Source: Bacteroidia bacterium (GTDB taxonomy: Bacteria > Bacteroidota > Bacteroidia > J057). Taken from it: a DNA stretch of 64,000 nt. The notes under the pieces were generated by a model, which worked only from the letters and a program-made list of their open reading frames with translations, was not told the origin of the DNA and did no database searches. A program made the position numbers and the translations under genes. The stretch is taken from the NCBI GenBank assembly GCA_022760475.1, contig JALEFZ010000004.1, positions 1-64,000 of the forward strand. The letters run 5' to 3'. Below are positions 1 to 64,000 of the stretch, one piece after another (the stretch's first letter is position 1; every line of letters starts with the position of its first letter).

Positions 1-59
1 AGATCTCCTACGCATGTTTTTTTGTTGGGCATAAGCCATTGTATTACCGGAAATGAAAA

Positions 60-88
60 ATCCCCTAAACCAATTTAGTAAAGGGGAT
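60..88 (-). terminator. Rho-independent terminator of the DUF2157/GDYXXLXY pair
   Basis: A 7-bp stem (60-66 with 82-88, ATCCCCT/AGGGGAT) closes a 15-nt loop. Read on the minus strand it lies just past the stop codon at 121 and is followed by a T-rich tract, as expected for an intrinsic terminator. The first 120 bases of the window hold no other feature that I can see. Confidence 0.6.
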
Positions 89-120
89 CTATTTCAATTT
101 TTCAAAACCAGTACTTTTTC

Positions 121-702
121 TTAATGGTTGACATAGTCTTTTATGGACATGCCCTCTACGACCACATCCAGGAGAACACCCTTGCCATTCTTGATAGCAA
201 CCAAGGCATATGCCTCCAAGGGTTCACTTGAATTAGCTCTATTTCTAAGTGCTTTTTCTGCTTTAGGGGCTTTAGATTCTTCCATGTAATACCTATTAAA
301 TGGAAAAGAAACTTTTACATTAATACCACCCTTATGTGAAAAAAGAGTTTTTTCAGACAACTTTAGGTATGCCATATTTGCCCTTTCTCCTTTATTTATC
401 TTGCGGCCGTTTATAAAGTTGATTTTGGCATAACCAGAGTCGTCATTTATGATGTAGACAAATGTGTGTTCCTCCGATACATAACTTGAGTCCCATTCTT
501 CTGGATAGGTATTATCTTCAAATTGAAGGGTAACATATTTACCCCTAAAGGGATCTGTAGGATCTATGGGTTTAACTCTAAACTTGAATACTTCCCCTGT
601 TTTTGTAATATCTTCATTTTGGAAGATCATGTTACCAAATACAGTTAATTGGGCCAGACAGAGAAGGCCAATACCTATGAATTGAATATTATTAGATTTC
701 AT
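121..702 (-). CDS. GDYXXLXY-domain membrane-anchored protein
   Basis: A 193-residue protein with one N-terminal hydrophobic segment (about residues 5-27), so anchored in or exported through the inner membrane. Around residues 53-60 it carries FRGKYVTLQF, the form of the GDYXXLXY motif that defines this family. Proteins of this family are typically encoded next to DUF2157/DUF4401 membrane proteins, and that is the case here: the start codon overlaps the end of the DUF2157 gene by 11 bp, so the two are probably translationally coupled. The biochemical role of the family is unknown. Family call is confident, function is not assigned. Confidence 0.85.
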   Translation of the reverse strand: MKSNNIQFIGIGLLCLAQLTVFGNMIFQNEDITKTGEVFKFRVKPIDPTDPFRGKYVTLQFEDNTYPEEWDSSYVSEEHTFVYIINDDSGYAKINFINGRKINKGERANMAYLKLSEKTLFSHKGGINVKVSFPFNRYYMEESKAPKAEKALRNRANSSEPLEAYALVAIKNGKGVLLDVVVEGMSIKDYVNH

Positions 703-2011
703 GGATGCTTTTTTGAGAGTTTATTCTTTTGAACATGATATAGTTGGCTACGAAAAAGCCAATGCCAAGAAGCAGGAATGTTATTCCTCGCCAGACGAAG
801 CTGATTTGGCTGTCAAAGAACCTGCAGGTTACCAATGCAGCAAGGAGCAATAATCCGTAATTCAGGATGGCGAAGTTTTCTTTTTGCACTCCCTCTCTGA
901 TTGAAGCCAAACCCAAGAGTAAGACTAGCAAATTAGAGGCGACCAAGGCTACCATAGGCAGGTATAGCCCTACAAGCAGGATCACTACAAACATGGGGAG
1001 AAACATATGAAGTAAGGTCTCAGATTTGTTATGACCTCCTTTATAGTTTCTGATGCTGATGATTGCATACATTGTTATGGCAGCTATCAGGATATAGCCT
1101 GGGAAGGAAAAAAACATCTCATGAAAAAAGTATGCTCGGTCGGAATTAGAGGTTTCTTCCCAGAAGAATTTGAAGGTATTGAGTATCAGCAAGATACTTA
1201 TTCCAAGTGTAGAGAGGATGAAATAACCATTCCTGCCTTTGGGAGTTGAGGACAGCCATTTTCCTGCCCCGAATCCCTGGAAGATCCCAAGCATTACTGC
1301 AATGGCAAGAACCTGGTATGTGAAGCTTGTCGGGTCTAAATTACCAAGCGTCGTAAATACAAGGATGCTAATAGAAATCGGCAGCAGAAAGTGGTTAAAC
1401 ATTCTAAAGTTTTTGCTATGCTGCCCATTCTGCTGTAGGAAGTAGTGAGGTAAAAAGGCAAGCAGCATGATCCAGTAAGGCCAGTATAGGCTACCATGAT
1501 AATCCATCCAATTGATTCCAAGGTAAGTGGTGCCTATTAGGTAGAATAAGGCTACCATAGAGGAGGGGAGTAGGTACATGAGAGGCAGGGTAAGAAGAAG
1601 CCAGTAGAAGACGAAATCAGATGGGGGGCCTGAGAGATTGTAGATCTGACTTATCAGGGACAGGGTACCTCCAACTGCAAAAAACAGGAAGGTTCCACTG
1701 CTTTCCTTCCAGGCTTGGCTGTCAGGATGCTTTTTCAGGGCATAGAAGACAGCTCCCTGCCCGATGATTAGCGGGATAAATGAAATGATCAACTTGGATG
1801 TTGTTGAGAAAGAGTCCCAATTGTGACCGATGATCAGGATAAATCCCAAGCCTACCAAAAGGGCTCCAAAAATCCCAAAAATTGCAAAAAGTCTGTTAGG
1901 GCGGTTTTCGGTTTGGCTTTGATAGTAATTCCTGATGTTTCTTGCCACTTCCTCGCTTAGAATCCCTTGTTCCTCGAGTTCGGGAAGGGCTTTTAAGAGG
2001 TGTTTGCTCAT
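692..2011 (-). CDS. DUF2157 domain polytopic membrane protein
   Basis: 439 residues. The N-terminal 40 residues form a soluble segment (LEEQGILSEEVARNIRNYY) typical of DUF2157, followed by about twelve hydrophobic segments spread over residues 42-430. It is the first gene of a two-gene unit with the GDYXXLXY protein, with an 11-bp overlap. DUF2157 proteins are inner-membrane proteins of unknown function; their pairing with GDYXXLXY proteins is a recurrent arrangement. No catalytic motif is visible. About 125 bp separate its start from the inverted repeat that follows the next gene. Confidence 0.85.
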   Translation of the reverse strand: MSKHLLKALPELEEQGILSEEVARNIRNYYQSQTENRPNRLFAIFGIFGALLVGLGFILIIGHNWDSFSTTSKLIISFIPLIIGQGAVFYALKKHPDSQAWKESSGTFLFFAVGGTLSLISQIYNLSGPPSDFVFYWLLLTLPLMYLLPSSMVALFYLIGTTYLGINWMDYHGSLYWPYWIMLLAFLPHYFLQQNGQHSKNFRMFNHFLLPISISILVFTTLGNLDPTSFTYQVLAIAVMLGIFQGFGAGKWLSSTPKGRNGYFILSTLGISILLILNTFKFFWEETSNSDRAYFFHEMFFSFPGYILIAAITMYAIISIRNYKGGHNKSETLLHMFLPMFVVILLVGLYLPMVALVASNLLVLLLGLASIREGVQKENFAILNYGLLLLAALVTCRFFDSQISFVWRGITFLLLGIGFFVANYIMFKRINSQKSIHEI

Positions 2012-2136
2012 GGTGTTGGCTTAATTTAAGGATAAGAGGATGTTTCTTTTACGAGAATTTACTTTGGAAGGAGCGTGAAATCCAAACGTATTCAATAATT
2101 GATCTTTTAGCTAATGGATTCGTCTGGCTTGGATGA

Positions 2137-2189
2137 ATAAACGAAAATGGGAATCAGACTAAAGAAAGCTGATTCCCATTTTCGTTTAT
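2137..2189. terminator. 21-bp perfect inverted repeat, probable bidirectional terminator
   Basis: The arms 2137-2157 and 2169-2189 are perfectly complementary over 21 bp with an 11-nt loop. It starts 14 bp beyond the stop of the DinB-like gene (minus strand). The stem holds its own A- and T-rich segments, a common layout of Bacteroidota terminators, but no extra T-run follows it. It most likely ends the dinB-like transcript; the unusual length and perfection are noted as a finding. Confidence 0.6.
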
Positions 2190-2202
2190 AGACAGAGGTA
2201 TT

Positions 2203-2733
2203 TTACCTCTCGTCCGCGGTAGATCCATATACATTTGGAAGAGGCACATCCAACATTCTCAAATAGAGGGAAAGTTGTCCTCTATGATGAAGGATATGGC
2301 TGATTTCCAGACGAATCATCTCATGGCGTGGAAGCTCATAAATCGTATGAGGTCCCGAACTCATTTTCCATGAGTCCTGAAATTTGCTTTCATCAAATTT
2401 TTGAAATGAGTCCAGGAATAATTTGGTATTTCTTTTCAGATTTTGGATAAGTACTTCCGGATTTTCCGGGTTTACGAATGGAATCTTATCGGTAGCAAAA
2501 TCTACAGCATCTTTTTCTACTATGGTATAAAGTAAATAGAAAATATCTGTGATATGCCCCGCCAATTTGCCCAGGTTCATGGACTTTTGGTGAGGAGCCC
2601 AGTTGAATTTATCTAGGGGCAATCTCTCTAGATACTTGGCAGTCCTTTTAGATTCAAGTTCTACTTCTTTGGCAAATAATTCCACAAGTCGCGGGGGCTG
2701 GACCTTAGTGAGGCCTTGAGTAGTTTCCTGCAT
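2203..2733 (-). CDS. DinB-superfamily protein
   Basis: 176 residues, predicted four-helix bundle of the DinB/YfiT superfamily. Two of the expected metal-binding histidine sites are visible: GKLAGHI near residue 58 and SHILHHRGQLSLYLR near residue 145, with the HHRGQ signature that is the most recognisable part of the family. Members are small metal-dependent enzymes, several of which are thiol transferases for bacillithiol or mycothiol; which substrate this one uses cannot be read from sequence. It is a single-gene unit followed by a long inverted repeat. Confidence 0.8.
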   Translation of the reverse strand: MQETTQGLTKVQPPRLVELFAKEVELESKRTAKYLERLPLDKFNWAPHQKSMNLGKLAGHITDIFYLLYTIVEKDAVDFATDKIPFVNPENPEVLIQNLKRNTKLFLDSFQKFDESKFQDSWKMSSGPHTIYELPRHEMIRLEISHILHHRGQLSLYLRMLDVPLPNVYGSTADER

Positions 2734-2862
2734 GATAAAATTAAGCTAGTTGAGTATTACTGGTAGAGAAAATGTCTCTAAAAGCATGCCATTTGCGAAG
2801 AGAATTTGACCATTTGCGAGTAAAATCTTACATGAGCTATCATTTTACTTGGAATACTCTCA

Positions 2863-3282
2863 TTACTTTCTCATAAATCTTACCTCGGTAATCTTTCCAT
2901 TTTGGACTGTATAGATTGCAATGACCTGAACAGGTTTACTGTCTTTTTGGAAAGTTACAAATTCATGGTCCAGTACTTTATTCCCCATAACCATTCTATT
3001 AACCAACCTACAATGCAGGAATTTAAGTTCTTTAAACATTTTTCCATATGGCTCTCTCATATTTTCCTTTCCCTGATACTTCAACTGATCCGGGTAGTTG
3101 TAGATCTTGACGGAGTCGCTGTATGCGGATAAGAATAGGTCAATATTACCCGTATTATATGCATCTAGTTGTGTTTGAACAGGAGTTATAAGATCATACT
3201 GTTCATCAATGGTAGTTGTCTCCTGTGAAAAAGCAAGTTGACCCAGGATAATGGACAGGATAAATAGCAAGAAATTTTTCAT
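2863..3282 (-). CDS. Secreted SnoaL/NTF2-like protein
   Basis: About 139 residues from the chosen start. An ATG seven codons upstream (3303) would overlap the nuclease gene; the start at 3282 gives a clean signal peptide (MKNFLLFILSIILGQLAFS, cleavage before QE), so I prefer it. The mature part has the NTF2/SnoaL pattern: a helix with LDAYNTGNIDLFLSAYSDSVKIYNY followed by a curved sheet ending in VQVIAIYTVQNGKITEVRFMRK. Such proteins are small ligand-binding or isomerase-like folds; no specific ligand can be inferred. It lies 13 bp after the nuclease gene and is probably co-transcribed with it. Confidence 0.75.
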   Translation of the reverse strand: MKNFLLFILSIILGQLAFSQETTTIDEQYDLITPVQTQLDAYNTGNIDLFLSAYSDSVKIYNYPDQLKYQGKENMREPYGKMFKELKFLHCRLVNRMVMGNKVLDHEFVTFQKDSKPVQVIAIYTVQNGKITEVRFMRK

Positions 3283-3295
3283 AGTTAGGAATGGT

Positions 3296-4285
3296 TTATT
3301 CAAATGACTTTCTCAAGGATGCCATGGCTGCTTGCTTGTTCCACAAACCGATTCGCATTTGATACCTTTCTTCATCATATGGCCACCTGCCAATAAAAGC
3401 ACTTTCTTCAAGCTCCCGCTCCATGTTATCGGGAAGTTCAGGGAAAAAATCGATGCCTGTAAGGGCTTCTATTGAATCGATGGGGACCATATAATCCGTC
3501 AGGCGTTTGTCGCTGCTTTCATTTGGCATGAGGAAGGCTACGGCTTTGGGATTGGGGAGGCGGAGGTCAAGAAGTATTTTGTAGAATGCTGCGGGCGCCT
3601 TTACATTATTTTTGAGTCTTTTTTGTGCCCTCTGGGTGAGGACTGGGCCGGTTACCACATATAGATGTTCGAATCCTTTCGCCCAATCACGGGTTTGCTC
3701 CTCCAGCTCTTTCCAGATTCCACGGTTAAAGCCCGGTTTTTGTGGGCTGACATTACTCATATAAAAGCTAAGTTTCATGGCGTCATTAGAGTAGGCCATG
3801 TCGGCGGCTGGGGCAAGGTGTCCACGATCGTAGCCACTATTGGTATAGTCATTTGGAGAGGCAGATTCGCTAGGGACTTTGGGATCTTTTCGGAAGGAAG
3901 ATCTTCTTTCAAAAGCAAAAGACCTCAGGTTGGATCCGCGAAGTTCGTAGGCCACCCATTCGGCTTGTTCATCCTTTTCTGAATAGGAGAGTTTGAAATA
4001 TTCATGGTCAATAACCACAGTGGAGTCGTCGGGGAGGTAGTTTGCCAAAGAATCTACCAGGATTTCTTCTTCTTTTTCGGGTTGGACTACCTCGATGCTA
4101 TCTGCCTGACCGAAATCAAAGAAGTCCACGATTTGATTTTGTGTCTCCTCAGGGAAGAAGGCAAAAATTATCATGATTGCTGCAATGACACCAGCTGGAA
4201 TTCCAAAGCTACTAAGGGTTCCCTTAAACTTTCGGTCATTTGCTTGAGAGTCCTGTGAGTTGTAGTCGTTGTTATTTTCAGACAT
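3296..4285 (-). CDS. Membrane-anchored DNA/RNA non-specific endonuclease (NucA/NUC1 family)
   Basis: 329 residues. A transmembrane helix at about residues 28-44 precedes an acidic linker and the beta-beta-alpha-Me nuclease domain (about 95-315). The DRGH signature sits at residues 153-156 with H156 as the general base, and NRGIWKELE around 188 supplies the metal-binding Asn. Family enzymes cleave single- and double-stranded DNA and RNA with Mg2+. With a short basic/polar N-terminus and no signal peptidase site, the catalytic domain should face the periplasm, tethered to the inner membrane. A nutritional or defensive role is possible; neighbours do not decide this. Confidence 0.88.
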   Translation of the reverse strand: MSENNNDYNSQDSQANDRKFKGTLSSFGIPAGVIAAIMIIFAFFPEETQNQIVDFFDFGQADSIEVVQPEKEEEILVDSLANYLPDDSTVVIDHEYFKLSYSEKDEQAEWVAYELRGSNLRSFAFERRSSFRKDPKVPSESASPNDYTNSGYDRGHLAPAADMAYSNDAMKLSFYMSNVSPQKPGFNRGIWKELEEQTRDWAKGFEHLYVVTGPVLTQRAQKRLKNNVKAPAAFYKILLDLRLPNPKAVAFLMPNESSDKRLTDYMVPIDSIEALTGIDFFPELPDNMERELEESAFIGRWPYDEERYQMRIGLWNKQAAMASLRKSFE

Positions 4286-4392
4286 GTTTTCATTATTCTA
4301 AACTAACCCAATATCAGGAAATTTGTGATCTGCGTAAACTTCCTTTATTCAGATTTTGTGGGGGCATGTGGAAAAGTGAGCGACTGCTGTCG

Positions 4393-4423
4393 TTTGCTTT
4401 CCATTGAGTATTTCCTAATTTCT
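4393..4423 (+). promoter_or_regulatory. Candidate Bacteroidota-type promoter for the M14 peptidase
   Basis: TTTG at 4393-4396 and TAATTTCT at 4416-4423 are 19 nt apart, matching the TTTG / 19-21 nt / TAnnTTTG pattern of the Bacteroidota primary sigma factor at all but two positions. Start of transcription would be near 4430, about 20 nt upstream of the ATG at 4450. Pattern match by eye only. Confidence 0.4.
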
Positions 4424-4449
4424 GTGATATTCCGTTCAAACAGACCTAT

Positions 4450-7014
4450 ATGAAAAATAATAGCAGTTTTTCTATTGTATTCATTGCATTTCTGCTTTTA
4501 ACTCAAGTAGTTTTTGGCCAGGATTATTATTTCAAAAATTACCAGCCATTTGATGAGTCAATTCCTTCCCCTGAAGAGTATCTTGGCTATAAAATTGGGG
4601 ATCAACATACGAGACATGATTTGATCGTTGCTTATTTTCAACGTCTGGCAGACTTATCTGAGCGGGCAACGATCACTGAATATGGCAAAACACATGAAGG
4701 GAGGAAACTGCTTATACTAACCATCAGCGATCCTGAGAATATGTCCAGGATCGAAGATATAAAAGCAAAACACCTTACTTATGTAGATCCAAAACAATCT
4801 CCCAAAGATTATGAAGCCCTACCAGTCTTTGTGCAATTGGGTTATAATGTTCATGGGAATGAGCCTTCGGGTGGAGAGGCAGCCATTCTGATGGCCTACA
4901 CGCTGGTAGCTTCTAAACATCCTGAGGTGAGTAAATTCCTGAAAGAGGGTGTATTTTTCATAGATCCGGTGATCAATCCTGACGGAAGGGATCGTCACAC
5001 CCAATGGGCAAATCAATACAAAGGAAACCCTCTTGTAGCGGATCGCTTTGATGCGGAGCACAATGAAATGTGGCCAAGGGGCCGAACCAATCACTTTTGG
5101 TTTGACCTGAACAGGGATTGGCTATTGGCTATTCATCCAGAGAGTAGGGGCAAACTAAACTGGTATCATGAGTGGTATCCAAATGTGGTAACTGATTTCC
5201 ATGAAATGGGAACCAATAGCCATTATTTTTTCGAGCCCATGAAGCCAATTGGGTCAAAAGAACCTATCATGCCCAGGAAAAATTTTGAAGACCTCAACGA
5301 TTTATTTGCAGGGTATTTTGCCAAAACATTGGATAGCATTGGTTCGCTTTATTTCACCAAAGAAGCATTTGATGGAACTTATCCAGGTTATGGTTCCTCA
5401 TATCCTGACCTACAGGGAGCTTTGGCTTTGCTGTTTGAGCAGGCAAGTTCAAGGGGACATTTGCAAGAAACTTCTTACGGCAAGGATATAAGTTTTCCAT
5501 TTACCATCCGGAACCAGTATTTGTCCAGCTTCGCCACGATAAGGGCTGCTGTAGAGAATAAGGGCATGCTAAGGGAATATCAACAAGAATTTTTTAAATC
5601 TGCTGTAAGTGAAAAAGTGTCTTCAGGTTTTAAGGCCTATGAATTTGAGCAGGGAACTGACAAGAGCCGCCTTAAAGCCTTTTTAGATAAACTTCTTATT
5701 CATCGGATCAAGGTATATAAAAAGGGGACAAAGTTTATTGTACCTGTAAACCAGCCACAGCGCAGGATGGTACAAACAGTATTTGAGACATATAGGGACT
5801 ATCGTGACAGCGTATTTTACGATGCATCTGCATGGAGCCTTGCCAATTTTTACAACATTCCTTACAAGGGTGTAAGCACCATTGACAAAGGGGTAGAGGT
5901 AACTGATGTGGATAGCTATCTGGATGCAACTGAAGTGAAACCCACCAATTACGCCTATATCATAGATGGAAATGATTATAACAGCATGGCAGCGATTGCC
6001 TCGCTTCATAGAGAAGGAGTAGCCATGGCGGCAGCATTTAAGCCTTTTAGCATTGAAACTCAGGAAGCCGGTAAAATGGATTTCAACTATGGTAGTGTCA
6101 TCATTCCCATTCAGAAACAGACTGGAAAACTGAAGAAATCAGAGGAATTGTTGGCATTCATTAACAAAGAAATCGTAGGCAAGCTAAATGTCCCCGTCTA
6201 CTCTACAAAAACGGGTTTCAGTTCTCAGGGACTTGACTTGGGAAGTAATAATTTCGAGGTATTGGAAAAGCCGAAGGCTTTGATGCTAATTGGAGAAGGA
6301 GTGCGATCTTATGATGCAGGTGAAGTTTGGCATCTGTTAGACACCAGAGTAGGGATGCCGATTACCAAGGTAAGGATGAGCACATTTCCTCGATTGGACT
6401 TGAATAGGTACAATGTCCTAGTGATGGTAGCAGGGAATTATTCACAGTTGGATAGCAACCGTATCCATGATATAAAAAATTGGGTTAAACAAGGAAATAC
6501 CTTGATTACAGTTTCAGATGCTTCTAAATGGGCGATCCAAAAGGAGTTGGTTAGGGAAAAACTTACTGAAAAACCGAAGGTGAAGGGCAAAAAAGAAGAC
6601 TCGGTTGATCGTTTGCCTTATGTATCTGCTTCAGAAAACCTGGGTAGGGAAGAGCTGGGGGGAGCCATCTTTGAAGTTGATCTGGACATCAGTCACCCAT
6701 TGGGATTTGGATATACGGCTGCTTCCTTACCTGTATACAAAAACAATGAAGTCTTCCTTCAGCCAAGCAAGAGTCCATATGGGACGGTGGCCAAGTATAG
6801 CAAGGAGCCACATATTGATGGTTACATCTCCAAGAAAAACTACGATACCTTCCTAAAGCCTTCGGCTTCATTGATTGTCAGCCCTGTGGGTAGGGGAAGG
6901 GTTGTGATGTTTGCTGATAATCCAAACTTCAGGGGAAGCTGGTACGGTACGAATCGATTATTCCTGAATGCAATCATGTTGGGCAATCACATCAGGGTTC
7001 CAGCCGGGAGGTAG
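4450..7014 (+). CDS. M14-family zinc carboxypeptidase, exported
   Basis: 854 residues with a signal peptide (about 1-24, ending VVFGQ). The M14 domain covers about residues 40-360: zinc ligands H135 and E138 (VHGNEPSGGEA), third ligand H251 (DFHEMGTNSHYF) and candidate catalytic glutamate E330 (LLFEQAS). The remaining 500 residues include a ThuA/GATase-like stretch (around 615-700, VRSYDAGEVWHLLDTR and MVAGNYSQLD), as in large secreted M14 proteins of Bacteroidota. It removes C-terminal residues from peptides, probably in the periplasm or outside the cell, feeding peptide use. No T9SS sorting domain is visible at the C-terminus. Its end overlaps the convergent hydrolase gene by 23 bp. Confidence 0.88.
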   Translation: MKNNSSFSIVFIAFLLLTQVVFGQDYYFKNYQPFDESIPSPEEYLGYKIGDQHTRHDLIVAYFQRLADLSERATITEYGKTHEGRKLLILTISDPENMSRIEDIKAKHLTYVDPKQSPKDYEALPVFVQLGYNVHGNEPSGGEAAILMAYTLVASKHPEVSKFLKEGVFFIDPVINPDGRDRHTQWANQYKGNPLVADRFDAEHNEMWPRGRTNHFWFDLNRDWLLAIHPESRGKLNWYHEWYPNVVTDFHEMGTNSHYFFEPMKPIGSKEPIMPRKNFEDLNDLFAGYFAKTLDSIGSLYFTKEAFDGTYPGYGSSYPDLQGALALLFEQASSRGHLQETSYGKDISFPFTIRNQYLSSFATIRAAVENKGMLREYQQEFFKSAVSEKVSSGFKAYEFEQGTDKSRLKAFLDKLLIHRIKVYKKGTKFIVPVNQPQRRMVQTVFETYRDYRDSVFYDASAWSLANFYNIPYKGVSTIDKGVEVTDVDSYLDATEVKPTNYAYIIDGNDYNSMAAIASLHREGVAMAAAFKPFSIETQEAGKMDFNYGSVIIPIQKQTGKLKKSEELLAFINKEIVGKLNVPVYSTKTGFSSQGLDLGSNNFEVLEKPKALMLIGEGVRSYDAGEVWHLLDTRVGMPITKVRMSTFPRLDLNRYNVLVMVAGNYSQLDSNRIHDIKNWVKQGNTLITVSDASKWAIQKELVREKLTEKPKVKGKKEDSVDRLPYVSASENLGREELGGAIFEVDLDISHPLGFGYTAASLPVYKNNEVFLQPSKSPYGTVAKYSKEPHIDGYISKKNYDTFLKPSASLIVSPVGRGRVVMFADNPNFRGSWYGTNRLFLNAIMLGNHIRVPAGR

Positions 7015-7816
7015 GCATAGGAATGAAAGTTTCCATGCTATCGGCGATCTCCTTCCATTCTGGTTCCATCATCAGGAAATGTCCCCTCTCATGGAATATT
7101 TTTGCTGGCTGGCCGTAGATCTCTCCCATTTTGATGACATCAGCTGGGAGAGCCAGCCGGTCAAGACTGGCCCCATAAATCAGTAGGGGAGTCTTTTTGA
7201 CATTTTCTACATTAATTTTGGGGTTCAGGCAATTGGTCAAGGCCACACCGGATTCTCTTTGTAGGGAATATTGAAATTGGTGGAGGTTTTCGGGAGTAGC
7301 GGACTTTTTGGAAAGGAGACCTTTGGGAGGTTTTCCTGCGCCTGTGAGTTCGGGTGCGAGGGTAAGTACGGTATATTTCATGAAATCAACCGGATCCAAT
7401 AGCATATTCAAAACGGTATTTTTCATGCCGAATACAGGCAAGGAGGCCAACAAGCAAGCTCCAAGTGCCTTTCCAGGATAGGTAGAAAGGTATTTTTGAA
7501 CTACCAGTCCTCCCATGGAGTGCCCAATCAAAATAGGCTTCTCTCCTGCTTTCTCTACTATGATACTCAAATGCTCAACAAATGCAGAAAGTGAATAGGA
7601 GAACAGGGTCTTGAATTTTTTGACAGTAAGCTGGTCTTTAAGGTGAATGGAATAAACGGGATGTCCTTTAGATACAAAGTAAGGCATGAAATTTTGCTTC
7701 CAGAGGAATCCATTATTGTAGGCTCCATGAACCAAGATGATAGGAGGAAGTTTGCTCTCAGGCTTTGAACTGAAGAGATAGCCTACATTTTTATATGATT
7801 GCTCTTGGATTTCCAT
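6992..7816 (-). CDS. Alpha/beta hydrolase
   Basis: 274 residues without a signal peptide, so cytoplasmic. Lid-bearing alpha/beta hydrolase fold: oxyanion strand ILVHGAYNNG (residues 27-36), nucleophile elbow GHSMGG with S100, acid D219 in YGASLDR and base H246 in ERGHFLMMEPEW. The complete triad points to an active esterase/lipase-type enzyme; the substrate cannot be deduced. It is monocistronic, convergent with and overlapping the M14 peptidase gene by 23 bp, and faces away from the patatin gene across 258 bp of AT-rich DNA. Confidence 0.85.
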   Translation of the reverse strand: MEIQEQSYKNVGYLFSSKPESKLPPIILVHGAYNNGFLWKQNFMPYFVSKGHPVYSIHLKDQLTVKKFKTLFSYSLSAFVEHLSIIVEKAGEKPILIGHSMGGLVVQKYLSTYPGKALGACLLASLPVFGMKNTVLNMLLDPVDFMKYTVLTLAPELTGAGKPPKGLLSKKSATPENLHQFQYSLQRESGVALTNCLNPKINVENVKKTPLLIYGASLDRLALPADVIKMGEIYGQPAKIFHERGHFLMMEPEWKEIADSMETFIPMPTSRLEP

Positions 7817-8074
7817 ATATCTGAGTGAATTTGGTTTGGTAACAGGGATATAAGTTCGTCTCCTTCAGTCAGTGAAAATTTAATCCTATTAAAATAAATT
7901 TCTATATTTACTGTTGAAGGATAAACGTAGTTGTGAGAGCGTTTAGCTCCTGCATATAAAATTATAGCAGTGATAGTTAACTTAGAAAACAGCTTTAAAA
8001 GTAGAAAAAACTAATTGATAAGGCTGTTTATAAGGAAAGAAATATACATCCATTTAGTTTTAAATTAGTAAAAA

Positions 8075-9895
8075 ATGATATCCAAAAAGGACGAATCGGG
8101 CAATTATAACATTGGCCTGGTCATGGCAGGAGCCGTTACGGCAGGAGCCTTTACAGGCGGGGTGGTAGATTATTTGTTGTCCACCCTTCAACTTTGGACT
8201 CAAAAGCATAAAAAGTCTCCTCAAGAATTCCCTAAGCCAAATGTAAAAATCAACACCATAACTGGTGCATCGGCTGGTAGTATTGCTGCTGCGGTAACTA
8301 TGATGAGTTTGGCTACAAGGCGATTCAGTGTTGTTGAACCTGGAACTGATTCTTTTGATCAAGCTAGCCTTCAATACCACACATGGGTAAATTATGGATT
8401 GGGAGAAAATGGGTCTATTCTGGATAAGCTGTTCGATACACAAGATTTAAAAGAAGACGGCTTGAAATCTCTTTTGAATACCTCGTTCATTGATGACTTA
8501 ATAGAGAGTTTTCAAGAGTTTCTCAAAACGACAACCATTCAGGAATTACCTGATTTTATTGATCCGAATATTGAGATTCTCATGACGCTGAGTAATCTTC
8601 GAGGAATTCCCCTGGATCTGTACTTCACAGAGGGCAATGAAACGGATGTTGCCTACTCAATGACTTACCACAAGGCTTACGCTCATTTTGAATACAACAA
8701 AAAAGATCCCACAGACAAATCTAAGTTGCCACTTTCTTTTGATGATGAAAAACAGGTTTTTGATTTCATGACATGTGCCAGGGCCAGTGGTGCTTTTCCT
8801 GTTGGATTGAGAAGCATACCTATCAGGCACATACCCAAGGATTATATTGAAACAAACCTGAAGAAGATTTTTGGAGAAGAATTAAGTCTGAAACCAAGGA
8901 TAGATGATAATTATGAGTTTTTGGCAGTAGATGGAGGGATGACAAATAATGAGCCCATAGCGGAAGCAATGAAGATTCTTGGTGAAGATAAGAATGAGAA
9001 AAGTAATGTCATCCTTATTGACCCCTTTCCTAACTACATTCGATCAGAAGAGATTAAGAATGAGAGTTATGACGTCAATAAAGATACCTTGGAAGATCTT
9101 ATACCAGAATTATTGGCCACACTAAGAAACCAAACCCTATTTAAAGAACAGGATATAAAGGATCTATTCAAGAAAGATTCATCAACAAAGATGATTTGGC
9201 CGACCCGAAGCAATTCTGCTAGAGAAGCCCTAAGAAATCCAATTGCGACAGGTGCCTTGGGAGGCTTTGCAGGCTTTTTTGATAGGAGTTTCAGGGTTCA
9301 TGACTATATGTTGGGACTTAAAAACTGCCAGAATTTTATTAGATATTATTTCAGTCAGGACGTAAGCGAGGTGAGAGGAAGTTGGAGTGAGGATTTTATT
9401 AATAAGTTCAAATTTCTTGATAAGCATGGAAATGAAAAGGTTCCAATTATTCCTGACTTAAGGATTGACCAGGATTACAGCAGATCAATTGGGTTTATAC
9501 CGAAAATAGAGGAAGACAATGGCTTTCCTGTCTTTCCTCAGGTTAGTCAAAAAGAACTTGTTGAGGGGACTTTAGAACCGCTGATTAGGAAAAGACTAGA
9601 CGTCATTGGAGATATAATTTTGGAGAGACTTGAAAATAGTGAAGGTGAAAATGATGAAATTTCCGAAGAATTAACGCACCCTTACAAAGAAGTCAAACCT
9701 AGGTTAGGTATAATTGCAAGGTGGTTGAATAACATCAAGACCAATCAAGTGGTAAAGGGGGTAAAGAAGGAAATAGTCAAGTTGACCCTGGACAAGATCA
9801 CTTATTTCCTTTATTTCCATGATCTCTTCAATGACAATGACAGTCCTCCTGATACACGAATTGAAAAAAATGAAAGTGAAGAGAAACTAAGTTGA
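8075..9895 (+). CDS. Patatin-like phospholipase
   Basis: 606 residues, no signal peptide. Patatin/RssA-type serine hydrolase: glycine-rich oxyanion segment GLVMAGAVTAGAF (14-26), nucleophile S66 in GASAGS and catalytic aspartate D286 in DGGMTNNEP, i.e. the Ser-Asp dyad is intact. Enzymes of this fold release fatty acids from phospholipids or neutral lipids. The C-terminal 300 residues (from about 300) are charged and not recognisable to me; this makes the protein about twice the length of minimal patatins. The oxyanion stretch has MAGA in place of the usual GGGA/GGGG. Monocistronic, with its own terminator downstream. Confidence 0.85.
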   Translation: MISKKDESGNYNIGLVMAGAVTAGAFTGGVVDYLLSTLQLWTQKHKKSPQEFPKPNVKINTITGASAGSIAAAVTMMSLATRRFSVVEPGTDSFDQASLQYHTWVNYGLGENGSILDKLFDTQDLKEDGLKSLLNTSFIDDLIESFQEFLKTTTIQELPDFIDPNIEILMTLSNLRGIPLDLYFTEGNETDVAYSMTYHKAYAHFEYNKKDPTDKSKLPLSFDDEKQVFDFMTCARASGAFPVGLRSIPIRHIPKDYIETNLKKIFGEELSLKPRIDDNYEFLAVDGGMTNNEPIAEAMKILGEDKNEKSNVILIDPFPNYIRSEEIKNESYDVNKDTLEDLIPELLATLRNQTLFKEQDIKDLFKKDSSTKMIWPTRSNSAREALRNPIATGALGGFAGFFDRSFRVHDYMLGLKNCQNFIRYYFSQDVSEVRGSWSEDFINKFKFLDKHGNEKVPIIPDLRIDQDYSRSIGFIPKIEEDNGFPVFPQVSQKELVEGTLEPLIRKRLDVIGDIILERLENSEGENDEISEELTHPYKEVKPRLGIIARWLNNIKTNQVVKGVKKEIVKLTLDKITYFLYFHDLFNDNDSPPDTRIEKNESEEKLS

Positions 9896-9923
9896 GGTTA
9901 GTGAGCTCCAAACCTAATTCTTG

Positions 9924-9956
9924 CCACACCTTCCAGAAAGGAGGGTGTGGTTTTTT
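9924..9956 (+). terminator. Terminator of the patatin gene
   Basis: Arms CCACACCTTCC (9924-9934) and GGAGGGTGTGG (9940-9950) pair with one wobble around a 5-nt loop and are followed by six T (9951-9956), about 30 bp past the stop codon. The rest of the 200 bp up to the macro gene shows no convincing gene. Confidence 0.85.
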
Positions 9957-10096
9957 AGTGAAATTGCCCAAATTAGGTAGCACATGTAAGAAGTACCTAT
10001 TCCATACACTTGAAGTGTTCCTTTTTCGAACTTGATTTTAATGTCTCGGCATAGCCCTTGCGTCTGACCTTCTTGTGTCAGGAGTGTTTGAATCCA

Positions 10097-10603
10097 TCAA
10101 ACCAGTAATTTCTGGTACAATTCGAAGTTTTCCTGGTCAAAGCAAACAAAAATCACTTCTTCGATGGTTTCAGCTGGGTAGGAGTTTACTTCTCTAATGG
10201 CTATTTCAGCAGCCAGGTCTTTGGGAAAACGATAAATTCCTGTGCTGATATTGGGGAAAGCAATGCTTTTGGCCTTATGGGTTTCAGCTAGCTTTAGAGA
10301 GTTTCGATAACAATTGCCCAAGAGGATTTTTTCATCCTTATATCCCCCATTCCAGACAGGGCCTACGGTATGTATGACCTTTTTGGCTGGGAGTTTTCCC
10401 CCCGTGGTGATGACTGCCTCGCCTGTGGGGCATCCTCCTTGTCTGGCTCGGATTTGCCTGCACTCCTCCAATATGGAAGGGCCGCCAGCTCTGTGAATAG
10501 CTCCGTCTACGCCCCCACCTCCAAGCAAAGATGAATTTGCTGCATTTACTATGGCATCTGCCTCAATTTTGGTGATGTCTCCCTTGACCAAAGAAATTTT
10601 CAT
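10097..10603 (-). CDS. Macro-domain ADP-ribose hydrolase (YmdB-like)
   Basis: 168 residues, a single macro domain. Diagnostic segments are [34 protein letters not shown] (residues 8-41), with the Asn-Ala-Asn-Ser adenine/ribose loop and the [10 protein letters not shown] diphosphate loop, and [12 protein letters not shown] (residues 121-132). MacroD/YmdB enzymes hydrolyse O-acetyl-ADP-ribose and mono-ADP-ribosyl modifications in the cytoplasm. No ADP-ribosyltransferase partner is seen nearby, so a toxin-antitoxin type pairing is not supported. A coding remnant lies directly upstream. Confidence 0.93.
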
Positions 10604-10607
10604 GATG

Positions 10608-10778
10608 CTATAATTGATCTTTTAAGTAGTCGAGCAAGCTAATTTCGGCATCCTTAGGGCCATTGTTCCCAAAATCCAGCGTCAAAAAGCCTCGATGTAG
10701 CACCACTATATCTACATTTTTTTCTTTGGCTTTTGAAAAAACTGACACAAAATTTCCGAATTCAATATGCTCAACTAC
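10608..10778 (-). pseudogene. C-terminal gene remnant upstream of the macro gene
   Basis: The minus strand is open for 57 codons ending at a TAG at 10608-10610, with no ATG; a TAA sits directly upstream. The peptide (VDIVVLHRGFLTLDFGNNG, ending [12 protein letters not shown]) has normal protein composition and beta-alpha alternation and ends 5 bp before the macro start. This looks like the 3' end of a gene whose 5' part was deleted; the best alternative is a 46-residue ORF from a GTG at 10746-10748. I do not recognise the family. Confidence 0.4.
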
Positions 10779-10922
10779 TTAAGCTAATTAATTCACAAAT
10801 AATAGTAGGTAGGAAAAAGAAATAAAATTACTTTCAATTTATTTTGAAAGTATTGAAACATTTATTTTTATTGTGGCGTAAAGTAATTGAATCATGAATG
10901 TAAAACTCTAACAATCAGTACT

Positions 10923-11276
10923 ATGTATCTGACCTGGACGGCTTATGCGATTTACCTGATCTTCGTCATTGGAGTTATTATGAGGGTGGGGAAGGTCATA
11001 CACAAGATTGGAGAGGTTTACTTGAAGTTCTTCTTTCCAGGAGAACATACAGTAGTACAAATCAACAATCTTTTGTTGATCGGCTACTACTTGCTGAACA
11101 TCGGTTATTCAGTTTTTGTATTGACCCTTGGGCATGAGGATTTGACCAGTGGGGTAGGGGTTTTCGAATGGGTTGTGCACAAACTGGCATTCATCCTATT
11201 GGTATTGGGGGTCCTCCATGTTAACAACATGGCTTTGATATACCTCGCACACAAAATGAAAAAAATTAGAGTCTAA
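10923..11276 (+). CDS. Small integral membrane protein, first of a paralogous pair
   Basis: About 117 residues from the chosen ATG (MYLTWTAYAIYLIF); an upstream ATG at 10887 would add a polar stretch before the first membrane helix and is less likely. Three hydrophobic segments are visible (about 3-22, 48-68, 82-103 from this start). The core INNLLLIGYYLLNIGYSVFV matches the same region of the next gene, TNRLFELGFYLLNVGFALYI, so the two are paralogues. Function unknown; the two likely form a membrane heterodimer. Confidence 0.7.
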   Translation: MYLTWTAYAIYLIFVIGVIMRVGKVIHKIGEVYLKFFFPGEHTVVQINNLLLIGYYLLNIGYSVFVLTLGHEDLTSGVGVFEWVVHKLAFILLVLGVLHVNNMALIYLAHKMKKIRV

Positions 11277-11293
11277 CCATTAACGATAAAGAA

Positions 11294-11671
11294 ATGGAAA
11301 ATTTATTAATCGCCTACTTCATCTATCTCCCTGTAGTTCTGTTTTTGACGATCTATGTTTCCAAAACCCTCTTTCGCAACAGCAGGGTATTCATGATGGA
11401 CATTTTCAATGGCAGGGTTGAAATCGCAGACTCCACCAATCGCCTCTTTGAACTGGGATTCTATCTGCTAAATGTGGGCTTTGCCCTCTACATCATGGAA
11501 ATTTATGACTATGGGCATACGCTGTCATTTCAGGAAATGGCAGAGATACTGAGCCAGAAAATCGGAGGATTTGCCATCTACCTTGGTATCATGCTTTTCT
11601 TGAACCTCTTTCTCTTCTTTAGAGGGAAACGCAAGGCCAAGGAAGGCCGCCTAAGGACTAAAACCGCTTAA
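11294..11671 (+). CDS. Small integral membrane protein, second of a paralogous pair
   Basis: 125 residues with three hydrophobic segments (about 4-23, 52-70, 92-110) and a strongly basic tail (RGKRKAKEGRLRTK), which should be cytoplasmic. It shares the N-L-x(3)-G-x-YLLN-x-G core with the gene 17 bp upstream and is evidently in the same operon. A good intrinsic terminator follows. Not assigned to a characterised family. Confidence 0.7.
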   Translation: MENLLIAYFIYLPVVLFLTIYVSKTLFRNSRVFMMDIFNGRVEIADSTNRLFELGFYLLNVGFALYIMEIYDYGHTLSFQEMAEILSQKIGGFAIYLGIMLFLNLFLFFRGKRKAKEGRLRTKTA

Positions 11672-11706
11672 TCTATACAGGCTGTCCAACCATGTTTCCT
11701 AAATGG

Positions 11707-11730
11707 CTCCTGCTTTCGGGCAGGAGTTTT
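11707..11730 (+). terminator. Terminator of the small membrane protein pair
   Basis: CTCCTGC (11707-11713) pairs with GCAGGAG (11720-11726) around TTTCGG and is followed by TTTTATT. The same hairpin may serve the convergent lipoprotein gene that ends at 11729. Confidence 0.75.
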
Positions 11731-12355
11731 ATTCTTCAACAAAAAGCTCTATCTGATCGAAATATGCTCGTCCAGTAGTGCTACGGAGCATTTTGATGAA
11801 TATCCTGATTGTACTGACAGAGGGATCAAGGGAAGTTGTGGTAAGCGAGAATTCAGTCCAACCTCTGGAACCTTTAATTGGGGTCGTATCTTCAAGTTTT
11901 TGTACGTAAATGGGGGTGTCTTTATTTCCATTTGCAAAGCCTTGGATCTCTAGTCCTAAGCCTTCCCCCTCGACCTCTTCTGAACGAATCTTGGCGACTA
12001 GCCTAACTTTTTTACCAGCTTGAGAAATTGATACATCCTGGTAAAGATATGCCAGTGCCGCGGGGTCTACCCAATTAGAGGTAATGCTGACAGCTTTTTG
12101 GCCATCAAGGGCGCTATCTTTCACCATTCTGGTTTCGTAGGTTGGGCCGGTCAATGCATTCCACATCTGTGGGATGGAATCTCCGGTGATTGCGGTATTG
12201 AGAGAATTAATGACAGAAAGCTCAAAACTTCCATTCTGAAGGAGATTTTGAGTATTAAAACTAATTCCCTGGGGAGGCATTATTGGCTCTTCAGGCTCAG
12301 TACATGAATGAATCAAAAAAGGAAATGGCAGCAATAGTATCCAGAGATAACGCAT
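11729..12355 (-). CDS. Lipoprotein with carbohydrate-binding-like beta-sandwich
   Basis: 208 residues. Lipoprotein signal with the acceptor cysteine at 18 (FPFLIHSC). The mature part begins NLLQNGSFELSVIN and ends STIRIFIKMLRSTTGRAYFDQIELFVEE, the usual start and end of a galactose-binding-like/CBM jelly-roll (NGSFE ... AYFDDIxL). It is probably surface- or periplasm-exposed and may bind glycans, but this rests on fold pattern only. Monocistronic. Confidence 0.7.
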   Translation of the reverse strand: MRYLWILLLPFPFLIHSCTEPEEPIMPPQGISFNTQNLLQNGSFELSVINSLNTAITGDSIPQMWNALTGPTYETRMVKDSALDGQKAVSITSNWVDPAALAYLYQDVSISQAGKKVRLVAKIRSEEVEGEGLGLEIQGFANGNKDTPIYVQKLEDTTPIKGSRGWTEFSLTTTSLDPSVSTIRIFIKMLRSTTGRAYFDQIELFVEE

Positions 12356-12442
12356 AAAAGTGTTTGTTTTGGGATATTAACTGTAGGGTTTCTTATTTGT
12401 TAATCCCAAAACAAATCTCTTCCTGGAAGCTCTAAACGAAAT

Positions 12443-12676
12443 CTAGCTGCTGTGCTTTTCTATCCGGGTACTTAGGGCACATGAAGGGCATAGATTGACC
12501 TGAGCTACGATTTGATCTGTAGATGCCGCATATTGGTCAATCCAGGGCCTTTTACTTGGCTCAAATACCTCTGGAAGACCTTTAACGCAGTTTCCGGAAT
12601 GGATTCAGAGGTCAGGTTTCCATATGATGGTTACTTCACCATTGGAGTATTCTTTTATTTTCTTCTCTTCTGCCAT
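12443..12676 (-). pseudogene. YjdI-type (Fer4_19) [4Fe-4S] mono-cluster protein with in-frame TGA at a cysteine position
   Basis: From ATG 12674-12676 the frame reads MAEEKKIKEYSNGEVTIIW-KPDL, then TGA (12605-12607, codon 24), then IHSGNCVKGLPEVFEPSKRP and onward to NLCPSCALSTRIEKHSS and a TAG at 12443-12445. The family (E. coli YjdI and relatives) has Cys at exactly the TGA position: C-x-HSGNCV-x-G. Every other part of the 77-codon protein is intact, including the downstream CPSCAL ligands. Either a single-base nonsense change (TGC/TGT to TGA), a sequencing error, or UGA decoded as selenocysteine. No SelA/SelB/SelC is visible here and only a weak hairpin (GGAA/TTCC, 10-32 nt after the TGA) could act as SECIS. 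It lies 50 bp after proC on the same strand. Confidence 0.75.
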
Positions 12677-12726
12677 GGATAGGAATTTAGTTAGAAATAA
12701 TATAAGGATTTCTACGCTAAAAATTT

Positions 12727-13518
12727 CTAATCCTGGGCAATCTTTTCATATGAGGCTACAATTCCTTTAATGAGAGAAGAACTGAAACCGTTGTGCTCCA
12801 TTTCATTGAGTCCTACGATGGTACAGCCCTTGGGTGTGGTAACCTTGTCAATCTCGCTTTCAGGATGATCTCCGTTTTGAATGAGCAATTCTGAAGCACC
12901 TTTGACCGTTTGCTGGACAATCGCATTGGCGAGTTTCGCACTGAATCCGATCTGTATTCCTCCTTGAACCATGGCCCTCATGAATCTCATGACGTAGGCA
13001 ATGCCACAAGCCCCCAGGATGGTAGCTGCTTCCATGAGTTCTTCATTGATATTCACCACAGAACCGAGGCTCTTGAAGATGGGTTCTACCGTTTCAAAGT
13101 GTTTTTTGCCCAATTCATTTTGGCATATACAGGTAATGGATTCCCTGATGTCTGCTGCGGTATTGGGCATGGCCCGAAAAACTGGCAATTGTTTCCCAAT
13201 GGCCCCTTCGATATCAAAAAGGCTTATGCTGGTAGCTACGGATATGATCAACTGCTTTTCCGGCTGGATAGCATCGCTTAAACCAGAAAGGATTTCCAGA
13301 ATCTGATAAGGTTTTACCGCCAGGATGATAATTTCTGCCTGTTCAATGGCTTTTCTGTTATCACTTAAAACATTGACACCCCTTTCCTTGAGTTCTGTAA
13401 GGCTGGCTGGATTCCTACGTGTTGCATAGATGTTTTGAGGAAGGTAGTTGCCGGAATCTATCATTCCACAAACCAGGGCTTTTCCCAGGTTTCCACATCC
13501 AATAACAGCGATTTTCAT
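12727..13518 (-). CDS. proC: Pyrroline-5-carboxylate reductase
   Basis: 263 residues, the usual length. N-terminal Rossmann fold with MKIAVIGCGNLGKALV (1-16) for NAD(P)H, AVKPYQILEIL near 69-79, and the C-terminal family signature TTPKGCTIVGLNEMEHNG near residue 228-245. It catalyses the last step of proline synthesis, reduction of 1-pyrroline-5-carboxylate. It starts 53 bp after recQ and is followed by the small Fe-S gene, all on the minus strand, so these three may be one transcript; no functional link is obvious. Confidence 0.95.
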   Translation of the reverse strand: MKIAVIGCGNLGKALVCGMIDSGNYLPQNIYATRRNPASLTELKERGVNVLSDNRKAIEQAEIIILAVKPYQILEILSGLSDAIQPEKQLIISVATSISLFDIEGAIGKQLPVFRAMPNTAADIRESITCICQNELGKKHFETVEPIFKSLGSVVNINEELMEAATILGACGIAYVMRFMRAMVQGGIQIGFSAKLANAIVQQTVKGASELLIQNGDHPESEIDKVTTPKGCTIVGLNEMEHNGFSSSLIKGIVASYEKIAQD

Positions 13519-13571
13519 TTCTATGGTTTTTGATTGTCAAATGATGCTTCGTCCCAGATCCAGGCGAGCAA

Positions 13572-15494
13572 TCAGCTGTCAGTCTTTTTGAGTAGCCTGA
13601 TATTGCCTCTTCCATCTGCATGGATCAGTTTTTTGTCGAGCATGTAGCGAAGTACCTTTTCCCTTTGGGCAGGACTCCCGATGTCCAGGTCCTGAATGAT
13701 ATAACGATATGTACTGGAATTCTCCTTTAGGAGTTTTTGTATTTGGTGGAAAATCTCCTTGAATTCCTGATTATTTACCTTTTCTTTTTGCCTACCGATG
13801 CAGACATCGCATTTTCCGCATGGCTGATGATCTTTCTCTCCAAAATAATGTTGAATGATGAGGCTCCTACACAACTTGGTGTTTTCTACATAATTCAGCA
13901 TTTCCTTTAAGCGATCATCTTGCTGAGCTTTAAGGAAGGCATATTTTTCCCAGTTCAACTGCTTGGGATTCAACTGATGCCGGGGCAATAAAAACCTGAT
14001 GGAAGGTTCACCGGAGGCTGGCTTGTATTGGATCAGGTCAAGTTTCTCAAGCCTTTTGAGGTTGTGATGAATTTCGAGAGGTGGGGTTCTCATTTTCCTG
14101 CCCCAGTCATCCAATAAGAACCTGACTTCCTGGCTATAAACTTCCCCTCCAGTATTTCTTAGGAAAAAATCTACAAAATCGGCCAGTCTAGGCTGGTTTT
14201 GCTTGAAGAATATTAATGCTTCTGGACTGGCTATGACCTGTACATAAGAAAAGTCATCTGTATCCTCATTGTAATCCAGCAGATTTTCGTTGTGGAGGAT
14301 TTTTAGGGAGGCATATAGAGAGATGCTTGATTCTCCTGTGTTTGAGGCTAGTTCTCGAATATTGAAGGAATGTACGCTGTCTACTTTGCCTTGGTTAGGA
14401 ACATGGAAGAAGTCGCAAAGCATTTTATAGTGCCTCACCAAAAGTTCCCATGAGGGATATTTGGATTTGCTCCATTTCTGGAGATCTGAAAGATCTACGG
14501 GATTTTTGAAGGAAATTGCCAGGGCTTGTTTGCCATCCCTACCCCCTCTTCCGGCTTCCTGGTAATAGGATTCCAGGTCAAATGGAAGGTTGTGGTGAAT
14601 TACAAATCTTACATCTGGCTTATCAATGCCCATTCCAAATGCATTGGTCGCGCAGACGATCCTGATGTTGTTGTTGAGCCAGGCTTGTTGAATCTCAGAC
14701 CTTTGGGACATCTTGAGGCCTCCATGATAGGCTGCTGCAGAAATTTGTTGCTGTTGTAGAATCTGTGCCAGATGTTCGGTGAGACGCCTGGTACGTGCAT
14801 ATATGATCCCTGTTCCAGTGGTTCTTTTACAAATATCAAGTATCCTTGACCTGATGTTTTCTTCCTCCAAAACAAAGTATCTCAGGTTTTCTCTTTTGAA
14901 ACTCTTGCTAAATACTTTGGCTTCATCAATTTGAAGTTTCTCCAGTATGTCCTGTTTCACCATGGGGGTAGCTGAAGCAGTAAGGGCAATTACTGGTAAA
15001 TTGGGCTTGAGTTCCTTGATATCGGCAATTTTGAGGTAAGCAGGTCGAAAATCATAGCCCCATTGACTGATGCAGTGTGCTTCATCGACAGCGAGCAGGG
15101 AGACATTCATTTTGGGAAGACGTAGGCGAAACATCTCTGAACCAAGTCTTTCGGGAGCAACATAAAGGAACTTATATGCCCCATCCATGGCGGCCTGAAG
15201 GCGACTATCAATTTTGTGGTAATCTAATCCACTATTGATATAAGTAGCTGGAATACCCAGTTGGTTAAGTCGCTCTACCTGATCTTTCATCAGGGCAATC
15301 AAAGGACTGATGACTAGTGTAAGCCCATCGAGGCAAAGTCCTGGAACCTGAAAACAAATAGATTTACCTCCTCCTGTTGGTAATAGGGCCAAGGTATCAT
15401 TGCCTTCTAAGACTGACTGGATGATTTCGTCCTGAGGGGAGCGGAAAGAAGGATATCCCCAATATTGTTGTAAGACCTCTAGGGGACTTTTCAT
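13572..15494 (-). CDS. recQ: RecQ-family ATP-dependent DNA helicase
   Basis: 640 residues. Helicase motif I TGGGKSICFQVP near residue 39-50, motif II DEAHCISQWGYDFR near 137-150, motif VI GRGGRDGK near 315; the RecQ zinc-binding subdomain follows with the Cys set CRSLIIQHYFGE ... CGKCDVC (about 543-570). A winged-helix and a short C-terminal HTH-like segment end the protein; I see no HRDC domain. This 3'-5' helicase works in recombination and fork repair. Bacteroidota often carry more than one RecQ; this shorter form may be the secondary copy. Confidence 0.93.
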   Translation of the reverse strand: MKSPLEVLQQYWGYPSFRSPQDEIIQSVLEGNDTLALLPTGGGKSICFQVPGLCLDGLTLVISPLIALMKDQVERLNQLGIPATYINSGLDYHKIDSRLQAAMDGAYKFLYVAPERLGSEMFRLRLPKMNVSLLAVDEAHCISQWGYDFRPAYLKIADIKELKPNLPVIALTASATPMVKQDILEKLQIDEAKVFSKSFKRENLRYFVLEEENIRSRILDICKRTTGTGIIYARTRRLTEHLAQILQQQQISAAAYHGGLKMSQRSEIQQAWLNNNIRIVCATNAFGMGIDKPDVRFVIHHNLPFDLESYYQEAGRGGRDGKQALAISFKNPVDLSDLQKWSKSKYPSWELLVRHYKMLCDFFHVPNQGKVDSVHSFNIRELASNTGESSISLYASLKILHNENLLDYNEDTDDFSYVQVIASPEALIFFKQNQPRLADFVDFFLRNTGGEVYSQEVRFLLDDWGRKMRTPPLEIHHNLKRLEKLDLIQYKPASGEPSIRFLLPRHQLNPKQLNWEKYAFLKAQQDDRLKEMLNYVENTKLCRSLIIQHYFGEKDHQPCGKCDVCIGRQKEKVNNQEFKEIFHQIQKLLKENSSTYRYIIQDLDIGSPAQREKVLRYMLDKKLIHADGRGNIRLLKKTDS

Positions 15495-15569
15495 GGCTAC
15501 AAAATAAAGGCTTTTGCCTTAAATATGGCCAAATAATTGGAAGAAGGTTATTTCAAATTAAAAAAATAA

Positions 15570-15588
15570 ACCCGACCATTGGCCGGGT
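15570..15588 (-). terminator. Terminator of the response regulator gene
   Basis: ACCCGACC (15570-15577) pairs with GGCCGGGT (15581-15588) with one mismatch and a 3-nt loop; A-rich DNA on the left becomes a T-run after the hairpin on the minus strand, and T-rich DNA on the right gives the same in the other direction. It lies 25 bp past the response regulator stop. Confidence 0.7.
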
Positions 15589-15612
15589 ATTTTTTGTGGT
15601 TTAAGGGAGCAA

Positions 15613-16005
15613 TTAAACGGTAATAGCTTCCAGGTAGCGGGCATTTAGTGGCTTATTCAGGTATTTTTTTACATACCTGCTGCTAGCTGCCCGGTCGATA
15701 TCCTTGGGACTGATTGAAGAAGAGAGCATGATGATTTTACATTTTTCAAGTACAGTTTCAGAAAACTGCTCAAAATCATCTAGAAACTGGAAACCATCCA
15801 TGATGGGCATGTTGATATCCAGGAATACAATCTCAGGAAGGTCAATAGCCTTTTCCTGATTGTCTTTTAGGTAATCCAACGCCTCCTGACCTGTCTGGAA
15901 TACAAGGATTTTTTCAGCAAAAGAATTTGCCTCAATAATTTTCTCGTTGATGATGTTATCAATCTCGTTGTCGTCAACGAGCATTACGCTTTTATACGTG
16001 GCCAT
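15613..16005 (-). CDS. Single-domain response regulator (CheY-like)
   Basis: 130 residues, receiver domain only. Acidic pocket in VMLVDDNEIDN (8-18), phospho-acceptor Asp in VFLDINMPIMDGFQFL near residue 62-64, switch Ser in IIMLSSSISPKD near 95, and conserved Lys in LNKPL near residue 117. The VDDNEIDN-IINEKII opening is typical of Bacteroidota stand-alone receivers that pass phosphoryl groups between hybrid histidine kinases and outputs. No output domain and no kinase gene adjacent. The upstream 338-bp gap (16006-16343) contains only AT-rich DNA and the terminator of the next gene. Confidence 0.88.
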   Translation of the reverse strand: MATYKSVMLVDDNEIDNIINEKIIEANSFAEKILVFQTGQEALDYLKDNQEKAIDLPEIVFLDINMPIMDGFQFLDDFEQFSETVLEKCKIIMLSSSISPKDIDRAASSRYVKKYLNKPLNARYLEAITV

Positions 16006-16247
16006 ATGCTTTAAACCTTAATGATCCTTTTTCTTGTATAAAAATTTAGATTTTTAGCGCCTTTTGCAACTTTGTGGAGGGAGGACGACTTCTCACCTTA
16101 TCCACAGAATGTAAGAAAAGTAAAGTTTTTGTCTTTTTTGCTCTCTGTTGAAAACTTTCTCACCTATTTCTATCTCACCTTCGTCTTATTTGATTCTTGA
16201 TATTACAATGTGAGAATAGTGGATATTTTAAAAGCTAAAACAAATAC

Positions 16248-16280
16248 AGCGCTGATTTACAATCGTGCAAAATCAGCGCT
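16248..16280 (-). terminator. Terminator of the DUF3127 gene
   Basis: AGCGCTGATTT (16248-16258) and AAATCAGCGCT (16270-16280) form a perfect 11-bp stem with an 11-nt loop. On the minus strand it follows the gene stop at 16344 by about 64 nt and runs into TATTTGTTTT. The remaining 16006-16247 shows no gene. Confidence 0.65.
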
Positions 16281-16343
16281 GAGATGTAATGAAGATTTTT
16301 TTTAGTTAGAATTTTCTCGAATTTCTAACAAATTATCCACTTG

Positions 16344-16727
16344 TTAGAAAGGAAGGTCATCAGCCTCCATGGAATTTCCGTCAATCGCATCATCAAGGAA
16401 GGCAGGAGGGGTAGGGGGAGCATCATTTCCCTGTGCTTCGAATTGCTGAACGGGACTAACACGCCAGGCGTCCAGGCTGTTGAAGTATTTGGTTTCTCCA
16501 TTTGGAGATTGCCAAGACCTTCCGCGCAGGTTGAAGTCAACGCTTACCTCGGATCCTTCTGCTACATTGTCAATCAGGTTGCACTTATCCTGGATCAACT
16601 GGAACAGTACATACTGGGGATACATGGGGTTCCCGTCATTGTATTCGATGACGAACTCCCTCTTTTTAAATGTTTCCTTTATTTGTTGGGTATCGAATTT
16701 CTTGTGTAGTTTTCCTTGAACTGTCAT
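16344..16727 (-). CDS. DUF3127 protein, OB-fold-like single-stranded DNA binding family
   Basis: 127 residues from ATG 16727 (MTVQGKLHKKF); a longer reading to 16772 adds 15 unlikely residues. The pattern GKLHKKF...KKREFVIEY...YPQYVLFQLIQDKCNLIDNVAEGSEVSVDFNLRGRSW...YFNSLDAWRV fits DUF3127, and the acidic tail ending EADDLPF resembles SSB C-terminal tips that bind repair proteins. Proposed role is binding of single-stranded DNA; this is supported by fold pattern and by the neighbouring exonuclease VII genes on the same strand. Function inferred, not proven. Confidence 0.82.
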   Translation of the reverse strand: MTVQGKLHKKFDTQQIKETFKKREFVIEYNDGNPMYPQYVLFQLIQDKCNLIDNVAEGSEVSVDFNLRGRSWQSPNGETKYFNSLDAWRVSPVQQFEAQGNDAPPTPPAFLDDAIDGNSMEADDLPF

Positions 16728-16838
16728 GAAATGCTTAGTTGAATAGATTCTTGATTCGTGAGCTGACGTCAAAATTAACGAATAGACTTCACATTCTCGT
16801 ACTCAAAATATAAAATTCCTTCAGCGTCTTTAAGGATC

Positions 16839-17060
16839 TTACTCCTCTGCATCCAGTGGGGATAAATTTCCATTCACAAGCTGCTGAATTGTCATTTCAG
16901 CCCCATCCAAATAGTCTCTACAACCAGATACCAATGCTTTGCCTCTTTTGAAAAGCTCCATCTGCTTGTCAAAGTCTGAAATGCCTCTTTGCATTTTTTC
17001 TAAAATGTCTCGAATCTCCTGAAGGTTATCTTCCAGAGAGAAATCTTTTTCATCACTCAT
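16839..17060 (-). CDS. xseB: Exodeoxyribonuclease VII small subunit
   Basis: 73 residues, normal size. The helical-hairpin pattern is clear: SLEDNLQEIRDILEKMQRGISDFDKQMELFKRGKALVSGCRDYLDGAEMTIQQL. Several XseB subunits coat the coiled coil of XseA to give the processive single-strand exonuclease. The start overlaps the xseA stop by 8 bp, so the two are translationally coupled. Confidence 0.93.
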   Translation of the reverse strand: MSDEKDFSLEDNLQEIRDILEKMQRGISDFDKQMELFKRGKALVSGCRDYLDGAEMTIQQLVNGNLSPLDAEE

Positions 17061-18186
17061 CTTCTATGTCAATTTGATTAATCTTTGCCCTGGTTTTCCC
17101 CTTGGCAAATATGGTTTCTATTTCATCGCCTTCCTTGAGGCTTGTCATGTCCGAAAGGATGATCCCATCCTTCAAGGTAAGTGTATAGCCTTGTTTCAAG
17201 GCCTTTCTAATGTCTAATGCTTCTAACTGTGTATGCAGCAGTTCTACCTCATGCTTCTTTTGCCTAAGTGTTCCCTGTACCCTTTCTGTCAGACGGGATT
17301 CGTAATCATCCAATACCTGTCTTTTGAAATCAATGAAATATTGAAGGCTTCTCTTGAGCTGAACCTCATATTCATTGACGGTATGGAGGATCGAATTAAG
17401 GTCAGGAGCTACAGCTTCTGCAGCGGCCGTAGGGGTGGATGTCCGCAAATCTGCTACAAAATCAACGATGGTAACATCCGTCTCATGGCCTACACCTGTG
17501 ACCACAGGTAGGCTGATATCTGCCAGGGTCCTGGCAACCTCCTCTTCGTTGAAATTCCATAGGTCTTCCATTGATCCACCACCTCTTGCCAGTATGATCA
17601 CATCTGGCGCCAGTTTTTCTGCTTCCCTCAAGCTCTTCTGAATGGAACTGCTTCCCTGAATGCCCTGGACAACAGTTGGGATCAGAATGACTTCACCCCT
17701 GTTGTACCTTCGTTTTAACGTCTGAAGGATATCGCGAACAGCTGCTCCAGTGGCAGAAGTAATCACCACAATTCTATTCGGGATGGTAGGGATATTTTTT
17801 TTTCGTGATGGATCAAAAAGTCCCTCTTGATTTAGTTTCTCTTTTAGCTGAATAAAACGTTGGTAAAGGTCTCCTAGCCCTTGCTTTTTTGCAGCCGTTA
17901 CCATCAACTGGTAATTTCCCCTCGGGGCATAAACAGACATGTTGCCTTTAAGCACGACCTTATCGCCATTTGCCATTTTGGGGGCATATTGAGCATGTCC
18001 CCTAAACATTACACAGCTTAAATTTGCTTCGCTGTCTTTTATGCTAAAATAAACATGTCCCGAACGGTGGTAGGTGATGTTGGACACTTCTCCTGCAACC
18101 TCAACCCCTCTAAGATTGGGGTTGCTTTCCAAAAGGTGCTTGATAAAGTGGGTAACTTCACCTACCGAATAAACTTGTTTTGTCAT
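17053..18186 (-). CDS. xseA: Exodeoxyribonuclease VII large subunit
   Basis: 377 residues. N-terminal OB domain (VGEVTHFIKHLLESNPNLRGVEVAGEVSN, residues 7-36), catalytic core with VVITSATGAAVRDILQTLKRR near 141-161, ARGGGSMEDLWNFNEEEVAR near 201-220 and the GVGHETDVTIVDFVADLRTSTPTAAAE signature near 232-258, then a coiled coil and a short C-terminal beta segment. It cuts single-stranded DNA from both ends, in mismatch and damage repair. It is shorter than the E. coli enzyme, mainly in the coiled-coil region. It starts 8 bp after the upstream T9SS protein gene. Confidence 0.95.
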   Translation of the reverse strand: MTKQVYSVGEVTHFIKHLLESNPNLRGVEVAGEVSNITYHRSGHVYFSIKDSEANLSCVMFRGHAQYAPKMANGDKVVLKGNMSVYAPRGNYQLMVTAAKKQGLGDLYQRFIQLKEKLNQEGLFDPSRKKNIPTIPNRIVVITSATGAAVRDILQTLKRRYNRGEVILIPTVVQGIQGSSSIQKSLREAEKLAPDVIILARGGGSMEDLWNFNEEEVARTLADISLPVVTGVGHETDVTIVDFVADLRTSTPTAAAEAVAPDLNSILHTVNEYEVQLKRSLQYFIDFKRQVLDDYESRLTERVQGTLRQKKHEVELLHTQLEALDIRKALKQGYTLTLKDGIILSDMTSLKEGDEIETIFAKGKTRAKINQIDIEDE

Positions 18187-18193
18187 TATTTCT

Positions 18194-18910
18194 TTAGTCT
18201 CCCAAAATCAACTTTTCCCTTCTGACCTCCTTGCCATCCAGCTTAAGAACCAATATATAAAGTCCTCTTGAAAGATTCTTGACAGAGATGGATTCTGTTT
18301 GGAATGAGTTGATATTTTTATTTAAGACTGCAGATCCTTTAAGGTCAAGGATGTCGATCTCTGCCTTTTTTACTGCTTGATCCAGCTTTAAGTCCAAAAA
18401 TAATAGATCACTGGCTGGATTGGGAGCAATCTGGAAACTTCCTTTGAATGCATTATTATTTACCGAAGCTGCCACGCCCCCCGTTACATTATAATAAAAA
18501 GTTCGCTCCAACTCACCAAGGCTCGTATCGGCTGAAAAGAATCTCATTGTGACAGAGCTTTTCCCATTAAAACCATCAGGAACGAAGGTGACGTACTGAA
18601 ATCTTGTGGTATCGCCAGGAGGGATTAAAATGGGATCATCTGAAAGATCCTGGGTGGTATCATAACACAAATCCCAGCAAAAGAAAGTTGTATGACCAGG
18701 AGACATGCGGTTGGCCACACGTTCAGCACTCAGAGAAATGGTATCACTCGATATATTTTCGATGCCGAAGAACTCAGTATGGTCAAAAACAGATGGGGCA
18801 TCCAATTCTATGGTGTCAGGCCCTGCGGAAACGAATTGGAAACTTTGGGCATTGACTGAAACAGAAAAGAAAAACAGGCTAAAGATTAAAAGTAATTTTT
18901 GTCCATGCAT
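18194..18910 (-). CDS. Secreted protein with T9SS type A sorting domain
   Basis: 238 residues. Signal peptide to about residue 21 (SVSVNAQ), one immunoglobulin-like beta domain (about 25-140, with a Cys pair around FFCWDLCYD), then a C-terminal T9SS sorting domain: FQIAPNPASDLLFLDLKLD ... VKKAEIDILDLKGSAVL ... NLSRGLYILVLKLDGKEVRREKLILGD. The sorting domain should route it through the type IX machinery to the cell surface or medium. The cargo part is not recognised. It sits directly before xseA, perhaps by chance. Confidence 0.82.
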   Translation of the reverse strand: MHGQKLLLIFSLFFFSVSVNAQSFQFVSAGPDTIELDAPSVFDHTEFFGIENISSDTISLSAERVANRMSPGHTTFFCWDLCYDTTQDLSDDPILIPPGDTTRFQYVTFVPDGFNGKSSVTMRFFSADTSLGELERTFYYNVTGGVAASVNNNAFKGSFQIAPNPASDLLFLDLKLDQAVKKAEIDILDLKGSAVLNKNINSFQTESISVKNLSRGLYILVLKLDGKEVRREKLILGD

Positions 18911-19154
18911 GGCAATTAAATTTGTTCGTTTGTATAGGTAAAGTATATAGTGAATTGTATTTACTGAAAAAAGAGATTTTGGTATTTTTAAAGCAAATGT
19001 CAGGAAGTTACTATTTTGAGATTTTGATTGATACTATTTAAAGCCGACCTCCATTGGGTAGAAAATGAATCCATGACCAATAGGTCTACATTTCATCCAA
19101 AGCAAAAGGGAGGTAAATAGTTTTCCTGATCATTTAACATCTAAACACAGAATT

Positions 19155-19655
19155 ATGAATCTTTCTATTAAAATAATTTTCCTATCCCTATTGTTTTTGG
19201 CTGGTACGCTCCAAGCACAGAATGCCTTACCAGCAAAGACTATTAAAGACTTGAAGGGAAAATCTGTTAAGGCTTCAGAATTAAAGAATGAAAGTGGTCC
19301 TATGATAATCAGTTTTTGGGCAACCTGGTGCAAGCCTTGCCTGAAAGAATTGAATGCCATTGCGGATGTTTACGATGATTGGAAAGATGAAACGGGGGTA
19401 AAACTGGTTGCGATCTCAATTGATGATGCCCGAGCAGCTCATAAATTGCCTTCATTTGTAAATGGCCAAGACTGGGATTATGAAGTATATTTGGATGAGA
19501 ATGGAGATTTGAAGAGGGCCATGAATGTAGTCAATGTGCCACATACATTCCTTCTGAATGAGAAGGGAGAGATCGTTTATCAACGAACCATTTATGCTCC
19601 CGGAGATGAGGAATTACTCTATGAGAAGATTCAAAAACTCAAAAAAGGCGAGTAA
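19155..19655 (+). CDS. Exported TlpA-like thioredoxin-fold protein
   Basis: 166 residues, signal peptide (about 1-21, LAGTLQA) then a TlpA/ResA-type thioredoxin fold. Active-site motif WCKPC with C59 and C62 in MIISFWATWCKPCLKELNAI; cis-proline in NVPHTFLLNEKGEIVY. Such proteins handle disulfide exchange in the periplasm. The CxxC with Lys-Pro is common in reducing TlpA relatives. Monocistronic as far as can be seen; 190 bp to the next gene with nothing recognisable in it. Confidence 0.88.
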   Translation: MNLSIKIIFLSLLFLAGTLQAQNALPAKTIKDLKGKSVKASELKNESGPMIISFWATWCKPCLKELNAIADVYDDWKDETGVKLVAISIDDARAAHKLPSFVNGQDWDYEVYLDENGDLKRAMNVVNVPHTFLLNEKGEIVYQRTIYAPGDEELLYEKIQKLKKGE

Positions 19656-19847
19656 AAGTTGCTAATTTCAAGGAATTATGTTTTAAGACATAAGGCAATC
19701 ATGCTTAGATTAACGGCACTCATTTTCTGACTAAATTCATAAGCCTCCTTTATATAAAGCGTTGGTCTTTATGTTGAAAGTTTTATTTCCCAGATGAATG
19801 AGATAAATTTTCGTACATAATCGCAACGTACATTAAGTCATCGCACA

Positions 19848-21506
19848 ATGAAATTATTGGTTAACTCGGCTATTCTGTTACTCGGATTCGCTTTTATTTT
19901 CGGCGGATCTCTGGATGCTCAAAACCAGAAAGAGGTAACAGTAAACATCACCATCGAATCGGATGGATATAAGACAAGAATTGATACTACCTTCATCGTA
20001 GATCGAGAATCTGATGCAGACAGGGTAATTGACGCCCTGATCAAATCTCGCTACAGCGATCAACAGAAGATGGAAAAGGTTGTCATCATTAAGGATGCGA
20101 AAAATAACGATGCTGTTCTGCATGGTAAAGTAGCCCCTCGCAAAAAGAGCAAGGCTATGATGGGGGTTTACCTCGAAACCAATTCTCGTGGAGAAGGAGT
20201 CAGGATCACTTCGGTAACCCGTGGAGGCGCTGCTGAAGCAGCTGGGCTTCGCAGGGGAGACCTTATCCTTGAGATCGACGGAAAAAGGCTGGGTAGCTAC
20301 CACGATCTTGTCAAAACCAAAGAGGCTTACGAGCCAGGAGATGAGATGCGAGTTATCTTCCTAAGAGATGGAGACAGATTTAGCACGGAATTGACCCTTA
20401 AGGGGGAAACCAGTCCACATATTACATTCGAGAAGAAACAAAATACTTCCTCCCAATCACGCAAAGCATTCCTTGGAGTCTATACCGATGAGCTAAGTGC
20501 AGATCAGGCACGTAGACTTGGACTGACTTCTCAACAAGGGATTTACCTTGAAGGCATTGTGCCTTACAGTGGAGCTGCGAGAGGCGGTTTGAAAAAGGGC
20601 GATGTGATAGTATCTATTGATGGTCGTCCACTGGATGCTTCCTGGGAGCTTGGAGATGCATTGGGTGAAAACAGACCCGGTGATCAAATCAACATCTCTT
20701 TTATCCGTGATGGAAGATACCAGAATACCCTGGTTACCCTTACTGATAAAGAGACAGTTAACAACCGTAAACCAAAGAAAGTAAAAGTTAAGACCCAAAA
20801 GGCTTTCCTGGGTGTTCATTTGGAGAATGAGTCAGGTGGAGGGGTAAGAATCACCGGAATCGTAGATAATTCCGCTGCTGAGGCTGCTGGCCTTCGTCGT
20901 GGAGACATCATCCTGAGCATGGGAAGGTATACTACAGAGACTTACGGAGACCTGTCCAAGGCCATGACCAAGTTTACTCCCAATGAGCGCGTAAGAATCA
21001 TCTTCGATAGAGACGGTAGAACCAGAAGTACTTCAGTTACAATGGGTAGCAAGACTGTAGAAAAGTGGGTGGAAGTACCAGCAGAAGAAGACATGGATGA
21101 AGACTTCGACGAAGATTTTGACCTTAGCCCAAGAAGGGAGCGTGATACAGAGAGAGAGTTGCGTAGAGAATTAGAAGAATTGGTAAGAAACTCAAGTGAT
21201 AGGAGAAAGGCAGAAAGACTTGTGCGATTTATGAATGAGCCTAGCCTTGAAATGGATCTTTTCCAGTTCTATCCCAACCCAAACAATGGCCGCTTTACAT
21301 TGAGATTCCGCCCAGAGGATAGAGGAGACCTTCAAATCAGAATTTACAACCTTCAGGGTAAAGAAGTTTATCTAGAGTACATTCAGGACTTCAGAGGTGA
21401 GTACAACAAGGAGATCAATATTTCCAAAAATGCTCCTCGTGGGACTTATTTCCTTCAGTTGACTCAAGGTGATAGGGGCATGGTAAAAAGAATAGTTGTG
21501 AAATAA
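19848..21506 (+). CDS. Triple-PDZ T9SS-secreted protein
   Basis: 552 residues, signal peptide (1-24). Three PDZ domains at about 103-190, 205-300 and 318-405; each has the carboxylate-binding and GLRRGD(L/I)ILxxxG core (EAAGLRRGDLILEIDGK, ARGGLKKGDVIVSIDGR, EAAGLRRGDIILSMGRY). An acidic then Arg-rich linker (about 420-470) leads to a T9SS type A sorting domain (FYPNPNNGRFTLRF to RGTYFLQLTQGDRGMVKRIVVK). There is no protease domain, unlike DegP/CtpA, so it is probably a surface scaffold or peptide-binding protein. Confidence 0.88.
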   Translation: MKLLVNSAILLLGFAFIFGGSLDAQNQKEVTVNITIESDGYKTRIDTTFIVDRESDADRVIDALIKSRYSDQQKMEKVVIIKDAKNNDAVLHGKVAPRKKSKAMMGVYLETNSRGEGVRITSVTRGGAAEAAGLRRGDLILEIDGKRLGSYHDLVKTKEAYEPGDEMRVIFLRDGDRFSTELTLKGETSPHITFEKKQNTSSQSRKAFLGVYTDELSADQARRLGLTSQQGIYLEGIVPYSGAARGGLKKGDVIVSIDGRPLDASWELGDALGENRPGDQINISFIRDGRYQNTLVTLTDKETVNNRKPKKVKVKTQKAFLGVHLENESGGGVRITGIVDNSAAEAAGLRRGDIILSMGRYTTETYGDLSKAMTKFTPNERVRIIFDRDGRTRSTSVTMGSKTVEKWVEVPAEEDMDEDFDEDFDLSPRRERDTERELRRELEELVRNSSDRRKAERLVRFMNEPSLEMDLFQFYPNPNNGRFTLRFRPEDRGDLQIRIYNLQGKEVYLEYIQDFRGEYNKEINISKNAPRGTYFLQLTQGDRGMVKRIVVK

Positions 21507-21534
21507 GTTTATAGTGATAAGAATTTTTCTCATG

Positions 21535-21562
21535 GCCAGCCCGATTCGGGCTGGCTTTTTCT
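21535..21562 (+). terminator. Terminator of the triple-PDZ gene
   Basis: GCCAGCCCG (21535-21543) and CGGGCTGGC (21547-21555) pair perfectly around ATT and are followed by a T-rich tract (TTTTTCTTTTT), 29 bp after the stop codon. Confidence 0.9.
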
Positions 21563-21722
21563 TTTTGAGAAATTAACTTAAGAAACCGTAGGTGAAGGGG
21601 TTTTGAAGGAGTTGAGATGGTTGCTTGAAAAATATTTGAGGATCATTAAACCATAGGTGGTATTTTGAGTCAAAGAAACGATTGGCTTTCTCATGACCAT
21701 TTCAAACTAACCAGCTACTAAT

Positions 21723-23339
21723 ATGGCCACTTTAGCTAAAAGGACGGGCGTCCTTGGAAGAAGGTTGGCAGCCCACCTGCTCAGGAGGGCGACCTACACA
21801 CCTACAAAGGCTCAAATAGAAGCCTTTTCTCTGATGACTGCTGAGGAGGCGTTCAACGCCCTGATGCAAGTTGACCCTCCTTCTATTCCAGAACCTATAG
21901 ATCCTCTTACGGGAGTACCCTGGATTGATTCAGGTTTAAATCCTGTAAGTACTACTTCGGCACTTAGGCGCTATGTCTCAATCTGGTGGCTGGATGAAGC
22001 CAGGCAGGACAACAGCCTTTTATCAAAAATGTCCTTTTTCCTTCACACGGTCTTTGTGGCAGCTATCGAAGGCCTCTCCGAGCGTGTGTATGACCATATC
22101 AGGCTGCTAAGGTTCTATGCCCTGGGCAATTTCAAGAGCTTTGCACTTAGGATGACCATGGACAACATGATGTTGGGTTTTTTGGATAACACTTTAAACA
22201 ACAAGGGGAATCCAAATGAGAACTATGCCAGGGAATTTCTGGAACTCTTCACAATCGGTAAGGGAGAACAAGTGGGAGCCGGAGATTATACCAATTACAC
22301 AGAAGATGATGTAGTGCAGGCAGCAAGGGTACTGACAGGCATAAAAACCAGTTTGAGAGGGACGGTAATAGATCCTGAGTCAGGAGTTCCCCTTGGCCGG
22401 ATTGCGTTTAATCAACATGATACTGCTAATAAGTCATTCAGCCACAGATTTGATAGCCAGACCATCGTTGGAGCTAGCAATTCAAATGATGTAATCAGGG
22501 AGCTGCAGGATTTCATTGACATGATTTATGCGAAGGAAGAAACCGCAAAGAATTTTGTCAGGAAACTTTACCGCTTTTTTGTAGGCCGTAAGATTGACGC
22601 TCAAATAGAAAACGATGTAATCACTCCTCTGGCAAGCACTTTCTTTAATGGTGGCTACGAAATTGAGCCTCTTTTAAGGGAATTGTTCACCAGTACCCAT
22701 TTCTACGATGAGGATGATTCTGACAGTACAGATGAAATCATCGGAAATATGATAAAGGGGCCTTTGGAACTATTCCTGGGAGGAATGTCCTTTTTCGATG
22801 TGAAGGTTCCCGATCCTGCGGTTGACGCAAATGCTCATTATAGAATTTTCTACAGTTTCAGCATTACAAATGTATTTTTTGCCCAGGCAGGTTTCTTATT
22901 ATTTGCTCCGCAAGTGGTAGCAGGCTATCCTGCCTATTATCAAGCACCCTCCTATCATAGGAACTGGTTCAGTTCCAGTACAATCATCGCTAGGTACAAA
23001 TTAGGTGAGATTTTGACCTCTGGAAACAGGGTATTGGCTGGTGGAAGAACAGGAGATGTGAAAATAGACATAGCAGAGTGGACTAAGAATAACATCAGTG
23101 CTCCTGATGATGCAAATATCCTGATAAAAGAATTTTTGGATTTTCTGATTCCTGAGACCAGCAGCCGAGACCGTTTTAAATACTACCTGGAGGATATTTT
23201 CCTGGCAGACCAAACCCTGGCAGATTGGGCTTATGAGTGGGGTAACTTCGTCTTGACAGACGATGATACAGAAGTTCAAATCCCTTTGAATAACCTTGTG
23301 GTAGCTATCATGTATTCACCCGAATACCAACTGTTCTAA
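21723..23339 (+). CDS. DUF1800 family protein
   Basis: 538 residues. Typical DUF1800 features: AAHLLRRATYTPTKAQIEAF at the start, LDNTLNNKGNPNENYAREFLELFTIG (about 156-181) and FVRKLYRFFVGRKID (about 280-294). No clear signal peptide at the annotated start. It is followed after 20 bp by a DUF1501 gene; the two families almost always occur as a pair in Bacteroidota, Planctomycetota and Proteobacteria and are thought to act together outside the cytoplasm, in an unknown process. Confidence 0.9.
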   Translation: MATLAKRTGVLGRRLAAHLLRRATYTPTKAQIEAFSLMTAEEAFNALMQVDPPSIPEPIDPLTGVPWIDSGLNPVSTTSALRRYVSIWWLDEARQDNSLLSKMSFFLHTVFVAAIEGLSERVYDHIRLLRFYALGNFKSFALRMTMDNMMLGFLDNTLNNKGNPNENYAREFLELFTIGKGEQVGAGDYTNYTEDDVVQAARVLTGIKTSLRGTVIDPESGVPLGRIAFNQHDTANKSFSHRFDSQTIVGASNSNDVIRELQDFIDMIYAKEETAKNFVRKLYRFFVGRKIDAQIENDVITPLASTFFNGGYEIEPLLRELFTSTHFYDEDDSDSTDEIIGNMIKGPLELFLGGMSFFDVKVPDPAVDANAHYRIFYSFSITNVFFAQAGFLLFAPQVVAGYPAYYQAPSYHRNWFSSSTIIARYKLGEILTSGNRVLAGGRTGDVKIDIAEWTKNNISAPDDANILIKEFLDFLIPETSSRDRFKYYLEDIFLADQTLADWAYEWGNFVLTDDDTEVQIPLNNLVVAIMYSPEYQLF

Positions 23340-23359
23340 ACTCTTTCAAATCAAAGAAA

Positions 23360-25021
23360 ATGAAAAGAAGAAATTTTTTGAAATTGGGTGGAGCCGCGGT
23401 AGCTAGCCCTTTTGTCCTGAATGGTTTGCCTTTGCAAGCTTTTAGTACACACAACCTCGCCAATGCCATGAACTGTAGCGAGGTAAATGAGCGTGCATTG
23501 GTACTGGTACAATTGAGAGGAGGAAATGATGGGTTGAATACCATTATACCGATTGGTCAATATTCCCAATATCAGGCCTTAAGGCCCAATCTGCATATCG
23601 CAAATGCCGGAGCCAATTCCTATATAGATCTGGACCTTACCATGCCTATGGCTGATCGTGTAGGCCTTCACCCCAATATGCAGGCTGTTAAGGATATGTA
23701 TGACGATGGACTTGTTTCGATTGTTCAGTCTGTGGCCTATGTAGATCAGAACCTTTCTCATTTTAAATCCACAGACTTGTGGTTGTCAGGGGGAGATGGT
23801 ACACCTCCGAATTTCAATAAGCAAACCGGATGGATGGCGCGCTACCTGGATCATACCTATCCTGGTGTTGCCGGAAATCCCCAACCCTATATGCCAGATC
23901 CCCTTGGGATTCAATTGGGCGATCCCAAGCCGTCTTTGGGATTCCACACGGATCATGAGCATGGGGCAGGGATCAACCTGAGTGGACAGGACCCTTCAGG
24001 CTTCTACAGCCTTATTTCGGAGATCGGTGGACCACCGGTATCACCTGTGCCCAATTCTGAATATGGATCTGAACTGGATTTCATCATGAACATGGAGGCC
24101 AGCATCAGCAAATATGCCCAAAGGATCACCGAGGTTTTCGACAATGGAACGAATATGGGTACCTACCCCAACCATGACCTTGCGGATCAATTGAAAACAG
24201 TTGCAAGACTTATCAATGGAGGATGTAAAACGAAGATTTACCTGGTCAAAATTGGGGGTTTTGATACCCATGTGAATCAGGTATTAAACACTGCTTCGCA
24301 CGAAGGCTTCCATGCCGATCTTTTACTGGAACTCTCAGAATCCATCAAGGCATTTTTAGAAGACCTTAAGCTGATGCAGCTTGACAATAAAGTCTTGACA
24401 GCTACCTTCTCCGAGTTTGGGCGTAAGCCTGTTGAAAATGGTAGCCTAGGTACTGACCACGGGAGCCTTGCCCCTATGATGATATTTGGAAAAGCAGTCA
24501 TTCCAGGTGTAGTGGGTACAAATCCTGATTTTACAGGCATTCAGAATGAGCATTTCAGTAGTTTCCAATATGACTACCGACAGGTATTTACCACCCTCGT
24601 ACAGGATTGGCTGGGTGCTTCTGATGATGCGATTGAAGCTACAGAAATGAAGGAGTTTTTACCCAATAAACTTAGTATCGTAGATGCAGATCATTATGTA
24701 GATCCAGCTTGTCATATCAATCAAATTACAGGGAACGTAACCAGTTTAGAAGAAGAAAACTTTGACCCACAGGTGAAGCTATTCCCAAATCCAGCAGCTG
24801 ATGAGTTCCACATTAGTTTCCAGACCAACAAGGCTGAGCAAGTGAATGTGAAAATGTTTGATTTGCAAGGGAAGAGTATCCTGGTAAGACACCATCAGGC
24901 ATGGGCTGGGGTGAACCAGGTAGACATCGAAATCCCTCAGGTGGTAGAAGGATATTATGTGGTAAAACTGATCGGAGAGGGTGGGGCAGAGATCTTGTCC
25001 GAAAAGCTGTTGGTAAGATGA
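23360..25021 (+). CDS. DUF1501 protein with Tat-like leader and T9SS sorting domain
   Basis: 553 residues. The N-terminus MKRRNFLKLGGAAVASPFVL is a twin-arginine-type leader (RRNFLK). The DUF1501 (sulfatase/alkaline-phosphatase-like) domain covers about 45-440: VLVQLRGGNDGLNTIIPIGQY, QSVAYVDQNLSHFKSTDLW, KIGGFDTHVNQ and FSEFGRKPVENGSLGTDHGSLAPM, the last two being the conserved putative metal-site loops. The C-terminal 80 residues are a T9SS type A sorting domain (LFPNPAADEFHISFQ to VVEGYYVVKLIGEGG). Operonic with DUF1800 (20-bp gap). Confidence 0.9.
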   Translation: MKRRNFLKLGGAAVASPFVLNGLPLQAFSTHNLANAMNCSEVNERALVLVQLRGGNDGLNTIIPIGQYSQYQALRPNLHIANAGANSYIDLDLTMPMADRVGLHPNMQAVKDMYDDGLVSIVQSVAYVDQNLSHFKSTDLWLSGGDGTPPNFNKQTGWMARYLDHTYPGVAGNPQPYMPDPLGIQLGDPKPSLGFHTDHEHGAGINLSGQDPSGFYSLISEIGGPPVSPVPNSEYGSELDFIMNMEASISKYAQRITEVFDNGTNMGTYPNHDLADQLKTVARLINGGCKTKIYLVKIGGFDTHVNQVLNTASHEGFHADLLLELSESIKAFLEDLKLMQLDNKVLTATFSEFGRKPVENGSLGTDHGSLAPMMIFGKAVIPGVVGTNPDFTGIQNEHFSSFQYDYRQVFTTLVQDWLGASDDAIEATEMKEFLPNKLSIVDADHYVDPACHINQITGNVTSLEEENFDPQVKLFPNPAADEFHISFQTNKAEQVNVKMFDLQGKSILVRHHQAWAGVNQVDIEIPQVVEGYYVVKLIGEGGAEILSEKLLVR

Positions 25022-25048
25022 TGTAATAGTGTAATTGAATGGAAATAA

Positions 25049-25077
25049 AAAGGGCTGGATACAATCTCCAGCCCTTT
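25049..25077. terminator. Bidirectional terminator between DUF1501 and the hydroxyacyl-CoA dehydrogenase
   Basis: AAAGGGCTGGA (25049-25059) and TCCAGCCCTTT (25067-25077) form a perfect 11-bp stem with a 7-nt loop between convergent genes; the A/T ends serve both strands. Confidence 0.85.
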
Positions 25078-25094
25078 CCATCTTTATGTCCAAA

Positions 25095-25958
25095 TTATTT
25101 GCTATAATCGTAGAAGCCTTTACCTGTTTTTCTGCCTAGGTGTCCAGCCATGACCATGTTTTTCAATAGGGGGCAGGGAGCATACTTTGGATTGCCGAAT
25201 CCATCGTGAAGAACTTCAAGTATAGCCAGGCATACATCCAGCCCAATAAAATCTGCCAATGTAAGCGGCCCCATGGGATGTGCCATTCCCAATTTCATGA
25301 TAGAGTCGATTTCTTCTACACCCGCTACACCTTCATAATAGGTATAAATCGCCTCATTGATCATAGGCATAAGGATGCGGTTGGCAACGAAACCCGGATA
25401 ATCATTGGCTGGTACAGGGATCTTGCCTATATCCTTTGAAAGCTCCATGATGTCATTTTTTACTTCATCTGTGGTGTCATATCCAGATATTACCTCGACC
25501 AGTTTCATGACTGGGACAGGGTTCATGAAGTGCATTCCGATCACTTTTTCACTTCTACCGGTAGCAGAAGCAATTTGGGTGATGGAAATGGAAGAAGTAT
25601 TGGAGGCGAGAATTGCCCTTTCAGGAGCAGACTCATCGATTTGAGTAAAAATCTTAAGTTTGAGGTCTACATTTTCCGTAGCAGCTTCTACCACAATATC
25701 TCTATCGCTTACTCCTTCAGAGATTTGCGTATAAGTTTTGATTCTACCCAAGGAGGCAGCTTTATCCGCTTCTGTTATCAGCTCCTTTTTGATTTGGCGA
25801 TCCATGTTTTTGTTGATGGTTGCCAAGCCTTTTTCAAGGGCTTTTTCCGAGATGTCAATTAGGTTTACTTCGTAGCCACTCTGAGCGAATACGTGGGCGA
25901 TGCCATTTCCCATGGTCCCGGCACCAATTACAGCAACTTTTTGAAAGCGTTGTATCAT
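25095..25958 (-). CDS. 3-hydroxybutyryl-CoA dehydrogenase
   Basis: 287 residues, standard length. NAD-binding Rossmann start [28 protein letters not shown] (8-35), catalytic-site segments [15 protein letters not shown] and [17 protein letters not shown] (with the catalytic His, about residue 142), and the C-terminal domain with [24 protein letters not shown] and [23 protein letters not shown]. It oxidises (S)-3-hydroxyacyl-CoA, mostly short chain, in butanoate or fatty-acid metabolism. Stand-alone gene. PaaH/Hbd-type, which one is not decidable here. Confidence 0.93.
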
Positions 25959-26042
25959 AAATTGTAGTTAGTATTAATTTGAATAAGGAGTATTCTTCCT
26001 TTGATTTAGCAATGCGAATTAACGAATTGAAGCAAAATTTCC

Positions 26043-27065
26043 CTACTCCTCATCGTGATAAATGCCAATGAACCTTTCTCCTGTAGATTTTGCATAGCCC
26101 CTGTACATCCCTGAGCTGTTGAATGGCATGGCGATGTTGCCATCTTTATCAACTGCGATGAGACCACCGCTGGCATTGATGGCTTTGAGCTTGTCCATGA
26201 TGATATAATTGGCTGCTTTTTCCAAGGATTCTTCCAGGTAGGACATACGGGCAGCGACGTCATAGGCTACCACATTTCGTATGAAGTACTCTCCATGGCC
26301 AGTACAGGAAACAGCACATGATGCATTGTCTGCATAGGTTCCTGCTCCAATGATGGGGGCATCTCCGACCCTCCCATATCTTTTGTTCATCATCCCTCCG
26401 GTGGAGGTTCCCGCGGCCAGGTTGCCCTCTTTATCCAGTGCAGCACAGCCTACAGTGCCATACTTTTTCTTCATGCCAGCTTGTGAAGCCATCTGGCCTT
26501 CGAGTATCCTGGCAAGTTGGCTCTTTCTTTTTTCGGTAATGAAGTAATCATTTTCCACCATTTCCAGTCCGTATGATTTTGCAAATATTTCCGCACCTTC
26601 CCCAGACATCATGACGTGCTTGGAAGAGTCCATGACCAACCTGGCTGCTGCAATTGGGCTTTTTATGGTTCTTACCCCGGCTACCGCACCTGAGTTTCTG
26701 CTTTTGCCATCCATAAAGGAAGCATCAAGTTCTGCCTTGCCCTGGTTGGTCAAGACCGCTCCTTTCCCAGAGTTGAAAAGTGGATTTTCTTCCATGCTTT
26801 GAATGGCAGCAATGACAGCATCCTGTGCAGCTCCACCTTCTTTGAGGATGGTTTCTCCTGCCTGTAAGGCTGTCTCCAAAGCGGCTCTATAAGCCTTCTC
26901 CAGTTCAGGAGTCATCTTGGATTTCTTGATGGCTCCGGCACCACCGTGAATCACCAAAGCATATTCAGGCCGTGCCTTTTTTTCTGCTGTGGTTTGTGCA
27001 TTTCCCGATTCACAGCCCCATTGGAGCATAAGAGGGATCACCAGTAGTAAGCATAAGTATCTCAT
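26043..27065 (-). CDS. Isoaspartyl peptidase / L-asparaginase (Ntn hydrolase), exported
   Basis: 340 residues. N-terminal signal with possible lipobox (LMLQWGC, Cys18). Plant-type asparaginase core: ALVIHGGAGAI (37-46), autocleavage nucleophile T204 in KYGTVGCAALD, substrate loop GTSTGGMMNKRYGRVGDAPIIGAGTYAD, and GHGEYFIRNVVAYDVAARM. The precursor should cleave itself before T204 into alpha and beta chains, then hydrolyse isoaspartyl dipeptides and asparagine. Export suggests use of peptides outside the cytoplasm. Monocistronic. Confidence 0.9.
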   Translation of the reverse strand: MRYLCLLLVIPLMLQWGCESGNAQTTAEKKARPEYALVIHGGAGAIKKSKMTPELEKAYRAALETALQAGETILKEGGAAQDAVIAAIQSMEENPLFNSGKGAVLTNQGKAELDASFMDGKSRNSGAVAGVRTIKSPIAAARLVMDSSKHVMMSGEGAEIFAKSYGLEMVENDYFITEKRKSQLARILEGQMASQAGMKKKYGTVGCAALDKEGNLAAGTSTGGMMNKRYGRVGDAPIIGAGTYADNASCAVSCTGHGEYFIRNVVAYDVAARMSYLEESLEKAANYIIMDKLKAINASGGLIAVDKDGNIAMPFNSSGMYRGYAKSTGERFIGIYHDEE

Positions 27066-27131
27066 ACATCATTTTTTTTTAGATTTGAAAAAATAAAAAT
27101 TAAGGATCACTCTCCAAAATTCTACCTCCAA

Positions 27132-27923
27132 ATGCCACTAAGACATAGGACTTTCTTCAAACTCTTGCCCCTTCTTTTTCTTTCTTTTATTCAATTGAGC
27201 TGCCAGATGCCTGAAAAAAGGGACAGCCAAGGAGAGCAAACTTCCACCCAAAACGAAGCTGTCAAAAGTCAGTGTATCATTGTAGTTACTGATAATTGGG
27301 ATACCGCAAATGGGAAGTTATACACCTTTTCCAAAAAAGGAAGCTGGGGAAAATGGGTCAAGGAAAGGCCTGTGATTGATGTATTAATAGGCAAAAAAGG
27401 CCTGGGATGGGGGATTGGAATTGATAATTTTAAGGGAAATGAAGGCCCCAAGAAGAAAGAGGGTGATTTGAAATCTCCCGCAGGTATATTTCAGCTTTCA
27501 AATGCCTTTGGCTATTCCAAAGGTGAAAGCAATTTCAATTGGCCATACATGCAAATCATCCCCAGCACCATGTGCATTGAGGATGGCGATTCTCGCTTTT
27601 ACAACAGAATCATAGATGAGGATACCCTTGTATCTGATTGGAGGGGAACTGACCATATGCTCAGAAAGGATGACCTCTACGAATGGGGTGTTTTTGTAGA
27701 GCACAACCCCAATCAGGTAAATGGAAGTGGCTCTTGTATCTTCCTCCATGTGTGGAGACCCGGAGGCAGTGGTACTGCTGGCTGTACCTCCATGGACAAA
27801 TCCGAGATGAAAAAACTGATCCAATGGCTTGATTCTGAGGCAGAAGTCCTGCTTGTGCAATGTCCACGTAGTGAATATTCAAAATTGCAATCTGCTTATA
27901 GCTTACCCTCAATTTATGATTAA
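27132..27923 (+). CDS. YkuD-like L,D-transpeptidase-fold lipoprotein
   Basis: 263 residues. Lipoprotein signal with Cys24 (SFIQLSC). The domain after residue 45 has the L,D-transpeptidase layout: KKEGDLKSPAGIFQL, then CIFLHVWRPGGSGTAGCTSMDKSEMKKLIQWL with the catalytic H-(x)n-G-C-T motif (His in FLHVW, Cys in AGCTS). Family enzymes cross-link or trim peptidoglycan or attach lipoproteins. The GTAGCT form belongs to the YafK/ErfK-like secreted subgroup common in Bacteroidota. Activity is inferred from the intact motif. Confidence 0.85.
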   Translation: MPLRHRTFFKLLPLLFLSFIQLSCQMPEKRDSQGEQTSTQNEAVKSQCIIVVTDNWDTANGKLYTFSKKGSWGKWVKERPVIDVLIGKKGLGWGIGIDNFKGNEGPKKKEGDLKSPAGIFQLSNAFGYSKGESNFNWPYMQIIPSTMCIEDGDSRFYNRIIDEDTLVSDWRGTDHMLRKDDLYEWGVFVEHNPNQVNGSGSCIFLHVWRPGGSGTAGCTSMDKSEMKKLIQWLDSEAEVLLVQCPRSEYSKLQSAYSLPSIYD

Positions 27924-28205
27924 TATTTTAGGAAATGCTGTACAAAAGTGTATGCGAACTATTTATATTGTCATAATATTCTACACTGAAAACAACCGAT
28001 CATTCAAGATAACCAACATTTAAAACTTCATTTTATACCATTTATACTTGCTAACAGACCATTCATGCATTTTGCGTAAAAGGCCAATCTTTGTGGCAAC
28101 ATATTTGCCTAATTGGGTATGAAAGCAACGAGCTTTGGCAAGAATAATCAGGAATGTTACCTGTTTAGGACTGCAAATTGATTGATGATTGATAAGACAA
28201 GTTCT

Positions 28206-28315
28206 CAAACAAACAATCTCTCTCTTGTCCGCAAGGACCTTACATCCAAATAAGTTTTTTCATGGTGTTTGTTTGGGTTTGGACCGCTCTTCGTGACGAA
28301 GAGCGGTTATCTTTT
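28206..28315 (+). ncRNA. Candidate structured small RNA with terminator
   Basis: Within a long gap (27924-28692) CAAACAAAC (28206-28214) is complementary to GTTTGTTTG (28267-28275). This outer stem encloses GTCC-GCAA-GGAC (28227-28238), a GNRA-capped hairpin, and is followed at once by a perfect 11-bp terminator stem ACCGCTCTTCG/CGAAGAGCGGT (28283-28293 with 28297-28307) and TATCTTTTT. The nearest upstream gene ends 360 bp earlier, so the terminator likely ends a separate transcript. The 5' end and promoter are not resolved. 27924-28205 is AT-rich with no convincing gene. Confidence 0.4.
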
Positions 28316-28364
28316 TGGGCTATTTGATAAATAGCAGGAAGCATTGATGTCCCATTCATTACAA

Positions 28365-28586
28365 CTATTCCCCATCTATATTCCCACCGAAAAAAACTTG
28401 AATTTCCTCCAATTGAGTAAGCAAATTATCAAAAGCCTGGTTTACTATTCCTGACATTGCCCAATAATTTGGGCTCACAGCCATTGTCATAGTGTAAGTT
28501 TCAGGCCTTTCTTCTTGAATAAATACCCAGGTTGCGTCATAGGTTGTATCTTCTTCCCAGCCCATATTTTTGTAGACTTGCTGCAA
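28365..28586 (-). pseudogene. Short orphan ORF, possible 3' gene remnant
   Basis: The minus strand is open from 28619 down to a stop at 28365-28367 without a good ATG near the 5' end; 28586 would be a TTG start. The 73-residue reading (KNMGWEEDTTYDATWVFIQE, ending LTQLEEIQVFFGGNIDGE) has protein-like composition but no family I recognise. A TAG lies in frame directly upstream at 28620-28622. It may be the tail of a lost gene or a small real protein with an unusual start. Confidence 0.3.
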
Positions 28587-28692
28587 TTCCCCATTTCGAC
28601 CAATAAAAATTAACCTTAACTACTTTATAAATTCATATATTTTCATTTGTTTATGGTGTAAGGAAAAACATTAACCTAACCTAACTAAGCTG

Positions 28693-28815
28693 ATGAAAAA
28701 CTTTAGGAAGCTATTGGCTTTTCTGATGCTGCTACTTTTTGTCTGGCTACATTATCCCAGAATTATCCAATTCTGGATGCACGATGTCCCAAGCATACTC
28801 GCAAGTGCGCTCTGA
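28693..28815 (+). CDS. 40-residue single-pass membrane peptide
   Basis: ATG at 28693-28695 to TGA at 28813-28815. The product is basic at the N-terminus (MKNFRKLL), has one hydrophobic helix (about 7-20, LAFLMLLLFVWLHY) and an amphipathic tail (RIIQFWMHDVPSILASAL). It is followed after 28 bp by a good terminator, so it looks like a free-standing short transcript. No homologue known to me; a small hydrophobic toxin or regulator peptide is possible, but no antisense RNA or antitoxin was identified. Confidence 0.5.
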   Translation: MKNFRKLLAFLMLLLFVWLHYPRIIQFWMHDVPSILASAL

Positions 28816-28843
28816 ACGGAAATCGATCCATTGAAACCAAATT

Positions 28844-28871
28844 AATTGCCCTTCCATACTGGAGGGCAATT
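28844..28871 (+). terminator. Terminator after the 40-residue peptide gene
   Basis: AATTGCCCTTCCA (28844-28856) pairs with TGGAGGGCAATT (28860-28871) with a single bulged base and a TAC loop; TTAGTTTTG follows. Confidence 0.75.
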
Positions 28872-29000
28872 TTAGTTTTGTAGCTTATTAGGAAGAAATT
28901 ATAAGGCTTTATGGATAGAATGAAGCAGTTTCGAGCTTTGGTTGAGGATAAATTACTAAATTAAGGAAATTCCATATATCCGACTTCGAAGAAAAGCTAC

Positions 29001-31211
29001 ATGAGGAAATTGTTACTCTACCTAATACTTGGATTCTTTGCTTCCCCTGCCATTGGCCAAACAGGAAACAACCCATGTTTGGATAGATTTCCCTTGCATG
29101 TAGTGGTGCTGGGATCTTCCACAGCTGCAGGTTCGGGCCCCTCGCACCCGGATAGTACCTGGGTAAATCGGTATAGGAGGACATTAAAATCTATAAATCC
29201 CAAGCACGAAGTAAGCAATCTCGCCAGAGGAGGCTATAATACCTATCGTCTGATGCCAACTGGCTTTATCCCTCCGGCAGGCTTTCCTGAACCTGATACT
29301 AGCCGAAACATTAGCATGGCATTGTCTCTCAATCCAGATGCAATTATCATCAATCTCCCCTCCAATGATGCAGCGATAAATGTCTCGGCAGCAGCCCAAA
29401 TGCAAAATTTTCGCATCATGGTGGATAGTGCGAGGAGGCAAGGCGTTCCGGTATGGGTGTGTACGACTCAACCCAGGGTGTTTTCTACCTCCAAGGTGTC
29501 GGTTCAGCTTGCCGTAAGGGATTCGATCTTTGCGGTTTTTGGCAGCAGGGCCATTGATTTTTGGAGTGGGCTTGCAGATAGTATTGGGCATCCTCTTGGA
29601 ACCTATGATTCTGGGGATGGGGTACATTTGAATGACGCTGGGCATAAGATTTTATTCGAAAGGGTACAGGCAGCAAATGTGCTGGATAGCGCCTTTGCCA
29701 TTAGGTATCAGACAGATAAGCCGATTCATACCTTGCTGAATTTGTCGGTGGAGTCCTCATGTGGAGGAAGCAGCGTTCCCATCACCCTATCCCGAATTAA
29801 TATTGGAGCTGAAGATTCTGCAAGGGCCGTTTTGAAGGTAAAGGCTATTCCCCTTTCGGGGGGCATGACTGTATCCTTTTCGGACAGCCTTGGGATGCTC
29901 TCATCCTGTGAGATCGACACTTCTAATATTTTCATTGAAATTCCAAGCGGAGGCTTGTGGGAAGTACTGGCCATAATCGAACAGGGAGGAAATAAAGATA
30001 GCCTAAGCAAGAAAATAAGGATGGCCTATGAAGCAGTTCCTTTGCCTTTTGATGAATCCATATGCATTGGGGAGGAGGCGAATTTATATGTCCTTCCAAA
30101 TGGACAGAACAAACTTTCCTGGTTCATCAACTCCCATGATACCATGCCCTTTCATCATGGAGATTCCTTGAATCTCACCAACCTTCTGACAGATACCACT
30201 TTTTGGGTGAGCAGTACAGGGGAGGAGGAACTTTGGTTTGATAGCTTACAAACGGTGGACATGTATGACAGAAGCTGGAATGGAATCATGGTAGACCTGA
30301 TTCCGGAGGTTGACCTTATCATGGACACACTTTTTCTGGCAACTAGTCAAATTGGGCAGCAAAGCATTTATTTATATACATGCCAGGGGGGACATCAAGG
30401 CAAGGAACAAGACCCACAGAGCTGGCAATTTTGGGATAGCATAACCGTAAATGTTCCCACCACCAGCAGTTGGTATCCTTTTCCACTGGATTCCTTTACT
30501 GTAAATGCAGGTGATAGCCTTGGTCTTTACATCCACTTTGCTGATCCTACTCATCGAATGCCTTATCAGGCGCTAAGCCAGGCGCGCAGCTTTTCAAACT
30601 CGGATTTGACCCTTGTGAGTGGTACAGGCATTTCTTTCACCTTTGGGCAGACGTTTTATCCAAGGATGATCAATGCAGGAATTGCTTATCATCAAAGGAT
30701 AGGTCCTTGTGAAAGCGATCGGCTAGCCATTGATGTTGATGTTACTGATCCTGCATTTAGCCTTGGGGTAGATACAGCAATGAATGTGGGAGATACGTTG
30801 TTGTTAAGTGGACCACCGGCAGATCATTACCTCTGGTCTACCGGGGATTCAAGTCAGCAAATAGAAGTTTTTTCTCCCTCGATGTCGGGAGATAGCCTGG
30901 AGGTATGGTTGCAAATCAATACAGGTCCTTCTTGTACTTTTAAGGACAGCATAAAGGTGGAGTTTTTAAGGACTACTTCAGTTTCAAAAGCCCTCGATGA
31001 GTTTTCTTTCAAATTCGATCCCCAAAACCGAATGTTCTGGCTAGAGGGCATGCCAGCTCGCAAAGAATCCTTGGTTTTGATAGATGTCATGGGCAGGGAG
31101 CTTTTTCGATGGGGTTGGAAAAAGGAAACACAGCCTTATTCGATTCCAGATATCTCTCCAGGTGTTTATTGGATTCATCCCATTAATGTTGCCATAAGGC
31201 TTTTTCATTAA
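29001..31211 (+). CDS. Secreted SGNH/GDSL hydrolase with T9SS-type C-terminus
   Basis: 736 residues, signal peptide (1-19, SPAIG). SGNH domain at about 30-235: block I VVLGSSTAAGSG with nucleophile Ser40, block III INLPSNDAAINVS with the oxyanion Asn, block V GDGVHLNDAGHKI with the catalytic Asp-His. Acyl esterases of this kind remove acetyl groups from sugars. Residues 240-660 are repeated beta-sandwich modules. The last 65 residues (FKFDPQNRMFWLEGM to ISPGVYWI) resemble a divergent T9SS type A sorting domain. Probably deacetylates a surface or environmental polysaccharide. Confidence 0.85.
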   Translation: MRKLLLYLILGFFASPAIGQTGNNPCLDRFPLHVVVLGSSTAAGSGPSHPDSTWVNRYRRTLKSINPKHEVSNLARGGYNTYRLMPTGFIPPAGFPEPDTSRNISMALSLNPDAIIINLPSNDAAINVSAAAQMQNFRIMVDSARRQGVPVWVCTTQPRVFSTSKVSVQLAVRDSIFAVFGSRAIDFWSGLADSIGHPLGTYDSGDGVHLNDAGHKILFERVQAANVLDSAFAIRYQTDKPIHTLLNLSVESSCGGSSVPITLSRINIGAEDSARAVLKVKAIPLSGGMTVSFSDSLGMLSSCEIDTSNIFIEIPSGGLWEVLAIIEQGGNKDSLSKKIRMAYEAVPLPFDESICIGEEANLYVLPNGQNKLSWFINSHDTMPFHHGDSLNLTNLLTDTTFWVSSTGEEELWFDSLQTVDMYDRSWNGIMVDLIPEVDLIMDTLFLATSQIGQQSIYLYTCQGGHQGKEQDPQSWQFWDSITVNVPTTSSWYPFPLDSFTVNAGDSLGLYIHFADPTHRMPYQALSQARSFSNSDLTLVSGTGISFTFGQTFYPRMINAGIAYHQRIGPCESDRLAIDVDVTDPAFSLGVDTAMNVGDTLLLSGPPADHYLWSTGDSSQQIEVFSPSMSGDSLEVWLQINTGPSCTFKDSIKVEFLRTTSVSKALDEFSFKFDPQNRMFWLEGMPARKESLVLIDVMGRELFRWGWKKETQPYSIPDISPGVYWIHPINVAIRLFH

Positions 31212-31226
31212 CTTTCATAAGTTAAT
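31207..31226. terminator. Small inverted repeat across the convergent gene ends
   Basis: ATTAACTT (31207-31214) and AAGTTAAT (31219-31226) pair perfectly around TCAT. The repeat spans the stop codons of both the SGNH hydrolase (plus) and the EamA exporter (minus), so it is part of both genes' ends. No T-run follows, hence only a weak terminator call. Confidence 0.35.
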
Positions 31227-32103
31227 CCGGTTCTTTCCTGATGCTCAATGTAGGTACCAAGCCTGCCATCAGGATGAGAAAACCACCTACCATTGTCCAG
31301 ACTCCCGGTTTTTGATTCAGCAGGATTAAAGCCAAAACAATTCCATAAAGGGGTTCCATACTTACGATGAGACTTGCAGTACTCGCCTTGATATGTGCCA
31401 GGCTTTCATTAAAAAGGCCATGGGCAATGCCAGTAAATAGAATTCCCAGGAGTATCAACAAACCCCAGGTATTCGGATTTACAGGGATTTCCAAGCCTAA
31501 ATTGAAGGGAATCAAGGTAAGGAATGCGAAGAGGTTTTGATAAGCTGCGATTTGCAGGCCAGTCATTTCTTTATTCAAGCCACGGTTTATAATCGCCATG
31601 ACGGAAAAGGAGGCCGCACCAGCCAGCCCCCAAAGGACTCCTTCAATCCCGAAATTTTCGTTGAGGGCATCTTTTCCGACGATGCTTACTCCAACCAGCA
31701 CCAGCAAGGCCAGCAAAATGTCCCTGCTGCTTATTTTTTCTCTAAAGAAAAGGGGTTCCAGTAGGCCAGTAAATAGTGGGAAGGTGCTGAAAGTCAGGAG
31801 TCCAATGGCTACATTGGTCATTTGTATGGCCTTAAAGAAAGCAAGCCAGTGAAAGGCCAAAATGATTCCTGTACTCACCAGCCTGAACCAGATATTCTTG
31901 TCCTTAGGGAAGGTCATTCTTCCAAATAAGGAAAGCCCAATGATCAGAGAGACAGAGGCAAAGAGGGTCCTGCCTGATACAATTTGAACAGGAAAAAGCC
32001 CCCCAAGCCATTCCGCAAATAATCCGGGAAATCCAAAAAGAAGGGTTGCCACATGTACCAGTATCAAACCTCGTCGGTGGGAATTCATGTCAGAATGATA
32101 CAA
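31222..32103 (-). CDS. DMT-superfamily EamA-type exporter
   Basis: 293 residues with ten predicted membrane helices arranged as two EamA repeats (about 8-140 and 150-285). Conserved segments include the end-of-helix motif FSTFPLFTGLLEPLFFREKIS and the second-repeat equivalent SLIVSMEPLYGIVLALILLNQKPG. RhaT/YdcZ-like members export metabolites or amino acids across the inner membrane by proton exchange; the substrate is not inferable. Monocistronic, convergent with the SGNH hydrolase gene (10-bp gap). Confidence 0.9.
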   Translation of the reverse strand: MYHSDMNSHRRGLILVHVATLLFGFPGLFAEWLGGLFPVQIVSGRTLFASVSLIIGLSLFGRMTFPKDKNIWFRLVSTGIILAFHWLAFFKAIQMTNVAIGLLTFSTFPLFTGLLEPLFFREKISSRDILLALLVLVGVSIVGKDALNENFGIEGVLWGLAGAASFSVMAIINRGLNKEMTGLQIAAYQNLFAFLTLIPFNLGLEIPVNPNTWGLLILLGILFTGIAHGLFNESLAHIKASTASLIVSMEPLYGIVLALILLNQKPGVWTMVGGFLILMAGLVPTLSIRKEPD

Positions 32104-32248
32104 CTATTTTGAACATGAAAGAATAAATAGGCTTGTATCTTTAAGTTTCAAACTAGTTCCTCCGTATTTTAGCAGTACTGGATTTAGCAAGTAAAAGCTG
32201 GAAGACTCATTTGCTTGCTACAATTTTATGGGCTATAATGTTATTGGC

Positions 32249-33208
32249 ATGAAAAAAATACAGCAGCTTAAAGTAGCGTATTTCTCGCTGATACTGATCC
32301 TTTTAACATTAATTCCTGTTTCAAAATCTTTCGGGCAATTTGAATTGAATCCCAGCTTTATTGGCACAGGGGGAGTTTCTATTCGACTTGGGAAGTATGT
32401 CAATCAGGTAGGACTAATTGGGCAGTTGGCTTATTTGGAAGAGTTTGTTCAAATCAATGCCCAGCTTCGCTTGACCTATAATTTTACCCAGTTGGGGCCC
32501 AGACCCAAGCTACCAGGCTGGGAAGTGCAAAGTTCACTCGGAGCAGTAGTGGCCTACGGGCCTGATTACCCGGCTCAAATGTTCCTTTCGCCTATCTCAA
32601 GCCAATTAGGAAGGAGGTATGCAACCGGATATGCCTGGACCTACTACTGGGATCAGATGAAAACCAGTCAGTGGACTGCTACTATAGGTCAGCATATTTC
32701 AGATATCAGCCTGATATCCGAGAACGATGCCTATACAGGCTTCATCGATGATAAATTTCGCACGGGTACATTTGCTGTGCTCTATCGGGTAGATAACTAC
32801 GAATTGGCTTGGAACACTATTCTTTGGACGGGTGATACCAGAAGCAAGGGGGTAAAACGGGTCAAGGAAACTGAATACCCGGCAAAATATGGCTATAAGG
32901 ACCTTTCTAATGGACTTTACGGAGCTTTTTCGCATGGAATCACCGCACTTCAAGCAAAGGCTCTCCTGCCATTTAATCAAGCTGTCCAGGCACAGTTGGG
33001 CTTAGATTCCGAGCGAATTCGCCATATGCTACAGAATCAATTGATTCATGACATGGTATTTTTACCTGAAAACTGGGTCAAGGCTAAAAATCCACATGTG
33101 CCTATGTTGGATAATGATGGCCAGCCATTCCTCTTTAAGGACGGACAAGCAATCAAGGCAGCAGCCTTGTATTTCAACCTGGCCTTGAATCCCACTTTAT
33201 TCTATTGA
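32249..33208 (+). CDS. Exported protein resembling the polymorphic toxin type 23 (Bacterial toxin 23) family
   Basis: About 319 residues from the chosen ATG at codon 8 of the longer reading (32228), which gives a normal signal peptide MKKIQQLKVAYFSLILILL ending SFGQ. The body (GGVSIRLGKYVNQVGLIGQLAYL, then YGYKDLSNGLYGAFSHG, AQLGLDSERIRHMLQNQLIHDMVFLPENW) matches what I remember of the Bacterial toxin 23 family of Bacteroidota. That name comes from polymorphic toxins, but this protein has no delivery module and no neighbouring immunity gene, so toxicity should not be assumed. The beta-rich N-terminal half looks like an outer-membrane or secreted protein. Confidence 0.6.
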   Translation: MKKIQQLKVAYFSLILILLTLIPVSKSFGQFELNPSFIGTGGVSIRLGKYVNQVGLIGQLAYLEEFVQINAQLRLTYNFTQLGPRPKLPGWEVQSSLGAVVAYGPDYPAQMFLSPISSQLGRRYATGYAWTYYWDQMKTSQWTATIGQHISDISLISENDAYTGFIDDKFRTGTFAVLYRVDNYELAWNTILWTGDTRSKGVKRVKETEYPAKYGYKDLSNGLYGAFSHGITALQAKALLPFNQAVQAQLGLDSERIRHMLQNQLIHDMVFLPENWVKAKNPHVPMLDNDGQPFLFKDGQAIKAAALYFNLALNPTLFY

Positions 33209-33212
33209 AAAT

Positions 33213-34352
33213 TTATTCTGGATTTTCGAACTCCTTCACTTCGACCATACCTGCATAAATTCCAAGGAACCGCTTTTTAAGGTCTGAAGGATCTCCATTG
33301 ACCTTGGACAAGCGTTTTTTCATCAATTCGATAAAACTTTGTTTTTCCTCTTCAGTGTATTTTGAAGCAAATATATCTTTCTGATGAAGCAAGTCGTAGG
33401 CAATGTAATTGCTCGGCCAGAGGGTATAGAGCTGATGGATCTCCTGGTCTATCAGCTTGGCCAATTCCTTGATCCAGTCATTCTTATTGTCCAGGCTAGG
33501 CAGAGAATCCAATTTATCATCCAAAGGCCTTCCGATAGAAATTTTAATCCTTCCCTTGGAGCTTCGAATGCCTGAAAGCATGGCTCTCTTATCGTCTTTG
33601 GTATAGGGTAGTTTATGTGCCTTATGATGTGTTTCCTCTGCTTTTAGGGCATCGCAGGGTTCAAATTCGTAACTAATGGCTAAGGGGACGATATTTAGTT
33701 CCTTAAAACTGGCCACTTTGTCTTCTGTTCCACTGATTTGGAGCATTTTTAAGACTGCAGGATGTGTTTGGTCTTTGCCATCCTTGGTTCTGCCACTCCG
33801 CTGGGCGATCCAGATAGAGCTATTTTCATTGATGATGGAGTGCCTCATGTACCTTGAAAGACGCTCTGAATAAGCCATCAACTGGTTTCTCGGGACTGAA
33901 CGATGAACTATAAAGGCCTTGTTGATCTTCATCAGATCTGTAATGAGATTCGAAACCATGAGGTTGTCACCTATGGCTATGCGAGTAGTATTTAATCCTG
34001 CATCATGCAGGGCCACATTAAAAAAGGCGGAGTCGAGAATGATGTCCCTGTGGTTGGATATGAAGAGGTAGGCCTGATCAGGTTTAAGGTTTTCGATGCC
34101 TTGAACTTCGAAGCCTTTGCTACTCATAGCAAGGATACGAAGAAGGGTTTCATGGATATAACCTGCCTGAAACTGTTCTACACGTGTTATATTTTTCAGA
34201 TCTTCAATGATCTGGCTCTTGGTCAACTCTGGAAATAAAACCCCCATCATAATGAAGAAAGAAGGTTTTTCAATTAATCTTTGGAATACCTCCTGAACCT
34301 CGTAATCATAATAAGGCCTTATGTCATCAAAAGACAAAACGAAATCTGTCAT
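33213..34352 (-). CDS. PlsC-type 1-acyl-glycerol-3-phosphate acyltransferase
   Basis: 379 residues without a signal peptide. The acyltransferase motif I is FISNHRDIILDSAFF near residue 100-114, motif III around IWIAQRSGRTKDGKD (about 185-199) and a proline-containing block IV VPLAISYEFEPCDAL. The His-to-Asp distance is H-x5-D rather than the textbook H-x4-D; I believe this is normal for this longer Bacteroidota subgroup. It should acylate lysophosphatidate or a related acceptor in membrane lipid synthesis. Convergent to the toxin-23-like gene with a 4-bp gap. Confidence 0.82.
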   Translation of the reverse strand: MTDFVLSFDDIRPYYDYEVQEVFQRLIEKPSFFIMMGVLFPELTKSQIIEDLKNITRVEQFQAGYIHETLLRILAMSSKGFEVQGIENLKPDQAYLFISNHRDIILDSAFFNVALHDAGLNTTRIAIGDNLMVSNLITDLMKINKAFIVHRSVPRNQLMAYSERLSRYMRHSIINENSSIWIAQRSGRTKDGKDQTHPAVLKMLQISGTEDKVASFKELNIVPLAISYEFEPCDALKAEETHHKAHKLPYTKDDKRAMLSGIRSSKGRIKISIGRPLDDKLDSLPSLDNKNDWIKELAKLIDQEIHQLYTLWPSNYIAYDLLHQKDIFASKYTEEEKQSFIELMKKRLSKVNGDPSDLKKRFLGIYAGMVEVKEFENPE

Positions 34353-34453
34353 TAAGGCTGAATTGGTTTTTGGGTGAACTTCAAATTCCCTTAGGAAAGT
34401 TTGAACCGCAATATAGGATTATTTTGTCGGATGGATTGGCCGAAATATTTTTT

Positions 34454-35647
34454 CTAGCCTTCCCATCCCAGGTTTAATCCTGTTGTCCAAGCCTTTAATC
34501 CGTCGGATCGCCTATACAAAGATCCCCTTATTTCGATGCTTTTTAGCATGCCGATTCTTCCTTTCCTCAATTTAAACCTCAGCAAACCAAAAACAGGGGC
34601 ATACCTGATTCCCATTCCAACTTTAAGGCTGCCAAATCCTGAAAGATCATAATCAGAAGTATAATACTCCTCTGTACTCAGGTGCTGGCCAAATGGAGCA
34701 AAGTACCTGGATGCCCTTTGGTAGTGCAGCCTGGTATAAGGAAAAAGTGTGAAAAATGGACTGGGCTTAATAGGAAGTTCAACATTGATGGTATGCGCGA
34801 GTAAGTCCCAGTTGTCATAATAAAACCTGTAATAGGTTCGAAGAACCATGAAGTCGGTTGGGAAATAATTGACCCGAAAGCCAATGGGATACTTTATCCT
34901 TAAAGCCGGAAGTCGCTCAATGTCAGGTAATTCTTTTCCTTGAAAATATACCCTGTGGAAGGGAGTTGAGAGAAGTCCTTGCTGTACCACCAATTCGCCA
35001 CTTACTGATGCCTGTAGTCTTGGATTGATAACCTGGGAATAGGTTCCGGAGAAGTTATATGACCGCCTTTTATCGGTTGGGAGGGAGACCAGGCCAGGAG
35101 CACGAAGCTCCTCAGGGAAAATGACAATCCAGGTATCTAAAAATACCTGTAACCTCAAAGCAAGTTCTCTATTTTTCTGAGGATTATTCCAAACCAAGCC
35201 TCCGCCAAAGGAGGATGAAATGTAATCTGATTCAATACCTCCCCCCGCAAATACTGACCATGATAATTTGTTGGGAATGATTTCTTTTGAGTAAGCAAAA
35301 ATCAGGTTAGCGTGGGCATCCTTGATGGATGCAGAAGAGACATAACTGTCGATTTTATCGGTAGAGGCAGATGTATACTGATTGATGCTGCCTTGTATGT
35401 CAATAGCAGAAGCTGTATCAAGAGGTACGTGGACGATAATTTTGGCTGCCATGTCTCGGAGTTCCTCCGTCCCCTGGCCTCCGGTTACGGCTGAATGGAT
35501 GCCATCCTGTTCGTAATAATTGAACAATATATCAATCTCGGTAGGGCCTTTGGCCTGGGCAGAATCCCTTGGAACTTGACCAATGCCAAGGCTAAAAAAA
35601 ATGAGAAAAATGGAGATGAGTAAAAATCTTATCATGGTTTTGCTCAA
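34454..35647 (-). CDS. DUF3570 outer-membrane-type protein
   Basis: 397 residues, signal peptide to about residue 23 (SLGIGQ). DUF3570 start EIDILFNYYEQDGIHSAVTGGQGTEELRD (38-66) followed by many amphipathic strands (ANLIFAYSKE, SYNFSGTYSQVINP, VLRTYYRFYYDNWDL) typical of a beta-barrel. DUF3570 genes usually follow DUF4266 and ApbE genes, as here: start and stop overlap by 4 bp with the DUF4266 gene. It is the last of five overlapping genes. Proposed to be the outer-membrane part of an extracytoplasmic redox system; function unproven. Confidence 0.88.
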   Translation of the reverse strand: MSKTMIRFLLISIFLIFFSLGIGQVPRDSAQAKGPTEIDILFNYYEQDGIHSAVTGGQGTEELRDMAAKIIVHVPLDTASAIDIQGSINQYTSASTDKIDSYVSSASIKDAHANLIFAYSKEIIPNKLSWSVFAGGGIESDYISSSFGGGLVWNNPQKNRELALRLQVFLDTWIVIFPEELRAPGLVSLPTDKRRSYNFSGTYSQVINPRLQASVSGELVVQQGLLSTPFHRVYFQGKELPDIERLPALRIKYPIGFRVNYFPTDFMVLRTYYRFYYDNWDLLAHTINVELPIKPSPFFTLFPYTRLHYQRASRYFAPFGQHLSTEEYYTSDYDLSGFGSLKVGMGIRYAPVFGLLRFKLRKGRIGMLKSIEIRGSLYRRSDGLKAWTTGLNLGWEG

Positions 35648-35871
35648 TTACATCCACAGCCTCCGCCGACCTTGCCACCATTGGCTCCTGCGGCACCTTC
35701 CCTGTAGGCTTCAAAATTTCTCTCGTAGAAATCTCCCTTCCTGGCCTTCAAGGCCATGTCATGGTCATTGAGGTACATTTTCTCATAGGCCTTGACCGAT
35801 ACACAGGCATTTAAAGCCGGTATAGAAAGCAATATCAGGATGGCTAAAACAAGTTTTCTAGTTTTTTTCAT
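35644..35871 (-). CDS. DUF4266 small lipoprotein
   Basis: 75 residues. Lipoprotein signal with Cys23 (LSIPALNAC), then the DUF4266 signature VSVKAYEKMYLNDHDMALKA and a Gly/Cys tail GGKVGGGCGCN. The terminal Gly-Cys-Gly-Cys is characteristic and could bind metal or take part in thiol chemistry. It overlaps ApbE by 14 bp upstream and DUF3570 by 4 bp downstream, so it is made with both. Confidence 0.88.
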   Translation of the reverse strand: MKKTRKLVLAILILLSIPALNACVSVKAYEKMYLNDHDMALKARKGDFYERNFEAYREGAAGANGGKVGGGCGCN

Positions 35872-36928
35872 CTTTCAGTCCGATTTTTTTCAAAGGCTTG
35901 GCTTCAGGTTTCTTCTCAGCGTAATATTGGAGTTCAAGACCTTTAGAAGTAAACATCTCCCCCTCATCATCTACAATTATGCCTTCAATGCCCCTCAGCC
36001 TTTCTATGAATTTAATTCCATCTGCTGGCCCCATTACAAAGACCGCTGTTGCGAGTGCATCTGCCAATTCTGCATCGGGGCAAAAAATACTTACGCTTGC
36101 TACTCCTTGTACAGGGTATCCTGTTTTAGGATTGATGATATGTGCATACCTATTCCCATCTATATGGGTATACCTCTCATAATCACCTGAGGTAACCACA
36201 GAGAGATCATTGATAACTAGCCATGCAAGCATGTTGGACTTGTCGTGGGGATCTGCAATTCCTACGTGGAAATCATTTCCGTCAATGTCTTTCCCCCAGC
36301 AAATAAGGTCCCCACCTGCATTTACCAGCCCATTTTTAATCCCTAGCTCTGTCATAACAGCTTTTGCCCTATTGGCCGCATAGCCTTTCCCTATCGCTCC
36401 AAACCCAATTTTCATCCCTTCCTTTGTGAGTGTTACTGTCGTGTCTTTGAAATTAAGGAGGATATTTTCATAGCCAATATTTCTCACAGACTCCGCCACC
36501 GATTCCGAATCCGGGAGACTGGTCATGCTTCCATCAAATTTCCAAATTCTATCCGCGGAGGCAAAACTGATGTCAAAACTTCCCCGGCTTACACTTGATA
36601 CCTTGAGGCTGCGGTGAATCAGTTGAAATAGTTCCCAATCCACTTTGACCGGACCTCTCCCGGCCATGCGGTTGACTTTGCTTGTTTGAGAGTTTGCTTG
36701 CCATGATGAAATAAGGGCTTCGATCCGCCGAACTTCTTTTATAGCTTTATCGATGGATTCTATGCAAAGACTTTGGTCTTCATGGATGGCCTTGAAAATA
36801 AATGCAGATCCCATGAGCTTCACGGCCTTTTGTTCATAGGAGGGCGTATTCTGTGAATACGTAACACCAAAAGTGAATAGGATTACCAGAAAAAGCCGCT
36901 TAATAAAGGGCCAATTCAAGACCGGCAT
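35858..36928 (-). CDS. apbE: FAD:protein FMN transferase (ApbE)
   Basis: About 356 residues from the ATG at 36928; a start at 36949 would lengthen the overlap with the upstream gene. Signal peptide MPVLNWPFIKRLFLVILF..VTYSQ. ApbE core: MGSAFIFKAIHE near 40, IGFGAIGKGYAANRAK near 180, GLVNAGGDLICWG near 205, YAHIINPKTGYPVQGVASVSIFCPDAELADALATAVFVMG near 260-300. It transfers FMN from FAD to Thr/Ser of exported proteins, with Mg2+. No [ST]-G-A-[ST] flavinylation motif was found in the operon partners, so the target may be elsewhere. Confidence 0.93.
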   Translation of the reverse strand: MPVLNWPFIKRLFLVILFTFGVTYSQNTPSYEQKAVKLMGSAFIFKAIHEDQSLCIESIDKAIKEVRRIEALISSWQANSQTSKVNRMAGRGPVKVDWELFQLIHRSLKVSSVSRGSFDISFASADRIWKFDGSMTSLPDSESVAESVRNIGYENILLNFKDTTVTLTKEGMKIGFGAIGKGYAANRAKAVMTELGIKNGLVNAGGDLICWGKDIDGNDFHVGIADPHDKSNMLAWLVINDLSVVTSGDYERYTHIDGNRYAHIINPKTGYPVQGVASVSIFCPDAELADALATAVFVMGPADGIKFIERLRGIEGIIVDDEGEMFTSKGLELQYYAEKKPEAKPLKKIGLKDEKN

Positions 36929-37559
36929 GTAGTCCAATACCATATACATTGTGCTTGGATTGAAGGTATTTGCTGTTTAGATCCCTGAACAAGACATTGG
37001 TATATCTTGGATAAAGCAAAAGATTGACGTTAGGGCTCAAGGCCACAGAAAAATGCAGTTCTCCTGCTCTGTATATCCTTCTGCTAAATGTAAGAGATTC
37101 AGGATGCTGTGCTCGAACCTGGGTAAGACCTGCTAGAAAAACTGGTGTGAGCCTAAACCTTGGCTTACGGATGATATGCCATCCTATTTTTCCTACCAAA
37201 TAGGTGATAGGAATGTAATCTATACCATCTTCTGCAATGGAGTATTTATTAAAGCTACCTCTGCGGTGGTCTGAAGAAACCATTCTGCTATCTTCAAGCC
37301 TCGTCCGACCTGCTTGCACACCCAGGAGAATCTTTTCAGTTGAATAAGACACCGAAATGCTTTGAGGAATGAGGAAGGAAAGGTGGGTTCTGTCATAGCC
37401 CCTGTGGATTTGGGGTAAGGTATCAGTCTGGCCTTTGTCATAGACCCACCACCCGGCTCCCAGTCCAGCTTCAAAGCTGATAAGCCACTGTTTTTCCTGC
37501 CCCATTAGGCTTGTGCAACTGATAAAAACAGCGATGAAAAGGATTAGTTTTTTTGCCAT
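36900..37559 (-). CDS. Outer-membrane-like beta-barrel protein of the apbE operon
   Basis: 219 residues, signal peptide to about 20 (SCTSLMGQ). Eight to ten short amphipathic strands (SFEAGLGAGWWVYDK, HLSFLIPQSISVSYSTEKILLGVQAG, YLVGKIGWHIIRKPRFRLTPVFLAG, LHFSVALSPNVNLLLYPRYTNVLF, NVYGIGLHAGLELALY). The last residues with a terminal aromatic fit an outer-membrane barrel. It overlaps the thioredoxin gene by 16 bp and the apbE reading frame by about 29 bp. No family recognised. Confidence 0.7.
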   Translation of the reverse strand: MAKKLILFIAVFISCTSLMGQEKQWLISFEAGLGAGWWVYDKGQTDTLPQIHRGYDRTHLSFLIPQSISVSYSTEKILLGVQAGRTRLEDSRMVSSDHRRGSFNKYSIAEDGIDYIPITYLVGKIGWHIIRKPRFRLTPVFLAGLTQVRAQHPESLTFSRRIYRAGELHFSVALSPNVNLLLYPRYTNVLFRDLNSKYLQSKHNVYGIGLHAGLELALY

Positions 37560-37993
37560 TCCTCAATCAGTTTGATAAAGGGCGTAGCTCCACCAGCCCT
37601 AAATGAACATGAGCCAAGAATTTCTCCTTCAGGACTGATCAGGAGGTTGAATGGGAAATAACCTTCGGGATTATACTTTTCGGCGAGCATCTTATTATGC
37701 TGAGTGAGTTCATCAGAGAGTCTGTTTTTTTTCCTTCTTGGAAAGTCAGCATTGACCAGGACAAGGTTTGCCGCTGCATAATCTTTGAATATGCTGTCTG
37801 CAAAAATTTCTTTTTTCTGCCTGATACACGGGCCACACCAATCTGATCCACTGAAAACGAGGAGGATAGCCTTGTTTTCTGTTTGTGATTGATTTTGTGC
37901 TTTCTCCCAGTCCGTAAGCCATTCAGGTTCCAGGGAATTTGGCTGATGACCTAATGCCAACAACATACTGAAGCAAATGAGGTACTTAATCAT
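37544..37993 (-). CDS. Exported thioredoxin-family protein
   Basis: 149 residues with a signal peptide (1-16, LLALG). Thioredoxin fold with active site DWCGPC (C53, C56) in VFSGSDWCGPCIRQKKEIF; the sequence SGSDWC-x-PC is typical of the DUF255/thioredoxin_7-like exported group. First gene of the five-gene operon thioredoxin, barrel protein, ApbE, DUF4266, DUF3570. It may keep the Cys-rich DUF4266 lipoprotein or another partner reduced (inference). Confidence 0.85.
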   Translation of the reverse strand: MIKYLICFSMLLALGHQPNSLEPEWLTDWEKAQNQSQTENKAILLVFSGSDWCGPCIRQKKEIFADSIFKDYAAANLVLVNADFPRRKKNRLSDELTQHNKMLAEKYNPEGYFPFNLLISPEGEILGSCSFRAGGATPFIKLIEEWQKN

Positions 37994-38053
37994 AGTGTTT
38001 TCCTTATATCAAATATAGGAAAGATTCGGATAAGAGATAGACGGAAAAAACAC

Positions 38054-39100
38054 TTAGACTGCTAGTTCTTTACTCAAGGAAGATGCCCTAATCTGCAATT
38101 TGGTATCCAGCATGACATTTTTGTTTGCGTAGTCCACCTCATCTCGGGTAGCGATAATTTCTTCAAGAAGAATGGATGCCGCCTGTCTTCCCATTTGTAG
38201 GCTAGGTTGAGAAACAGAAGAAAGAGGTGGATCTACCACTTTTGAAATTTCCCAGTCGCTAAACCCGACAAGAGCAACATCCTTGGGGATGCGATAGCCC
38301 ATTTCCTTTAGGGCAATCATCGCTCCTAGTCCGACGGCATCGGTGATGGTAAAGATGCCATCACAATCAGGATGCTGGGCGAGTACCTCTTTGGCGAAGC
38401 TTTGGCCCTCCTCTATGGTAATGTGAGCGCAGTCATACAATAGGCTGTCATCGAGTGGGAGTCCATGCTTTTTAATGGCATCGATGTATCCTTGGTTCCT
38501 GTTTCTGGATGTATAGGCAGATTGGGGCCCTCTGAAGTGGGCTATTTTTTTACAACCTTGTTGAATCATATGCTCAACAGCAAGAAAGGCTCCCTTATAG
38601 TCATCAACCACAACTCGAGAAACATCATCCAGGGTAGGGGGTACCTTATCAAAAAAGACAACCGGCACATTGGATTCAAAGAAAGGCTTGAAATGATCAA
38701 AGGAATCTGTTTCGTGAGCAAGAGAAACCAGTAAGCCATCTACTCGGCTATCAAACATAGCTCGGGTATCAGCAACTTCTTTTTCAAAAGACTCGTCCGT
38801 TTGACAGAGCATTACTTTGTAGCCTGCTTCATAGGCCACTTGCATGATTCCTTTGATGACAGAGGAGAAAAAGTGATTTACAATAGAAGGAATGATAACT
38901 CCTATAATTTTGGATTCTCTTTTTCGAAGGCCAGCAGCTATGGAATTGGGCCTGTAATTCAGCTTGTTGGCTAATTCCAGTACCCGCTTTTTGGTGGCGG
39001 GACTAATGTCTGGGTAGTCCTTCAAAGCCCTTGATACTGTAGCTGTGCTAATGCCCAACTCTTGAGCTAAATCCGCCAACGTTACCTGTTTTCTACTCAT
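38054..39100 (-). CDS. LacI-family transcriptional regulator
   Basis: 348 residues. N-terminal HTH and hinge VTLADLAQELGISTATVSRALKDYPDISPATKKRVLELANKLNYRPNSIA (6-55), then a periplasmic-binding-protein-like effector domain (IIGVIIPSIVNHFFSSVIKGIMQ, VDGLLVSLAHETD, CDGIFTITDAVGLGAMIALKEMG). It is divergent from susC across 685 bp that contains a 28-bp CG-centred palindrome. The natural reading is a sugar-responsive regulator of the downstream susCD locus. Confidence 0.92.
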   Translation of the reverse strand: MSRKQVTLADLAQELGISTATVSRALKDYPDISPATKKRVLELANKLNYRPNSIAAGLRKRESKIIGVIIPSIVNHFFSSVIKGIMQVAYEAGYKVMLCQTDESFEKEVADTRAMFDSRVDGLLVSLAHETDSFDHFKPFFESNVPVVFFDKVPPTLDDVSRVVVDDYKGAFLAVEHMIQQGCKKIAHFRGPQSAYTSRNRNQGYIDAIKKHGLPLDDSLLYDCAHITIEEGQSFAKEVLAQHPDCDGIFTITDAVGLGAMIALKEMGYRIPKDVALVGFSDWEISKVVDPPLSSVSQPSLQMGRQAASILLEEIIATRDEVDYANKNVMLDTKLQIRASSLSKELAV

Positions 39101-39350
39101 TTCCTTTGCAATCCAATTCTTACCAACTAGGACAAAACAATAGTGATCCTTTCATTCGGTATAAAAGGTTTCGGTTAGCCCCTTTTCCGCGGATCTTACA
39201 AGTTCTTTCCCCTCCTTATAATAGAGAATTCGAGCTCGTCAGTTGCCTCCAATACCCATTAACTGGAAAAAAAAGGGATTCTTGTAAATCGAACTCAATT
39301 TGAACTTTATTGCTCGATTTTCCTTAATAAAGTACTATTTTTTTTAAACA

Positions 39351-39378
39351 ACGAAAAGCATAACGTAATCGTTTTCGT
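39351..39378. promoter_or_regulatory. Palindromic operator candidate for the LacI-type regulator
   Basis: A 28-bp imperfect palindrome: outer arms ACGAAAA/TTTTCGT are perfect, central AT..ACGT..AT matches, only three base pairs fail. The dyad axis falls on a C-G step (39364/39365), the hallmark of LacI-family operators. It lies between the divergent lacI-type gene and susC, about 60 bp upstream of the candidate susC promoter. No third palindrome of this size was noticed in the gap. Confidence 0.5.
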
Positions 39379-39411
39379 ATATGTTTCTATATCCTCTTGG
39401 TATCCAAAGCC

Positions 39412-39441
39412 TTGATTGATATTAAAAAATTCATAAACTTG
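39412..39441 (+). promoter_or_regulatory. Candidate susC promoter
   Basis: TTG at 39412-39414 and TAAACTTG at 39434-39441 are 19 nt apart, matching the Bacteroidota consensus in five of six -7 positions. Transcription from about 39448 would give a leader of about 340 nt. A perfect 10-bp palindrome GTTCTAGAAC (39455-39464) would lie right at the start of that transcript and could be a further operator. Confidence 0.4.
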
Positions 39442-39482
39442 AATGTTAGAATATGTTCTAGAACGATCTGAACACTTATTTC

Positions 39483-39514
39483 ATGCCCTTTTCTACGGGC
39501 ATTTGTTGAGTTTT
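39483..39514 (+). terminator. Terminator-like hairpin 1 in the susC leader
   Basis: ATGCCC (39483-39488) pairs with GGGCAT (39497-39502) and is followed by TTGTTGAGTTTTTT. It would form about 35 nt into the leader. Confidence 0.4.
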
Positions 39515-39625
39515 TTAAGTAAATTATAGGAAACTACTACTACGCCTATGACGGGACGCTTTACCTTTTCTTCAATTTTTCAACCAAAACTTACCTTTTC
39601 CACTACTGGAAAATAGGTATGGTAG

Positions 39626-39655
39626 TCTGCCTTTTTTTCCAGGGCGGATTTTTTT
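39626..39655 (+). terminator. Terminator-like hairpin 2 in the susC leader
   Basis: TCTGCC (39626-39631) pairs with GGGCGGA (39642-39648, one G-T pair and one extra base) and is followed by seven T. Together with hairpin 1 this suggests premature termination or attenuation ahead of susC. The rest of 39101-39785 is AT-rich without a gene. Confidence 0.4.
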
Positions 39656-39785
39656 ATTGAAGAAAAGAGAAAACTTCCGCATTTTTTTTTAGCGTACATC
39701 GGTGAGCATATTAAGGCCAGTTTTTAGGGTCTGCATATAAAGATTTTTTTTAGTTACAGTGAACTACGTTTAACTACTATTTATT

Positions 39786-42767
39786 ATGAGCATCAAACTC
39801 AAATCAGTGTCGTTGCTGAAATTTCTGCTTGTCATGGGATTGACCCTGGCATTCGGATTTGTTTCTGCACAGACGACTGTAACAGGTGTTGTTACATCTG
39901 AAGATGGTACCGGTCTTGCGGGTGCCACAGTCTTGATTAAAGGGACTACTACAGGAGCCCTGACAGACAATGCTGGTAAATTCCAGTTGGGATCTGTTGG
40001 CTCTGACGCAACGCTGCTGGTATCCTTCATTGGATTCGAAACCGCAGAAGTTGCAGTGAATGGCCAGTCTAACATTACTATTGCTATGAAGCCTTCTATT
40101 TCACAGTTGGATGAAGTAGTAGTAGTAGGTTATGGAACTGTGAAGAAGAAAGACCTTACTGGTGCTGTAACCAAGGTATCTTCCAAGGACTTCAACCAAG
40201 GGGTAATGACAGCTCCTCAGCAGTTGGTTCAAGGTAAGGTAGCGGGTGTACAGGTAGTAGGTAACTCTGGTGCTCCTGGTGCTGAGACTACTTTCCGTAT
40301 TCGTGGAGCTTCTTCTGTCCGTTCTGGAAACCAGCCACTATTCGTAGTTGACGGAATTCCTTTGGATGGTAGATCTTCCAAGGCGAATATCGGTCTTCCA
40401 GGTGGTCTGAACGGTGCCCCTAACACCAACCCACTAACCTTCATCAACCCCAATGACATTGCTTCTATTGAGGTGTTGAAGGATGCATCTGCAACAGCTA
40501 TCTACGGTTCTCGTGGTGCAAATGGTGTAGTTATCATAACTACCAAATCTGCTCAGGCTGGTGCTCCTCGTATTGACTTCCAGGCGGCTGCTGGTGTATC
40601 AAGCATCCTACGTCGTCCAGAAGTTTTGGATGGAGATCAATACCGTCAGGCTCTGGCTGACTATAACCTGTCTTCAGGTGATTTTGGAGGAAATGTTGAT
40701 GCAATGGGAGAGATCCTAAGAAATGGTATCAACCAAAACTACAATTTCTCTATGACCGGTGGTACTGAGCGTGGTAACTACCGTGTATCTGCAGGTTACC
40801 TTGATCAGCAAGGTATCATTCGTAAGTCTGGATTGAGAAAGTACAATGGTGCTTTCAGAGGATCATTCAACTTCTTGAAGAATGACAGGTTGAAGCTAGA
40901 TGTAAACATCATGGCTACTCAGAATAACCAGACTTCTGCTCCTGTTTCCAACAATGCCGGTTTCCAGGGATCTTTGATCTCTCAAGCCCTACAGTGGAAC
41001 CCAACCAGACCATTGTTCAAAGAAGATGGTTCTTACGAGCTTACTGAGAGTAACTCTACTTTGAACCCAATCGCTGTATCTGATGCGACTGACTTGAACT
41101 TCTCAAACACACGTATCCTAGCGAGCATCGCTCCTACAGTGAAAATTGTTGATGGTCTTACTTATCGCTTCCAGTTCTCTGTAGATGCTAACCAGGGTAC
41201 TAGTACAGCTACGATTAAGCGTTTCATCAACCTTCAGGATGTTGAAAACCGTGGATGGGGGCAGCTTAGCTACCAGAACCTGACTTCTCAGCAGTTCACC
41301 CATACCCTGAACTACAACGCCGATCTTACTTCTTCTGTAAGCTTGAACGCCGTAGCGGGTTATGAATACTTGAACTACGACAACAAAGGATTCGGAATGG
41401 TTGCTCAGGACTTCCTTACTGACGATGCTGACTTCCGTTACATTTTCGGAAACACTACTCAGGGAACCCGTAACACATTCTCTTTTGCGGATCCTATCTT
41501 TGAATTGCAGTCTTACTTCGCTCGTGCGAACGTAAACATCAACGACAAGTACTTGGTAACTGCTACTGTACGTGCTGACGGTTCTTCTAAGTTTGGTGAA
41601 AACAACCGTTATGGTGTATTCCCTTCTTTTGCTGTTGCATGGAACATTGCTAATGAGGACTTTGTTCCTTCTACCATCAATGACTTGAAACTACGTATTG
41701 GATACGGTATTACTGGTAACCAGGAGTTCCCCGCAGGTTCTGCTCAGGAGCGTTATGGTTTTGGCCAGGAATCTATCTCACTTGTTAACGTAGCTAACCC
41801 TGACCTAAGATGGGAGTCTGTATCTACTATCAATGTTGGTGTTGACTTTGCTTTCGCTAACTCTAGAATCGTAGGTTCTATCGACTACTTTACCCGTACG
41901 ACTTCTGACCTACTATTCCAGCTTGACGCTATCCAGCCAGCACCTGCTACAAAGCTATGGGTTAACCTGGATGGTAACGTAGTAAACAGTGGTGTTGAAT
42001 TGGCATTGAATACCTTCATCATCAACAATGACAATGTTCAGTGGCAGTTGGGAGGTAACTTCTCTTACCTAACAAATGTATTCAACACTGGTAGCCAGGA
42101 AGTTCCACCAATCGAAACTGGTGAGATCAATGGACAGGGTCTATCTGGTGTACGTTCTCAGCGTCTTGCTGATGGACAGCCTCTGTATGTATTCTTCCTA
42201 CGTCAGCACGAAGGTCTGACTTCTGAAGGATTCTCTCAGTTTACTGACAATGAGACACTAGATTTCTCTGGCGATCCAAACCCTGACTTCCTATTGGGTA
42301 TCAACACTGCATTGAGTGTAGGTAAAGTTTCTTTGAGTGCAAACTTCCAGGGAGCATTCGGACACCAGATCTACAACAATACTGCTAACGCTATCTTCGT
42401 AATCGGTAACCTTGGTACTCGTAACGTATCTACGGCTCTTCTTGAAGAGACTGACTTGAACGGAAACGCTGTACAGGAAGCTCAGGCTAACCCTATCAAG
42501 GCTTCTACCCGTTACCTAGAGCCAGGTGATTACCTACGTCTTGCTAATGCTACGCTTAGCTACAACATCGGTAACATCGGTAACTCTCTAAGAAACTGTA
42601 GTGTGTATGTAACTGGTCAGAACCTGTTCATCATTACTCAGTACTCTGGATTCGACCCAGAAGTAAACACCAACAAAGCTGTTGATGGAGTACCTTCTTT
42701 CGGTATTGAATATGTACCTTACCCAACAGCTAGAAATATCTTGGTTGGTATTAACTTTGGACTTTAA
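39786..42767 (+). CDS. SusC/RagA-family TonB-dependent outer-membrane transporter
   Basis: 993 residues. Signal peptide ending VSAQ (about 29), carboxypeptidase-regulatory-like domain TVTGVVTSEDGTGLAGATVLIKG (31-105), plug domain with the RagA box and LKDASATAIYGSRGANGVVIITT (about 230-255), then a 22-strand barrel ending NILVGINFGL. It imports a nutrient, usually an oligosaccharide, with the SusD lid encoded next and energy from TonB. Codon use is strikingly biased (Arg mostly CGT, Ser TCT, Gly GGT), unlike most neighbours, which suggests very high expression. Long regulated leader upstream. Confidence 0.96.
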   Translation: MSIKLKSVSLLKFLLVMGLTLAFGFVSAQTTVTGVVTSEDGTGLAGATVLIKGTTTGALTDNAGKFQLGSVGSDATLLVSFIGFETAEVAVNGQSNITIAMKPSISQLDEVVVVGYGTVKKKDLTGAVTKVSSKDFNQGVMTAPQQLVQGKVAGVQVVGNSGAPGAETTFRIRGASSVRSGNQPLFVVDGIPLDGRSSKANIGLPGGLNGAPNTNPLTFINPNDIASIEVLKDASATAIYGSRGANGVVIITTKSAQAGAPRIDFQAAAGVSSILRRPEVLDGDQYRQALADYNLSSGDFGGNVDAMGEILRNGINQNYNFSMTGGTERGNYRVSAGYLDQQGIIRKSGLRKYNGAFRGSFNFLKNDRLKLDVNIMATQNNQTSAPVSNNAGFQGSLISQALQWNPTRPLFKEDGSYELTESNSTLNPIAVSDATDLNFSNTRILASIAPTVKIVDGLTYRFQFSVDANQGTSTATIKRFINLQDVENRGWGQLSYQNLTSQQFTHTLNYNADLTSSVSLNAVAGYEYLNYDNKGFGMVAQDFLTDDADFRYIFGNTTQGTRNTFSFADPIFELQSYFARANVNINDKYLVTATVRADGSSKFGENNRYGVFPSFAVAWNIANEDFVPSTINDLKLRIGYGITGNQEFPAGSAQERYGFGQESISLVNVANPDLRWESVSTINVGVDFAFANSRIVGSIDYFTRTTSDLLFQLDAIQPAPATKLWVNLDGNVVNSGVELALNTFIINNDNVQWQLGGNFSYLTNVFNTGSQEVPPIETGEINGQGLSGVRSQRLADGQPLYVFFLRQHEGLTSEGFSQFTDNETLDFSGDPNPDFLLGINTALSVGKVSLSANFQGAFGHQIYNNTANAIFVIGNLGTRNVSTALLEETDLNGNAVQEAQANPIKASTRYLEPGDYLRLANATLSYNIGNIGNSLRNCSVYVTGQNLFIITQYSGFDPEVNTNKAVDGVPSFGIEYVPYPTARNILVGINFGL

Positions 42768-42806
42768 TTTTGTCAGACCCAGAACAATAATAAATATAGT
42801 TTGTTA

Positions 42807-42814
42807 TATATTTG
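42807..42814 (+). promoter_or_regulatory. Lone -7 promoter-like element upstream of susD
   Basis: TATATTTG is a perfect TAnnTTTG match 55 bp before the susD ATG, but no TTG lies 19-21 nt upstream of it. It may add a weak internal promoter for susD; read-through from susC is the simpler explanation. Confidence 0.25.
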
Positions 42815-42869
42815 TTAATGTTCTTGGGTTTGCAACCTTATCATAAGAAAAAAACTCGCAAGATTAATT

Positions 42870-44402
42870 ATGAAATTTTTCAAGTCAATCCTTATCCTAA
42901 GTTTGGCTGCATTCACACTTGCTGGATGTACCCAACTGGAAGAAGCGCTTCGTCAAGATCTTGACGGAGACTCTGCAAGGACTTATCTGAACGAAAATAC
43001 AGATATCTCCTCTTTGATCCTGACTGTCTATGACAACCTGGATCTTCCTTACCAGGACCAGTCTCGTTTCTGGGCCATGCAGGAGCACACTGCTGATGAA
43101 GTAATGGGCCCCACTCGTGGACCAGACTGGGATGACAACGGTATCTGGCGTCAGCTACACAACCATACCTGGGATGCTGACCACTTGTTCATCAGAAATA
43201 CTTTTGATGAACTGCTAAGAGCTGTATTCAACGCTACCAATGTACTTGCATTTAACCCATCTGCTGCTGAGGCTGCTGAGGCTCGTTTCCTACGTGCTTT
43301 CGTAATGGCTTCTGTACTTGATGCTTGGGGGCAGGTTCCTTTCCGTGAAGCTGGAGAGTCTCTACTTGATGCTCCTCAGGTCAAAAAAGGAACTGAAGCT
43401 GCTGAATTTATCATTAGCGAAATCGATGCTATCATCGGTGATCTTCCAACTGGTGATGCGAGGGTAGCTAACCAGGATGCCGCTCAGGCGCTTAAGGCTA
43501 AAGTTCTACTGAACAAAGGCGTTTATGCCAACCGTGAGAATCCTTCTTTCGATCCTGGCGACATGGCTGCTGTTGTTACTGCTTGTGATGCGATCATCAA
43601 CTCCGGTCGTTTTTCTTTGGCTGACAACTACTTCGACAACTTTGCTCCTCGTAACACTGAGACTTCTCCTGAGATGATTTTTGTTGCTGAGAACCTCGGT
43701 GGAGAAAGGTCTGGTAACGTTCGTTCTCGTTGGTACTGTACCCTGCACTACAACCAGAATCCTTCTGGATGGAATGGCTTCTGTACCATTGCTGATTTCT
43801 ACGATACCTTTGATGAGTCTGACCCACGTACAGGTGGATCTGCTGCTGACCGTACCGAAACTGCTGGAAAAACTGGTGTTGGACACGGATTCTTGATCGG
43901 ACAGCAGGTAGACAAAGACGGAAACAACCTAGAAGACCGTAAAGGAAACCCTCTATCTTTCACCAAAGAAGTAGCTCTTACTGAAAATGGTGGTAACCTT
44001 GAGGTTACTGGGGTACGTGTTGTTAAGTATATCATCGACCTTGAGAGTGGTGATAACGTTGACAACGACTACGTATTCTTCCGTTACGCTGACGTACTTC
44101 TTATGAAGGCTGAGGCTCTTCTTCGTAGCAACGACGCTGCTGGTGCTTTAGCTCTTGTTAATGAGATCCGTGCTAAGCGTGGTGTAGCTGAGCTGTCTTC
44201 TATCGACGAGCAAGGTCTGCTTAACGAGCGTGGATACGAGCTATACTGGGAAGGACACCGTCGTCAGGACTTGATCCGCTTCGGAAAATTCCTTGACCCT
44301 TGGACAGAAAAAGGACAGTCTGGATCTGAGCGTCTATTGTTCCCAATTCCAAACACTGCTCTTGCTGTGAATCCTAACCTAGAGCAAAACCCTGGGTACT
44401 AA
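42870..44402 (+). CDS. SusD/RagB-family surface nutrient-binding lipoprotein
   Basis: 510 residues. Lipoprotein signal with Cys19 (LAAFTLAGC). SusD fold: TPR-like helices (AEAAEARFLRAFVMASVLDAWGQVPFRE near 129-156) and the C-terminal family signature YVFFRYADVLLMKAEALLRS, LLNERGYELYWEGHRRQDLIRFGKF (about 405-470), then FPIPNTALAVNPNLEQNPGY. It forms the lid on the SusC barrel and binds substrate at the surface. Codon usage shares the strong bias of susC. The gap between the two genes is 102 bp. Confidence 0.95.
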   Translation: MKFFKSILILSLAAFTLAGCTQLEEALRQDLDGDSARTYLNENTDISSLILTVYDNLDLPYQDQSRFWAMQEHTADEVMGPTRGPDWDDNGIWRQLHNHTWDADHLFIRNTFDELLRAVFNATNVLAFNPSAAEAAEARFLRAFVMASVLDAWGQVPFREAGESLLDAPQVKKGTEAAEFIISEIDAIIGDLPTGDARVANQDAAQALKAKVLLNKGVYANRENPSFDPGDMAAVVTACDAIINSGRFSLADNYFDNFAPRNTETSPEMIFVAENLGGERSGNVRSRWYCTLHYNQNPSGWNGFCTIADFYDTFDESDPRTGGSAADRTETAGKTGVGHGFLIGQQVDKDGNNLEDRKGNPLSFTKEVALTENGGNLEVTGVRVVKYIIDLESGDNVDNDYVFFRYADVLLMKAEALLRSNDAAGALALVNEIRAKRGVAELSSIDEQGLLNERGYELYWEGHRRQDLIRFGKFLDPWTEKGQSGSERLLFPIPNTALAVNPNLEQNPGY

Positions 44403-44420
44403 GATATAATTTGAAATAGT

Positions 44421-44453
44421 GAAAAAGGCTGCTCGCTTTGGGTAGCCTTTTTC
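44421..44453 (+). terminator. Terminator of the susCD unit
   Basis: GAAAAAGGCTGCT and the right arm ending AGCCTTTTTC form a stem of about 10 bp around GCTTTG, with T-rich sequence after it, 19 bp past the susD stop. It separates susCD from the genes that follow. Confidence 0.75.
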
Positions 44454-44527
44454 TTTTGATTATTTCAGCCTTTCTAATTGAGATACAAGCATTCCCTTAT
44501 TAAATTTGAAGAATAAGTTATTGGCAG

Positions 44528-44560
44528 TTTGGCCTTAACTATTTTATTGGGATATCCTTG
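44528..44560 (+). promoter_or_regulatory. Candidate promoter of the first VCBS/ASPIC gene
   Basis: TTTG (44528-44531), 21-nt spacer, TATCCTTG (44553-44560): five of six -7 positions fit the Bacteroidota consensus. Start would be near 44567, some 25 nt before the ATG, so this gene group can be expressed apart from susCD. Confidence 0.4.
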
Positions 44561-44591
44561 CAGATAAGCTCATACCGATAAACCAACACCT

Positions 44592-47500
44592 ATGAAATTC
44601 AGGTTAACCTCCTTACTGGGATTGGCAATTGTTTTGGTCGCATGTAAAACCGAATCAACTTCCAATGACATAAAAAGTAATGCCCTTTTTAGCCTCGTTT
44701 CCTCCAAACAGTCCGGCATAGCCTTCAAAAATGAAGTCAAAAACACAAAAAAATTCAACATTTTCAGTTATAGAAATTTCTACAATGGGGGAGGAGTAGG
44801 AATTGGTGATTTAAACAATGACGGCTTGAGCGATATTTATTTCACCAAAAATATGGGTTCAAATAAACTCTATCTCAACAAAGGAGACTTGGCCTTCGAG
44901 GATGTAACCGATAAGGCAGGAGTGGCTAGCGAAGATAAGTGGAGTACGGGTGTGGTCATGGTAGACGTAAATGGAGATGGCTGGCTAGATATTTATGTTT
45001 GCAATGCTGGATACCAAAAAGGAAAAGATCAAAGAAATGAGCTTTACATCAATAACAAAGACCTGACCTTTACCGAGAGCGCAGCAGATTACGGATTAGA
45101 TCAAAACGGATATACCACCCATACAGCTTTTTTCGATTATGACCTGGATGGTGACTTGGACGCATATATCCTGAATAATAGTTTCATGCCTGTTAATACC
45201 CTTAACTACAGCAATAAAAGGGAGTTATATGCTGAGGATTGGCCTGTGCGTGATTTCCTGAAAGGCGGTGGAGATAAATTATTGAAAAATGATAATGGAA
45301 AGTATGTTGATGTAACAAAAGAGGCTGGAATTTACGGCAGCTTGATTGGGTTTGGACTGGGGGTAACGGTTGGTGATGTCAATGATGACATGCTTCCCGA
45401 TCTGTATATTTCCAATGACTTTTTTGAACGAGATTACCTATATGTAAATCAGGGTGATGGTACCTTTTCAGAAGAAATTCGAGAATGGACAGGGCATATT
45501 AGCCAATTTTCTATGGGAGCAGATATGGCCGATATCAATAATGATGGGTATCCAGAAATCTTTGTGACTGACATGATGCCATACAGCGATAAGCGATTGA
45601 AGGAAACTACCCTGTTTGAATCGTACAAGTTGTACCAAGAGAAGCAGAGAAGAGATTTCTACCATCAGTATATGCACAACAGCCTTCAACTCAACAATAA
45701 AGATGAATCTTTTTCAGAAATAGCCCAATTCAGTGGGGTAGAGGCTTCAGATTGGAGTTGGGGAGCACTGATGTTTGATGCAGACAATGACGGATACCGG
45801 GACATCTATGTCTGTAACGGAGTCCTCCAAGATGTAACCAATCAGGACTTCATAGACTTTTTTGCTAATGATGTGGTACAAAAGATGGTCTTGACTGGGG
45901 AGAAAGAAGAAATGGATAGTGTAATTGCTAAAATGCCTTCAACGGCACTTGTTAATCGCTTTTTCCATAACCAGCAAGACCTCAAGTTTGAAGATAAGAG
46001 CAAGGAGTGGGGATTAGAGAAGCCCTCCTTTTCTAATGGTGCGGCATATGGTGACCTGGATAATGATGGCGATTTGGAATTGGTAGTGAATAACCTCCAG
46101 GATAAAGCCTTCCTCTTTAGGAACAACAGCCGTGAACAAGAAAATACACATTTTGTAAAGGTTAAACTATCTGCAGATGCACCCAATACCCAAGCAATTG
46201 GTGCCAAGGTTTTCGTCTATGTAAAAGGCATGATCCTGAACTTCCAACAGATTCCTTCTCGTGGATTTCAATCTTCTGTTGACCAGACAATGCTCTTTGG
46301 CCTTGGGCAAAACAGCTCAGTGGATTCGATTGCTGTACTTTGGCCTGACAAGACAAGGAGTTCTATCAGCAGCCCGGTGATTGACACCCTCTTGATATTG
46401 AACAAGTCTGATCTAGCTGCGAAGCCATTCATGGAGGGAGAATCCCGTTCTCCGAAAACCATTTTCAGAAAAAGCATATCTGAACTGGAAGCTCATGAAG
46501 AAGACAATCATGATGACTTTGCAAATGAAGGTCTTTTGATCAGAGAACTTTCCCACGAAGGTCCTGCGGTAGCCTATGCAGAGAACCAGAAAGATGGCCT
46601 TTATGTGGGAGGGGGGGCAGGGCAGGAAGCTTACATTTACAGCTTGGGTCGCAATGGTTTGCGTAAAAAAACAATCTCCCAGTTCAAAGAAGACAGTGAA
46701 TTTGAAGATACCGCCGCAGAATGGGTTGATATAGATGGAGATAAAGACCTGGACCTCATAGTAGGCTCAGGAGGTAATAACCATCCCATTGGAGATCGCT
46801 TGTTACAGGATAGGGTATATATCAACAATGGTCGTGGAAGATTTACCCGTCAGGAAGATGCCCTTCCAATCAATGGATTCAATACCTCTGTCATTGTCCC
46901 GGTAGATTTTGATAATGACGGTGACCAGGATTTGCTTATAGGAAGCAGGTCTGTACCTGGTAAATATGGTCAGCCACCGAGGTCATTTATTTACCAAAAT
47001 GATGGCAAGGGGAAATTCAAAGATGTTGCAAAACAGGTTGGGAAAGAGTTCCAAAACCTGGGGATGATTACGGATGCTAAACTTATAAACATCCTGGGAG
47101 ATGATACCCCTGAGTTATTGGTAGTGGGGGAGTGGATGGCACCCAAGGTATTCAGCATTAAAAATGGAAGGTTTGAATTGGTAAAGACTACCCTTGAGGA
47201 GTTTTCAGGTTGGTTTTATGCCATCGAGAGCGATGACATTGATGGAGATGGAGACCTGGACTTGATTCTTGGGAACAGAGGGGAGAACTTCTATTTCTCG
47301 GGAAACAAAGAAGCTCCTGCGAAATTATGGGTTAAGGACTTTGACTTTAATGGCAGCCTAGATCCTATTATAACAAAAAATATTGATGGAAGGGATATGC
47401 CACTTTCCATGAAAAAAGAACTTACTGAGCAGATTGTGAGCCTCAAAAAACAGAACTTGAAGCATAGCGATTATGCTACCAAGTCCATCCAGGATCTATT

Positions 47501-47918
47501 TGGCGATAAAGGAATAAGCCAGGCGATTGTAATGGAGGGCAATTACTTCAAATCTGCTGTTGCCATCAACAAGGGAGATGGGAATTTTGAGATGAAGGCC
47601 TTGCCTACCGAAGTGCAACTCTCTTGTGTTTGTGATATTTATTGCAAGGATCTCAATAATGATGGGAAAAATGACCTTGTCCTTGCCGGAAACTTCAGTC
47701 AGTTTGTCCCACAATACTCAAAACTGGATGGAAGCCAAGGACATGTGCTCATTAATCAAGGAGGTGGAAACTATGAAGCCTTGAATTCCAGAGAATCAGG
47801 CTTCAGTGTCAAGGAAGATGTCAAGCAATTGCTGCCACTGAAAGTCGGAAATAAGGACATCCTACTTGCATTCATCAACAATGGCAAGCCTTACAGGTTT
47901 GAATTACAAGGAAATTAA
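44592..47918 (+). CDS. FG-GAP/VCBS repeat lipoprotein with ASPIC/UnbV domain (CRTAC1-like), copy 1
   Basis: 1108 residues. Lipoprotein signal with Cys18 (AIVLVAC). Many FG-GAP/VCBS blades with Ca2+-binding DxNxDG loops: GDLNNDGLSDIYF, DVNGDGWLDIYVC, DYDLDGDLDAYI, DVNDDMLPDLYIS. An ASPIC/UnbV segment follows (AIGAKVFVYVKGMI..GFQSSVDQTMLFGLGQ..VDSIAVLWPD, about 535-590), then a second propeller. These surface proteins are common beside SusCD pairs and probably bind ligand or partner; no enzyme activity is known. About 35-40% similar by eye to the next gene, so the two are tandem paralogues. Confidence 0.9.
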   Translation: MKFRLTSLLGLAIVLVACKTESTSNDIKSNALFSLVSSKQSGIAFKNEVKNTKKFNIFSYRNFYNGGGVGIGDLNNDGLSDIYFTKNMGSNKLYLNKGDLAFEDVTDKAGVASEDKWSTGVVMVDVNGDGWLDIYVCNAGYQKGKDQRNELYINNKDLTFTESAADYGLDQNGYTTHTAFFDYDLDGDLDAYILNNSFMPVNTLNYSNKRELYAEDWPVRDFLKGGGDKLLKNDNGKYVDVTKEAGIYGSLIGFGLGVTVGDVNDDMLPDLYISNDFFERDYLYVNQGDGTFSEEIREWTGHISQFSMGADMADINNDGYPEIFVTDMMPYSDKRLKETTLFESYKLYQEKQRRDFYHQYMHNSLQLNNKDESFSEIAQFSGVEASDWSWGALMFDADNDGYRDIYVCNGVLQDVTNQDFIDFFANDVVQKMVLTGEKEEMDSVIAKMPSTALVNRFFHNQQDLKFEDKSKEWGLEKPSFSNGAAYGDLDNDGDLELVVNNLQDKAFLFRNNSREQENTHFVKVKLSADAPNTQAIGAKVFVYVKGMILNFQQIPSRGFQSSVDQTMLFGLGQNSSVDSIAVLWPDKTRSSISSPVIDTLLILNKSDLAAKPFMEGESRSPKTIFRKSISELEAHEEDNHDDFANEGLLIRELSHEGPAVAYAENQKDGLYVGGGAGQEAYIYSLGRNGLRKKTISQFKEDSEFEDTAAEWVDIDGDKDLDLIVGSGGNNHPIGDRLLQDRVYINNGRGRFTRQEDALPINGFNTSVIVPVDFDNDGDQDLLIGSRSVPGKYGQPPRSFIYQNDGKGKFKDVAKQVGKEFQNLGMITDAKLINILGDDTPELLVVGEWMAPKVFSIKNGRFELVKTTLEEFSGWFYAIESDDIDGDGDLDLILGNRGENFYFSGNKEAPAKLWVKDFDFNGSLDPIITKNIDGRDMPLSMKKELTEQIVSLKKQNLKHSDYATKSIQDLFGDKGISQAIVMEGNYFKSAVAINKGDGNFEMKALPTEVQLSCVCDIYCKDLNNDGKNDLVLAGNFSQFVPQYSKLDGSQGHVLINQGGGNYEALNSRESGFSVKEDVKQLLPLKVGNKDILLAFINNGKPYRFELQGN

Positions 47919-47920
47919 GC

Positions 47921-50900
47921 ATGGAAATCAATTATAAAAGAGGTCTTATCAATCTTTATCGTATGAATGTTTCAGCAATTCGAGTGATGACAGGATGCCT
48001 ATGGGCCCTGATGCTTGTATGGGGAGTTGGCTGTAATTCTGATGCCTTGACAGATAATAAGGCTGACCAAAGTAAATCAAAGGCAAAGGCCAGATGGGAG
48101 CTTTTGAATGCCGAGCAAACAGGCTTGAATTTCAATAACGTGTTGGACCAGACTTCCGAATTCAATGTATTCAACTACATGTATTTCTACAATGGGGGAG
48201 GACTGGCTGCCGGGGATTTCAACAATGATGGAAAGGTAGATCTTTACTTTACCTCCAACATGGGTCCCAATATGATGTTTCTGAACGAATCAGAAAATGG
48301 AGAAATCAAATTTAAGGACATCACGGAGCAAGCAGGTGTGGCTGGTCCAGGAGGATGGAAATCCGGGGTTTCAGTGGTTGACATCAATAATGATGGCATG
48401 CTTGACTTATATGTTTCCCAAATTGGTGAATACCAAACCATCAGAGGTGAGAATCAATTATTTGTATGCCAGGGTATTGAAAACGGAATCCCGGTTTACC
48501 AGAATGAGGCCTATGTATATGGCCTTAACCTAAAGGTGTTTGGAACGCAGGCGAGCTTTTTTGATTATGATCAAGATGGCGACCTGGATATGTACCAGCT
48601 CAACCATTCCCTTCACGGAAATGGTACCTTCGGACAGAAAAAGACATTTGAAAACAAAAAACACCCTGAATCAGGCGATAAACTGCTAAGGAATGACAAT
48701 GGGCGTTTTGTCGAAGTAACTGAGGAGGCAGGTATCAATAGTACAGTTATTGGCTATGGTCTTGGAGTGGCCACGGGTGATGTGAACCAGGATGGATGGC
48801 CTGACATCTACATAGGAAATGACTTCCATGAAAATGACTACCTCTACATCAATCAAAAGGATGGGACTTTCAAGGAAGTTCTGACTGAACAAATGAGGCA
48901 TACCTCAAGGTTCTCAATGGGAGTCGAAATTTCAGACTTAAATAATGACGCCCTACCTGAGATTTTTTCATTGGATATGCTACCAGAAGATCCTGCAATT
49001 CTCAAAGCTTCCTTGGGTGAGGATGCCTATGGGATTTACACCTTTAAATTGGGATATGGATACAACCACCAGTTTTCTCGAAACAATCTTCAATTGAATA
49101 ATGGCAATAATACATTTACAGAAATTGGTCTGTTCGCTGATATTTATGCCACTGACTGGTCATGGTCACCTGTCTTCATGGATTTCGATCACGATGGTTA
49201 TAAAGACCTATTCATAAGCAATGGGATTCCTAGGAGAATGAATGACATTGACTATGTGAATTTTAGAGCCAACAATGACTTGAGGTGGAAGCAAAACACC
49301 AATAACCTGGATGAAAGAGATCTGTCGATGATAGATAAGATGCCTCAGATCAAATTGAAGAATAAGTTCTTTCGCAATGAAGGTGATCTCCATTTCCAGG
49401 ACATGACTGGTATGATAAAGAACGATGCCCCTACTTATTCGAATGGGACGGTTTATGCCGATTTCGACAATGATGGGGACCTGGATATTGCAGTAAATAA
49501 CATTGAGGACGCTCCCTTTATTTACAAAAACCTTCAGGGTGATTCCAGTCAAAATACCTATTTAGACCTTAGGCTGGAAGGGACAGAAAAGAATCCATTG
49601 GCCATTGGAGCAAAGGCGATAGCTTTCAAAGGAAATCAAACCCTTGTCCAAGAGCACTACCTGGTCAAAGGGTATCAGTCTAGCCATGCTCCTGGGCTCC
49701 ATTTAGGACTGGGTAAGGCTGAGGAGGTTGATTCTGTACTTCTGATTTGGCCAGATAATAGTTACCAATCCATTCCAAAGAGTCAGTTTGGTGAAAAAAT
49801 AATTCTTAAGTATCAAAAAGGGCTGCCTGCATTTGATTACAGTACCCTGAGCTGGCCGAACAATGAGTCAATGGCTTTCGAGGATGTTACTGCAAAGGCA
49901 AACCTGAATTTCAAACATGATGAAAACCCATTTGTGGAGTTTAATAGAGAAACACTGATACCACATATGGTCTCACGAGAGGGGCCTGGCCTCGCCATTG
50001 CTGATGTAGATGGAGATGGTTACGAAGATTTCTTTGTGGGGAGTTCTAAAAGAAAGAGAAGCCAACTATTCTATCAAACCCCTAAAGGGAAATTTGTCGA
50101 AAAGACCCCTCAAGCCATTATCAATGACTCATTATGGGAAGATGTAGACGCTGCCTGGGTTGATATTGAAAATGATGGCGACCTCGATTTGGTGGTAGCT
50201 TCTGGTGGGAATGAATATTGGGGGAAAAATAAAGCCCTTAAGCAAAGGGTCTACATCAACAAAGGGAAAGGAGAGTTTGAATCCAGACTGGACATGTTCG
50301 GCGAGACCTATTTGACTGCTGCCTCTGTATTACCCTCAGACATCAATGGCGATGGATATACCGACCTGATTTTTGCAGCAAGGGCCGTACCCTGGAAGTA
50401 TGGGGTCAGCCCAGAATCGTACTTGTTCATCAATCAAAAGGATGGAAGTTTTGAAGACAAAACCTCAGATCTTGCTCCAGATCTTAGAAGGGCTGGTTTG
50501 GTGAAGAAAGGAATCTGGACAGACATTGATAAGGATGGGGACGATGACCTGATCCTAGCCTTAGAGTGGGAGAGTTTGAAGATATTCTTAAATGAAGGAG
50601 GAAAATTAAAACTCAAAAAGGTAAATGACCTTAAGGGTTGGTGGAACATGGTGCTGGCAGGAGATTTTGATGGAGATGGAGACATCGACCTGCTTGCTGG
50701 GAATACAGGTAAGAACTCTAAGTTCAAACCATCAGAAAAGGAGCCTTTGAGGCTTTATGTTGGTGATTATGATACCAATGACAAAATGGACCAACTGTTG
50801 ACCTACTACATCAATGGCAAGGAAGTTCCATTTCACAATTACACTGAGCTTACCCAGCAATTGCCTTATTTGAAGAAAAAATATCTTTATGCCAAAGACT

Positions 50901-51346
50901 TTGCCGCGGCTAGTCCTTCAGAGTTGATTGGGGCAGAAGAGTTCGCCAAAGCCCAGGTTTTGGAAGTAAATTACCTTGAAAGTGTATTCCTTGAAAATAC
51001 CGGAGACCTTGAGTTTAAAGCCCATCCTCTGCCTGATGAACTTCAGTTTTCTACAATCAATGCCGGGGAAGTTGTGGATTTGGATAATGACGGGAAAAAG
51101 GAGCTTTTGTTGGCAGGAAATTTCTATGAATGTAACATTGAGATGGGAAGGTATGATGGGAACTATGGGAATGTATTACGAATTGGACCGAACGGAACAT
51201 TCGAGAGCATGCCATTTGGAAAGCTCAATCTTGATGGGCAAGTCCGTTACCTTAAGCCTATCAAGGTGAAGGGTAAAGAATCCTTCATCCTGGCTAAAAA
51301 CAACGACTACCTTCAGTTGATCCAAGGGAAGGCCATCAAGCAATAG
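47921..51346 (+). CDS. FG-GAP/VCBS repeat lipoprotein with ASPIC/UnbV domain, copy 2
   Basis: 1141 residues from ATG 47921, 2 bp after the previous stop; the ATG at 47963 (MNVSAIRVMTGCLWALMLVWGVGC) gives a cleaner lipoprotein signal, with the acceptor Cys 24 residues later. Same domain order as the preceding gene: propeller with DFNNDGKVDLYF, DINNDGMLDLYV, DYDQDGDLDMYQ, DVNQDGWPDIYIG; ASPIC segment LAIGAKAIAFKGNQTLVQEHYLVKGYQSSHAPGLHLGLG; then a second propeller with DVDGDGYEDFFV and DIDKDGDDDLIL. Very probably co-transcribed with copy 1. Confidence 0.9.
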   Translation: MEINYKRGLINLYRMNVSAIRVMTGCLWALMLVWGVGCNSDALTDNKADQSKSKAKARWELLNAEQTGLNFNNVLDQTSEFNVFNYMYFYNGGGLAAGDFNNDGKVDLYFTSNMGPNMMFLNESENGEIKFKDITEQAGVAGPGGWKSGVSVVDINNDGMLDLYVSQIGEYQTIRGENQLFVCQGIENGIPVYQNEAYVYGLNLKVFGTQASFFDYDQDGDLDMYQLNHSLHGNGTFGQKKTFENKKHPESGDKLLRNDNGRFVEVTEEAGINSTVIGYGLGVATGDVNQDGWPDIYIGNDFHENDYLYINQKDGTFKEVLTEQMRHTSRFSMGVEISDLNNDALPEIFSLDMLPEDPAILKASLGEDAYGIYTFKLGYGYNHQFSRNNLQLNNGNNTFTEIGLFADIYATDWSWSPVFMDFDHDGYKDLFISNGIPRRMNDIDYVNFRANNDLRWKQNTNNLDERDLSMIDKMPQIKLKNKFFRNEGDLHFQDMTGMIKNDAPTYSNGTVYADFDNDGDLDIAVNNIEDAPFIYKNLQGDSSQNTYLDLRLEGTEKNPLAIGAKAIAFKGNQTLVQEHYLVKGYQSSHAPGLHLGLGKAEEVDSVLLIWPDNSYQSIPKSQFGEKIILKYQKGLPAFDYSTLSWPNNESMAFEDVTAKANLNFKHDENPFVEFNRETLIPHMVSREGPGLAIADVDGDGYEDFFVGSSKRKRSQLFYQTPKGKFVEKTPQAIINDSLWEDVDAAWVDIENDGDLDLVVASGGNEYWGKNKALKQRVYINKGKGEFESRLDMFGETYLTAASVLPSDINGDGYTDLIFAARAVPWKYGVSPESYLFINQKDGSFEDKTSDLAPDLRRAGLVKKGIWTDIDKDGDDDLILALEWESLKIFLNEGGKLKLKKVNDLKGWWNMVLAGDFDGDGDIDLLAGNTGKNSKFKPSEKEPLRLYVGDYDTNDKMDQLLTYYINGKEVPFHNYTELTQQLPYLKKKYLYAKDFAAASPSELIGAEEFAKAQVLEVNYLESVFLENTGDLEFKAHPLPDELQFSTINAGEVVDLDNDGKKELLLAGNFYECNIEMGRYDGNYGNVLRIGPNGTFESMPFGKLNLDGQVRYLKPIKVKGKESFILAKNNDYLQLIQGKAIKQ

Positions 51347-51407
51347 GCCTGAAACCTTTGCTTTTTCACCTTTCTTTGTGAAATTTGACGAATGAGAAAA
51401 AAATGAT

Positions 51408-52724
51408 ATGAAGCGAGTACTATTTTTGATTTGTGTAATGTTGGTAGGGTCTTTCCTGGGATGCAAACAGGTTGAGAGGAAGTCTGATAGTGAGTATTTC
51501 CATGACATGATGCAGCACCTGACAGATGTAATCGTTGATAACATCTTTTCCCCTCCGGCGGCAAGTCGTGTGTACACATACCCCAGTATTGCTGCGTATG
51601 AAGCCCTGCAAGCTGGCAATCCCGATTTCAAAAGCTTGGCTGGACAACTAAATGAGCTTGGTGAAACTCCCAAACCCGATACCTCTGCAGGACCAATCTA
51701 TTTTCCCTTGGCCTCTTTACAGGCATTTACGCAAGTGAGTAAGGCTTTTGTTTTTACGGAGTCGGGCATAGATACCTTCGCAAGCAAAATATTTTACGAT
51801 TATGAGCATTCAGACCTTGATCGCGGAACTGTAAAGCGAAGCAAGGCTTACGGCGATCTGGTAGCCCAGCACATCATCGACTGGTCAAACAAGGACGGCT
51901 ACAAGGAAATTAGGGGGCGTAAGCATACCCTGGGTGAAGAAGATGCCTCTTGGAAACCCACAGGTCCTGCTTACATGGAGGCCATTGAGCCTTATTGGAA
52001 TAGCCTGAGGACTTTTATTATCGACTCTGCGACCCAATTCGTACCGGCTAGGCCTACTACTTACAGCACAGATAAAAAGAGTCGATTCTTCGAAGAAATG
52101 ATGGAGGTGTATGAAACCAAAGAGCAGTTGACTGATGAGCAAGCCGAGATTGCGGCATTTTGGGATTGCAATCCTTATGTAATGAATGTAACTGGGCATG
52201 TAATGTATGCAACCAAAAAAATCACTCCCGGGGGACACTGGATTGCCATCACCAAACTTGTAAGCCAGAAGGCCGATTTGGATATGATGCATTCAGTAGA
52301 AGCATACACCAGGACATCCATCGCATTGGCTGATGCCTTTATCTCATGCTGGGACGAGAAGTATCGATCGAATTTGATTCGGCCAGAGACAGTTATCCAG
52401 GAATTGGTCGACCCTACATGGCAGCCATTGCTACAAACTCCCCCATTTCCCGAATATACCTCAGGACACTCAGTGATTTCTACAGCGGCAGCGCTTGCGC
52501 TTACCGAGTTGTTGGGAGATAATTTCGCCTTTATCGACTCTTCAGAAACTTCATATGGACTTCCATCAAGAGAATTTGACTCTTTTGTTGCGGCATCAGA
52601 GGAAGCTGCTATTAGCCGCCTGTATGGAGGTATTCACTACATGCCTGCCATCAGAAATGGCCAAAGCCAAGGAAGAAAGGTTGGAAACTTCATAAACAAA
52701 TCCTTGGTTACAAAAATAGAATAG
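51408..52724 (+). CDS. Vanadium-dependent haloperoxidase / PAP2-type phosphatase, lipoprotein
   Basis: 438 residues, lipoprotein signal with Cys18-19 (VGSFLGC). The vanadate/phosphate site is complete: K318 and R325-P326 (KYRSNLIRP), S352-G353-H354 (YTSGHS), R404 and H410 (SRLYGGIH). Spacings K to R of 7 and R to H of 6 equal those of characterised haloperoxidases. Whether it halogenates with vanadate and H2O2 or removes phosphate cannot be told from this. It lies 61 bp after the VCBS pair on the same strand; this neighbour set (SusCD, VCBS/ASPIC, haloperoxidase) recurs in Bacteroidota. Confidence 0.88.
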   Translation: MKRVLFLICVMLVGSFLGCKQVERKSDSEYFHDMMQHLTDVIVDNIFSPPAASRVYTYPSIAAYEALQAGNPDFKSLAGQLNELGETPKPDTSAGPIYFPLASLQAFTQVSKAFVFTESGIDTFASKIFYDYEHSDLDRGTVKRSKAYGDLVAQHIIDWSNKDGYKEIRGRKHTLGEEDASWKPTGPAYMEAIEPYWNSLRTFIIDSATQFVPARPTTYSTDKKSRFFEEMMEVYETKEQLTDEQAEIAAFWDCNPYVMNVTGHVMYATKKITPGGHWIAITKLVSQKADLDMMHSVEAYTRTSIALADAFISCWDEKYRSNLIRPETVIQELVDPTWQPLLQTPPFPEYTSGHSVISTAAALALTELLGDNFAFIDSSETSYGLPSREFDSFVAASEEAAISRLYGGIHYMPAIRNGQSQGRKVGNFINKSLVTKIE

Positions 52725-52748
52725 CCACTTATTATTATTTAAAAAATA

Positions 52749-52774
52749 CCCAGTAAGGCAATATACTTACTGGG
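52749..52774. terminator. Bidirectional terminator after the haloperoxidase gene
   Basis: CCCAGTAAG (52749-52757) and CTTACTGGG (52766-52774) pair perfectly around an 8-nt loop, with A-run to the left and T-run to the right. It closes the susCD-VCBS-haloperoxidase group and also the convergent esterase transcript. Confidence 0.85.
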
Positions 52775-52802
52775 CATTTTTCATTTAAGTTCTCTCCTGA
52801 GA

Positions 52803-53690
52803 CTATCTGCCCATTTCTTCAGCAAAAAACTCCAATTGGTCAGGGAGCGACGCAGCAAAATAATCCCAATCGTGGGCTCCGGGTCGGGTTTTGTATATGT
52901 GCTCAATTCCTCTTCTCGTTAAAGAATCGTGTAGAGCGGCATTCACATCAATAAAAAAATCTGATTCACCGCAATCAAAGTAAATCTTTGGGTGTTGATT
53001 GTTGAGAGAGTCCAACTGCCCTACCACGGAATACTTTAGCCAATTGCCTTTGTCGGAGTCCAGTTTACCCAGGCGCTTGGTCAACTCCCAATTGTCAGGG
53101 AAGGGTCTTAGGTCCATACCCCCTGAAATGGCTCCACAAACTCCCCAAATATCTTGATGTCTGAAAGAAAGGTAAAAAGCCCCATGACCGCCCATGCTCA
53201 AGCCACAGATTGCCCTTTTTTCAGGCTCGGTATGGCCTCGGTAGTTTTGAGCTACCCATGGCACCAACTCTTCAGTCATGAACTCTTCATACCTGAAATT
53301 CGTATCTACTGGACTGTCAAGGTACCAGCCAAAAGGATGCCCATTTGGGCAAATAAAGATAAAGCCATATTGATCTGCCAAACTTTCCAAGGGGGCTGAT
53401 TTGATCCAGTCAAGATGGCCTCCGAAGGCTCCGTGAAGCAGATATATCACTGGATATTTATTTACTGAACGATCGTTATAATTGGAAGGGAGTACTACAG
53501 TTACCGCAACTTCTTTACTCATGGAGTTGGAAAAAACCTCAACCGTATCCAAGATTTGTCGCGTTTCTGAGGAGTCTATCCCTACAGGTGGGACCTTGAT
53601 CTCAGGATTGGGGCTAGTTTTTTTACATGCAGTACCTATCCACCCTACCCCCAAAACAAGGACTAGGATCAAATTCAAACTGATTTTCAT
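52803..53690 (-). CDS. Lipoprotein esterase of the esterase-D family
   Basis: 295 residues. Lipobox with Cys22 (GWIGTAC). Esterase-D/feruloyl-esterase type alpha/beta fold: VAVTVVLPSNYNDRSVNKYPVIYLLHGAFGGHLDW (61-95), nucleophile S165 in CGLSMGGHGAFYL, acid in FDCGESDFFID, base His in PGAHDWDYF. It should hydrolyse small acyl esters at the cell envelope, for instance on glycans. It lies 8 bp after the TonB-plug lipoprotein gene, so the two are co-transcribed. Confidence 0.87.
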   Translation of the reverse strand: MKISLNLILVLVLGVGWIGTACKKTSPNPEIKVPPVGIDSSETRQILDTVEVFSNSMSKEVAVTVVLPSNYNDRSVNKYPVIYLLHGAFGGHLDWIKSAPLESLADQYGFIFICPNGHPFGWYLDSPVDTNFRYEEFMTEELVPWVAQNYRGHTEPEKRAICGLSMGGHGAFYLSFRHQDIWGVCGAISGGMDLRPFPDNWELTKRLGKLDSDKGNWLKYSVVGQLDSLNNQHPKIYFDCGESDFFIDVNAALHDSLTRRGIEHIYKTRPGAHDWDYFAASLPDQLEFFAEEMGR

Positions 53691-53698
53691 TGAACCGA

Positions 53699-54151
53699 TT
53701 ATTTTTTGGTTCGAATCACAATAACTCCATAAGCTCCTTCTGAACCATAAAGCCCAGTTTCAGCAGGGGTTTTTAGTACGGAGATTCTGTCAATGTCGTT
53801 TGGGTTCAACAACCTCGATACCGATGCAAGGTCTCTCCCTAACCTCACTCTATCTACCACGAACAAAGGGTTGATTTGATCCATAAGGTTACCAGGAATC
53901 CCTACGATGCTTATTTTTGAACCAGATACTCTCAGGCCAGGTACGGTTCTGAGGTATTGTTCCAGGGTATTAAAGGTATTGTTTCCTTTGATTTTTGTAC
54001 CCTTGGCTGTTGAACCTGATTTGGTTTCTTTGATGTAGCCAAGGTCAACCGTTTCATCTGCTTTTGCCTTAATGGCTGTGCTGCTTGATTTACAGGAGCT
54101 TAAAGCGAGGCCGAGCAAGGCGATTATGATATAGTAGCAGTAATTTTTCAT
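53699..54151 (-). CDS. Stand-alone TonB-plug domain lipoprotein
   Basis: 150 residues. Lipobox with Cys20 (LGLALSSC). After a short linker there is only a TonB-dependent-receptor plug: TLEQYLRTVPGLRVSG (about 83-98), INPLFVVDRVRLGRDLASVSRLLNPNDIDRISVLKTPAETGLYGSEGAYGVIVIRTKK. The end matches the YGSRGANGVVIITT part of the SusC plug but no barrel follows. Such free plugs occur in Bacteroidota; here it is lipid-anchored and followed by an esterase. Function unknown. Confidence 0.82.
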   Translation of the reverse strand: MKNYCYYIIIALLGLALSSCKSSSTAIKAKADETVDLGYIKETKSGSTAKGTKIKGNNTFNTLEQYLRTVPGLRVSGSKISIVGIPGNLMDQINPLFVVDRVRLGRDLASVSRLLNPNDIDRISVLKTPAETGLYGSEGAYGVIVIRTKK

Positions 54152-54203
54152 AAGTTAAATATATGTAATTAGTGTATAAGATTTGGATGCTGTTATTGAG
54201 AAT

Positions 54204-54701
54204 TCAGGACCGATGAGACCATATAAAAATTTGGTCTACAGCTGAAGCAAGGGAAAGGATAAATTCTACATCTTCCTGTTCGTCAATTTTTAATTCGTAG
54301 GTTCGCCATGCACTAAACCCCCTTCTGCGGATGATGGCGATGGTCTTTCCATCTCGACTTAATTGGCAATCATCCATTCTATAATTGTTTCTGAATTCAT
54401 AGGAACTGTCTTCAGAAGTCTCAAGAATAATTTTCTTTTTAAAGAATCCGATTTTTCTTTTTACAATTCCTATAACCCCTTCACTGTCATAGAGCTCATA
54501 GCGAGGGAAGAATTTGAAGGGTGTTTTTTTGATCCATATGAGTTCCCTTTCTTCATCATCGATCAAACTCATTGGTGCGAAATTACCTCCAAGGAAGGAT
54601 CCTACTATCTCATATACCTTTTTTCGCTTTTGGTCTAATATCTCATAGCGGACCTTTATAGAAAGCGGTTTTTGTTTAATAAAAAATACCTTTTCACCCA
54701 T
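54204..54701 (-). CDS. LURP-one/tubby-C-like protein
   Basis: 165 residues, no signal peptide. Start FFIKQKPLSIKVRYEILDQKRKKVYEIVG and the repeated beta pattern (FPRYELYDSEGVIGIVKRKIGFFKKKIILETSE, YELKIDEQEDVEFILSLASAVDQIF) fit the LURP-one-related, tubby-like 12-strand barrel with a central helix at the C-terminus. Family members are membrane-associated in eukaryotes (scramblases); bacterial roles are unknown. It may head the plug-lipoprotein/esterase transcript (52-bp gap). Confidence 0.6.
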   Translation of the reverse strand: MGEKVFFIKQKPLSIKVRYEILDQKRKKVYEIVGSFLGGNFAPMSLIDDEERELIWIKKTPFKFFPRYELYDSEGVIGIVKRKIGFFKKKIILETSEDSSYEFRNNYRMDDCQLSRDGKTIAIIRRRGFSAWRTYELKIDEQEDVEFILSLASAVDQIFIWSHRS

Positions 54702-54883
54702 GATTTAGAAAGCTGACTACTGTTACTTTGGGAGATGTTTAATTTACCATAATTTTTATTATCAGTACGAATTCCCTACTAGCTTCAAAAAAATCCTTAT
54801 TTTGACACATCTTTTTATGCTAATATCTGAATTGATACCAGCTAAACAGCCTGGAAAGCTATCAACTTAAAACTGTCCTAAGA

Positions 54884-57625
54884 ATGAAGCAGCTTATTAT
54901 TATTTGGCTGGTTGCCCTGATGCTAGTCCCTTTTTCTTCCATAATCGCCCAGGATCGGCAAACTAATACACTGCTGTTAGCCAGTCTGTTGGCAGAAAAT
55001 GAAGAGTTGGTCAAGGAATGGGTTGAAAATAAGGTGGATGTATTTTATTTAAATGCCAATTATTCGGTAGATACATCTGGCTTGCATGGCCTTTATCGAT
55101 TTTTTGATGAGCCCTTTGGAGAGAATGTGAGTACCAATTTGGAACCCTTTGCCAGATTGAAGTCCTACATTGACCAAAATGAAGCTGCAAAAAGTCAGGT
55201 AGAATCTGGGAGTTACCCAGCACTAAAGGAGTGTTTTCCAGAATTACCCCTAAGCTATGATGAGTTTGTCAACTCTCCGAAAATCCTGCTTACGGATGAC
55301 ATGCGTCTATGCATTCAACTGGATAAGTGGAGTGATTTCATCTTCAGGGTAGTTGATGGGACCATTTTACAAACCTATTGGGAGGAAGGCCTTTTTTCGA
55401 CTTCAAAAAGAGAGGCCTTATTATCAGCCCATCGAATACTAAGGGGACAAGGGACACCTTCGGACAGCTTTGCCATTAGAAACTTATCCACCATTGCCAG
55501 AGACCTGGAAGGCCAAATTTCCCTCATGAAAATAAGAAAGGAGGGAATTCCATATTACCTCTACGCCAAACTGCGTTCTTGCAATGCTTTCTACCCAAGG
55601 CAGTATGTTCAGTTTGTCAATGAGGATAAGTTTATCCTGGAAGAAATTACCATTGCATGTTTTTTTAGGAAGATTTCTGAAGACGAGAAAAGTCAGATTC
55701 AAAAATTATGGCAGGCAATTGACTTCAGGAGTAGAAGTTTCCCCGAAAGGGATGATGAGACTGGAGCTCCCATTATTACCAATACTGAAGGTGGACTCAC
55801 CCCTGAGGAAGGAACTTCAGTGCTTTCAAATTTGACTCGCCTTTCTCCCTCTACCATCATCATCGATGCCAGTGCCCAGTTTTTGGTGGAAAGAACACGA
55901 GAGGAACTGGTTCTATCCTTTTTTGATCAATTTCAAAAACGTATTGACAGCCTGGAAGAACTTCAGTATTTGTTTGACAATACATATGCCCTGCTCAGTA
56001 ACCGGGAAATTCTGAAAGTACCCTCCTTGGGAAAGGCATGGCAAGAAGCATTTGAAATGGACTTAAGGTTGCTCCCTAATAGTTTTGAAAGGATGGTGGA
56101 AGAAAGCCCTCAGTATGCTTTCCTAAAAGAGGAGACAGCATTCAGGCTTTATAAGTTCACCCATGGATTGGTCAAAAAGGACAGTTTGACCCTTGAGTCT
56201 GGCTTAAAAAAACTTTCAAAGAAGAGGCTTGAAGATTGTAAAAACAGCCTTGACACGAGTTTCTATTTGACTTATAGACTATTGGAGGATTTTAGGATTT
56301 CTGAAAATGGTGATTTTCTAGAAATCAAAGACCAAATGGAAGATTTGGGTGAGCGGGCGAGGGAGTTTTTTATTGCCATTCAATATCAAAAAGCTCCTCA
56401 ACTGTTTCAAGCCGTGAAAACCAGTGAAGGTAACGCCAGTTTGGCAGACCGAATGGAAAACCAGACACAGCTCTTTTTTGAAAAGGAAATCCAAGTGGCA
56501 GCCTTATTTTCTAACATTGATAGGGACATTCAGGGATTGGATCGAGTTGAAAGGCCTGAAATTTCCGAAGAAAACGCTGCCTATTTCCAACAGTTGTTAA
56601 AGGATTACCTTGATAAATTACCTGCAAACCTCTCTCAGCTAGGAAGTATAGCCAAGCAAATGGTCAGGTCAGCATTTATGTTCCAGTATTTTGAAAATGA
56701 ATCTCAACTTTATGCTGATCCTACTTATTTAAGGCTGATGGGGGTCATACAAGGAGGAACTGACCTGGTTGGAGCCATTGAGTCCAGAGAACCATCGCGT
56801 ATCCTGATTTCGAGTATTCAGGTGCTTCAACCTTTTTTCGAGATTTTGCAAGAAAAGGAAATTGCCAGGATCAGAGGACTGGAAATTGAGGCCACTCAAA
56901 AATCCGGTCCTGACAAGGTCTTTGCAAGGGTAGAAATTAATAGAGCCATCCATCGCCTGGAACAGGTAGAAGCCGTTTCGCAGCACCTAGGCTTTTATGG
57001 TGGTTTTTTCCTTGATGTTCTTTCAGCCAAGACTTCTGAAGATGTAAAGGCTGCTTTATACCGATATGCACTCCCTCCAGGATCATATCGATTGAAAAGG
57101 GAGTCTTTGTTTAGCCTCGAACTTGGCGCCATGCCCGGATTTTATACCGGGGTGGAATGGGTCGCAGATTCCACCTTAAGCAATCGTTCTATGTCCAGTG
57201 GTTTTTCAGTTCCTGTGGGCATCAGTTTAAGTTGGGGAAGGCGAAAGAGCACGGACCTGGATGCAAAAGACCCTTATAAATACGTCCTGAAAGGGGATAA
57301 AGCCAAAGCAAAGCAATTGAAAGGAAGTTCTATAGGCTTATACATCCCGATTTTGGATTTGGCGGCTCCATTCAGTTACAGGTGGCAGAATGGATTTGAT
57401 GGAGGCTTGCCAGATGAAGTATATTGGCAACAAATTCTTTCACCAGGAGCATATGTAGTCTGGGGATTGAAGGGGGCTCCGGTTTCTATTTCGGCTGGGG
57501 CGCAGTACCTACCGAGGCTTAGGTCGATTTCGGCGAGTGGAAATGAGTTGGTAGATTTTGATGCGGTTAGAGCAGGAATTAATGTAAGCCTTGACCTGCC
57601 ATTATTCAGCATCATAAAAAGATGA
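54884..57625 (+). CDS. Large exported protein of unknown function
   Basis: 913 residues, signal peptide (1-22, FSSIIAQ). The first 700 residues are mainly helical and charged, with no motif I recognise; the last 220 (from about 735, YRLKRESLFSLELGAMPGFYTGVEWV to GINVSLDLPLFSIIKR) are beta-strand rich and end with an aromatic-containing strand and basic residues, suggesting an outer-membrane barrel or autotransporter-like end. It stands just upstream of the sigma/S8/CHAT cluster on the same strand, 296 bp from the sigma gene; a link is possible but not shown. Confidence 0.65.
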   Translation: MKQLIIIWLVALMLVPFSSIIAQDRQTNTLLLASLLAENEELVKEWVENKVDVFYLNANYSVDTSGLHGLYRFFDEPFGENVSTNLEPFARLKSYIDQNEAAKSQVESGSYPALKECFPELPLSYDEFVNSPKILLTDDMRLCIQLDKWSDFIFRVVDGTILQTYWEEGLFSTSKREALLSAHRILRGQGTPSDSFAIRNLSTIARDLEGQISLMKIRKEGIPYYLYAKLRSCNAFYPRQYVQFVNEDKFILEEITIACFFRKISEDEKSQIQKLWQAIDFRSRSFPERDDETGAPIITNTEGGLTPEEGTSVLSNLTRLSPSTIIIDASAQFLVERTREELVLSFFDQFQKRIDSLEELQYLFDNTYALLSNREILKVPSLGKAWQEAFEMDLRLLPNSFERMVEESPQYAFLKEETAFRLYKFTHGLVKKDSLTLESGLKKLSKKRLEDCKNSLDTSFYLTYRLLEDFRISENGDFLEIKDQMEDLGERAREFFIAIQYQKAPQLFQAVKTSEGNASLADRMENQTQLFFEKEIQVAALFSNIDRDIQGLDRVERPEISEENAAYFQQLLKDYLDKLPANLSQLGSIAKQMVRSAFMFQYFENESQLYADPTYLRLMGVIQGGTDLVGAIESREPSRILISSIQVLQPFFEILQEKEIARIRGLEIEATQKSGPDKVFARVEINRAIHRLEQVEAVSQHLGFYGGFFLDVLSAKTSEDVKAALYRYALPPGSYRLKRESLFSLELGAMPGFYTGVEWVADSTLSNRSMSSGFSVPVGISLSWGRRKSTDLDAKDPYKYVLKGDKAKAKQLKGSSIGLYIPILDLAAPFSYRWQNGFDGGLPDEVYWQQILSPGAYVVWGLKGAPVSISAGAQYLPRLRSISASGNELVDFDAVRAGINVSLDLPLFSIIKR

Positions 57626-57893
57626 GAAGAATCTAAAAAAGCATAGACCTGAAAATATTCCAAGGCCTACGCTTAATGAGATTGTTTGGGTTTGTAAATA
57701 TTAAACGTGATTGAAGTGAATCTATTGTAATTTGCTTCTCAGGATTTATTTACAAAGCATGACCTAAAAAAAATTAGCACCATTGATGTAAATTTCTTTG
57801 CATGCTCGTCCTAAGGGGGAAGATATTGAAAAACACACATTATCATCTTCAAAAGAGTGGAGAACACTCATGTTCTTGGATTATACGCAACAC

Positions 57894-57921
57894 AACCCCT
57901 ATTGCATAACCCCTATTACAT
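57894..57921 (+). repeat. Tandem 14-bp direct repeat abutting the sigma-factor start
   Basis: AACCCCTATTGCAT (57894-57907) and AACCCCTATTACAT (57908-57921) lie head to tail with one mismatch and run straight into the ATG at 57922. Two copies in phase of 14 bp could be an operator pair for the sigma gene; if so translation may start further downstream. The rest of 57626-57893 is AT-rich without a gene. Confidence 0.6.
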
Positions 57922-58614
57922 ATGGACAGCTTGGAGAAGAGAGTTTACCAGGTGAAAATGAATTTACGAGAACAGGAAAATTCCGTAAATTTAGACAATA
58001 ACCCTGCTAGGAACTCTATGACTGTGAGAAAAACCCGCAAAGCTCAATCGGGATATGATACCCTGTCAGACCATGAGTTGGTAGAGATTTTTATTTCTAA
58101 CCAGGATGGAGCGGCATTGAATATTCTGTTGAATCGTTATGATCGCTATATCTTCGGTATAGCATGGCCTATCCTGAAGCACCAGGAGGAGGTAAGAGAC
58201 CTGAAGCAGGACCTTTACCTCAAACTAAACAAGAAACTGAATACCCACGCACCGACCGGAACTTTTAGGGTCTGGTTGGGAAGGGTAGTTCGAAACCATT
58301 GCTATGATTTGTTGAGAAAGAAGATGCCTGAAGCATGGGAAGAATTGCCAGAAAGGGAATTTGATGATATAGACGATGCTGATATGAAGATGGACTTTGG
58401 TACCATCAGGGAATGTGTAGAACAACTTAATCCCCAGCAGCGATTATATGTCGAGATGGCATTTTTCAAAGGAATGAAGAATGCGGAAATAACCAAAACA
58501 ATGAATTGGCCCAAAAATAGGGCAAGGGCTTTATATGACAACTCATTGAAAAAACTTAGGAAATGCATGGGGCATTTGTTTGATGAGTACAAGGGGTATT
58601 TTGATAAAGATTAA
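57922..58614 (+). CDS. ECF-type sigma-70 family RNA polymerase sigma factor
   Basis: 230 residues from ATG 57922; ATG 58018 (MTVRKTRKAQSG, preceded by AGGAA) would remove a 32-residue extension that ECF factors normally lack. Region 2 is around LNRYDRYIFGIAWPILKHQEEVRDLKQDLYLKLNKK and RVWLGRVVRNHCYDLLRKK; region 4 is IRECVEQLNPQQRLYVEMAFFKGMKNAEITKTMNWPKNRARALYDNSLKKLRK with the HTH. It should direct transcription of target genes, likely the genes that follow. Only 11 bp separate it from the anti-sigma-like gene. Confidence 0.9.
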   Translation: MDSLEKRVYQVKMNLREQENSVNLDNNPARNSMTVRKTRKAQSGYDTLSDHELVEIFISNQDGAALNILLNRYDRYIFGIAWPILKHQEEVRDLKQDLYLKLNKKLNTHAPTGTFRVWLGRVVRNHCYDLLRKKMPEAWEELPEREFDDIDDADMKMDFGTIRECVEQLNPQQRLYVEMAFFKGMKNAEITKTMNWPKNRARALYDNSLKKLRKCMGHLFDEYKGYFDKD

Positions 58615-58625
58615 AGGTTACAAGA

Positions 58626-59465
58626 ATGTCAAATACGGAAATTACAATGGATGAACTCATTCAATACCTGGAGGGAAAGGCATCAGACATCCTTATAAGA
58701 AGGATTGAGAAGCAAAGGTCTGAGGATGAGGAATTCGGTGAGGAAATGGATGAATGGGAGTCCCGATTGAATGAGGAAGAGGACAAGGAGGCTTTTTTCC
58801 AACAAATGAAAATGATGGAAGAGGCATGGCAATCTACAGATCTCTCTCATCTCATTCAAGAATATGAAAAGAGTGAAAAAGAAGGGCTGGTAATTGCTCG
58901 AAACATTAAGTTTCCCAGCTGGGTACCCATCGCGATTGCTGCAGCGATTGCTCTGATCATCCTCTCAGTCTTTGTCCTGAATTCTAATTCCTCGAATACA
59001 GGGATCAATACCCAGCAGCAACTGGCCCAGGAATTGAACAGCAAAGTAGCCATTTTAATTGGACCTGAGGCTGCTGTAGGAAACAGCTCTGAGGGAAAAA
59101 GTTTCAAAATGCAAGCATGGGAAGCATTCGAGCGCGGGGAGTTCGAAGAGTCCCTTCGGATGGTGGATTCCATGATCAGCAATGATCCCCTTAACGCAGA
59201 CAATTATCTTCTTAAAGGCTTGATCTATGAGAAGTTTGGAAAATCTGCCGAAGCCTTGAAAATGCTCGAGCAAACTTCTCAGATGGATACAGAAGATTTG
59301 CCTGTAACTTGCGAAAGTCTTTGGTATATGATGTTAATTTTTGCTAAAGATGGTGAAAGCAGCCAATTTTCAGAAACCTTCAACCGTTGGAAAAATGGAA
59401 AATGTGGTCAGCTAGATGCAGGAAGATTAGGTCAGCTTAACCAGATTCAGAAAACACTGAAATAA
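58626..59465 (+). CDS. Anti-sigma-like membrane protein with periplasmic TPR domain
   Basis: 279 residues. N-terminal cytoplasmic part MDELIQYLEGKASDILIRRIEKQ resembles the start of short anti-sigma factors (xEYLxGxLs), one transmembrane helix at about 99-118 (WVPIAIAAAIALIILSVFVL), and a periplasmic part with two TPR-like helix pairs (AWEAFERGEFEESLRMVDSMISNDPLNADNYLLKGLIYEKFGKSAEALKMLEQ, about 165-220). No zinc HCCC motif is visible. The sigma gene ends 11 bp before it. I infer it holds the sigma factor at the membrane and senses periplasmic proteins through its TPRs. Confidence 0.75.
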   Translation: MSNTEITMDELIQYLEGKASDILIRRIEKQRSEDEEFGEEMDEWESRLNEEEDKEAFFQQMKMMEEAWQSTDLSHLIQEYEKSEKEGLVIARNIKFPSWVPIAIAAAIALIILSVFVLNSNSSNTGINTQQQLAQELNSKVAILIGPEAAVGNSSEGKSFKMQAWEAFERGEFEESLRMVDSMISNDPLNADNYLLKGLIYEKFGKSAEALKMLEQTSQMDTEDLPVTCESLWYMMLIFAKDGESSQFSETFNRWKNGKCGQLDAGRLGQLNQIQKTLK

Positions 59466-59493
59466 AAACGAAATCACACACCTATGATCAGGT

Positions 59494-59507
59494 CCTCCTT
59501 CGGGAGG
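59494..59507 (+). terminator. Hairpin between the anti-sigma-like and S8 genes
   Basis: CCTCC-TTCG-GGAGG, a 5-bp stem with a UUCG tetraloop followed by GCTACTTTTG. Stable, but the weak T-tract means read-through or partial termination is likely. Confidence 0.4.
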
Positions 59508-59568
59508 GCTACTTTTGATGAATAGCAATTTTTTTGCTCCTCCAATACAACTATAATCATTAACCCCA

Positions 59569-61899
59569 ATGAAAAGCTCAATCAGATTACTCCTACTGTT
59601 TCTTTTAGTTATAAGTTACTCTTATGCCCAGCAGCAAGTCCAAGGCCCGGTAAATCGGGGAGACTCTTTAGCCCTGCTGGAGATTTATAGGAAGGCCGGA
59701 GGCCCACAATGGAACAATACCCAATCAGGAAACCAACCTTGGGATGCCAAAAATCCCGTTTCTTCCTGGTTTGGTGTAGAACTGGACGCGAATGGAGACA
59801 GGGTCATTAGGCTCAACCTGGCCGGAAATAATCTTGTAGACTCCATTTCTGCCGCAATCAATGCTTTGACAGAACTGTCAGATTTGAACCTGGCTCAGAA
59901 TAAAATCGAAGATCTGCCTGCCCTGCCTGGACTTCAGGTAGTCAAATCTATTAATGTAGACCAAAATAGGCTGACCTTTGACGATATCGATGTCCTAAGG
60001 CTTACTCCAGCGATTTTTTCCTATGTAAATCAGGATTCTGTAGGCTCCAGGACTGTAATCCCGGCTTATGCTGGGGAGCCTCTTGAACTAACTACGGATG
60101 TAGATCCCCGAACTGGTAGGTCTAGCCTTTTCAGGTGGTACCAAAATACGATAGGAGGTACGCCTATTGCCACAGGAAGGACGTTTACGGACTCTTTTCC
60201 TTCTCCAAACTCAGTCGGAGTCTATTATTATACCATCTATAACCCTGATTTTCCTCAAGACACCTTGCTGGTTAGCAAGCCCATAGTTGTCAACTTCTAC
60301 AACAAACCCAATCCATTTCCTGATGGGCCATTGAGCTTTATTTTGACCTTGACAGAAGATGACCTAAACAATCCTACCTACCTACAAGACTTGCAACAGA
60401 ACCTCATCGAGGCAGGAGGAACTAAGCGAGATAGTTGTTTGTGTGGAACCTTCCAGGTTTGGGAGTTTGAGTCCATCAAATCAGGGGATGATATCATCAT
60501 TGATCCTAATTCAGTAGGAGTGGGACTAGGTTTTATCCCTCCGCGTGAAGATAGTACCAAGCCGGGTTTTGACATCAATTACAGAATGATGTTTGGTGAT
60601 GACGAAATTCCAAATACAAAGTGGGCCTACGACGCCAACGCAGTTCAGGGCTTGGCAGAACTGAGTAATTCTGTCCAGGATGCTGTAGTTGCAGTCATTG
60701 ACCTGGGGGTTGAAGCAAGCCACCCTGCCTTTGATGGGAAAATGTATGTAGACAATTCCTCAAGTCCCAAAGGTATGGATGATTGCTACACCAATGACCC
60801 CAGTGGGGTAAACCTTCAAAATCCAATGATACAGCCCTTTAATGACATTACTGGGCATGGTACACACATCGCAAATGTGGTTCATTCACTCTTGCCTAAG
60901 GCAAGGATCAAGATCATGAGCATCCAGGTCGGAGACTCTGATACCTCTGCCACTGTGTTTAAGGTGGCATGTGGAGTTGAGTATGCCTTGAGACATGAGG
61001 TGGACGTAATCAACATCAGCATGGGATATTTGGGAGAGAATGTACCCCTGTTGGATAGCATCATGACGACTTCCAAAGCGAAAAAAACCGTCATGGTTAC
61101 TGCAGCCGGTAACGATGGCTTAAGTACCGATAGCAACGACCATTGGCCATCAAACCTGGCTAAAGATCCTGCGAATATTCATATTTTCTCGGTAGCCTCT
61201 TTTGGCAAGGACAGCCTCGGAAACTTCAGAATCAGTGATCACTCCAATTTTGGTATCCAATCTGTAAACATCGCTGCTCCAGGAGAAAACATCTTCAGCG
61301 CAGTGAACGATAGTAAGTATGGATTCAAAAGTGGAACTTCGATGGCGGCAGGATTTGTGTCTGCCTTTGCCGCAGCTTTGAGGGCTTCAGATCCAAGCAT
61401 GACTCCGGTAGTAATCAGAGAAAAATTTCTTGGAACAAACATTACTGTGCAAGAGGCAGCATTTGAAACCAAAATCGAAGGAGGAAGAAGGCTCAATGTC
61501 GATATCATTGATTGTTTTACCCAACCCCAAACCAAAAATGACTCTGCCAAGCTATCTTGGCTGGAGATTGCCAAAAACATTGAGGTTTACAACAATGATT
61601 GTATTGGCAACAAGAGCATCACTCCTAAAGTAATTGTCTTGCCTACATCCGGAAAGGTGAAATGGGATTCAGACAAACTGACCTTTAGGTATTCGGCAGA
61701 TTTCTTAACCTGGATACTGGGCGCCGAGGATTCCTTTACTTATCAGGTATGTCCAGGTAGCGATCAGACCAATTGTTCGGAAGCCATTGTAAAGGTTCAA
61801 AAGCAAGGGGTAGGAATTCTGGGATTGATTGTGATCATCCTTCTTCTGATCATCATATTGATCAGGTTGATAAGAAGGAACTCGAATACTACACCATGA
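59569..61899 (+). CDS. Membrane-tethered S8 (subtilisin-like) protease with N-terminal LRR
   Basis: 776 residues. Signal peptide (1-20, SYSYAQ), leucine-rich-repeat region (about 35-140: LLEIYRKAGGPQWNN..W, RLNLAGNNLVDSIS, DLNLAQNKIEDLP), beta domain, then subtilase domain about 360-640 with intact triad D378 (VIDLGV), H430 (GHGTH) and S591 (GTSMA) and oxyanion N515 (AAGNDG). After an Ig-like domain a C-terminal helix (about 752-770, ILGLIVIILLLIIILIRLIRR) with basic tail should anchor it in the inner membrane, protease in the periplasm. Between the sigma/anti-sigma pair and the TPR-CHAT gene; a regulatory proteolysis role is inferred. Confidence 0.9.
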   Translation: MKSSIRLLLLFLLVISYSYAQQQVQGPVNRGDSLALLEIYRKAGGPQWNNTQSGNQPWDAKNPVSSWFGVELDANGDRVIRLNLAGNNLVDSISAAINALTELSDLNLAQNKIEDLPALPGLQVVKSINVDQNRLTFDDIDVLRLTPAIFSYVNQDSVGSRTVIPAYAGEPLELTTDVDPRTGRSSLFRWYQNTIGGTPIATGRTFTDSFPSPNSVGVYYYTIYNPDFPQDTLLVSKPIVVNFYNKPNPFPDGPLSFILTLTEDDLNNPTYLQDLQQNLIEAGGTKRDSCLCGTFQVWEFESIKSGDDIIIDPNSVGVGLGFIPPREDSTKPGFDINYRMMFGDDEIPNTKWAYDANAVQGLAELSNSVQDAVVAVIDLGVEASHPAFDGKMYVDNSSSPKGMDDCYTNDPSGVNLQNPMIQPFNDITGHGTHIANVVHSLLPKARIKIMSIQVGDSDTSATVFKVACGVEYALRHEVDVINISMGYLGENVPLLDSIMTTSKAKKTVMVTAAGNDGLSTDSNDHWPSNLAKDPANIHIFSVASFGKDSLGNFRISDHSNFGIQSVNIAAPGENIFSAVNDSKYGFKSGTSMAAGFVSAFAAALRASDPSMTPVVIREKFLGTNITVQEAAFETKIEGGRRLNVDIIDCFTQPQTKNDSAKLSWLEIAKNIEVYNNDCIGNKSITPKVIVLPTSGKVKWDSDKLTFRYSADFLTWILGAEDSFTYQVCPGSDQTNCSEAIVKVQKQGVGILGLIVIILLLIIILIRLIRRNSNTTP

Positions 61900-61921
61900 A
61901 ATAGGTTAAATTGAAGCCTAT

Positions 61922-61956
61922 AAGCTCCATTTGCACAAGGGTTGCAAATGGAGCTT
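61922..61956 (+). terminator. Strong terminator between the S8 protease and CHAT genes
   Basis: AAGCTCCATTTGCA (61922-61935) and TGCAAATGGAGCTT (61943-61956) form a perfect 14-bp stem with a 7-nt loop followed by TTTTTATG. The TPR-CHAT gene therefore has its own promoter or depends on read-through. Confidence 0.9.
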
Positions 61957-62046
61957 TTTTTATGTCAAATCCCCTTTTCCCAAAACTTATATACCAAAAT
62001 TGGAAATAAATGCGTTTTTTACCGTACAACGCTAAGCCCTAGTTTC

Positions 62047-64000
62047 ATGAAAATTGCCACCCAGCTTCTCCTTTTGGGAGGACTACTTTTTAATTTTGCT
62101 TTTTCGCAAAATTGCGAAGCAGATTTGGATGAAAAATTCCAGCTCGCCCTCTCACACCTGAATACTGCTACACAGGCTTCCTCCAAATCCGATTCAGAAT
62201 CTGCCATTGATAGCCTTCTCACCGCACTGAATCACTTAGCGACTTACTCCCTACAGAGTATAGAAGATGAGAACTGTGATAAGAATAAATTACAAAAGCT
62301 TAAGGCAGATAGGATATACAATGCTGCTATGTATATGATTTATGTTCTCCAGCAGGCTGATAACTTTCCTAATTTGAATTCTAAACAGATTTACCTTGGA
62401 GCTTTGAAAGTTCTCGGAAATGCTCGGGAACTGTACCAATCCTCTGGAGAGTTGGCTGAGGGGCATCACACCATTTTCAGAACCTATACAAATGAAGGCA
62501 AATTGCACTCCCTATTTTTTGATTACGATTTGGCAGAGGAATCATTTAACAAAGGAATACTTGAGGCAGAAAAATATAAAGGAAAGCTCGCGGATAAAGA
62601 TCGTCAAGCTTTCTTAGGAGATTTGTTGAGGGAAATAGGTCAAAATGAATCCAAAAAGGGAGCTTATCATGAGGCCCTAAATTATCTTTTTCAGGCACTA
62701 CAGCACTACGAATTGGCCGAGGATAATTTTTACAAGGCAGCCTGTCTTTATAGAATATGCTTCAATTATAGTGAGTCTGAAAACTTTGAGGAATGTATTG
62801 CATATGGCGATAAGTTTAAGATCTTTTTGCCTGAATTTGAGAATGATCCCAACTTTCAGGTTTGGATGATGGATGTAAATCTTTGGTTGGGGGAGGCTTA
62901 TGAAAAACTGGGTAGGTCTGCCAAGGCTTTTGAAGAACTTGATAAGGTAATTGCTAATAAATTCGCAGATGAAAGGTTCAAAGGGTATGCCATAGGTGAA
63001 AAAGGAACAATTTGGCTCCACCTAGGCGAATTTCAAAAGGCGGAAGAAGCACTCAGGAATTCTATTCAGATTTTCTCTTCAACCAATCTGAATATCTATA
63101 AGTCAAGAATTGCCTTGTCTACCATGTACAAATACTTGGGTGAATGCCAGGATGCGAAAAAAGAATGGGAGAAGGCCATACTGGCCTATGACAGTGCCCA
63201 GGTGCTTATCCAGCCACATGGGCCCGCTTCTCCCATCTGGGACGAATACCATGTATCAGAAATTCTGGGTAAAAAAGCCTACGCCTTCTTCAATAAATAC
63301 AAAGAAGACAATGACTCAGGTGATCTCAATATGGCAGATTCGCTTTATGCGAAAGCAATGAAGCTGATTGATGGCCTTCGAAGCAAATTCAAAGAGGATA
63401 ATTCGAAACTCTTTCTTTCAAAAAAAGGTCAGATCATCTACGAAGGAGCAATCAATGTTGCCTTAGCGAAGAATGACTTTTCCAGGGCTTTCCAAATTGC
63501 CGAAAATGCCAAGGCAAACCTGCTTTATGCTACGCTTCAGGACAGAGTTGCAAGGGAGATGTCTTCATTGGCTCCTGAATTTCTAAACCTTGAATATAAT
63601 TTAAAAAGACAACTTGCCCTGCTTGATCTCAAACTGCGCGACATGGATTCCAATGACGGAAGATATACAGCCATGATCGCTGAAAGGGCTGAAACCAAGG
63701 CCAGATTGAATGAGTTGATCGCTGAAATTGAAGCAAAAGACCCGGCTTACTTCTCCATGAAATACGAGAATAAAAGGATCAATGTCATGGAATTACAAGC
63801 AGCCCTTCCCCAACAGACAAGCTTAGCAGAATACTTTGCAGGGGAGGATAGCTGGTATGTTTTTCTGGTAGATAAAGAAGGCATTGAGGTATTTAAGAAT
63901 CCCCGAAATCCGCAGGCAGTAGTTGAGTTCTTCCAAATTTGTTCAAAGCCCAATGGGCTAAAAGTTAATCGTGAAAAATTTGAATCTCTGGCATTTCAGC
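62047..64000 (+). CDS. Exported TPR-CHAT protein, truncated by the window end
   Basis: ATG 62047; 651 codons are visible with no stop. Signal peptide MKIATQLLLLGGLLFNFAFS, then TPR-like helical repeats from about 40 to 480 (for example YHEALNYLFQALQHYELAEDNFYKAA, LWLGEAYEKLGRSAKAFEELDKV, IALSTMYKYLGECQDAKKEWEKAI), a coiled segment, and the start of a CHAT domain (VMELQAALPQQTSLAEYFAGEDSWYVFLVDKEGIEVFKN). CHAT domains are caspase-like (clan CD) proteases; the catalytic His and Cys lie beyond position 64000 and could not be checked. TPRs probably sense partners in the periplasm. Confidence 0.85.
   Translation, partial: MKIATQLLLLGGLLFNFAFSQNCEADLDEKFQLALSHLNTATQASSKSDSESAIDSLLTALNHLATYSLQSIEDENCDKNKLQKLKADRIYNAAMYMIYVLQQADNFPNLNSKQIYLGALKVLGNARELYQSSGELAEGHHTIFRTYTNEGKLHSLFFDYDLAEESFNKGILEAEKYKGKLADKDRQAFLGDLLREIGQNESKKGAYHEALNYLFQALQHYELAEDNFYKAACLYRICFNYSESENFEECIAYGDKFKIFLPEFENDPNFQVWMMDVNLWLGEAYEKLGRSAKAFEELDKVIANKFADERFKGYAIGEKGTIWLHLGEFQKAEEALRNSIQIFSSTNLNIYKSRIALSTMYKYLGECQDAKKEWEKAILAYDSAQVLIQPHGPASPIWDEYHVSEILGKKAYAFFNKYKEDNDSGDLNMADSLYAKAMKLIDGLRSKFKEDNSKLFLSKKGQIIYEGAINVALAKNDFSRAFQIAENAKANLLYATLQDRVAREMSSLAPEFLNLEYNLKRQLALLDLKLRDMDSNDGRYTAMIAERAETKARLNELIAEIEAKDPAYFSMKYENKRINVMELQAALPQQTSLAEYFAGEDSWYVFLVDKEGIEVFKNPRNPQAVVEFFQICSKPNGLKVNREKFESLAFQ

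Follow-up and report, generated by a model that had tools for sequence, protein, structure and literature searches.

A ZgVIPO1-type vanadium haloperoxidase encoded beside SusCD and paired CRTAC1-like propellers in a block that recurs among homologous loci

Five consecutive genes in a 64,000-nucleotide stretch of a Bacteroidia genome (the whole stretch is hereafter called the window) encode, as read from the sequence, a SusC/SusD pair, two propeller lipoproteins and a vanadium haloperoxidase-like lipoprotein that is close to ZgVIPO1, keeps an intact vanadate site and is linked to propellers in other genomes. With moderate confidence, we interpret this block as a SusCD uptake system flanked by a LacI gene. 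Its cargo would probably be a small carbohydrate, and its partners two CRTAC1-like double propellers and a surface vanadium iodoperoxidase, while the biological purpose of the enzyme at the locus is something that we infer.

Layout of the block and its propellers

Open reading frames together with Pfam and NCBIfam matches placed the genes as follows, in agreement with the gene content proposed by the first-pass annotation (SusC, SusD, twin ASPIC propellers and a PAP2-fold enzyme):

38054-39100, minus strand: LacI-family regulator, divergent from susC (Pfam LacI 1e-12 and Peripla_BP_1/3)
39351-39378, gap between LacI and susC: candidate operator, imperfect inverted repeat ACGAAAAGCATAAC/GTAATCGTTTTCGT
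39786-42767, plus strand: SusC/RagA TonB-linked outer-membrane transporter, 993 aa (NCBIfam TIGR04056)
42870-44402, plus strand: SusD/RagB lipoprotein, 510 aa, lipobox LAGC (Pfam SusD_RagB)
44421-44453, plus strand: terminator-like hairpin in the gap from susD to propeller A (stem and T-rich tail)
44592-47918, plus strand: propeller A, FG-GAP/UnbV_ASPIC lipoprotein, 1108 aa, lipobox LVAC (Pfam)
47921-51346, plus strand: propeller B, FG-GAP/UnbV_ASPIC lipoprotein, 1141 aa (Pfam)
51408-52724, plus strand: ZgVIPO1-type vanadium haloperoxidase lipoprotein (PAP2 protein), 438 aa, lipobox FLGC (phmmer, Foldseek)
52749-52774, plus strand: terminator-like hairpin 3' of the enzyme gene, likely unit end (RNA fold)
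52803-53690, convergent to the block: putative esterase (PF00756)

SusC scored 686 bits against TIGR04056 (cut-off 368), its best PDB chain by sequence being 8aa4_A, titled 'SusC homolog' (5.3e-110), and SusD matched Pfam SusD_RagB at 5.7e-31, with 3jys and SusD itself (3ck7) as PDB relatives. Lipobox inspection predicts that SusD, propellers A and B and the enzyme are lipoproteins. A LacI gene adjoins the window block and those of a few relatives (L112, L145, L061, L080 and L104), and it is also divergent from SusC at L112, a locus in a genome of the same family; it fell inside the counted span in only 3 of the 46 named loci and in no locus of the class or f57 collections. The inverted repeat is 79% complementary and one among 16 such pairs listed; of the LacI-SusC gaps compared, only that of L104 shares a 12-mer, TAATCGTTTTCG, with the window, and we treat the candidate operator as a lead only. 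The hairpin after susD has a 15-pair stem and a T-rich tail (RNA fold -21 kcal/mol, z -5.45), and hairpins with a T tail were found in 28 of 33 SusD-propeller gaps of relatives. It is possibly an attenuation or processing site, and as predicted it would fit a higher level of susCD than of downstream mRNA. The hairpin after the enzyme gene (-15.6 kcal/mol, z -4.69) likely marks the end of the unit.

In both propellers a UnbV_ASPIC domain follows the FG-GAP repeats, and the two proteins are 38% identical, which bears out their description as paralogous ASPIC lipoproteins. Propeller A has 7 FG-GAP_3 stretches, a UnbV_ASPIC match at 2.4e-15 and 9 DxD/NxDG motifs, while propeller B combines FG-GAP_3 and UnbV_ASPIC matches with 11 such motifs; C38 is invariant across 40 aligned propellers. 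In the AlphaFold2 model of propeller B (pLDDT 88.2, pTM 0.89), residues 55-633 are CRTAC1-like and superpose on murine CRTAC1 (9etn; VIA Z 36.4, rmsd 2.5, 459 residues), whereas residues 649-1141 form a second propeller, by which it differs from CRTAC1/UnbV-ASPIC proteins, as it does in being a bacterial lipoprotein. This second propeller resembles aldos-2-ulose dehydratase (Z 28.4, rmsd 3.1, 348 residues), a likeness that we do not read as function because LGI1 scored higher and the profile search did not list the dehydratase.

The enzyme and its nearest characterised relative

The enzyme is homologous over its full length to ZgVIPO1 of Zobellia galactanivorans (4CIT/4USZ), which we take to be the first bacterial vanadium enzyme oxidising iodide to have been crystallised: phmmer aligned residues 17-431 with 4cit at E 5.8e-137, the aligned proteins are 50% identical, and the Pfam PAP2 match was 1.2e-07. 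Residues K318, R325, S352, G353, H354, R404 and H410 align with 4CIT K324, R331, S358, G359, H360, R410 and H416 (chain numbers minus 8), so all seven vanadate-site residues named in the first-pass annotation are in place, and the equivalents of W321, D322, F353 and Y263, the fold and a lipoprotein-like N-terminus are likewise common to the two proteins. When the enzyme model (pLDDT 79.5, with weak stretches at 170-193 and 254-272) was searched with Foldseek, 4usz and 4cit came top (4usz TMt 0.87), all 17 matches at E ≤ 0.001 were haloperoxidase-family structures, and the first phosphatase appeared at rank 18 (E 0.01), which places the helical vHPO fold of this predicted model nearer to haloperoxidases than to phosphatases. 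Two of the 17 matches were chains of NapH3, by its title a rearrangement-catalysing homologue of vHPOs.

PAP2 phosphatases share the motif KxxxxxxRP - PSGH - SRxxxxxHxxxD. The enzyme has KYRSNLIRP and SR-LYGGI-H, while PSGH reads TSGH and the final Asp is Ala414, and this position was Asp in 0 of 101 propeller-linked homologues. All seven vanadate residues were kept in 94 of these 101, at least one being missing in the other seven, and in 48 of 61 unlinked homologues with > 6 kb upstream. The haloperoxidase identity proposed earlier is upheld and narrowed to a grouping with the Zobellia iodoperoxidase, and the chemistry of the enzyme is likely that of a vanadium iodoperoxidase. ZgvIPO1 used as a control in another study had iodoperoxidase activity only (PMC10427571), and according to PMC13198595 little is known of the residues that determine which halide is preferred.

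Conserved linkage across genomes

A propeller gene was found near the enzyme gene in 31/46 named loci, 45/67 class loci and 16/20 f57 loci, compared with 0/32 control loci. These were the usable part of 80 named, 89 class, 20 f57 and 35 control loci, the remaining ones being too short or lacking a focal gene that could be used. The f57 loci were taken from the high-identity end of the 4CIT-homologue search, and the 35 controls were hand-picked from ApbE matches in enzyme-bearing genomes, leaving out three matches beside an enzyme locus (G009, G179 and G212) and several others, some on short contigs. As some loci overlap on a shared contig, single genomes contribute several loci and the two collections may have species in common, the p values are indicative only. 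The recurrent neighbourhood asserted in the first-pass annotation is real and above controls; that annotation had also suggested a wide neighbourhood comparison, in which a lack of conserved linkage to SusCD, joined to phosphatase activity only, would have spoken against its reading, and the comparison found such linkage.

At the level of genomes, a propeller was encoded in all 37 with an enzyme match at E ≤ 1e-85 (a cut picked after the data were seen, with at most two propeller candidates scored per genome) and in 57/295 overall. At the looser cut of E ≤ 1e-30 it was present in 40 of 51 enzyme genomes and absent from 11, and 17 propeller-bearing genomes were without the enzyme. In multi-copy genomes, the paralogues of the enzyme, the propeller and SusD track each other: enzyme and propeller distances correlated at 0.851 (24 modules from 8 genomes; shuffle mean 0.08) and enzyme and SusD distances at 0.797 (30 modules; shuffle mean 0.216), values reached by 0 of 5000 shuffles in either case. 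Physical co-duplication of the block can yield congruent distances without a working complex. The gene 99% identical to 4CIT also lies in a propeller-enzyme block, ordered as three propellers, enzyme and a GyrI-like gene, with an SSF gene and with SusD 21 kb upstream on the same strand; the window block differs in having two propellers and an adjacent LacI, and neither an SSF nor a GyrI-like gene adjoins its enzyme. A narrow, exact-term literature search found no paper on the propeller-enzyme-SusCD linkage.

Cargo and possible role of the enzyme

The window block shares the susC-susD tandem, lipoprotein partners and an adjoining LacI-type regulator gene with polysaccharide utilization loci and SusCD utilisomes. 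The classic locus also includes a glycoside hydrolase or lyase, one or more, whereas Pfam and NCBIfam found none among the five block genes and three adjacent ones. Classic SusCD systems have a glycosidase in the enzyme slot and a glycan-binding slot, where the window has a haloperoxidase and CRTAC1-like propellers. The earlier remark that no glycoside hydrolase is present therefore stands for the window block and fails for some homologous loci, which carry GH65, GH37 or GH13-like genes; the suggestion drawn from it, that the substrate may not be a polysaccharide, is weakened by sugar genes near some homologues and by the adjoining LacI.

GH65, GH37, GH13-like, xylA/xylB-like or glycerol genes lie near the enzyme in a share of the homologous loci, the GH65, GH37 and glycerol genes mainly in loci titled Cytophagales or Saprospiraceae; a single member of each cluster served to name the neighbour family. 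Some loci have a glycerol kinase, a glycerol-3-phosphate oxidoreductase and an MIP channel, and certain neighbours are glycerol-3-phosphate oxidoreductases rather than GH13b. Of the 12 f57 genomes checked, 9 have a xylose isomerase at most ~12 kb from the enzyme, the three of genus g156 being the exceptions; a kinase gene near the enzyme is xylulokinase-like rather than GlpK, as judged from a single representative that scored below the XylB cut-off. In the even class sample, the association was weak (12/67 loci vs. 2/32 controls, p 0.22, for sugar families chosen after the loci were seen), and the GH65 and trehalase genes of the window genome sit elsewhere, not beside the block. Because lineages differ, no single sugar (trehalose, kojibiose, glucosylglycerol or xylose) was accepted as the cargo. 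Sugar genes near some homologous enzymes and the LacI next to the block make a small carbohydrate the likelier cargo.

If the block works as we propose, LacI would control it, and the enzyme would bind vanadate and be tethered at the outer membrane beside SusCD and the propellers, where, with H2O2 met at the feeding site, it would turn iodide into hypoiodous acid during sugar uptake. The pay-off could be peroxide removal, iodine gain, attack on neighbours or food oxidation, and we favour a converter at the cell surface that turns peroxide into hypoiodite and is induced along with sugar uptake. A bolder version, an 'oxidative utilisome', seems to us rather unlikely: the iodoperoxidase would act as the catalytic component of a surface complex formed by SusCD and the propellers, in the place of a glycosidase, and hypoiodite made beside the transporter would oxidise the food, or a protective aglycone or tannin, so that the freed sugar is imported.

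Three other accounts were weighed against this converter. Sugar that the locus imports or splits might feed an H2O2-producing sugar oxidase elsewhere in the cell, the enzyme using that peroxide and iodide to make hypoiodous acid that enters the cell, much as proposed for the iodine-accumulating Arenibacter sp. C-21, whose genome encodes five or more 4USZ homologues along with 39 proteins annotated as SusD (PMC5064120). The calcium-type DxD/NxDG motifs of the propellers are compatible with this idea, but in 94 unlabelled neighbours (of 128 picked), the 25 most frequent of the 168 Pfam families include no H2O2-making enzyme, and homologues in MAGs titled groundwater or pond (L079 and L064) come from settings where iodine gain is less obvious; we rate it as doubtful. 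Alternatively, SusCD and the propellers could be the working unit and the enzyme a rider in the operon, useful for defence or under peroxide stress and unconnected with the cargo. Two further SusCD-propeller loci without the enzyme in the window genome, besides the propeller-bearing genomes that lack it, would suit this account, yet the propeller in every close-homologue genome and the co-diversifying paralogues make it improbable.

About as little room is left for a PAP2-type phosphatase that would dephosphorylate a sugar or a glycerol compound ahead of its uptake by SusCD, which we also consider improbable. The superfamily fold is the same, apo-chloroperoxidase can dephosphorylate (title of 3bb0, among the Foldseek matches), and the glycerol genes of some loci would suit such a substrate; it was nevertheless rejected as the main account because the PAP2 Asp is missing and the Foldseek ranking favours haloperoxidases, and the nearest characterised relative is an iodoperoxidase.

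Vanadium iodoperoxidases of Bacteroidota are already known as enzymes and structures, and this enzyme type, including the gene 99% identical to 4CIT, is now placed in a conserved outer-membrane uptake module, so that the reason why these bacteria oxidise iodide becomes directly testable. Were the bolder version true, bacterial iodide oxidation would serve feeding and do so widely among Bacteroidota. Of 397 genomes sampled from one family, 175 carry a 4CIT homologue (E ≤ 1e-60), so that the module may also bear on environmental iodine cycling.

Layout of the SusCD-propeller-enzyme block

The gene set proposed by the first-pass annotation, a SusCD pair with twin propellers and a PAP2-fold enzyme, is present, and Pfam and NCBIfam agree on it: the identity of each gene was confirmed by both collections or, for propellers A and B and the enzyme, by Pfam, NCBIfam giving no match for these three. 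The features are as follows.

38054-39100, minus strand, LacI gene (ORF call, Pfam and NCBIfam)
39786-42767, plus strand, SusC
42870-44402, plus strand, SusD
44421-44453, hairpin with T-rich tail 3' of susD (fold z -5.45)
44592-47918, plus strand, propeller A
47921-51346, plus strand, propeller B
51408-52724, plus strand, PAP2-fold enzyme, end of the block
52749-52774, hairpin with T-rich tail 3' of the enzyme gene (fold z -4.69)

The intergenic gaps along the plus-strand block measure 102, 189, 2, and 61 bases. Terminator-like sites in the region were as numerous as in shuffles (11 vs. 11.1, no excess), so only the folding strength of the two hairpins counts as evidence. In relatives, such a hairpin was found in 28/33 susD-propeller gaps; the counts in the other gaps (susC-susD 0/33, propeller-propeller 1/48, propeller-enzyme 6/48) are no control for this, since only gaps > 30 bases were scanned and these are mostly ≤ 30 bases.

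Lipoprotein signals were detected on SusD, both propellers and the enzyme. The conserved cysteine of propeller B is C38, invariant across 40 aligned propellers, and not C26, the first pick of a simple pattern. In a model of propeller B built from a 40-sequence alignment (pLDDT 88.2, pTM 0.89), residues 55-633 are CRTAC1-like (Z 36.4, rmsd 2.5, 459 residues) and residues 649-1141 form a second propeller; calcium-type DxD/NxDG motifs number 9 in propeller A and 11 in propeller B.

Elsewhere in the window, a 150-aa protein that is hardly more than a SusC-type plug domain (53699-54151) adjoins a convergent putative esterase (52803-53690), a 913-aa protein (54884-57625) has no Pfam match at E ≤ 0.001, and tandem DUF1800 and DUF1501 genes (21723-25021) carry a type IX secretion tail on the second.

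Identity of the enzyme

The sole strong PDB relative of the window enzyme was the Zobellia vanadium iodoperoxidase ZgVIPO1 (4CIT/4USZ, 5.8e-137; 50% identity to 4CIT), and the search with a family profile brought in four further members of the haloperoxidase family, two of which bear the names NapH1 and NapH3, with no phosphatase reaching E ≤ 0.001. The earlier reading as a vanadium haloperoxidase with seven vanadate-site residues held: aligned to 4CIT, all seven are kept together with the equivalents of Y263, W321, D322, and F353, and the fold matches as well, as the AlphaFold2 model (pLDDT 79.5) had 4usz/4cit as top structures, 17/17 matches at E ≤ 0.001 from the haloperoxidase family, and acid phosphatases from rank 18 only (E 0.01). 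At the position that we take to be equivalent to the Asp of the PAP2 motif, the window enzyme has Ala414; Asp occurs there in 0/101 propeller-linked homologues and in 11/61 homologues not linked to a propeller. At least one vanadate residue is missing in 7/101 linked and 13/61 unlinked homologues, and those without the full set are possibly non-haloperoxidase offshoots. Judged from its sequence, the window enzyme is a ZgVIPO1-type haloperoxidase and a putative iodoperoxidase; in the relevant passage of another study, where ZgvIPO1 served as a control, iodoperoxidase activity only is given for it (PMC10427571).

Linkage of enzyme, propellers and SusCD

Enzyme homologues occurred at E ≤ 1e-30 in 51/295 genomes of the class, 4CIT matches at E ≤ 1e-60 were present in 175/397 genomes of f57 (the family of genome G165), and a scan of named genomes gave at least 587 relatives, of which the best 80 were kept. 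Neighbours were counted from 9 kb upstream to 4 kb downstream of the enzyme, with 32 loci around the unrelated gene ApbE in enzyme-bearing genomes as controls. The recurrent neighbourhood mentioned in the first-pass annotation was recovered in this wide comparison, with a propeller gene near the enzyme in all three locus sets and at none of the controls.

Table. Loci with a given gene within the counted span
Gene; named genomes (from the best 80 of at least 587); class; f57; ApbE controls
Propeller; 31/46; 45/67; 16/20; 0/32
SusC or SusD; 17/46; 28/67; 2/20; 4/32
Any sugar gene (families picked after the loci were inspected); 30/46; 12/67; 13/20; 2/32
GH65; 14/46; 8/67; 0/20; 0/32
GH37; 10/46; 3/67; 0/20; 0/32

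The low SusC/SusD count in f57 arises, at least in part, because SusD sits farther out: with one SusD as query, the best match lay on the same contig and strand, ~12 to 21 kb upstream, in 7/7 genomes with a match, no match at E ≤ 1e-40 being found in 5/12. A similar arrangement was seen in G295, a genome that we infer to be Zobellia, its protein having 99% identity to the 4CIT segment: an SSF gene (minus strand), three propellers, the enzyme and a GyrI-like protein follow in that order, with SusD 21 kb upstream on the same strand. The CRYSTALLISED enzyme is placed in a propeller-enzyme block of the same kind.

Propellers were present in 40/51 enzyme genomes and in 57/295 class genomes overall. 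Since all 37 genomes with close enzyme homologues (E ≤ 1e-85, a cut set after data inspection) have a propeller, while 17 genomes with a propeller have no enzyme homologue at E ≤ 1e-30, the dependence appears to be one-way, propellers being required by the close homologues and not vice versa. The correlation between enzyme and propeller distances was 0.851 (24 modules, 8 multi-copy genomes; within-genome shuffles: mean 0.08, max 0.554, 0/5000 reaching this value), and that between enzyme and SusD distances was 0.797 (30 modules; mean 0.216, max 0.645, 0/5000). Duplication of the block accounts for part of this agreement and in itself shows the genes to be passed on as a unit.

Paralogous SusCD-propeller-haloperoxidase modules number four each in genomes G114, G203, and G231 and three each in G145 and G280 (loci L134, L135, L136, L139, L140, L143, L144, L148, L151, L157-L160, L163), some with short ~520-aa FG-GAP proteins 3' of the enzyme. 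At five Saprospiraceae/Saprospirales loci (L061, L070, L080, L090, L104) the haloperoxidase is divergent from SusC-SusD-propeller, with LacI between, directly upstream of the enzyme, in L061, L080, and L104. In two genomes belonging to one family, a distant haloperoxidase homologue (35-36% identity) adjoins an ApbE-like gene (G009:C6:18024-20726, G212:C67:66845-69541).

Sugar context and proposed working

Recurrent neighbour families, typed from one representative each, comprise GH65 (1133 bits vs. a kojibiose-hydrolase cut-off of 800), GH37 trehalase, phosphotrehalase-like GH13, glycerol kinase, glycerol-3-phosphate oxidoreductase, a MIP channel, SSF/MFS symporters, and a ROK-like kinase (below cut-offs). 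Of the 20 f57 loci, 11 carry a xylose isomerase and 8 a xylulokinase-like kinase; by coordinate, the isomerase lies ≤ ~12 kb from the enzyme in 9/12 genomes. The sugar-gene excess of the class sample over the controls is not significant (p 0.22). LacI genes are seldom found within the counted span (3/46 named loci, from the best 80 of at least 587, and none in the other sets), though some blocks of this kind have one alongside.

The two GH65 genes and the trehalase genes of the window genome all lie away from the block; the one near-full-length trehalase match (G000:C66:34885-36327) has a TAA inside, yet a 569-aa ORF is found there (L212). Two more SusCD-propeller loci of this genome are both without the enzyme. 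The first is accompanied by LacI together with an aldo/keto reductase and a luciferase-like monooxygenase; at the second, GntR is joined by a melibiase-like enzyme, SSF, and glycerol-3-phosphate oxidoreductase close by. With such enzyme-free loci, the sugar link may belong to the SusCD-propeller platform, the iodoperoxidase being an add-on in some copies.

In the proposed working, sugar would signal via LacI, susCD would be expressed and then, past the hairpin, the propellers and enzyme; SusD, propellers, and enzyme would be seated on the outer membrane, where SusC would take up the sugar and the enzyme would convert ambient H2O2 and iodide to hypoiodite. Three pay-offs compete: clearing of peroxide at the feeding site, gain of iodine, and, as the bold case, oxidative attack on the food. 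The gain of iodine may be likened to Arenibacter C-21, for which passages of one paper describe iodine uptake dependent on glucose, oxygen, and calcium as well as at least five homologues of 4USZ (PMC5064120). The upregulation of Zobellia vIPO3 on Ascophyllum vs. alginate, as given in part of another paper (PMC9296495), fits use on algae and makes no choice among the three pay-offs.

The SusCD-propeller-haloperoxidase linkage appeared in no title or abstract among the literature matches listed, though it may have been noticed before, and was absent from the passages retrieved from papers naming both SusC/SusD and haloperoxidase. We take the block to be a variant SusCD locus, with a haloperoxidase in the place usually held by a glycosidase.

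Follow-up and report, generated by a model that had tools for sequence, protein, structure and literature searches.

In Myxococcus xanthus, the transmembrane anti-sigma factor DdvA carries a CHAT domain (DdvS/DdvA; PDB 8rot, 8rw5), and inactivation of DdvA makes DdvS active (PMC4374960). In the type III-E Craspase system (Cas7-11, Csx29, Csx30 and CASP-sigma; PMC10028731), a TPR-CHAT protease cuts the inhibitor of an ECF sigma factor; the reported cleavage sites are non-basic, lying between A and S, L and D, and M and K (PMC11106740). Site-1/site-2 cascades such as RseA/DegS/RseP act on anti-sigma factors with one membrane helix, and DegS is the site-1 enzyme of the RseA cascade. Finally, subtilase and CHAT genes are found in the conserved context of ECF54, for which proteolytic control was proposed (PMC8999054). 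Coupling between a sigma factor and these proteases has therefore been proposed before, without an anti-sigma factor.

The locus studied here lies at the end of a 64,000-nucleotide stretch of DNA that was analysed as a whole (the window). It encodes an ECF sigma factor, a TPR anti-sigma-like protein, an exported subtilase and an exported TPR-CHAT protease. We consider it moderately probable, judging from sequence, that the locus is one copy of a Bacteroidota signalling module in which CHAT would cut the anti-sigma protein to free sigma. Whereas DdvA combines anti-sigma and CHAT in one chain, the window encodes them in two separate genes; the DdvA fusion lends independent support to the idea that the two functions belong together. 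The scheme of a TPR-CHAT acting on a sigma inhibitor is shared with Craspase, but Craspase is RNA-guided and cytosolic, whereas the window proteins are exported or membrane-bound. Among the cluster genes and the two flanking genes, no match to Cas7-11 or Csx30 was found; membership in type III-E CRISPR was rejected, and the link to it is one of analogy only. The locus also resembles the RseA-type cascades in its one-helix anti-sigma-like protein and in the presence of an M50 protease in the host genome, but here CHAT, a cysteine protease of clan CD, is proposed for the site-1 step in place of DegS. ECF54 is described without an anti-sigma factor (PMC8999054), whereas the window encodes an anti-sigma-like gene 11 bp downstream of sigma, and membership in ECF54 was rejected on this trait. 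We found no published description of the sigma/TPR anti-sigma/CHAT arrangement in the literature searched, a scope that did not include the main ECF re-classification.

An earlier note on this DNA had described a four-gene cluster, which is borne out by Pfam matches, topology and catalytic residues: all four genes are genuine and intact, with genes called as simple ORFs and signal peptides judged by hydrophobicity alone. The sigma factor (57922-58614, + strand; 230 aa) has both domains of the ECF class above cut-off (Sigma70_r2, 34 bits; r4, 28 bits) and scores 75.7 bits with TIGR02937. Eleven base pairs downstream, as the note had read it, starts the gene for the 279-aa anti-sigma-like protein (58626-59465, + strand), with one helix at residues 100-118 and TPRs at the C-terminus. 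Its AlphaFold model (mean pLDDT 82) predicts helices at 8-70, four of them making up the N-terminal part, a membrane helix at 100-120 and TPRs at 160-278. A periplasmic linker, in which relatives have the Arg-small site described below, spans about residues 119-160 (58980-59105, + strand). One helix is present in 99 of 99 family members examined, preceded by positive and followed by slightly negative charge, so that the N-terminus would lie inside and the TPRs outside. The NCBIfam anti-sigma model matches 23 of 38 family members (best 3.5e-12) and gives no match to the divergent window protein, which was assigned to the family by profile A1 and its AlphaFold model. A fold search with the anti-sigma model returned essentially TPR and designed helical proteins and thus did not test the N-terminal domain. 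From sequence, the membrane protein beside sigma probably holds sigma off.

The third gene encodes the exported S8 subtilase (59569-61899, + strand; 776 aa; Peptidase_S8 E = 1.3e-26). The Asp-His-Ser triad read earlier is intact, with D378 and S591 confirmed and H430 being the first His of HGTH (the second is 433), and the C-terminal membrane anchor corresponds to a helix at 750-768. The N-terminal region, on which the note was silent, is LRR-like, with LRR_4 below the Pfam cut-off. Between this gene and CHAT lies a strong terminator-like hairpin of 14 pairs followed by a T run (61922-61956, + strand), despite which terminator-like sites in the region overall are no more frequent than in shuffles.

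The exported TPR-CHAT gene (62047-64000, + strand) has its first 651 residues in the window. A His-Cys dyad, which the note had proposed to look for in the completed gene, is present: the ORF runs from the ATG at 62047 to a stop at contig base 65049 and encodes 1000 aa with His822 and Cys869 (CHAT Pfam E = 2e-50). The dyad is invariant across 50 aligned relatives. A C-terminal helix at about residue 973 is followed by a basic tail; such a helix occurs in 155 of 178 CHATs, 98% of them with a basic tail. A fold search with the model of a relative's CHAT, from which the caspase/separase fold is assigned, returned Csx29 as the best match, along with separases and DdvA; in sequence, too, DdvA ranks first among the PDB matches to the CHAT profile. 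Flanking the cluster, a 913-aa exported protein with no Pfam, NCBIfam or PADLOC match is encoded upstream of sigma (54884-57625), and a 1759-aa protein with a T9SS sorting domain directly follows CHAT (contig C7, 65252-70531, outside the window).

Locus surveys showed that the neighbours of homologues are non-random; random neighbours would, according to the note, have weakened the idea of one system. A fixed four-gene order, in contrast, did not hold up as a conserved unit, since order and gene orientation vary and S8 is usually absent. The conserved unit is three genes: the ECF sigma factor, the one-helix TPR anti-sigma-like protein and the exported TPR-CHAT, found together in 74 loci over all surveys. 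In the host genome, where 56 sigma factors match the profile and 13 of the 17 CHAT matches are long (most of the 13 being exported TPR-CHATs), sigma and a one-helix partner lie near 6 of the 13 long CHATs in tandem, convergent and divergent arrangements. The other four matches (L020-L023; host contigs C13, C95, C43 and C50) are shorter and lack the TPR-anchor layout, some beside large proteins, and are possibly cytosolic CHAT effector types. Thirteen genomes of the family hold about 130 long CHATs.

In three genomes, 25 of 35 anti-sigma genes (6/11, 10/15 and 9/9) have a CHAT gene no more than 10 kb away (p = 5e-7 to 1e-15), a count that is partly circular because the anti-sigma profile was built from CHAT-linked members. 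A fairer count comes from 20 anti-sigma loci of other Bacteroidota families, taken regardless of CHAT from a search of 396 Bacteroidota genomes in which scoring covered the six top candidates of each genome, so that per-genome counts are lower bounds; CHAT lies within a few genes or 10 kb in 13 of the 20. When the search started from CHAT, linkage to the pair was seen in 27 of 80 named loci, with some contigs too short to tell, and a sigma/anti-sigma pair of this kind is missing near about two thirds of CHAT genes. Sigma/TPR anti-sigma pairs also occur with no CHAT nearby (L088-L092 and L093-L097), several of them beside exported proteins of unknown function, and many of their linkers still carry Arg or Lys. 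In one record from candidate division KSB1 (L136), sigma, a TPR membrane protein and CHAT stand in a row with sigma and the TPR protein upstream; the layout may reach beyond Bacteroidota.

The S8 gene is an optional partner of this module. Of 76 CHAT genes in four genomes, only 6 are immediately preceded by an S8 gene in the same orientation, compared with about 0.14 expected from a rough gene-count estimate; the host genome has 21 S8 matches, and searching public genomes by way of S8 gave no result. All four genes recur in the order of the window in L024, of the same family, and in L117, of another family, although the latter may have arisen independently because its sigma and anti-sigma proteins are not closely related to those in the window. 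In L024, each of the four proteins has its counterpart at the window locus, and so does a fifth, a T9SS-sorted surface protein beyond CHAT on the opposite strand, which corresponds to the 1759-aa protein.

We next consider whether the three proteins evolve together. Across the 74 triplets, the distances of the three proteins are correlated with one another, and when 37 triplets were permuted within genomes, none of 5000 permutations gave correlations as high as those observed (r = 0.57, 0.43 and 0.51). Such co-divergence could also stem from physical linkage alone, without mutual action.

The linker and the CHAT active site provide residue-level comparisons. In the stretch from the membrane helix to the TPRs, RG occurs in 29 of 98 anti-sigma linkers (5.7 in shuffles) and R[GSTDN] in 66 of 98 (34 in shuffles), with no excess in the TPR control; the periplasmic linker of the family thus contains a conserved Arg-small site. 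An example is the linker IKRGSD of Aquimarina sp. 2201CG14-23 (L171). Over 78 anti-sigma/CHAT pairs, a CHAT Glu column is occupied in 54 of the 56 pairs with a basic-small site but in 7 of the 22 without (p = 4e-9), a comparison in which the site rule was chosen after the linkers had been viewed and related loci are not independent. This Glu, the residue at Cys-2 and an Asp at Cys+37 were the three strongest of 952 column-residue tests, and all three accompany the basic site in 52 of 56 pairs vs. 4 of 22 without it (p = 2e-10). When traits were simulated on the CHAT tree, 0 of 2000 runs gave an association as strong for the Glu column, and when sigma, the anti-sigma domain and the CHAT TPRs were scanned as controls, their best columns reached only 3.9e-4 to 1.5e-3. 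Inspection accounts for several of the exceptions: Arg sits at the edge of the linker segment as cut in L032, L118 and L119, and away from the site in L075 and L078.

In gingipain-R, MALT-1 and caspase-3, P1 is held by residues in three places: where helix alpha1 begins, where beta4 ends and in the loop that follows beta4. The separase model in the same paper has an acidic residue ahead of alpha1 and an Asp where alpha4 begins (PMC4626109). In an AlphaFold model of the L121 CHAT, a strand is followed by a helix with the Glu near its start, and the Asp is found where a different helix begins. The three covarying columns thus appear to coincide with the positions that hold the P1 side chain in clan-CD proteases, an equivalence drawn from sequence and secondary structure. 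The covariation favours CHAT as the site-1 protease acting on the anti-sigma protein.

Computation shows the module and how its proteins sit in the membrane, that the active sites are intact, that the members co-diverge and that the candidate P1 residue matches the protease pocket. From this we infer a course of events that runs from inhibition of sigma through cleavage to later steps, together with a putative signal and regulon. The cytoplasmic N-terminal domain of the one-helix protein would hold the ECF sigma factor, with the TPR domain in the periplasm. A membrane-anchored periplasmic TPR-CHAT of predicted separase/caspase fold would be switched on by a signal read by its TPRs and would then cleave the linker that joins the membrane helix to the TPRs; in most relatives the cut would follow an Arg or Lys. 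The single M50 (RseP-like) protease, the one site-2 match in the host genome (contig C52), and cytoplasmic proteases would finish the cleavage and free sigma. The note had suggested proteolytic sigma release by one module of all four genes. The coupling of sigma and anti-sigma to an outward-facing CHAT is indeed recurrent and co-diverging, and the covariation suggests that CHAT cuts the anti-sigma protein; the four genes as a set are not a conserved unit, and the hairpin between S8 and CHAT is strong.

The window's own pair is an exception to the general rule: the aligned linker part of its anti-sigma-like protein has no basic-small site, and one pocket residue is lost: Glu782 and the Ser at Cys-2 are retained in CHAT, whereas Cys+37 is Ser906. 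The general mechanism is therefore not simply transferable to this copy, in which either CHAT specificity may have changed or the adjacent S8 may make the first cut. If the latter, the subtilase would be the site-1 protease of the window copy, and CHAT would act in a second step, serve as a regulator or have no activity on the anti-sigma protein. The orthologous cluster L024 agrees with such a role, since it too combines an anchored LRR-S8 with an anti-sigma protein that lacks the basic site, and Cys+37 of its CHAT is Asn. On the other hand, the Arg site is kept in the S8-bearing loci L014, L121 and L099; loci of this kind are too few to establish an influence of S8 on the cleavage site, and we regard site-1 cleavage by the subtilase as unlikely, though the most plausible of the alternatives.

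It is less probable still that CHAT (and S8) are simply targets of sigma, which another site-1 protease would free, while the outward-facing proteases act on foreign or damaged proteins. Neighbouring genes are often under ECF control, the orientation of CHAT relative to sigma varies, and GTTAC is weakly enriched upstream of sigma genes (21 vs. 8.2), all of which would fit. However, a search for a promoter shared by sigma and CHAT gave nothing clear: the pairwise motif score was only marginally higher within loci than between them, and enriched promoter words were borderline after correction. Nor would CHAT as a mere target predict that a residue in the anti-sigma linker varies with the S1 pocket of CHAT. 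It is very improbable that the locus is a periplasmic device for defence or self-killing, with CHAT as effector and sigma only tuning dosage: CHAT proteases do act in Craspase and gasdermin activation (PMC9729208), and genomes carry many CHAT copies, but this CHAT is anchored outside the cytoplasm, unlike cytosolic CHAT effectors, and of the genes compared with PADLOC models, S8 alone matches one clearly (a generic subtilase model), the CHAT hits being weak.

In Bacteroidetes, a class I anti-sigma domain is found near only about 6% of ECF sigma factors (PMC7406223). If cleavage of the anti-sigma protein by CHAT is correct, TPR anti-sigma proteins, each paired with a separase-like protease in the periplasm, would help to explain how the others are controlled, caspase-fold enzymes would take part in transcriptional control from outside the cell interior, and the predicted cleavage sites are directly testable. 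More broadly, and with slightly less than even confidence, we suggest that many parallel, insulated protease/anti-sigma copies with matched P1/S1 may constitute a major unrecognised route by which Bacteroidota activate ECF sigma factors, which would explain why classical anti-sigma factors are rare next to ECF genes of this phylum.
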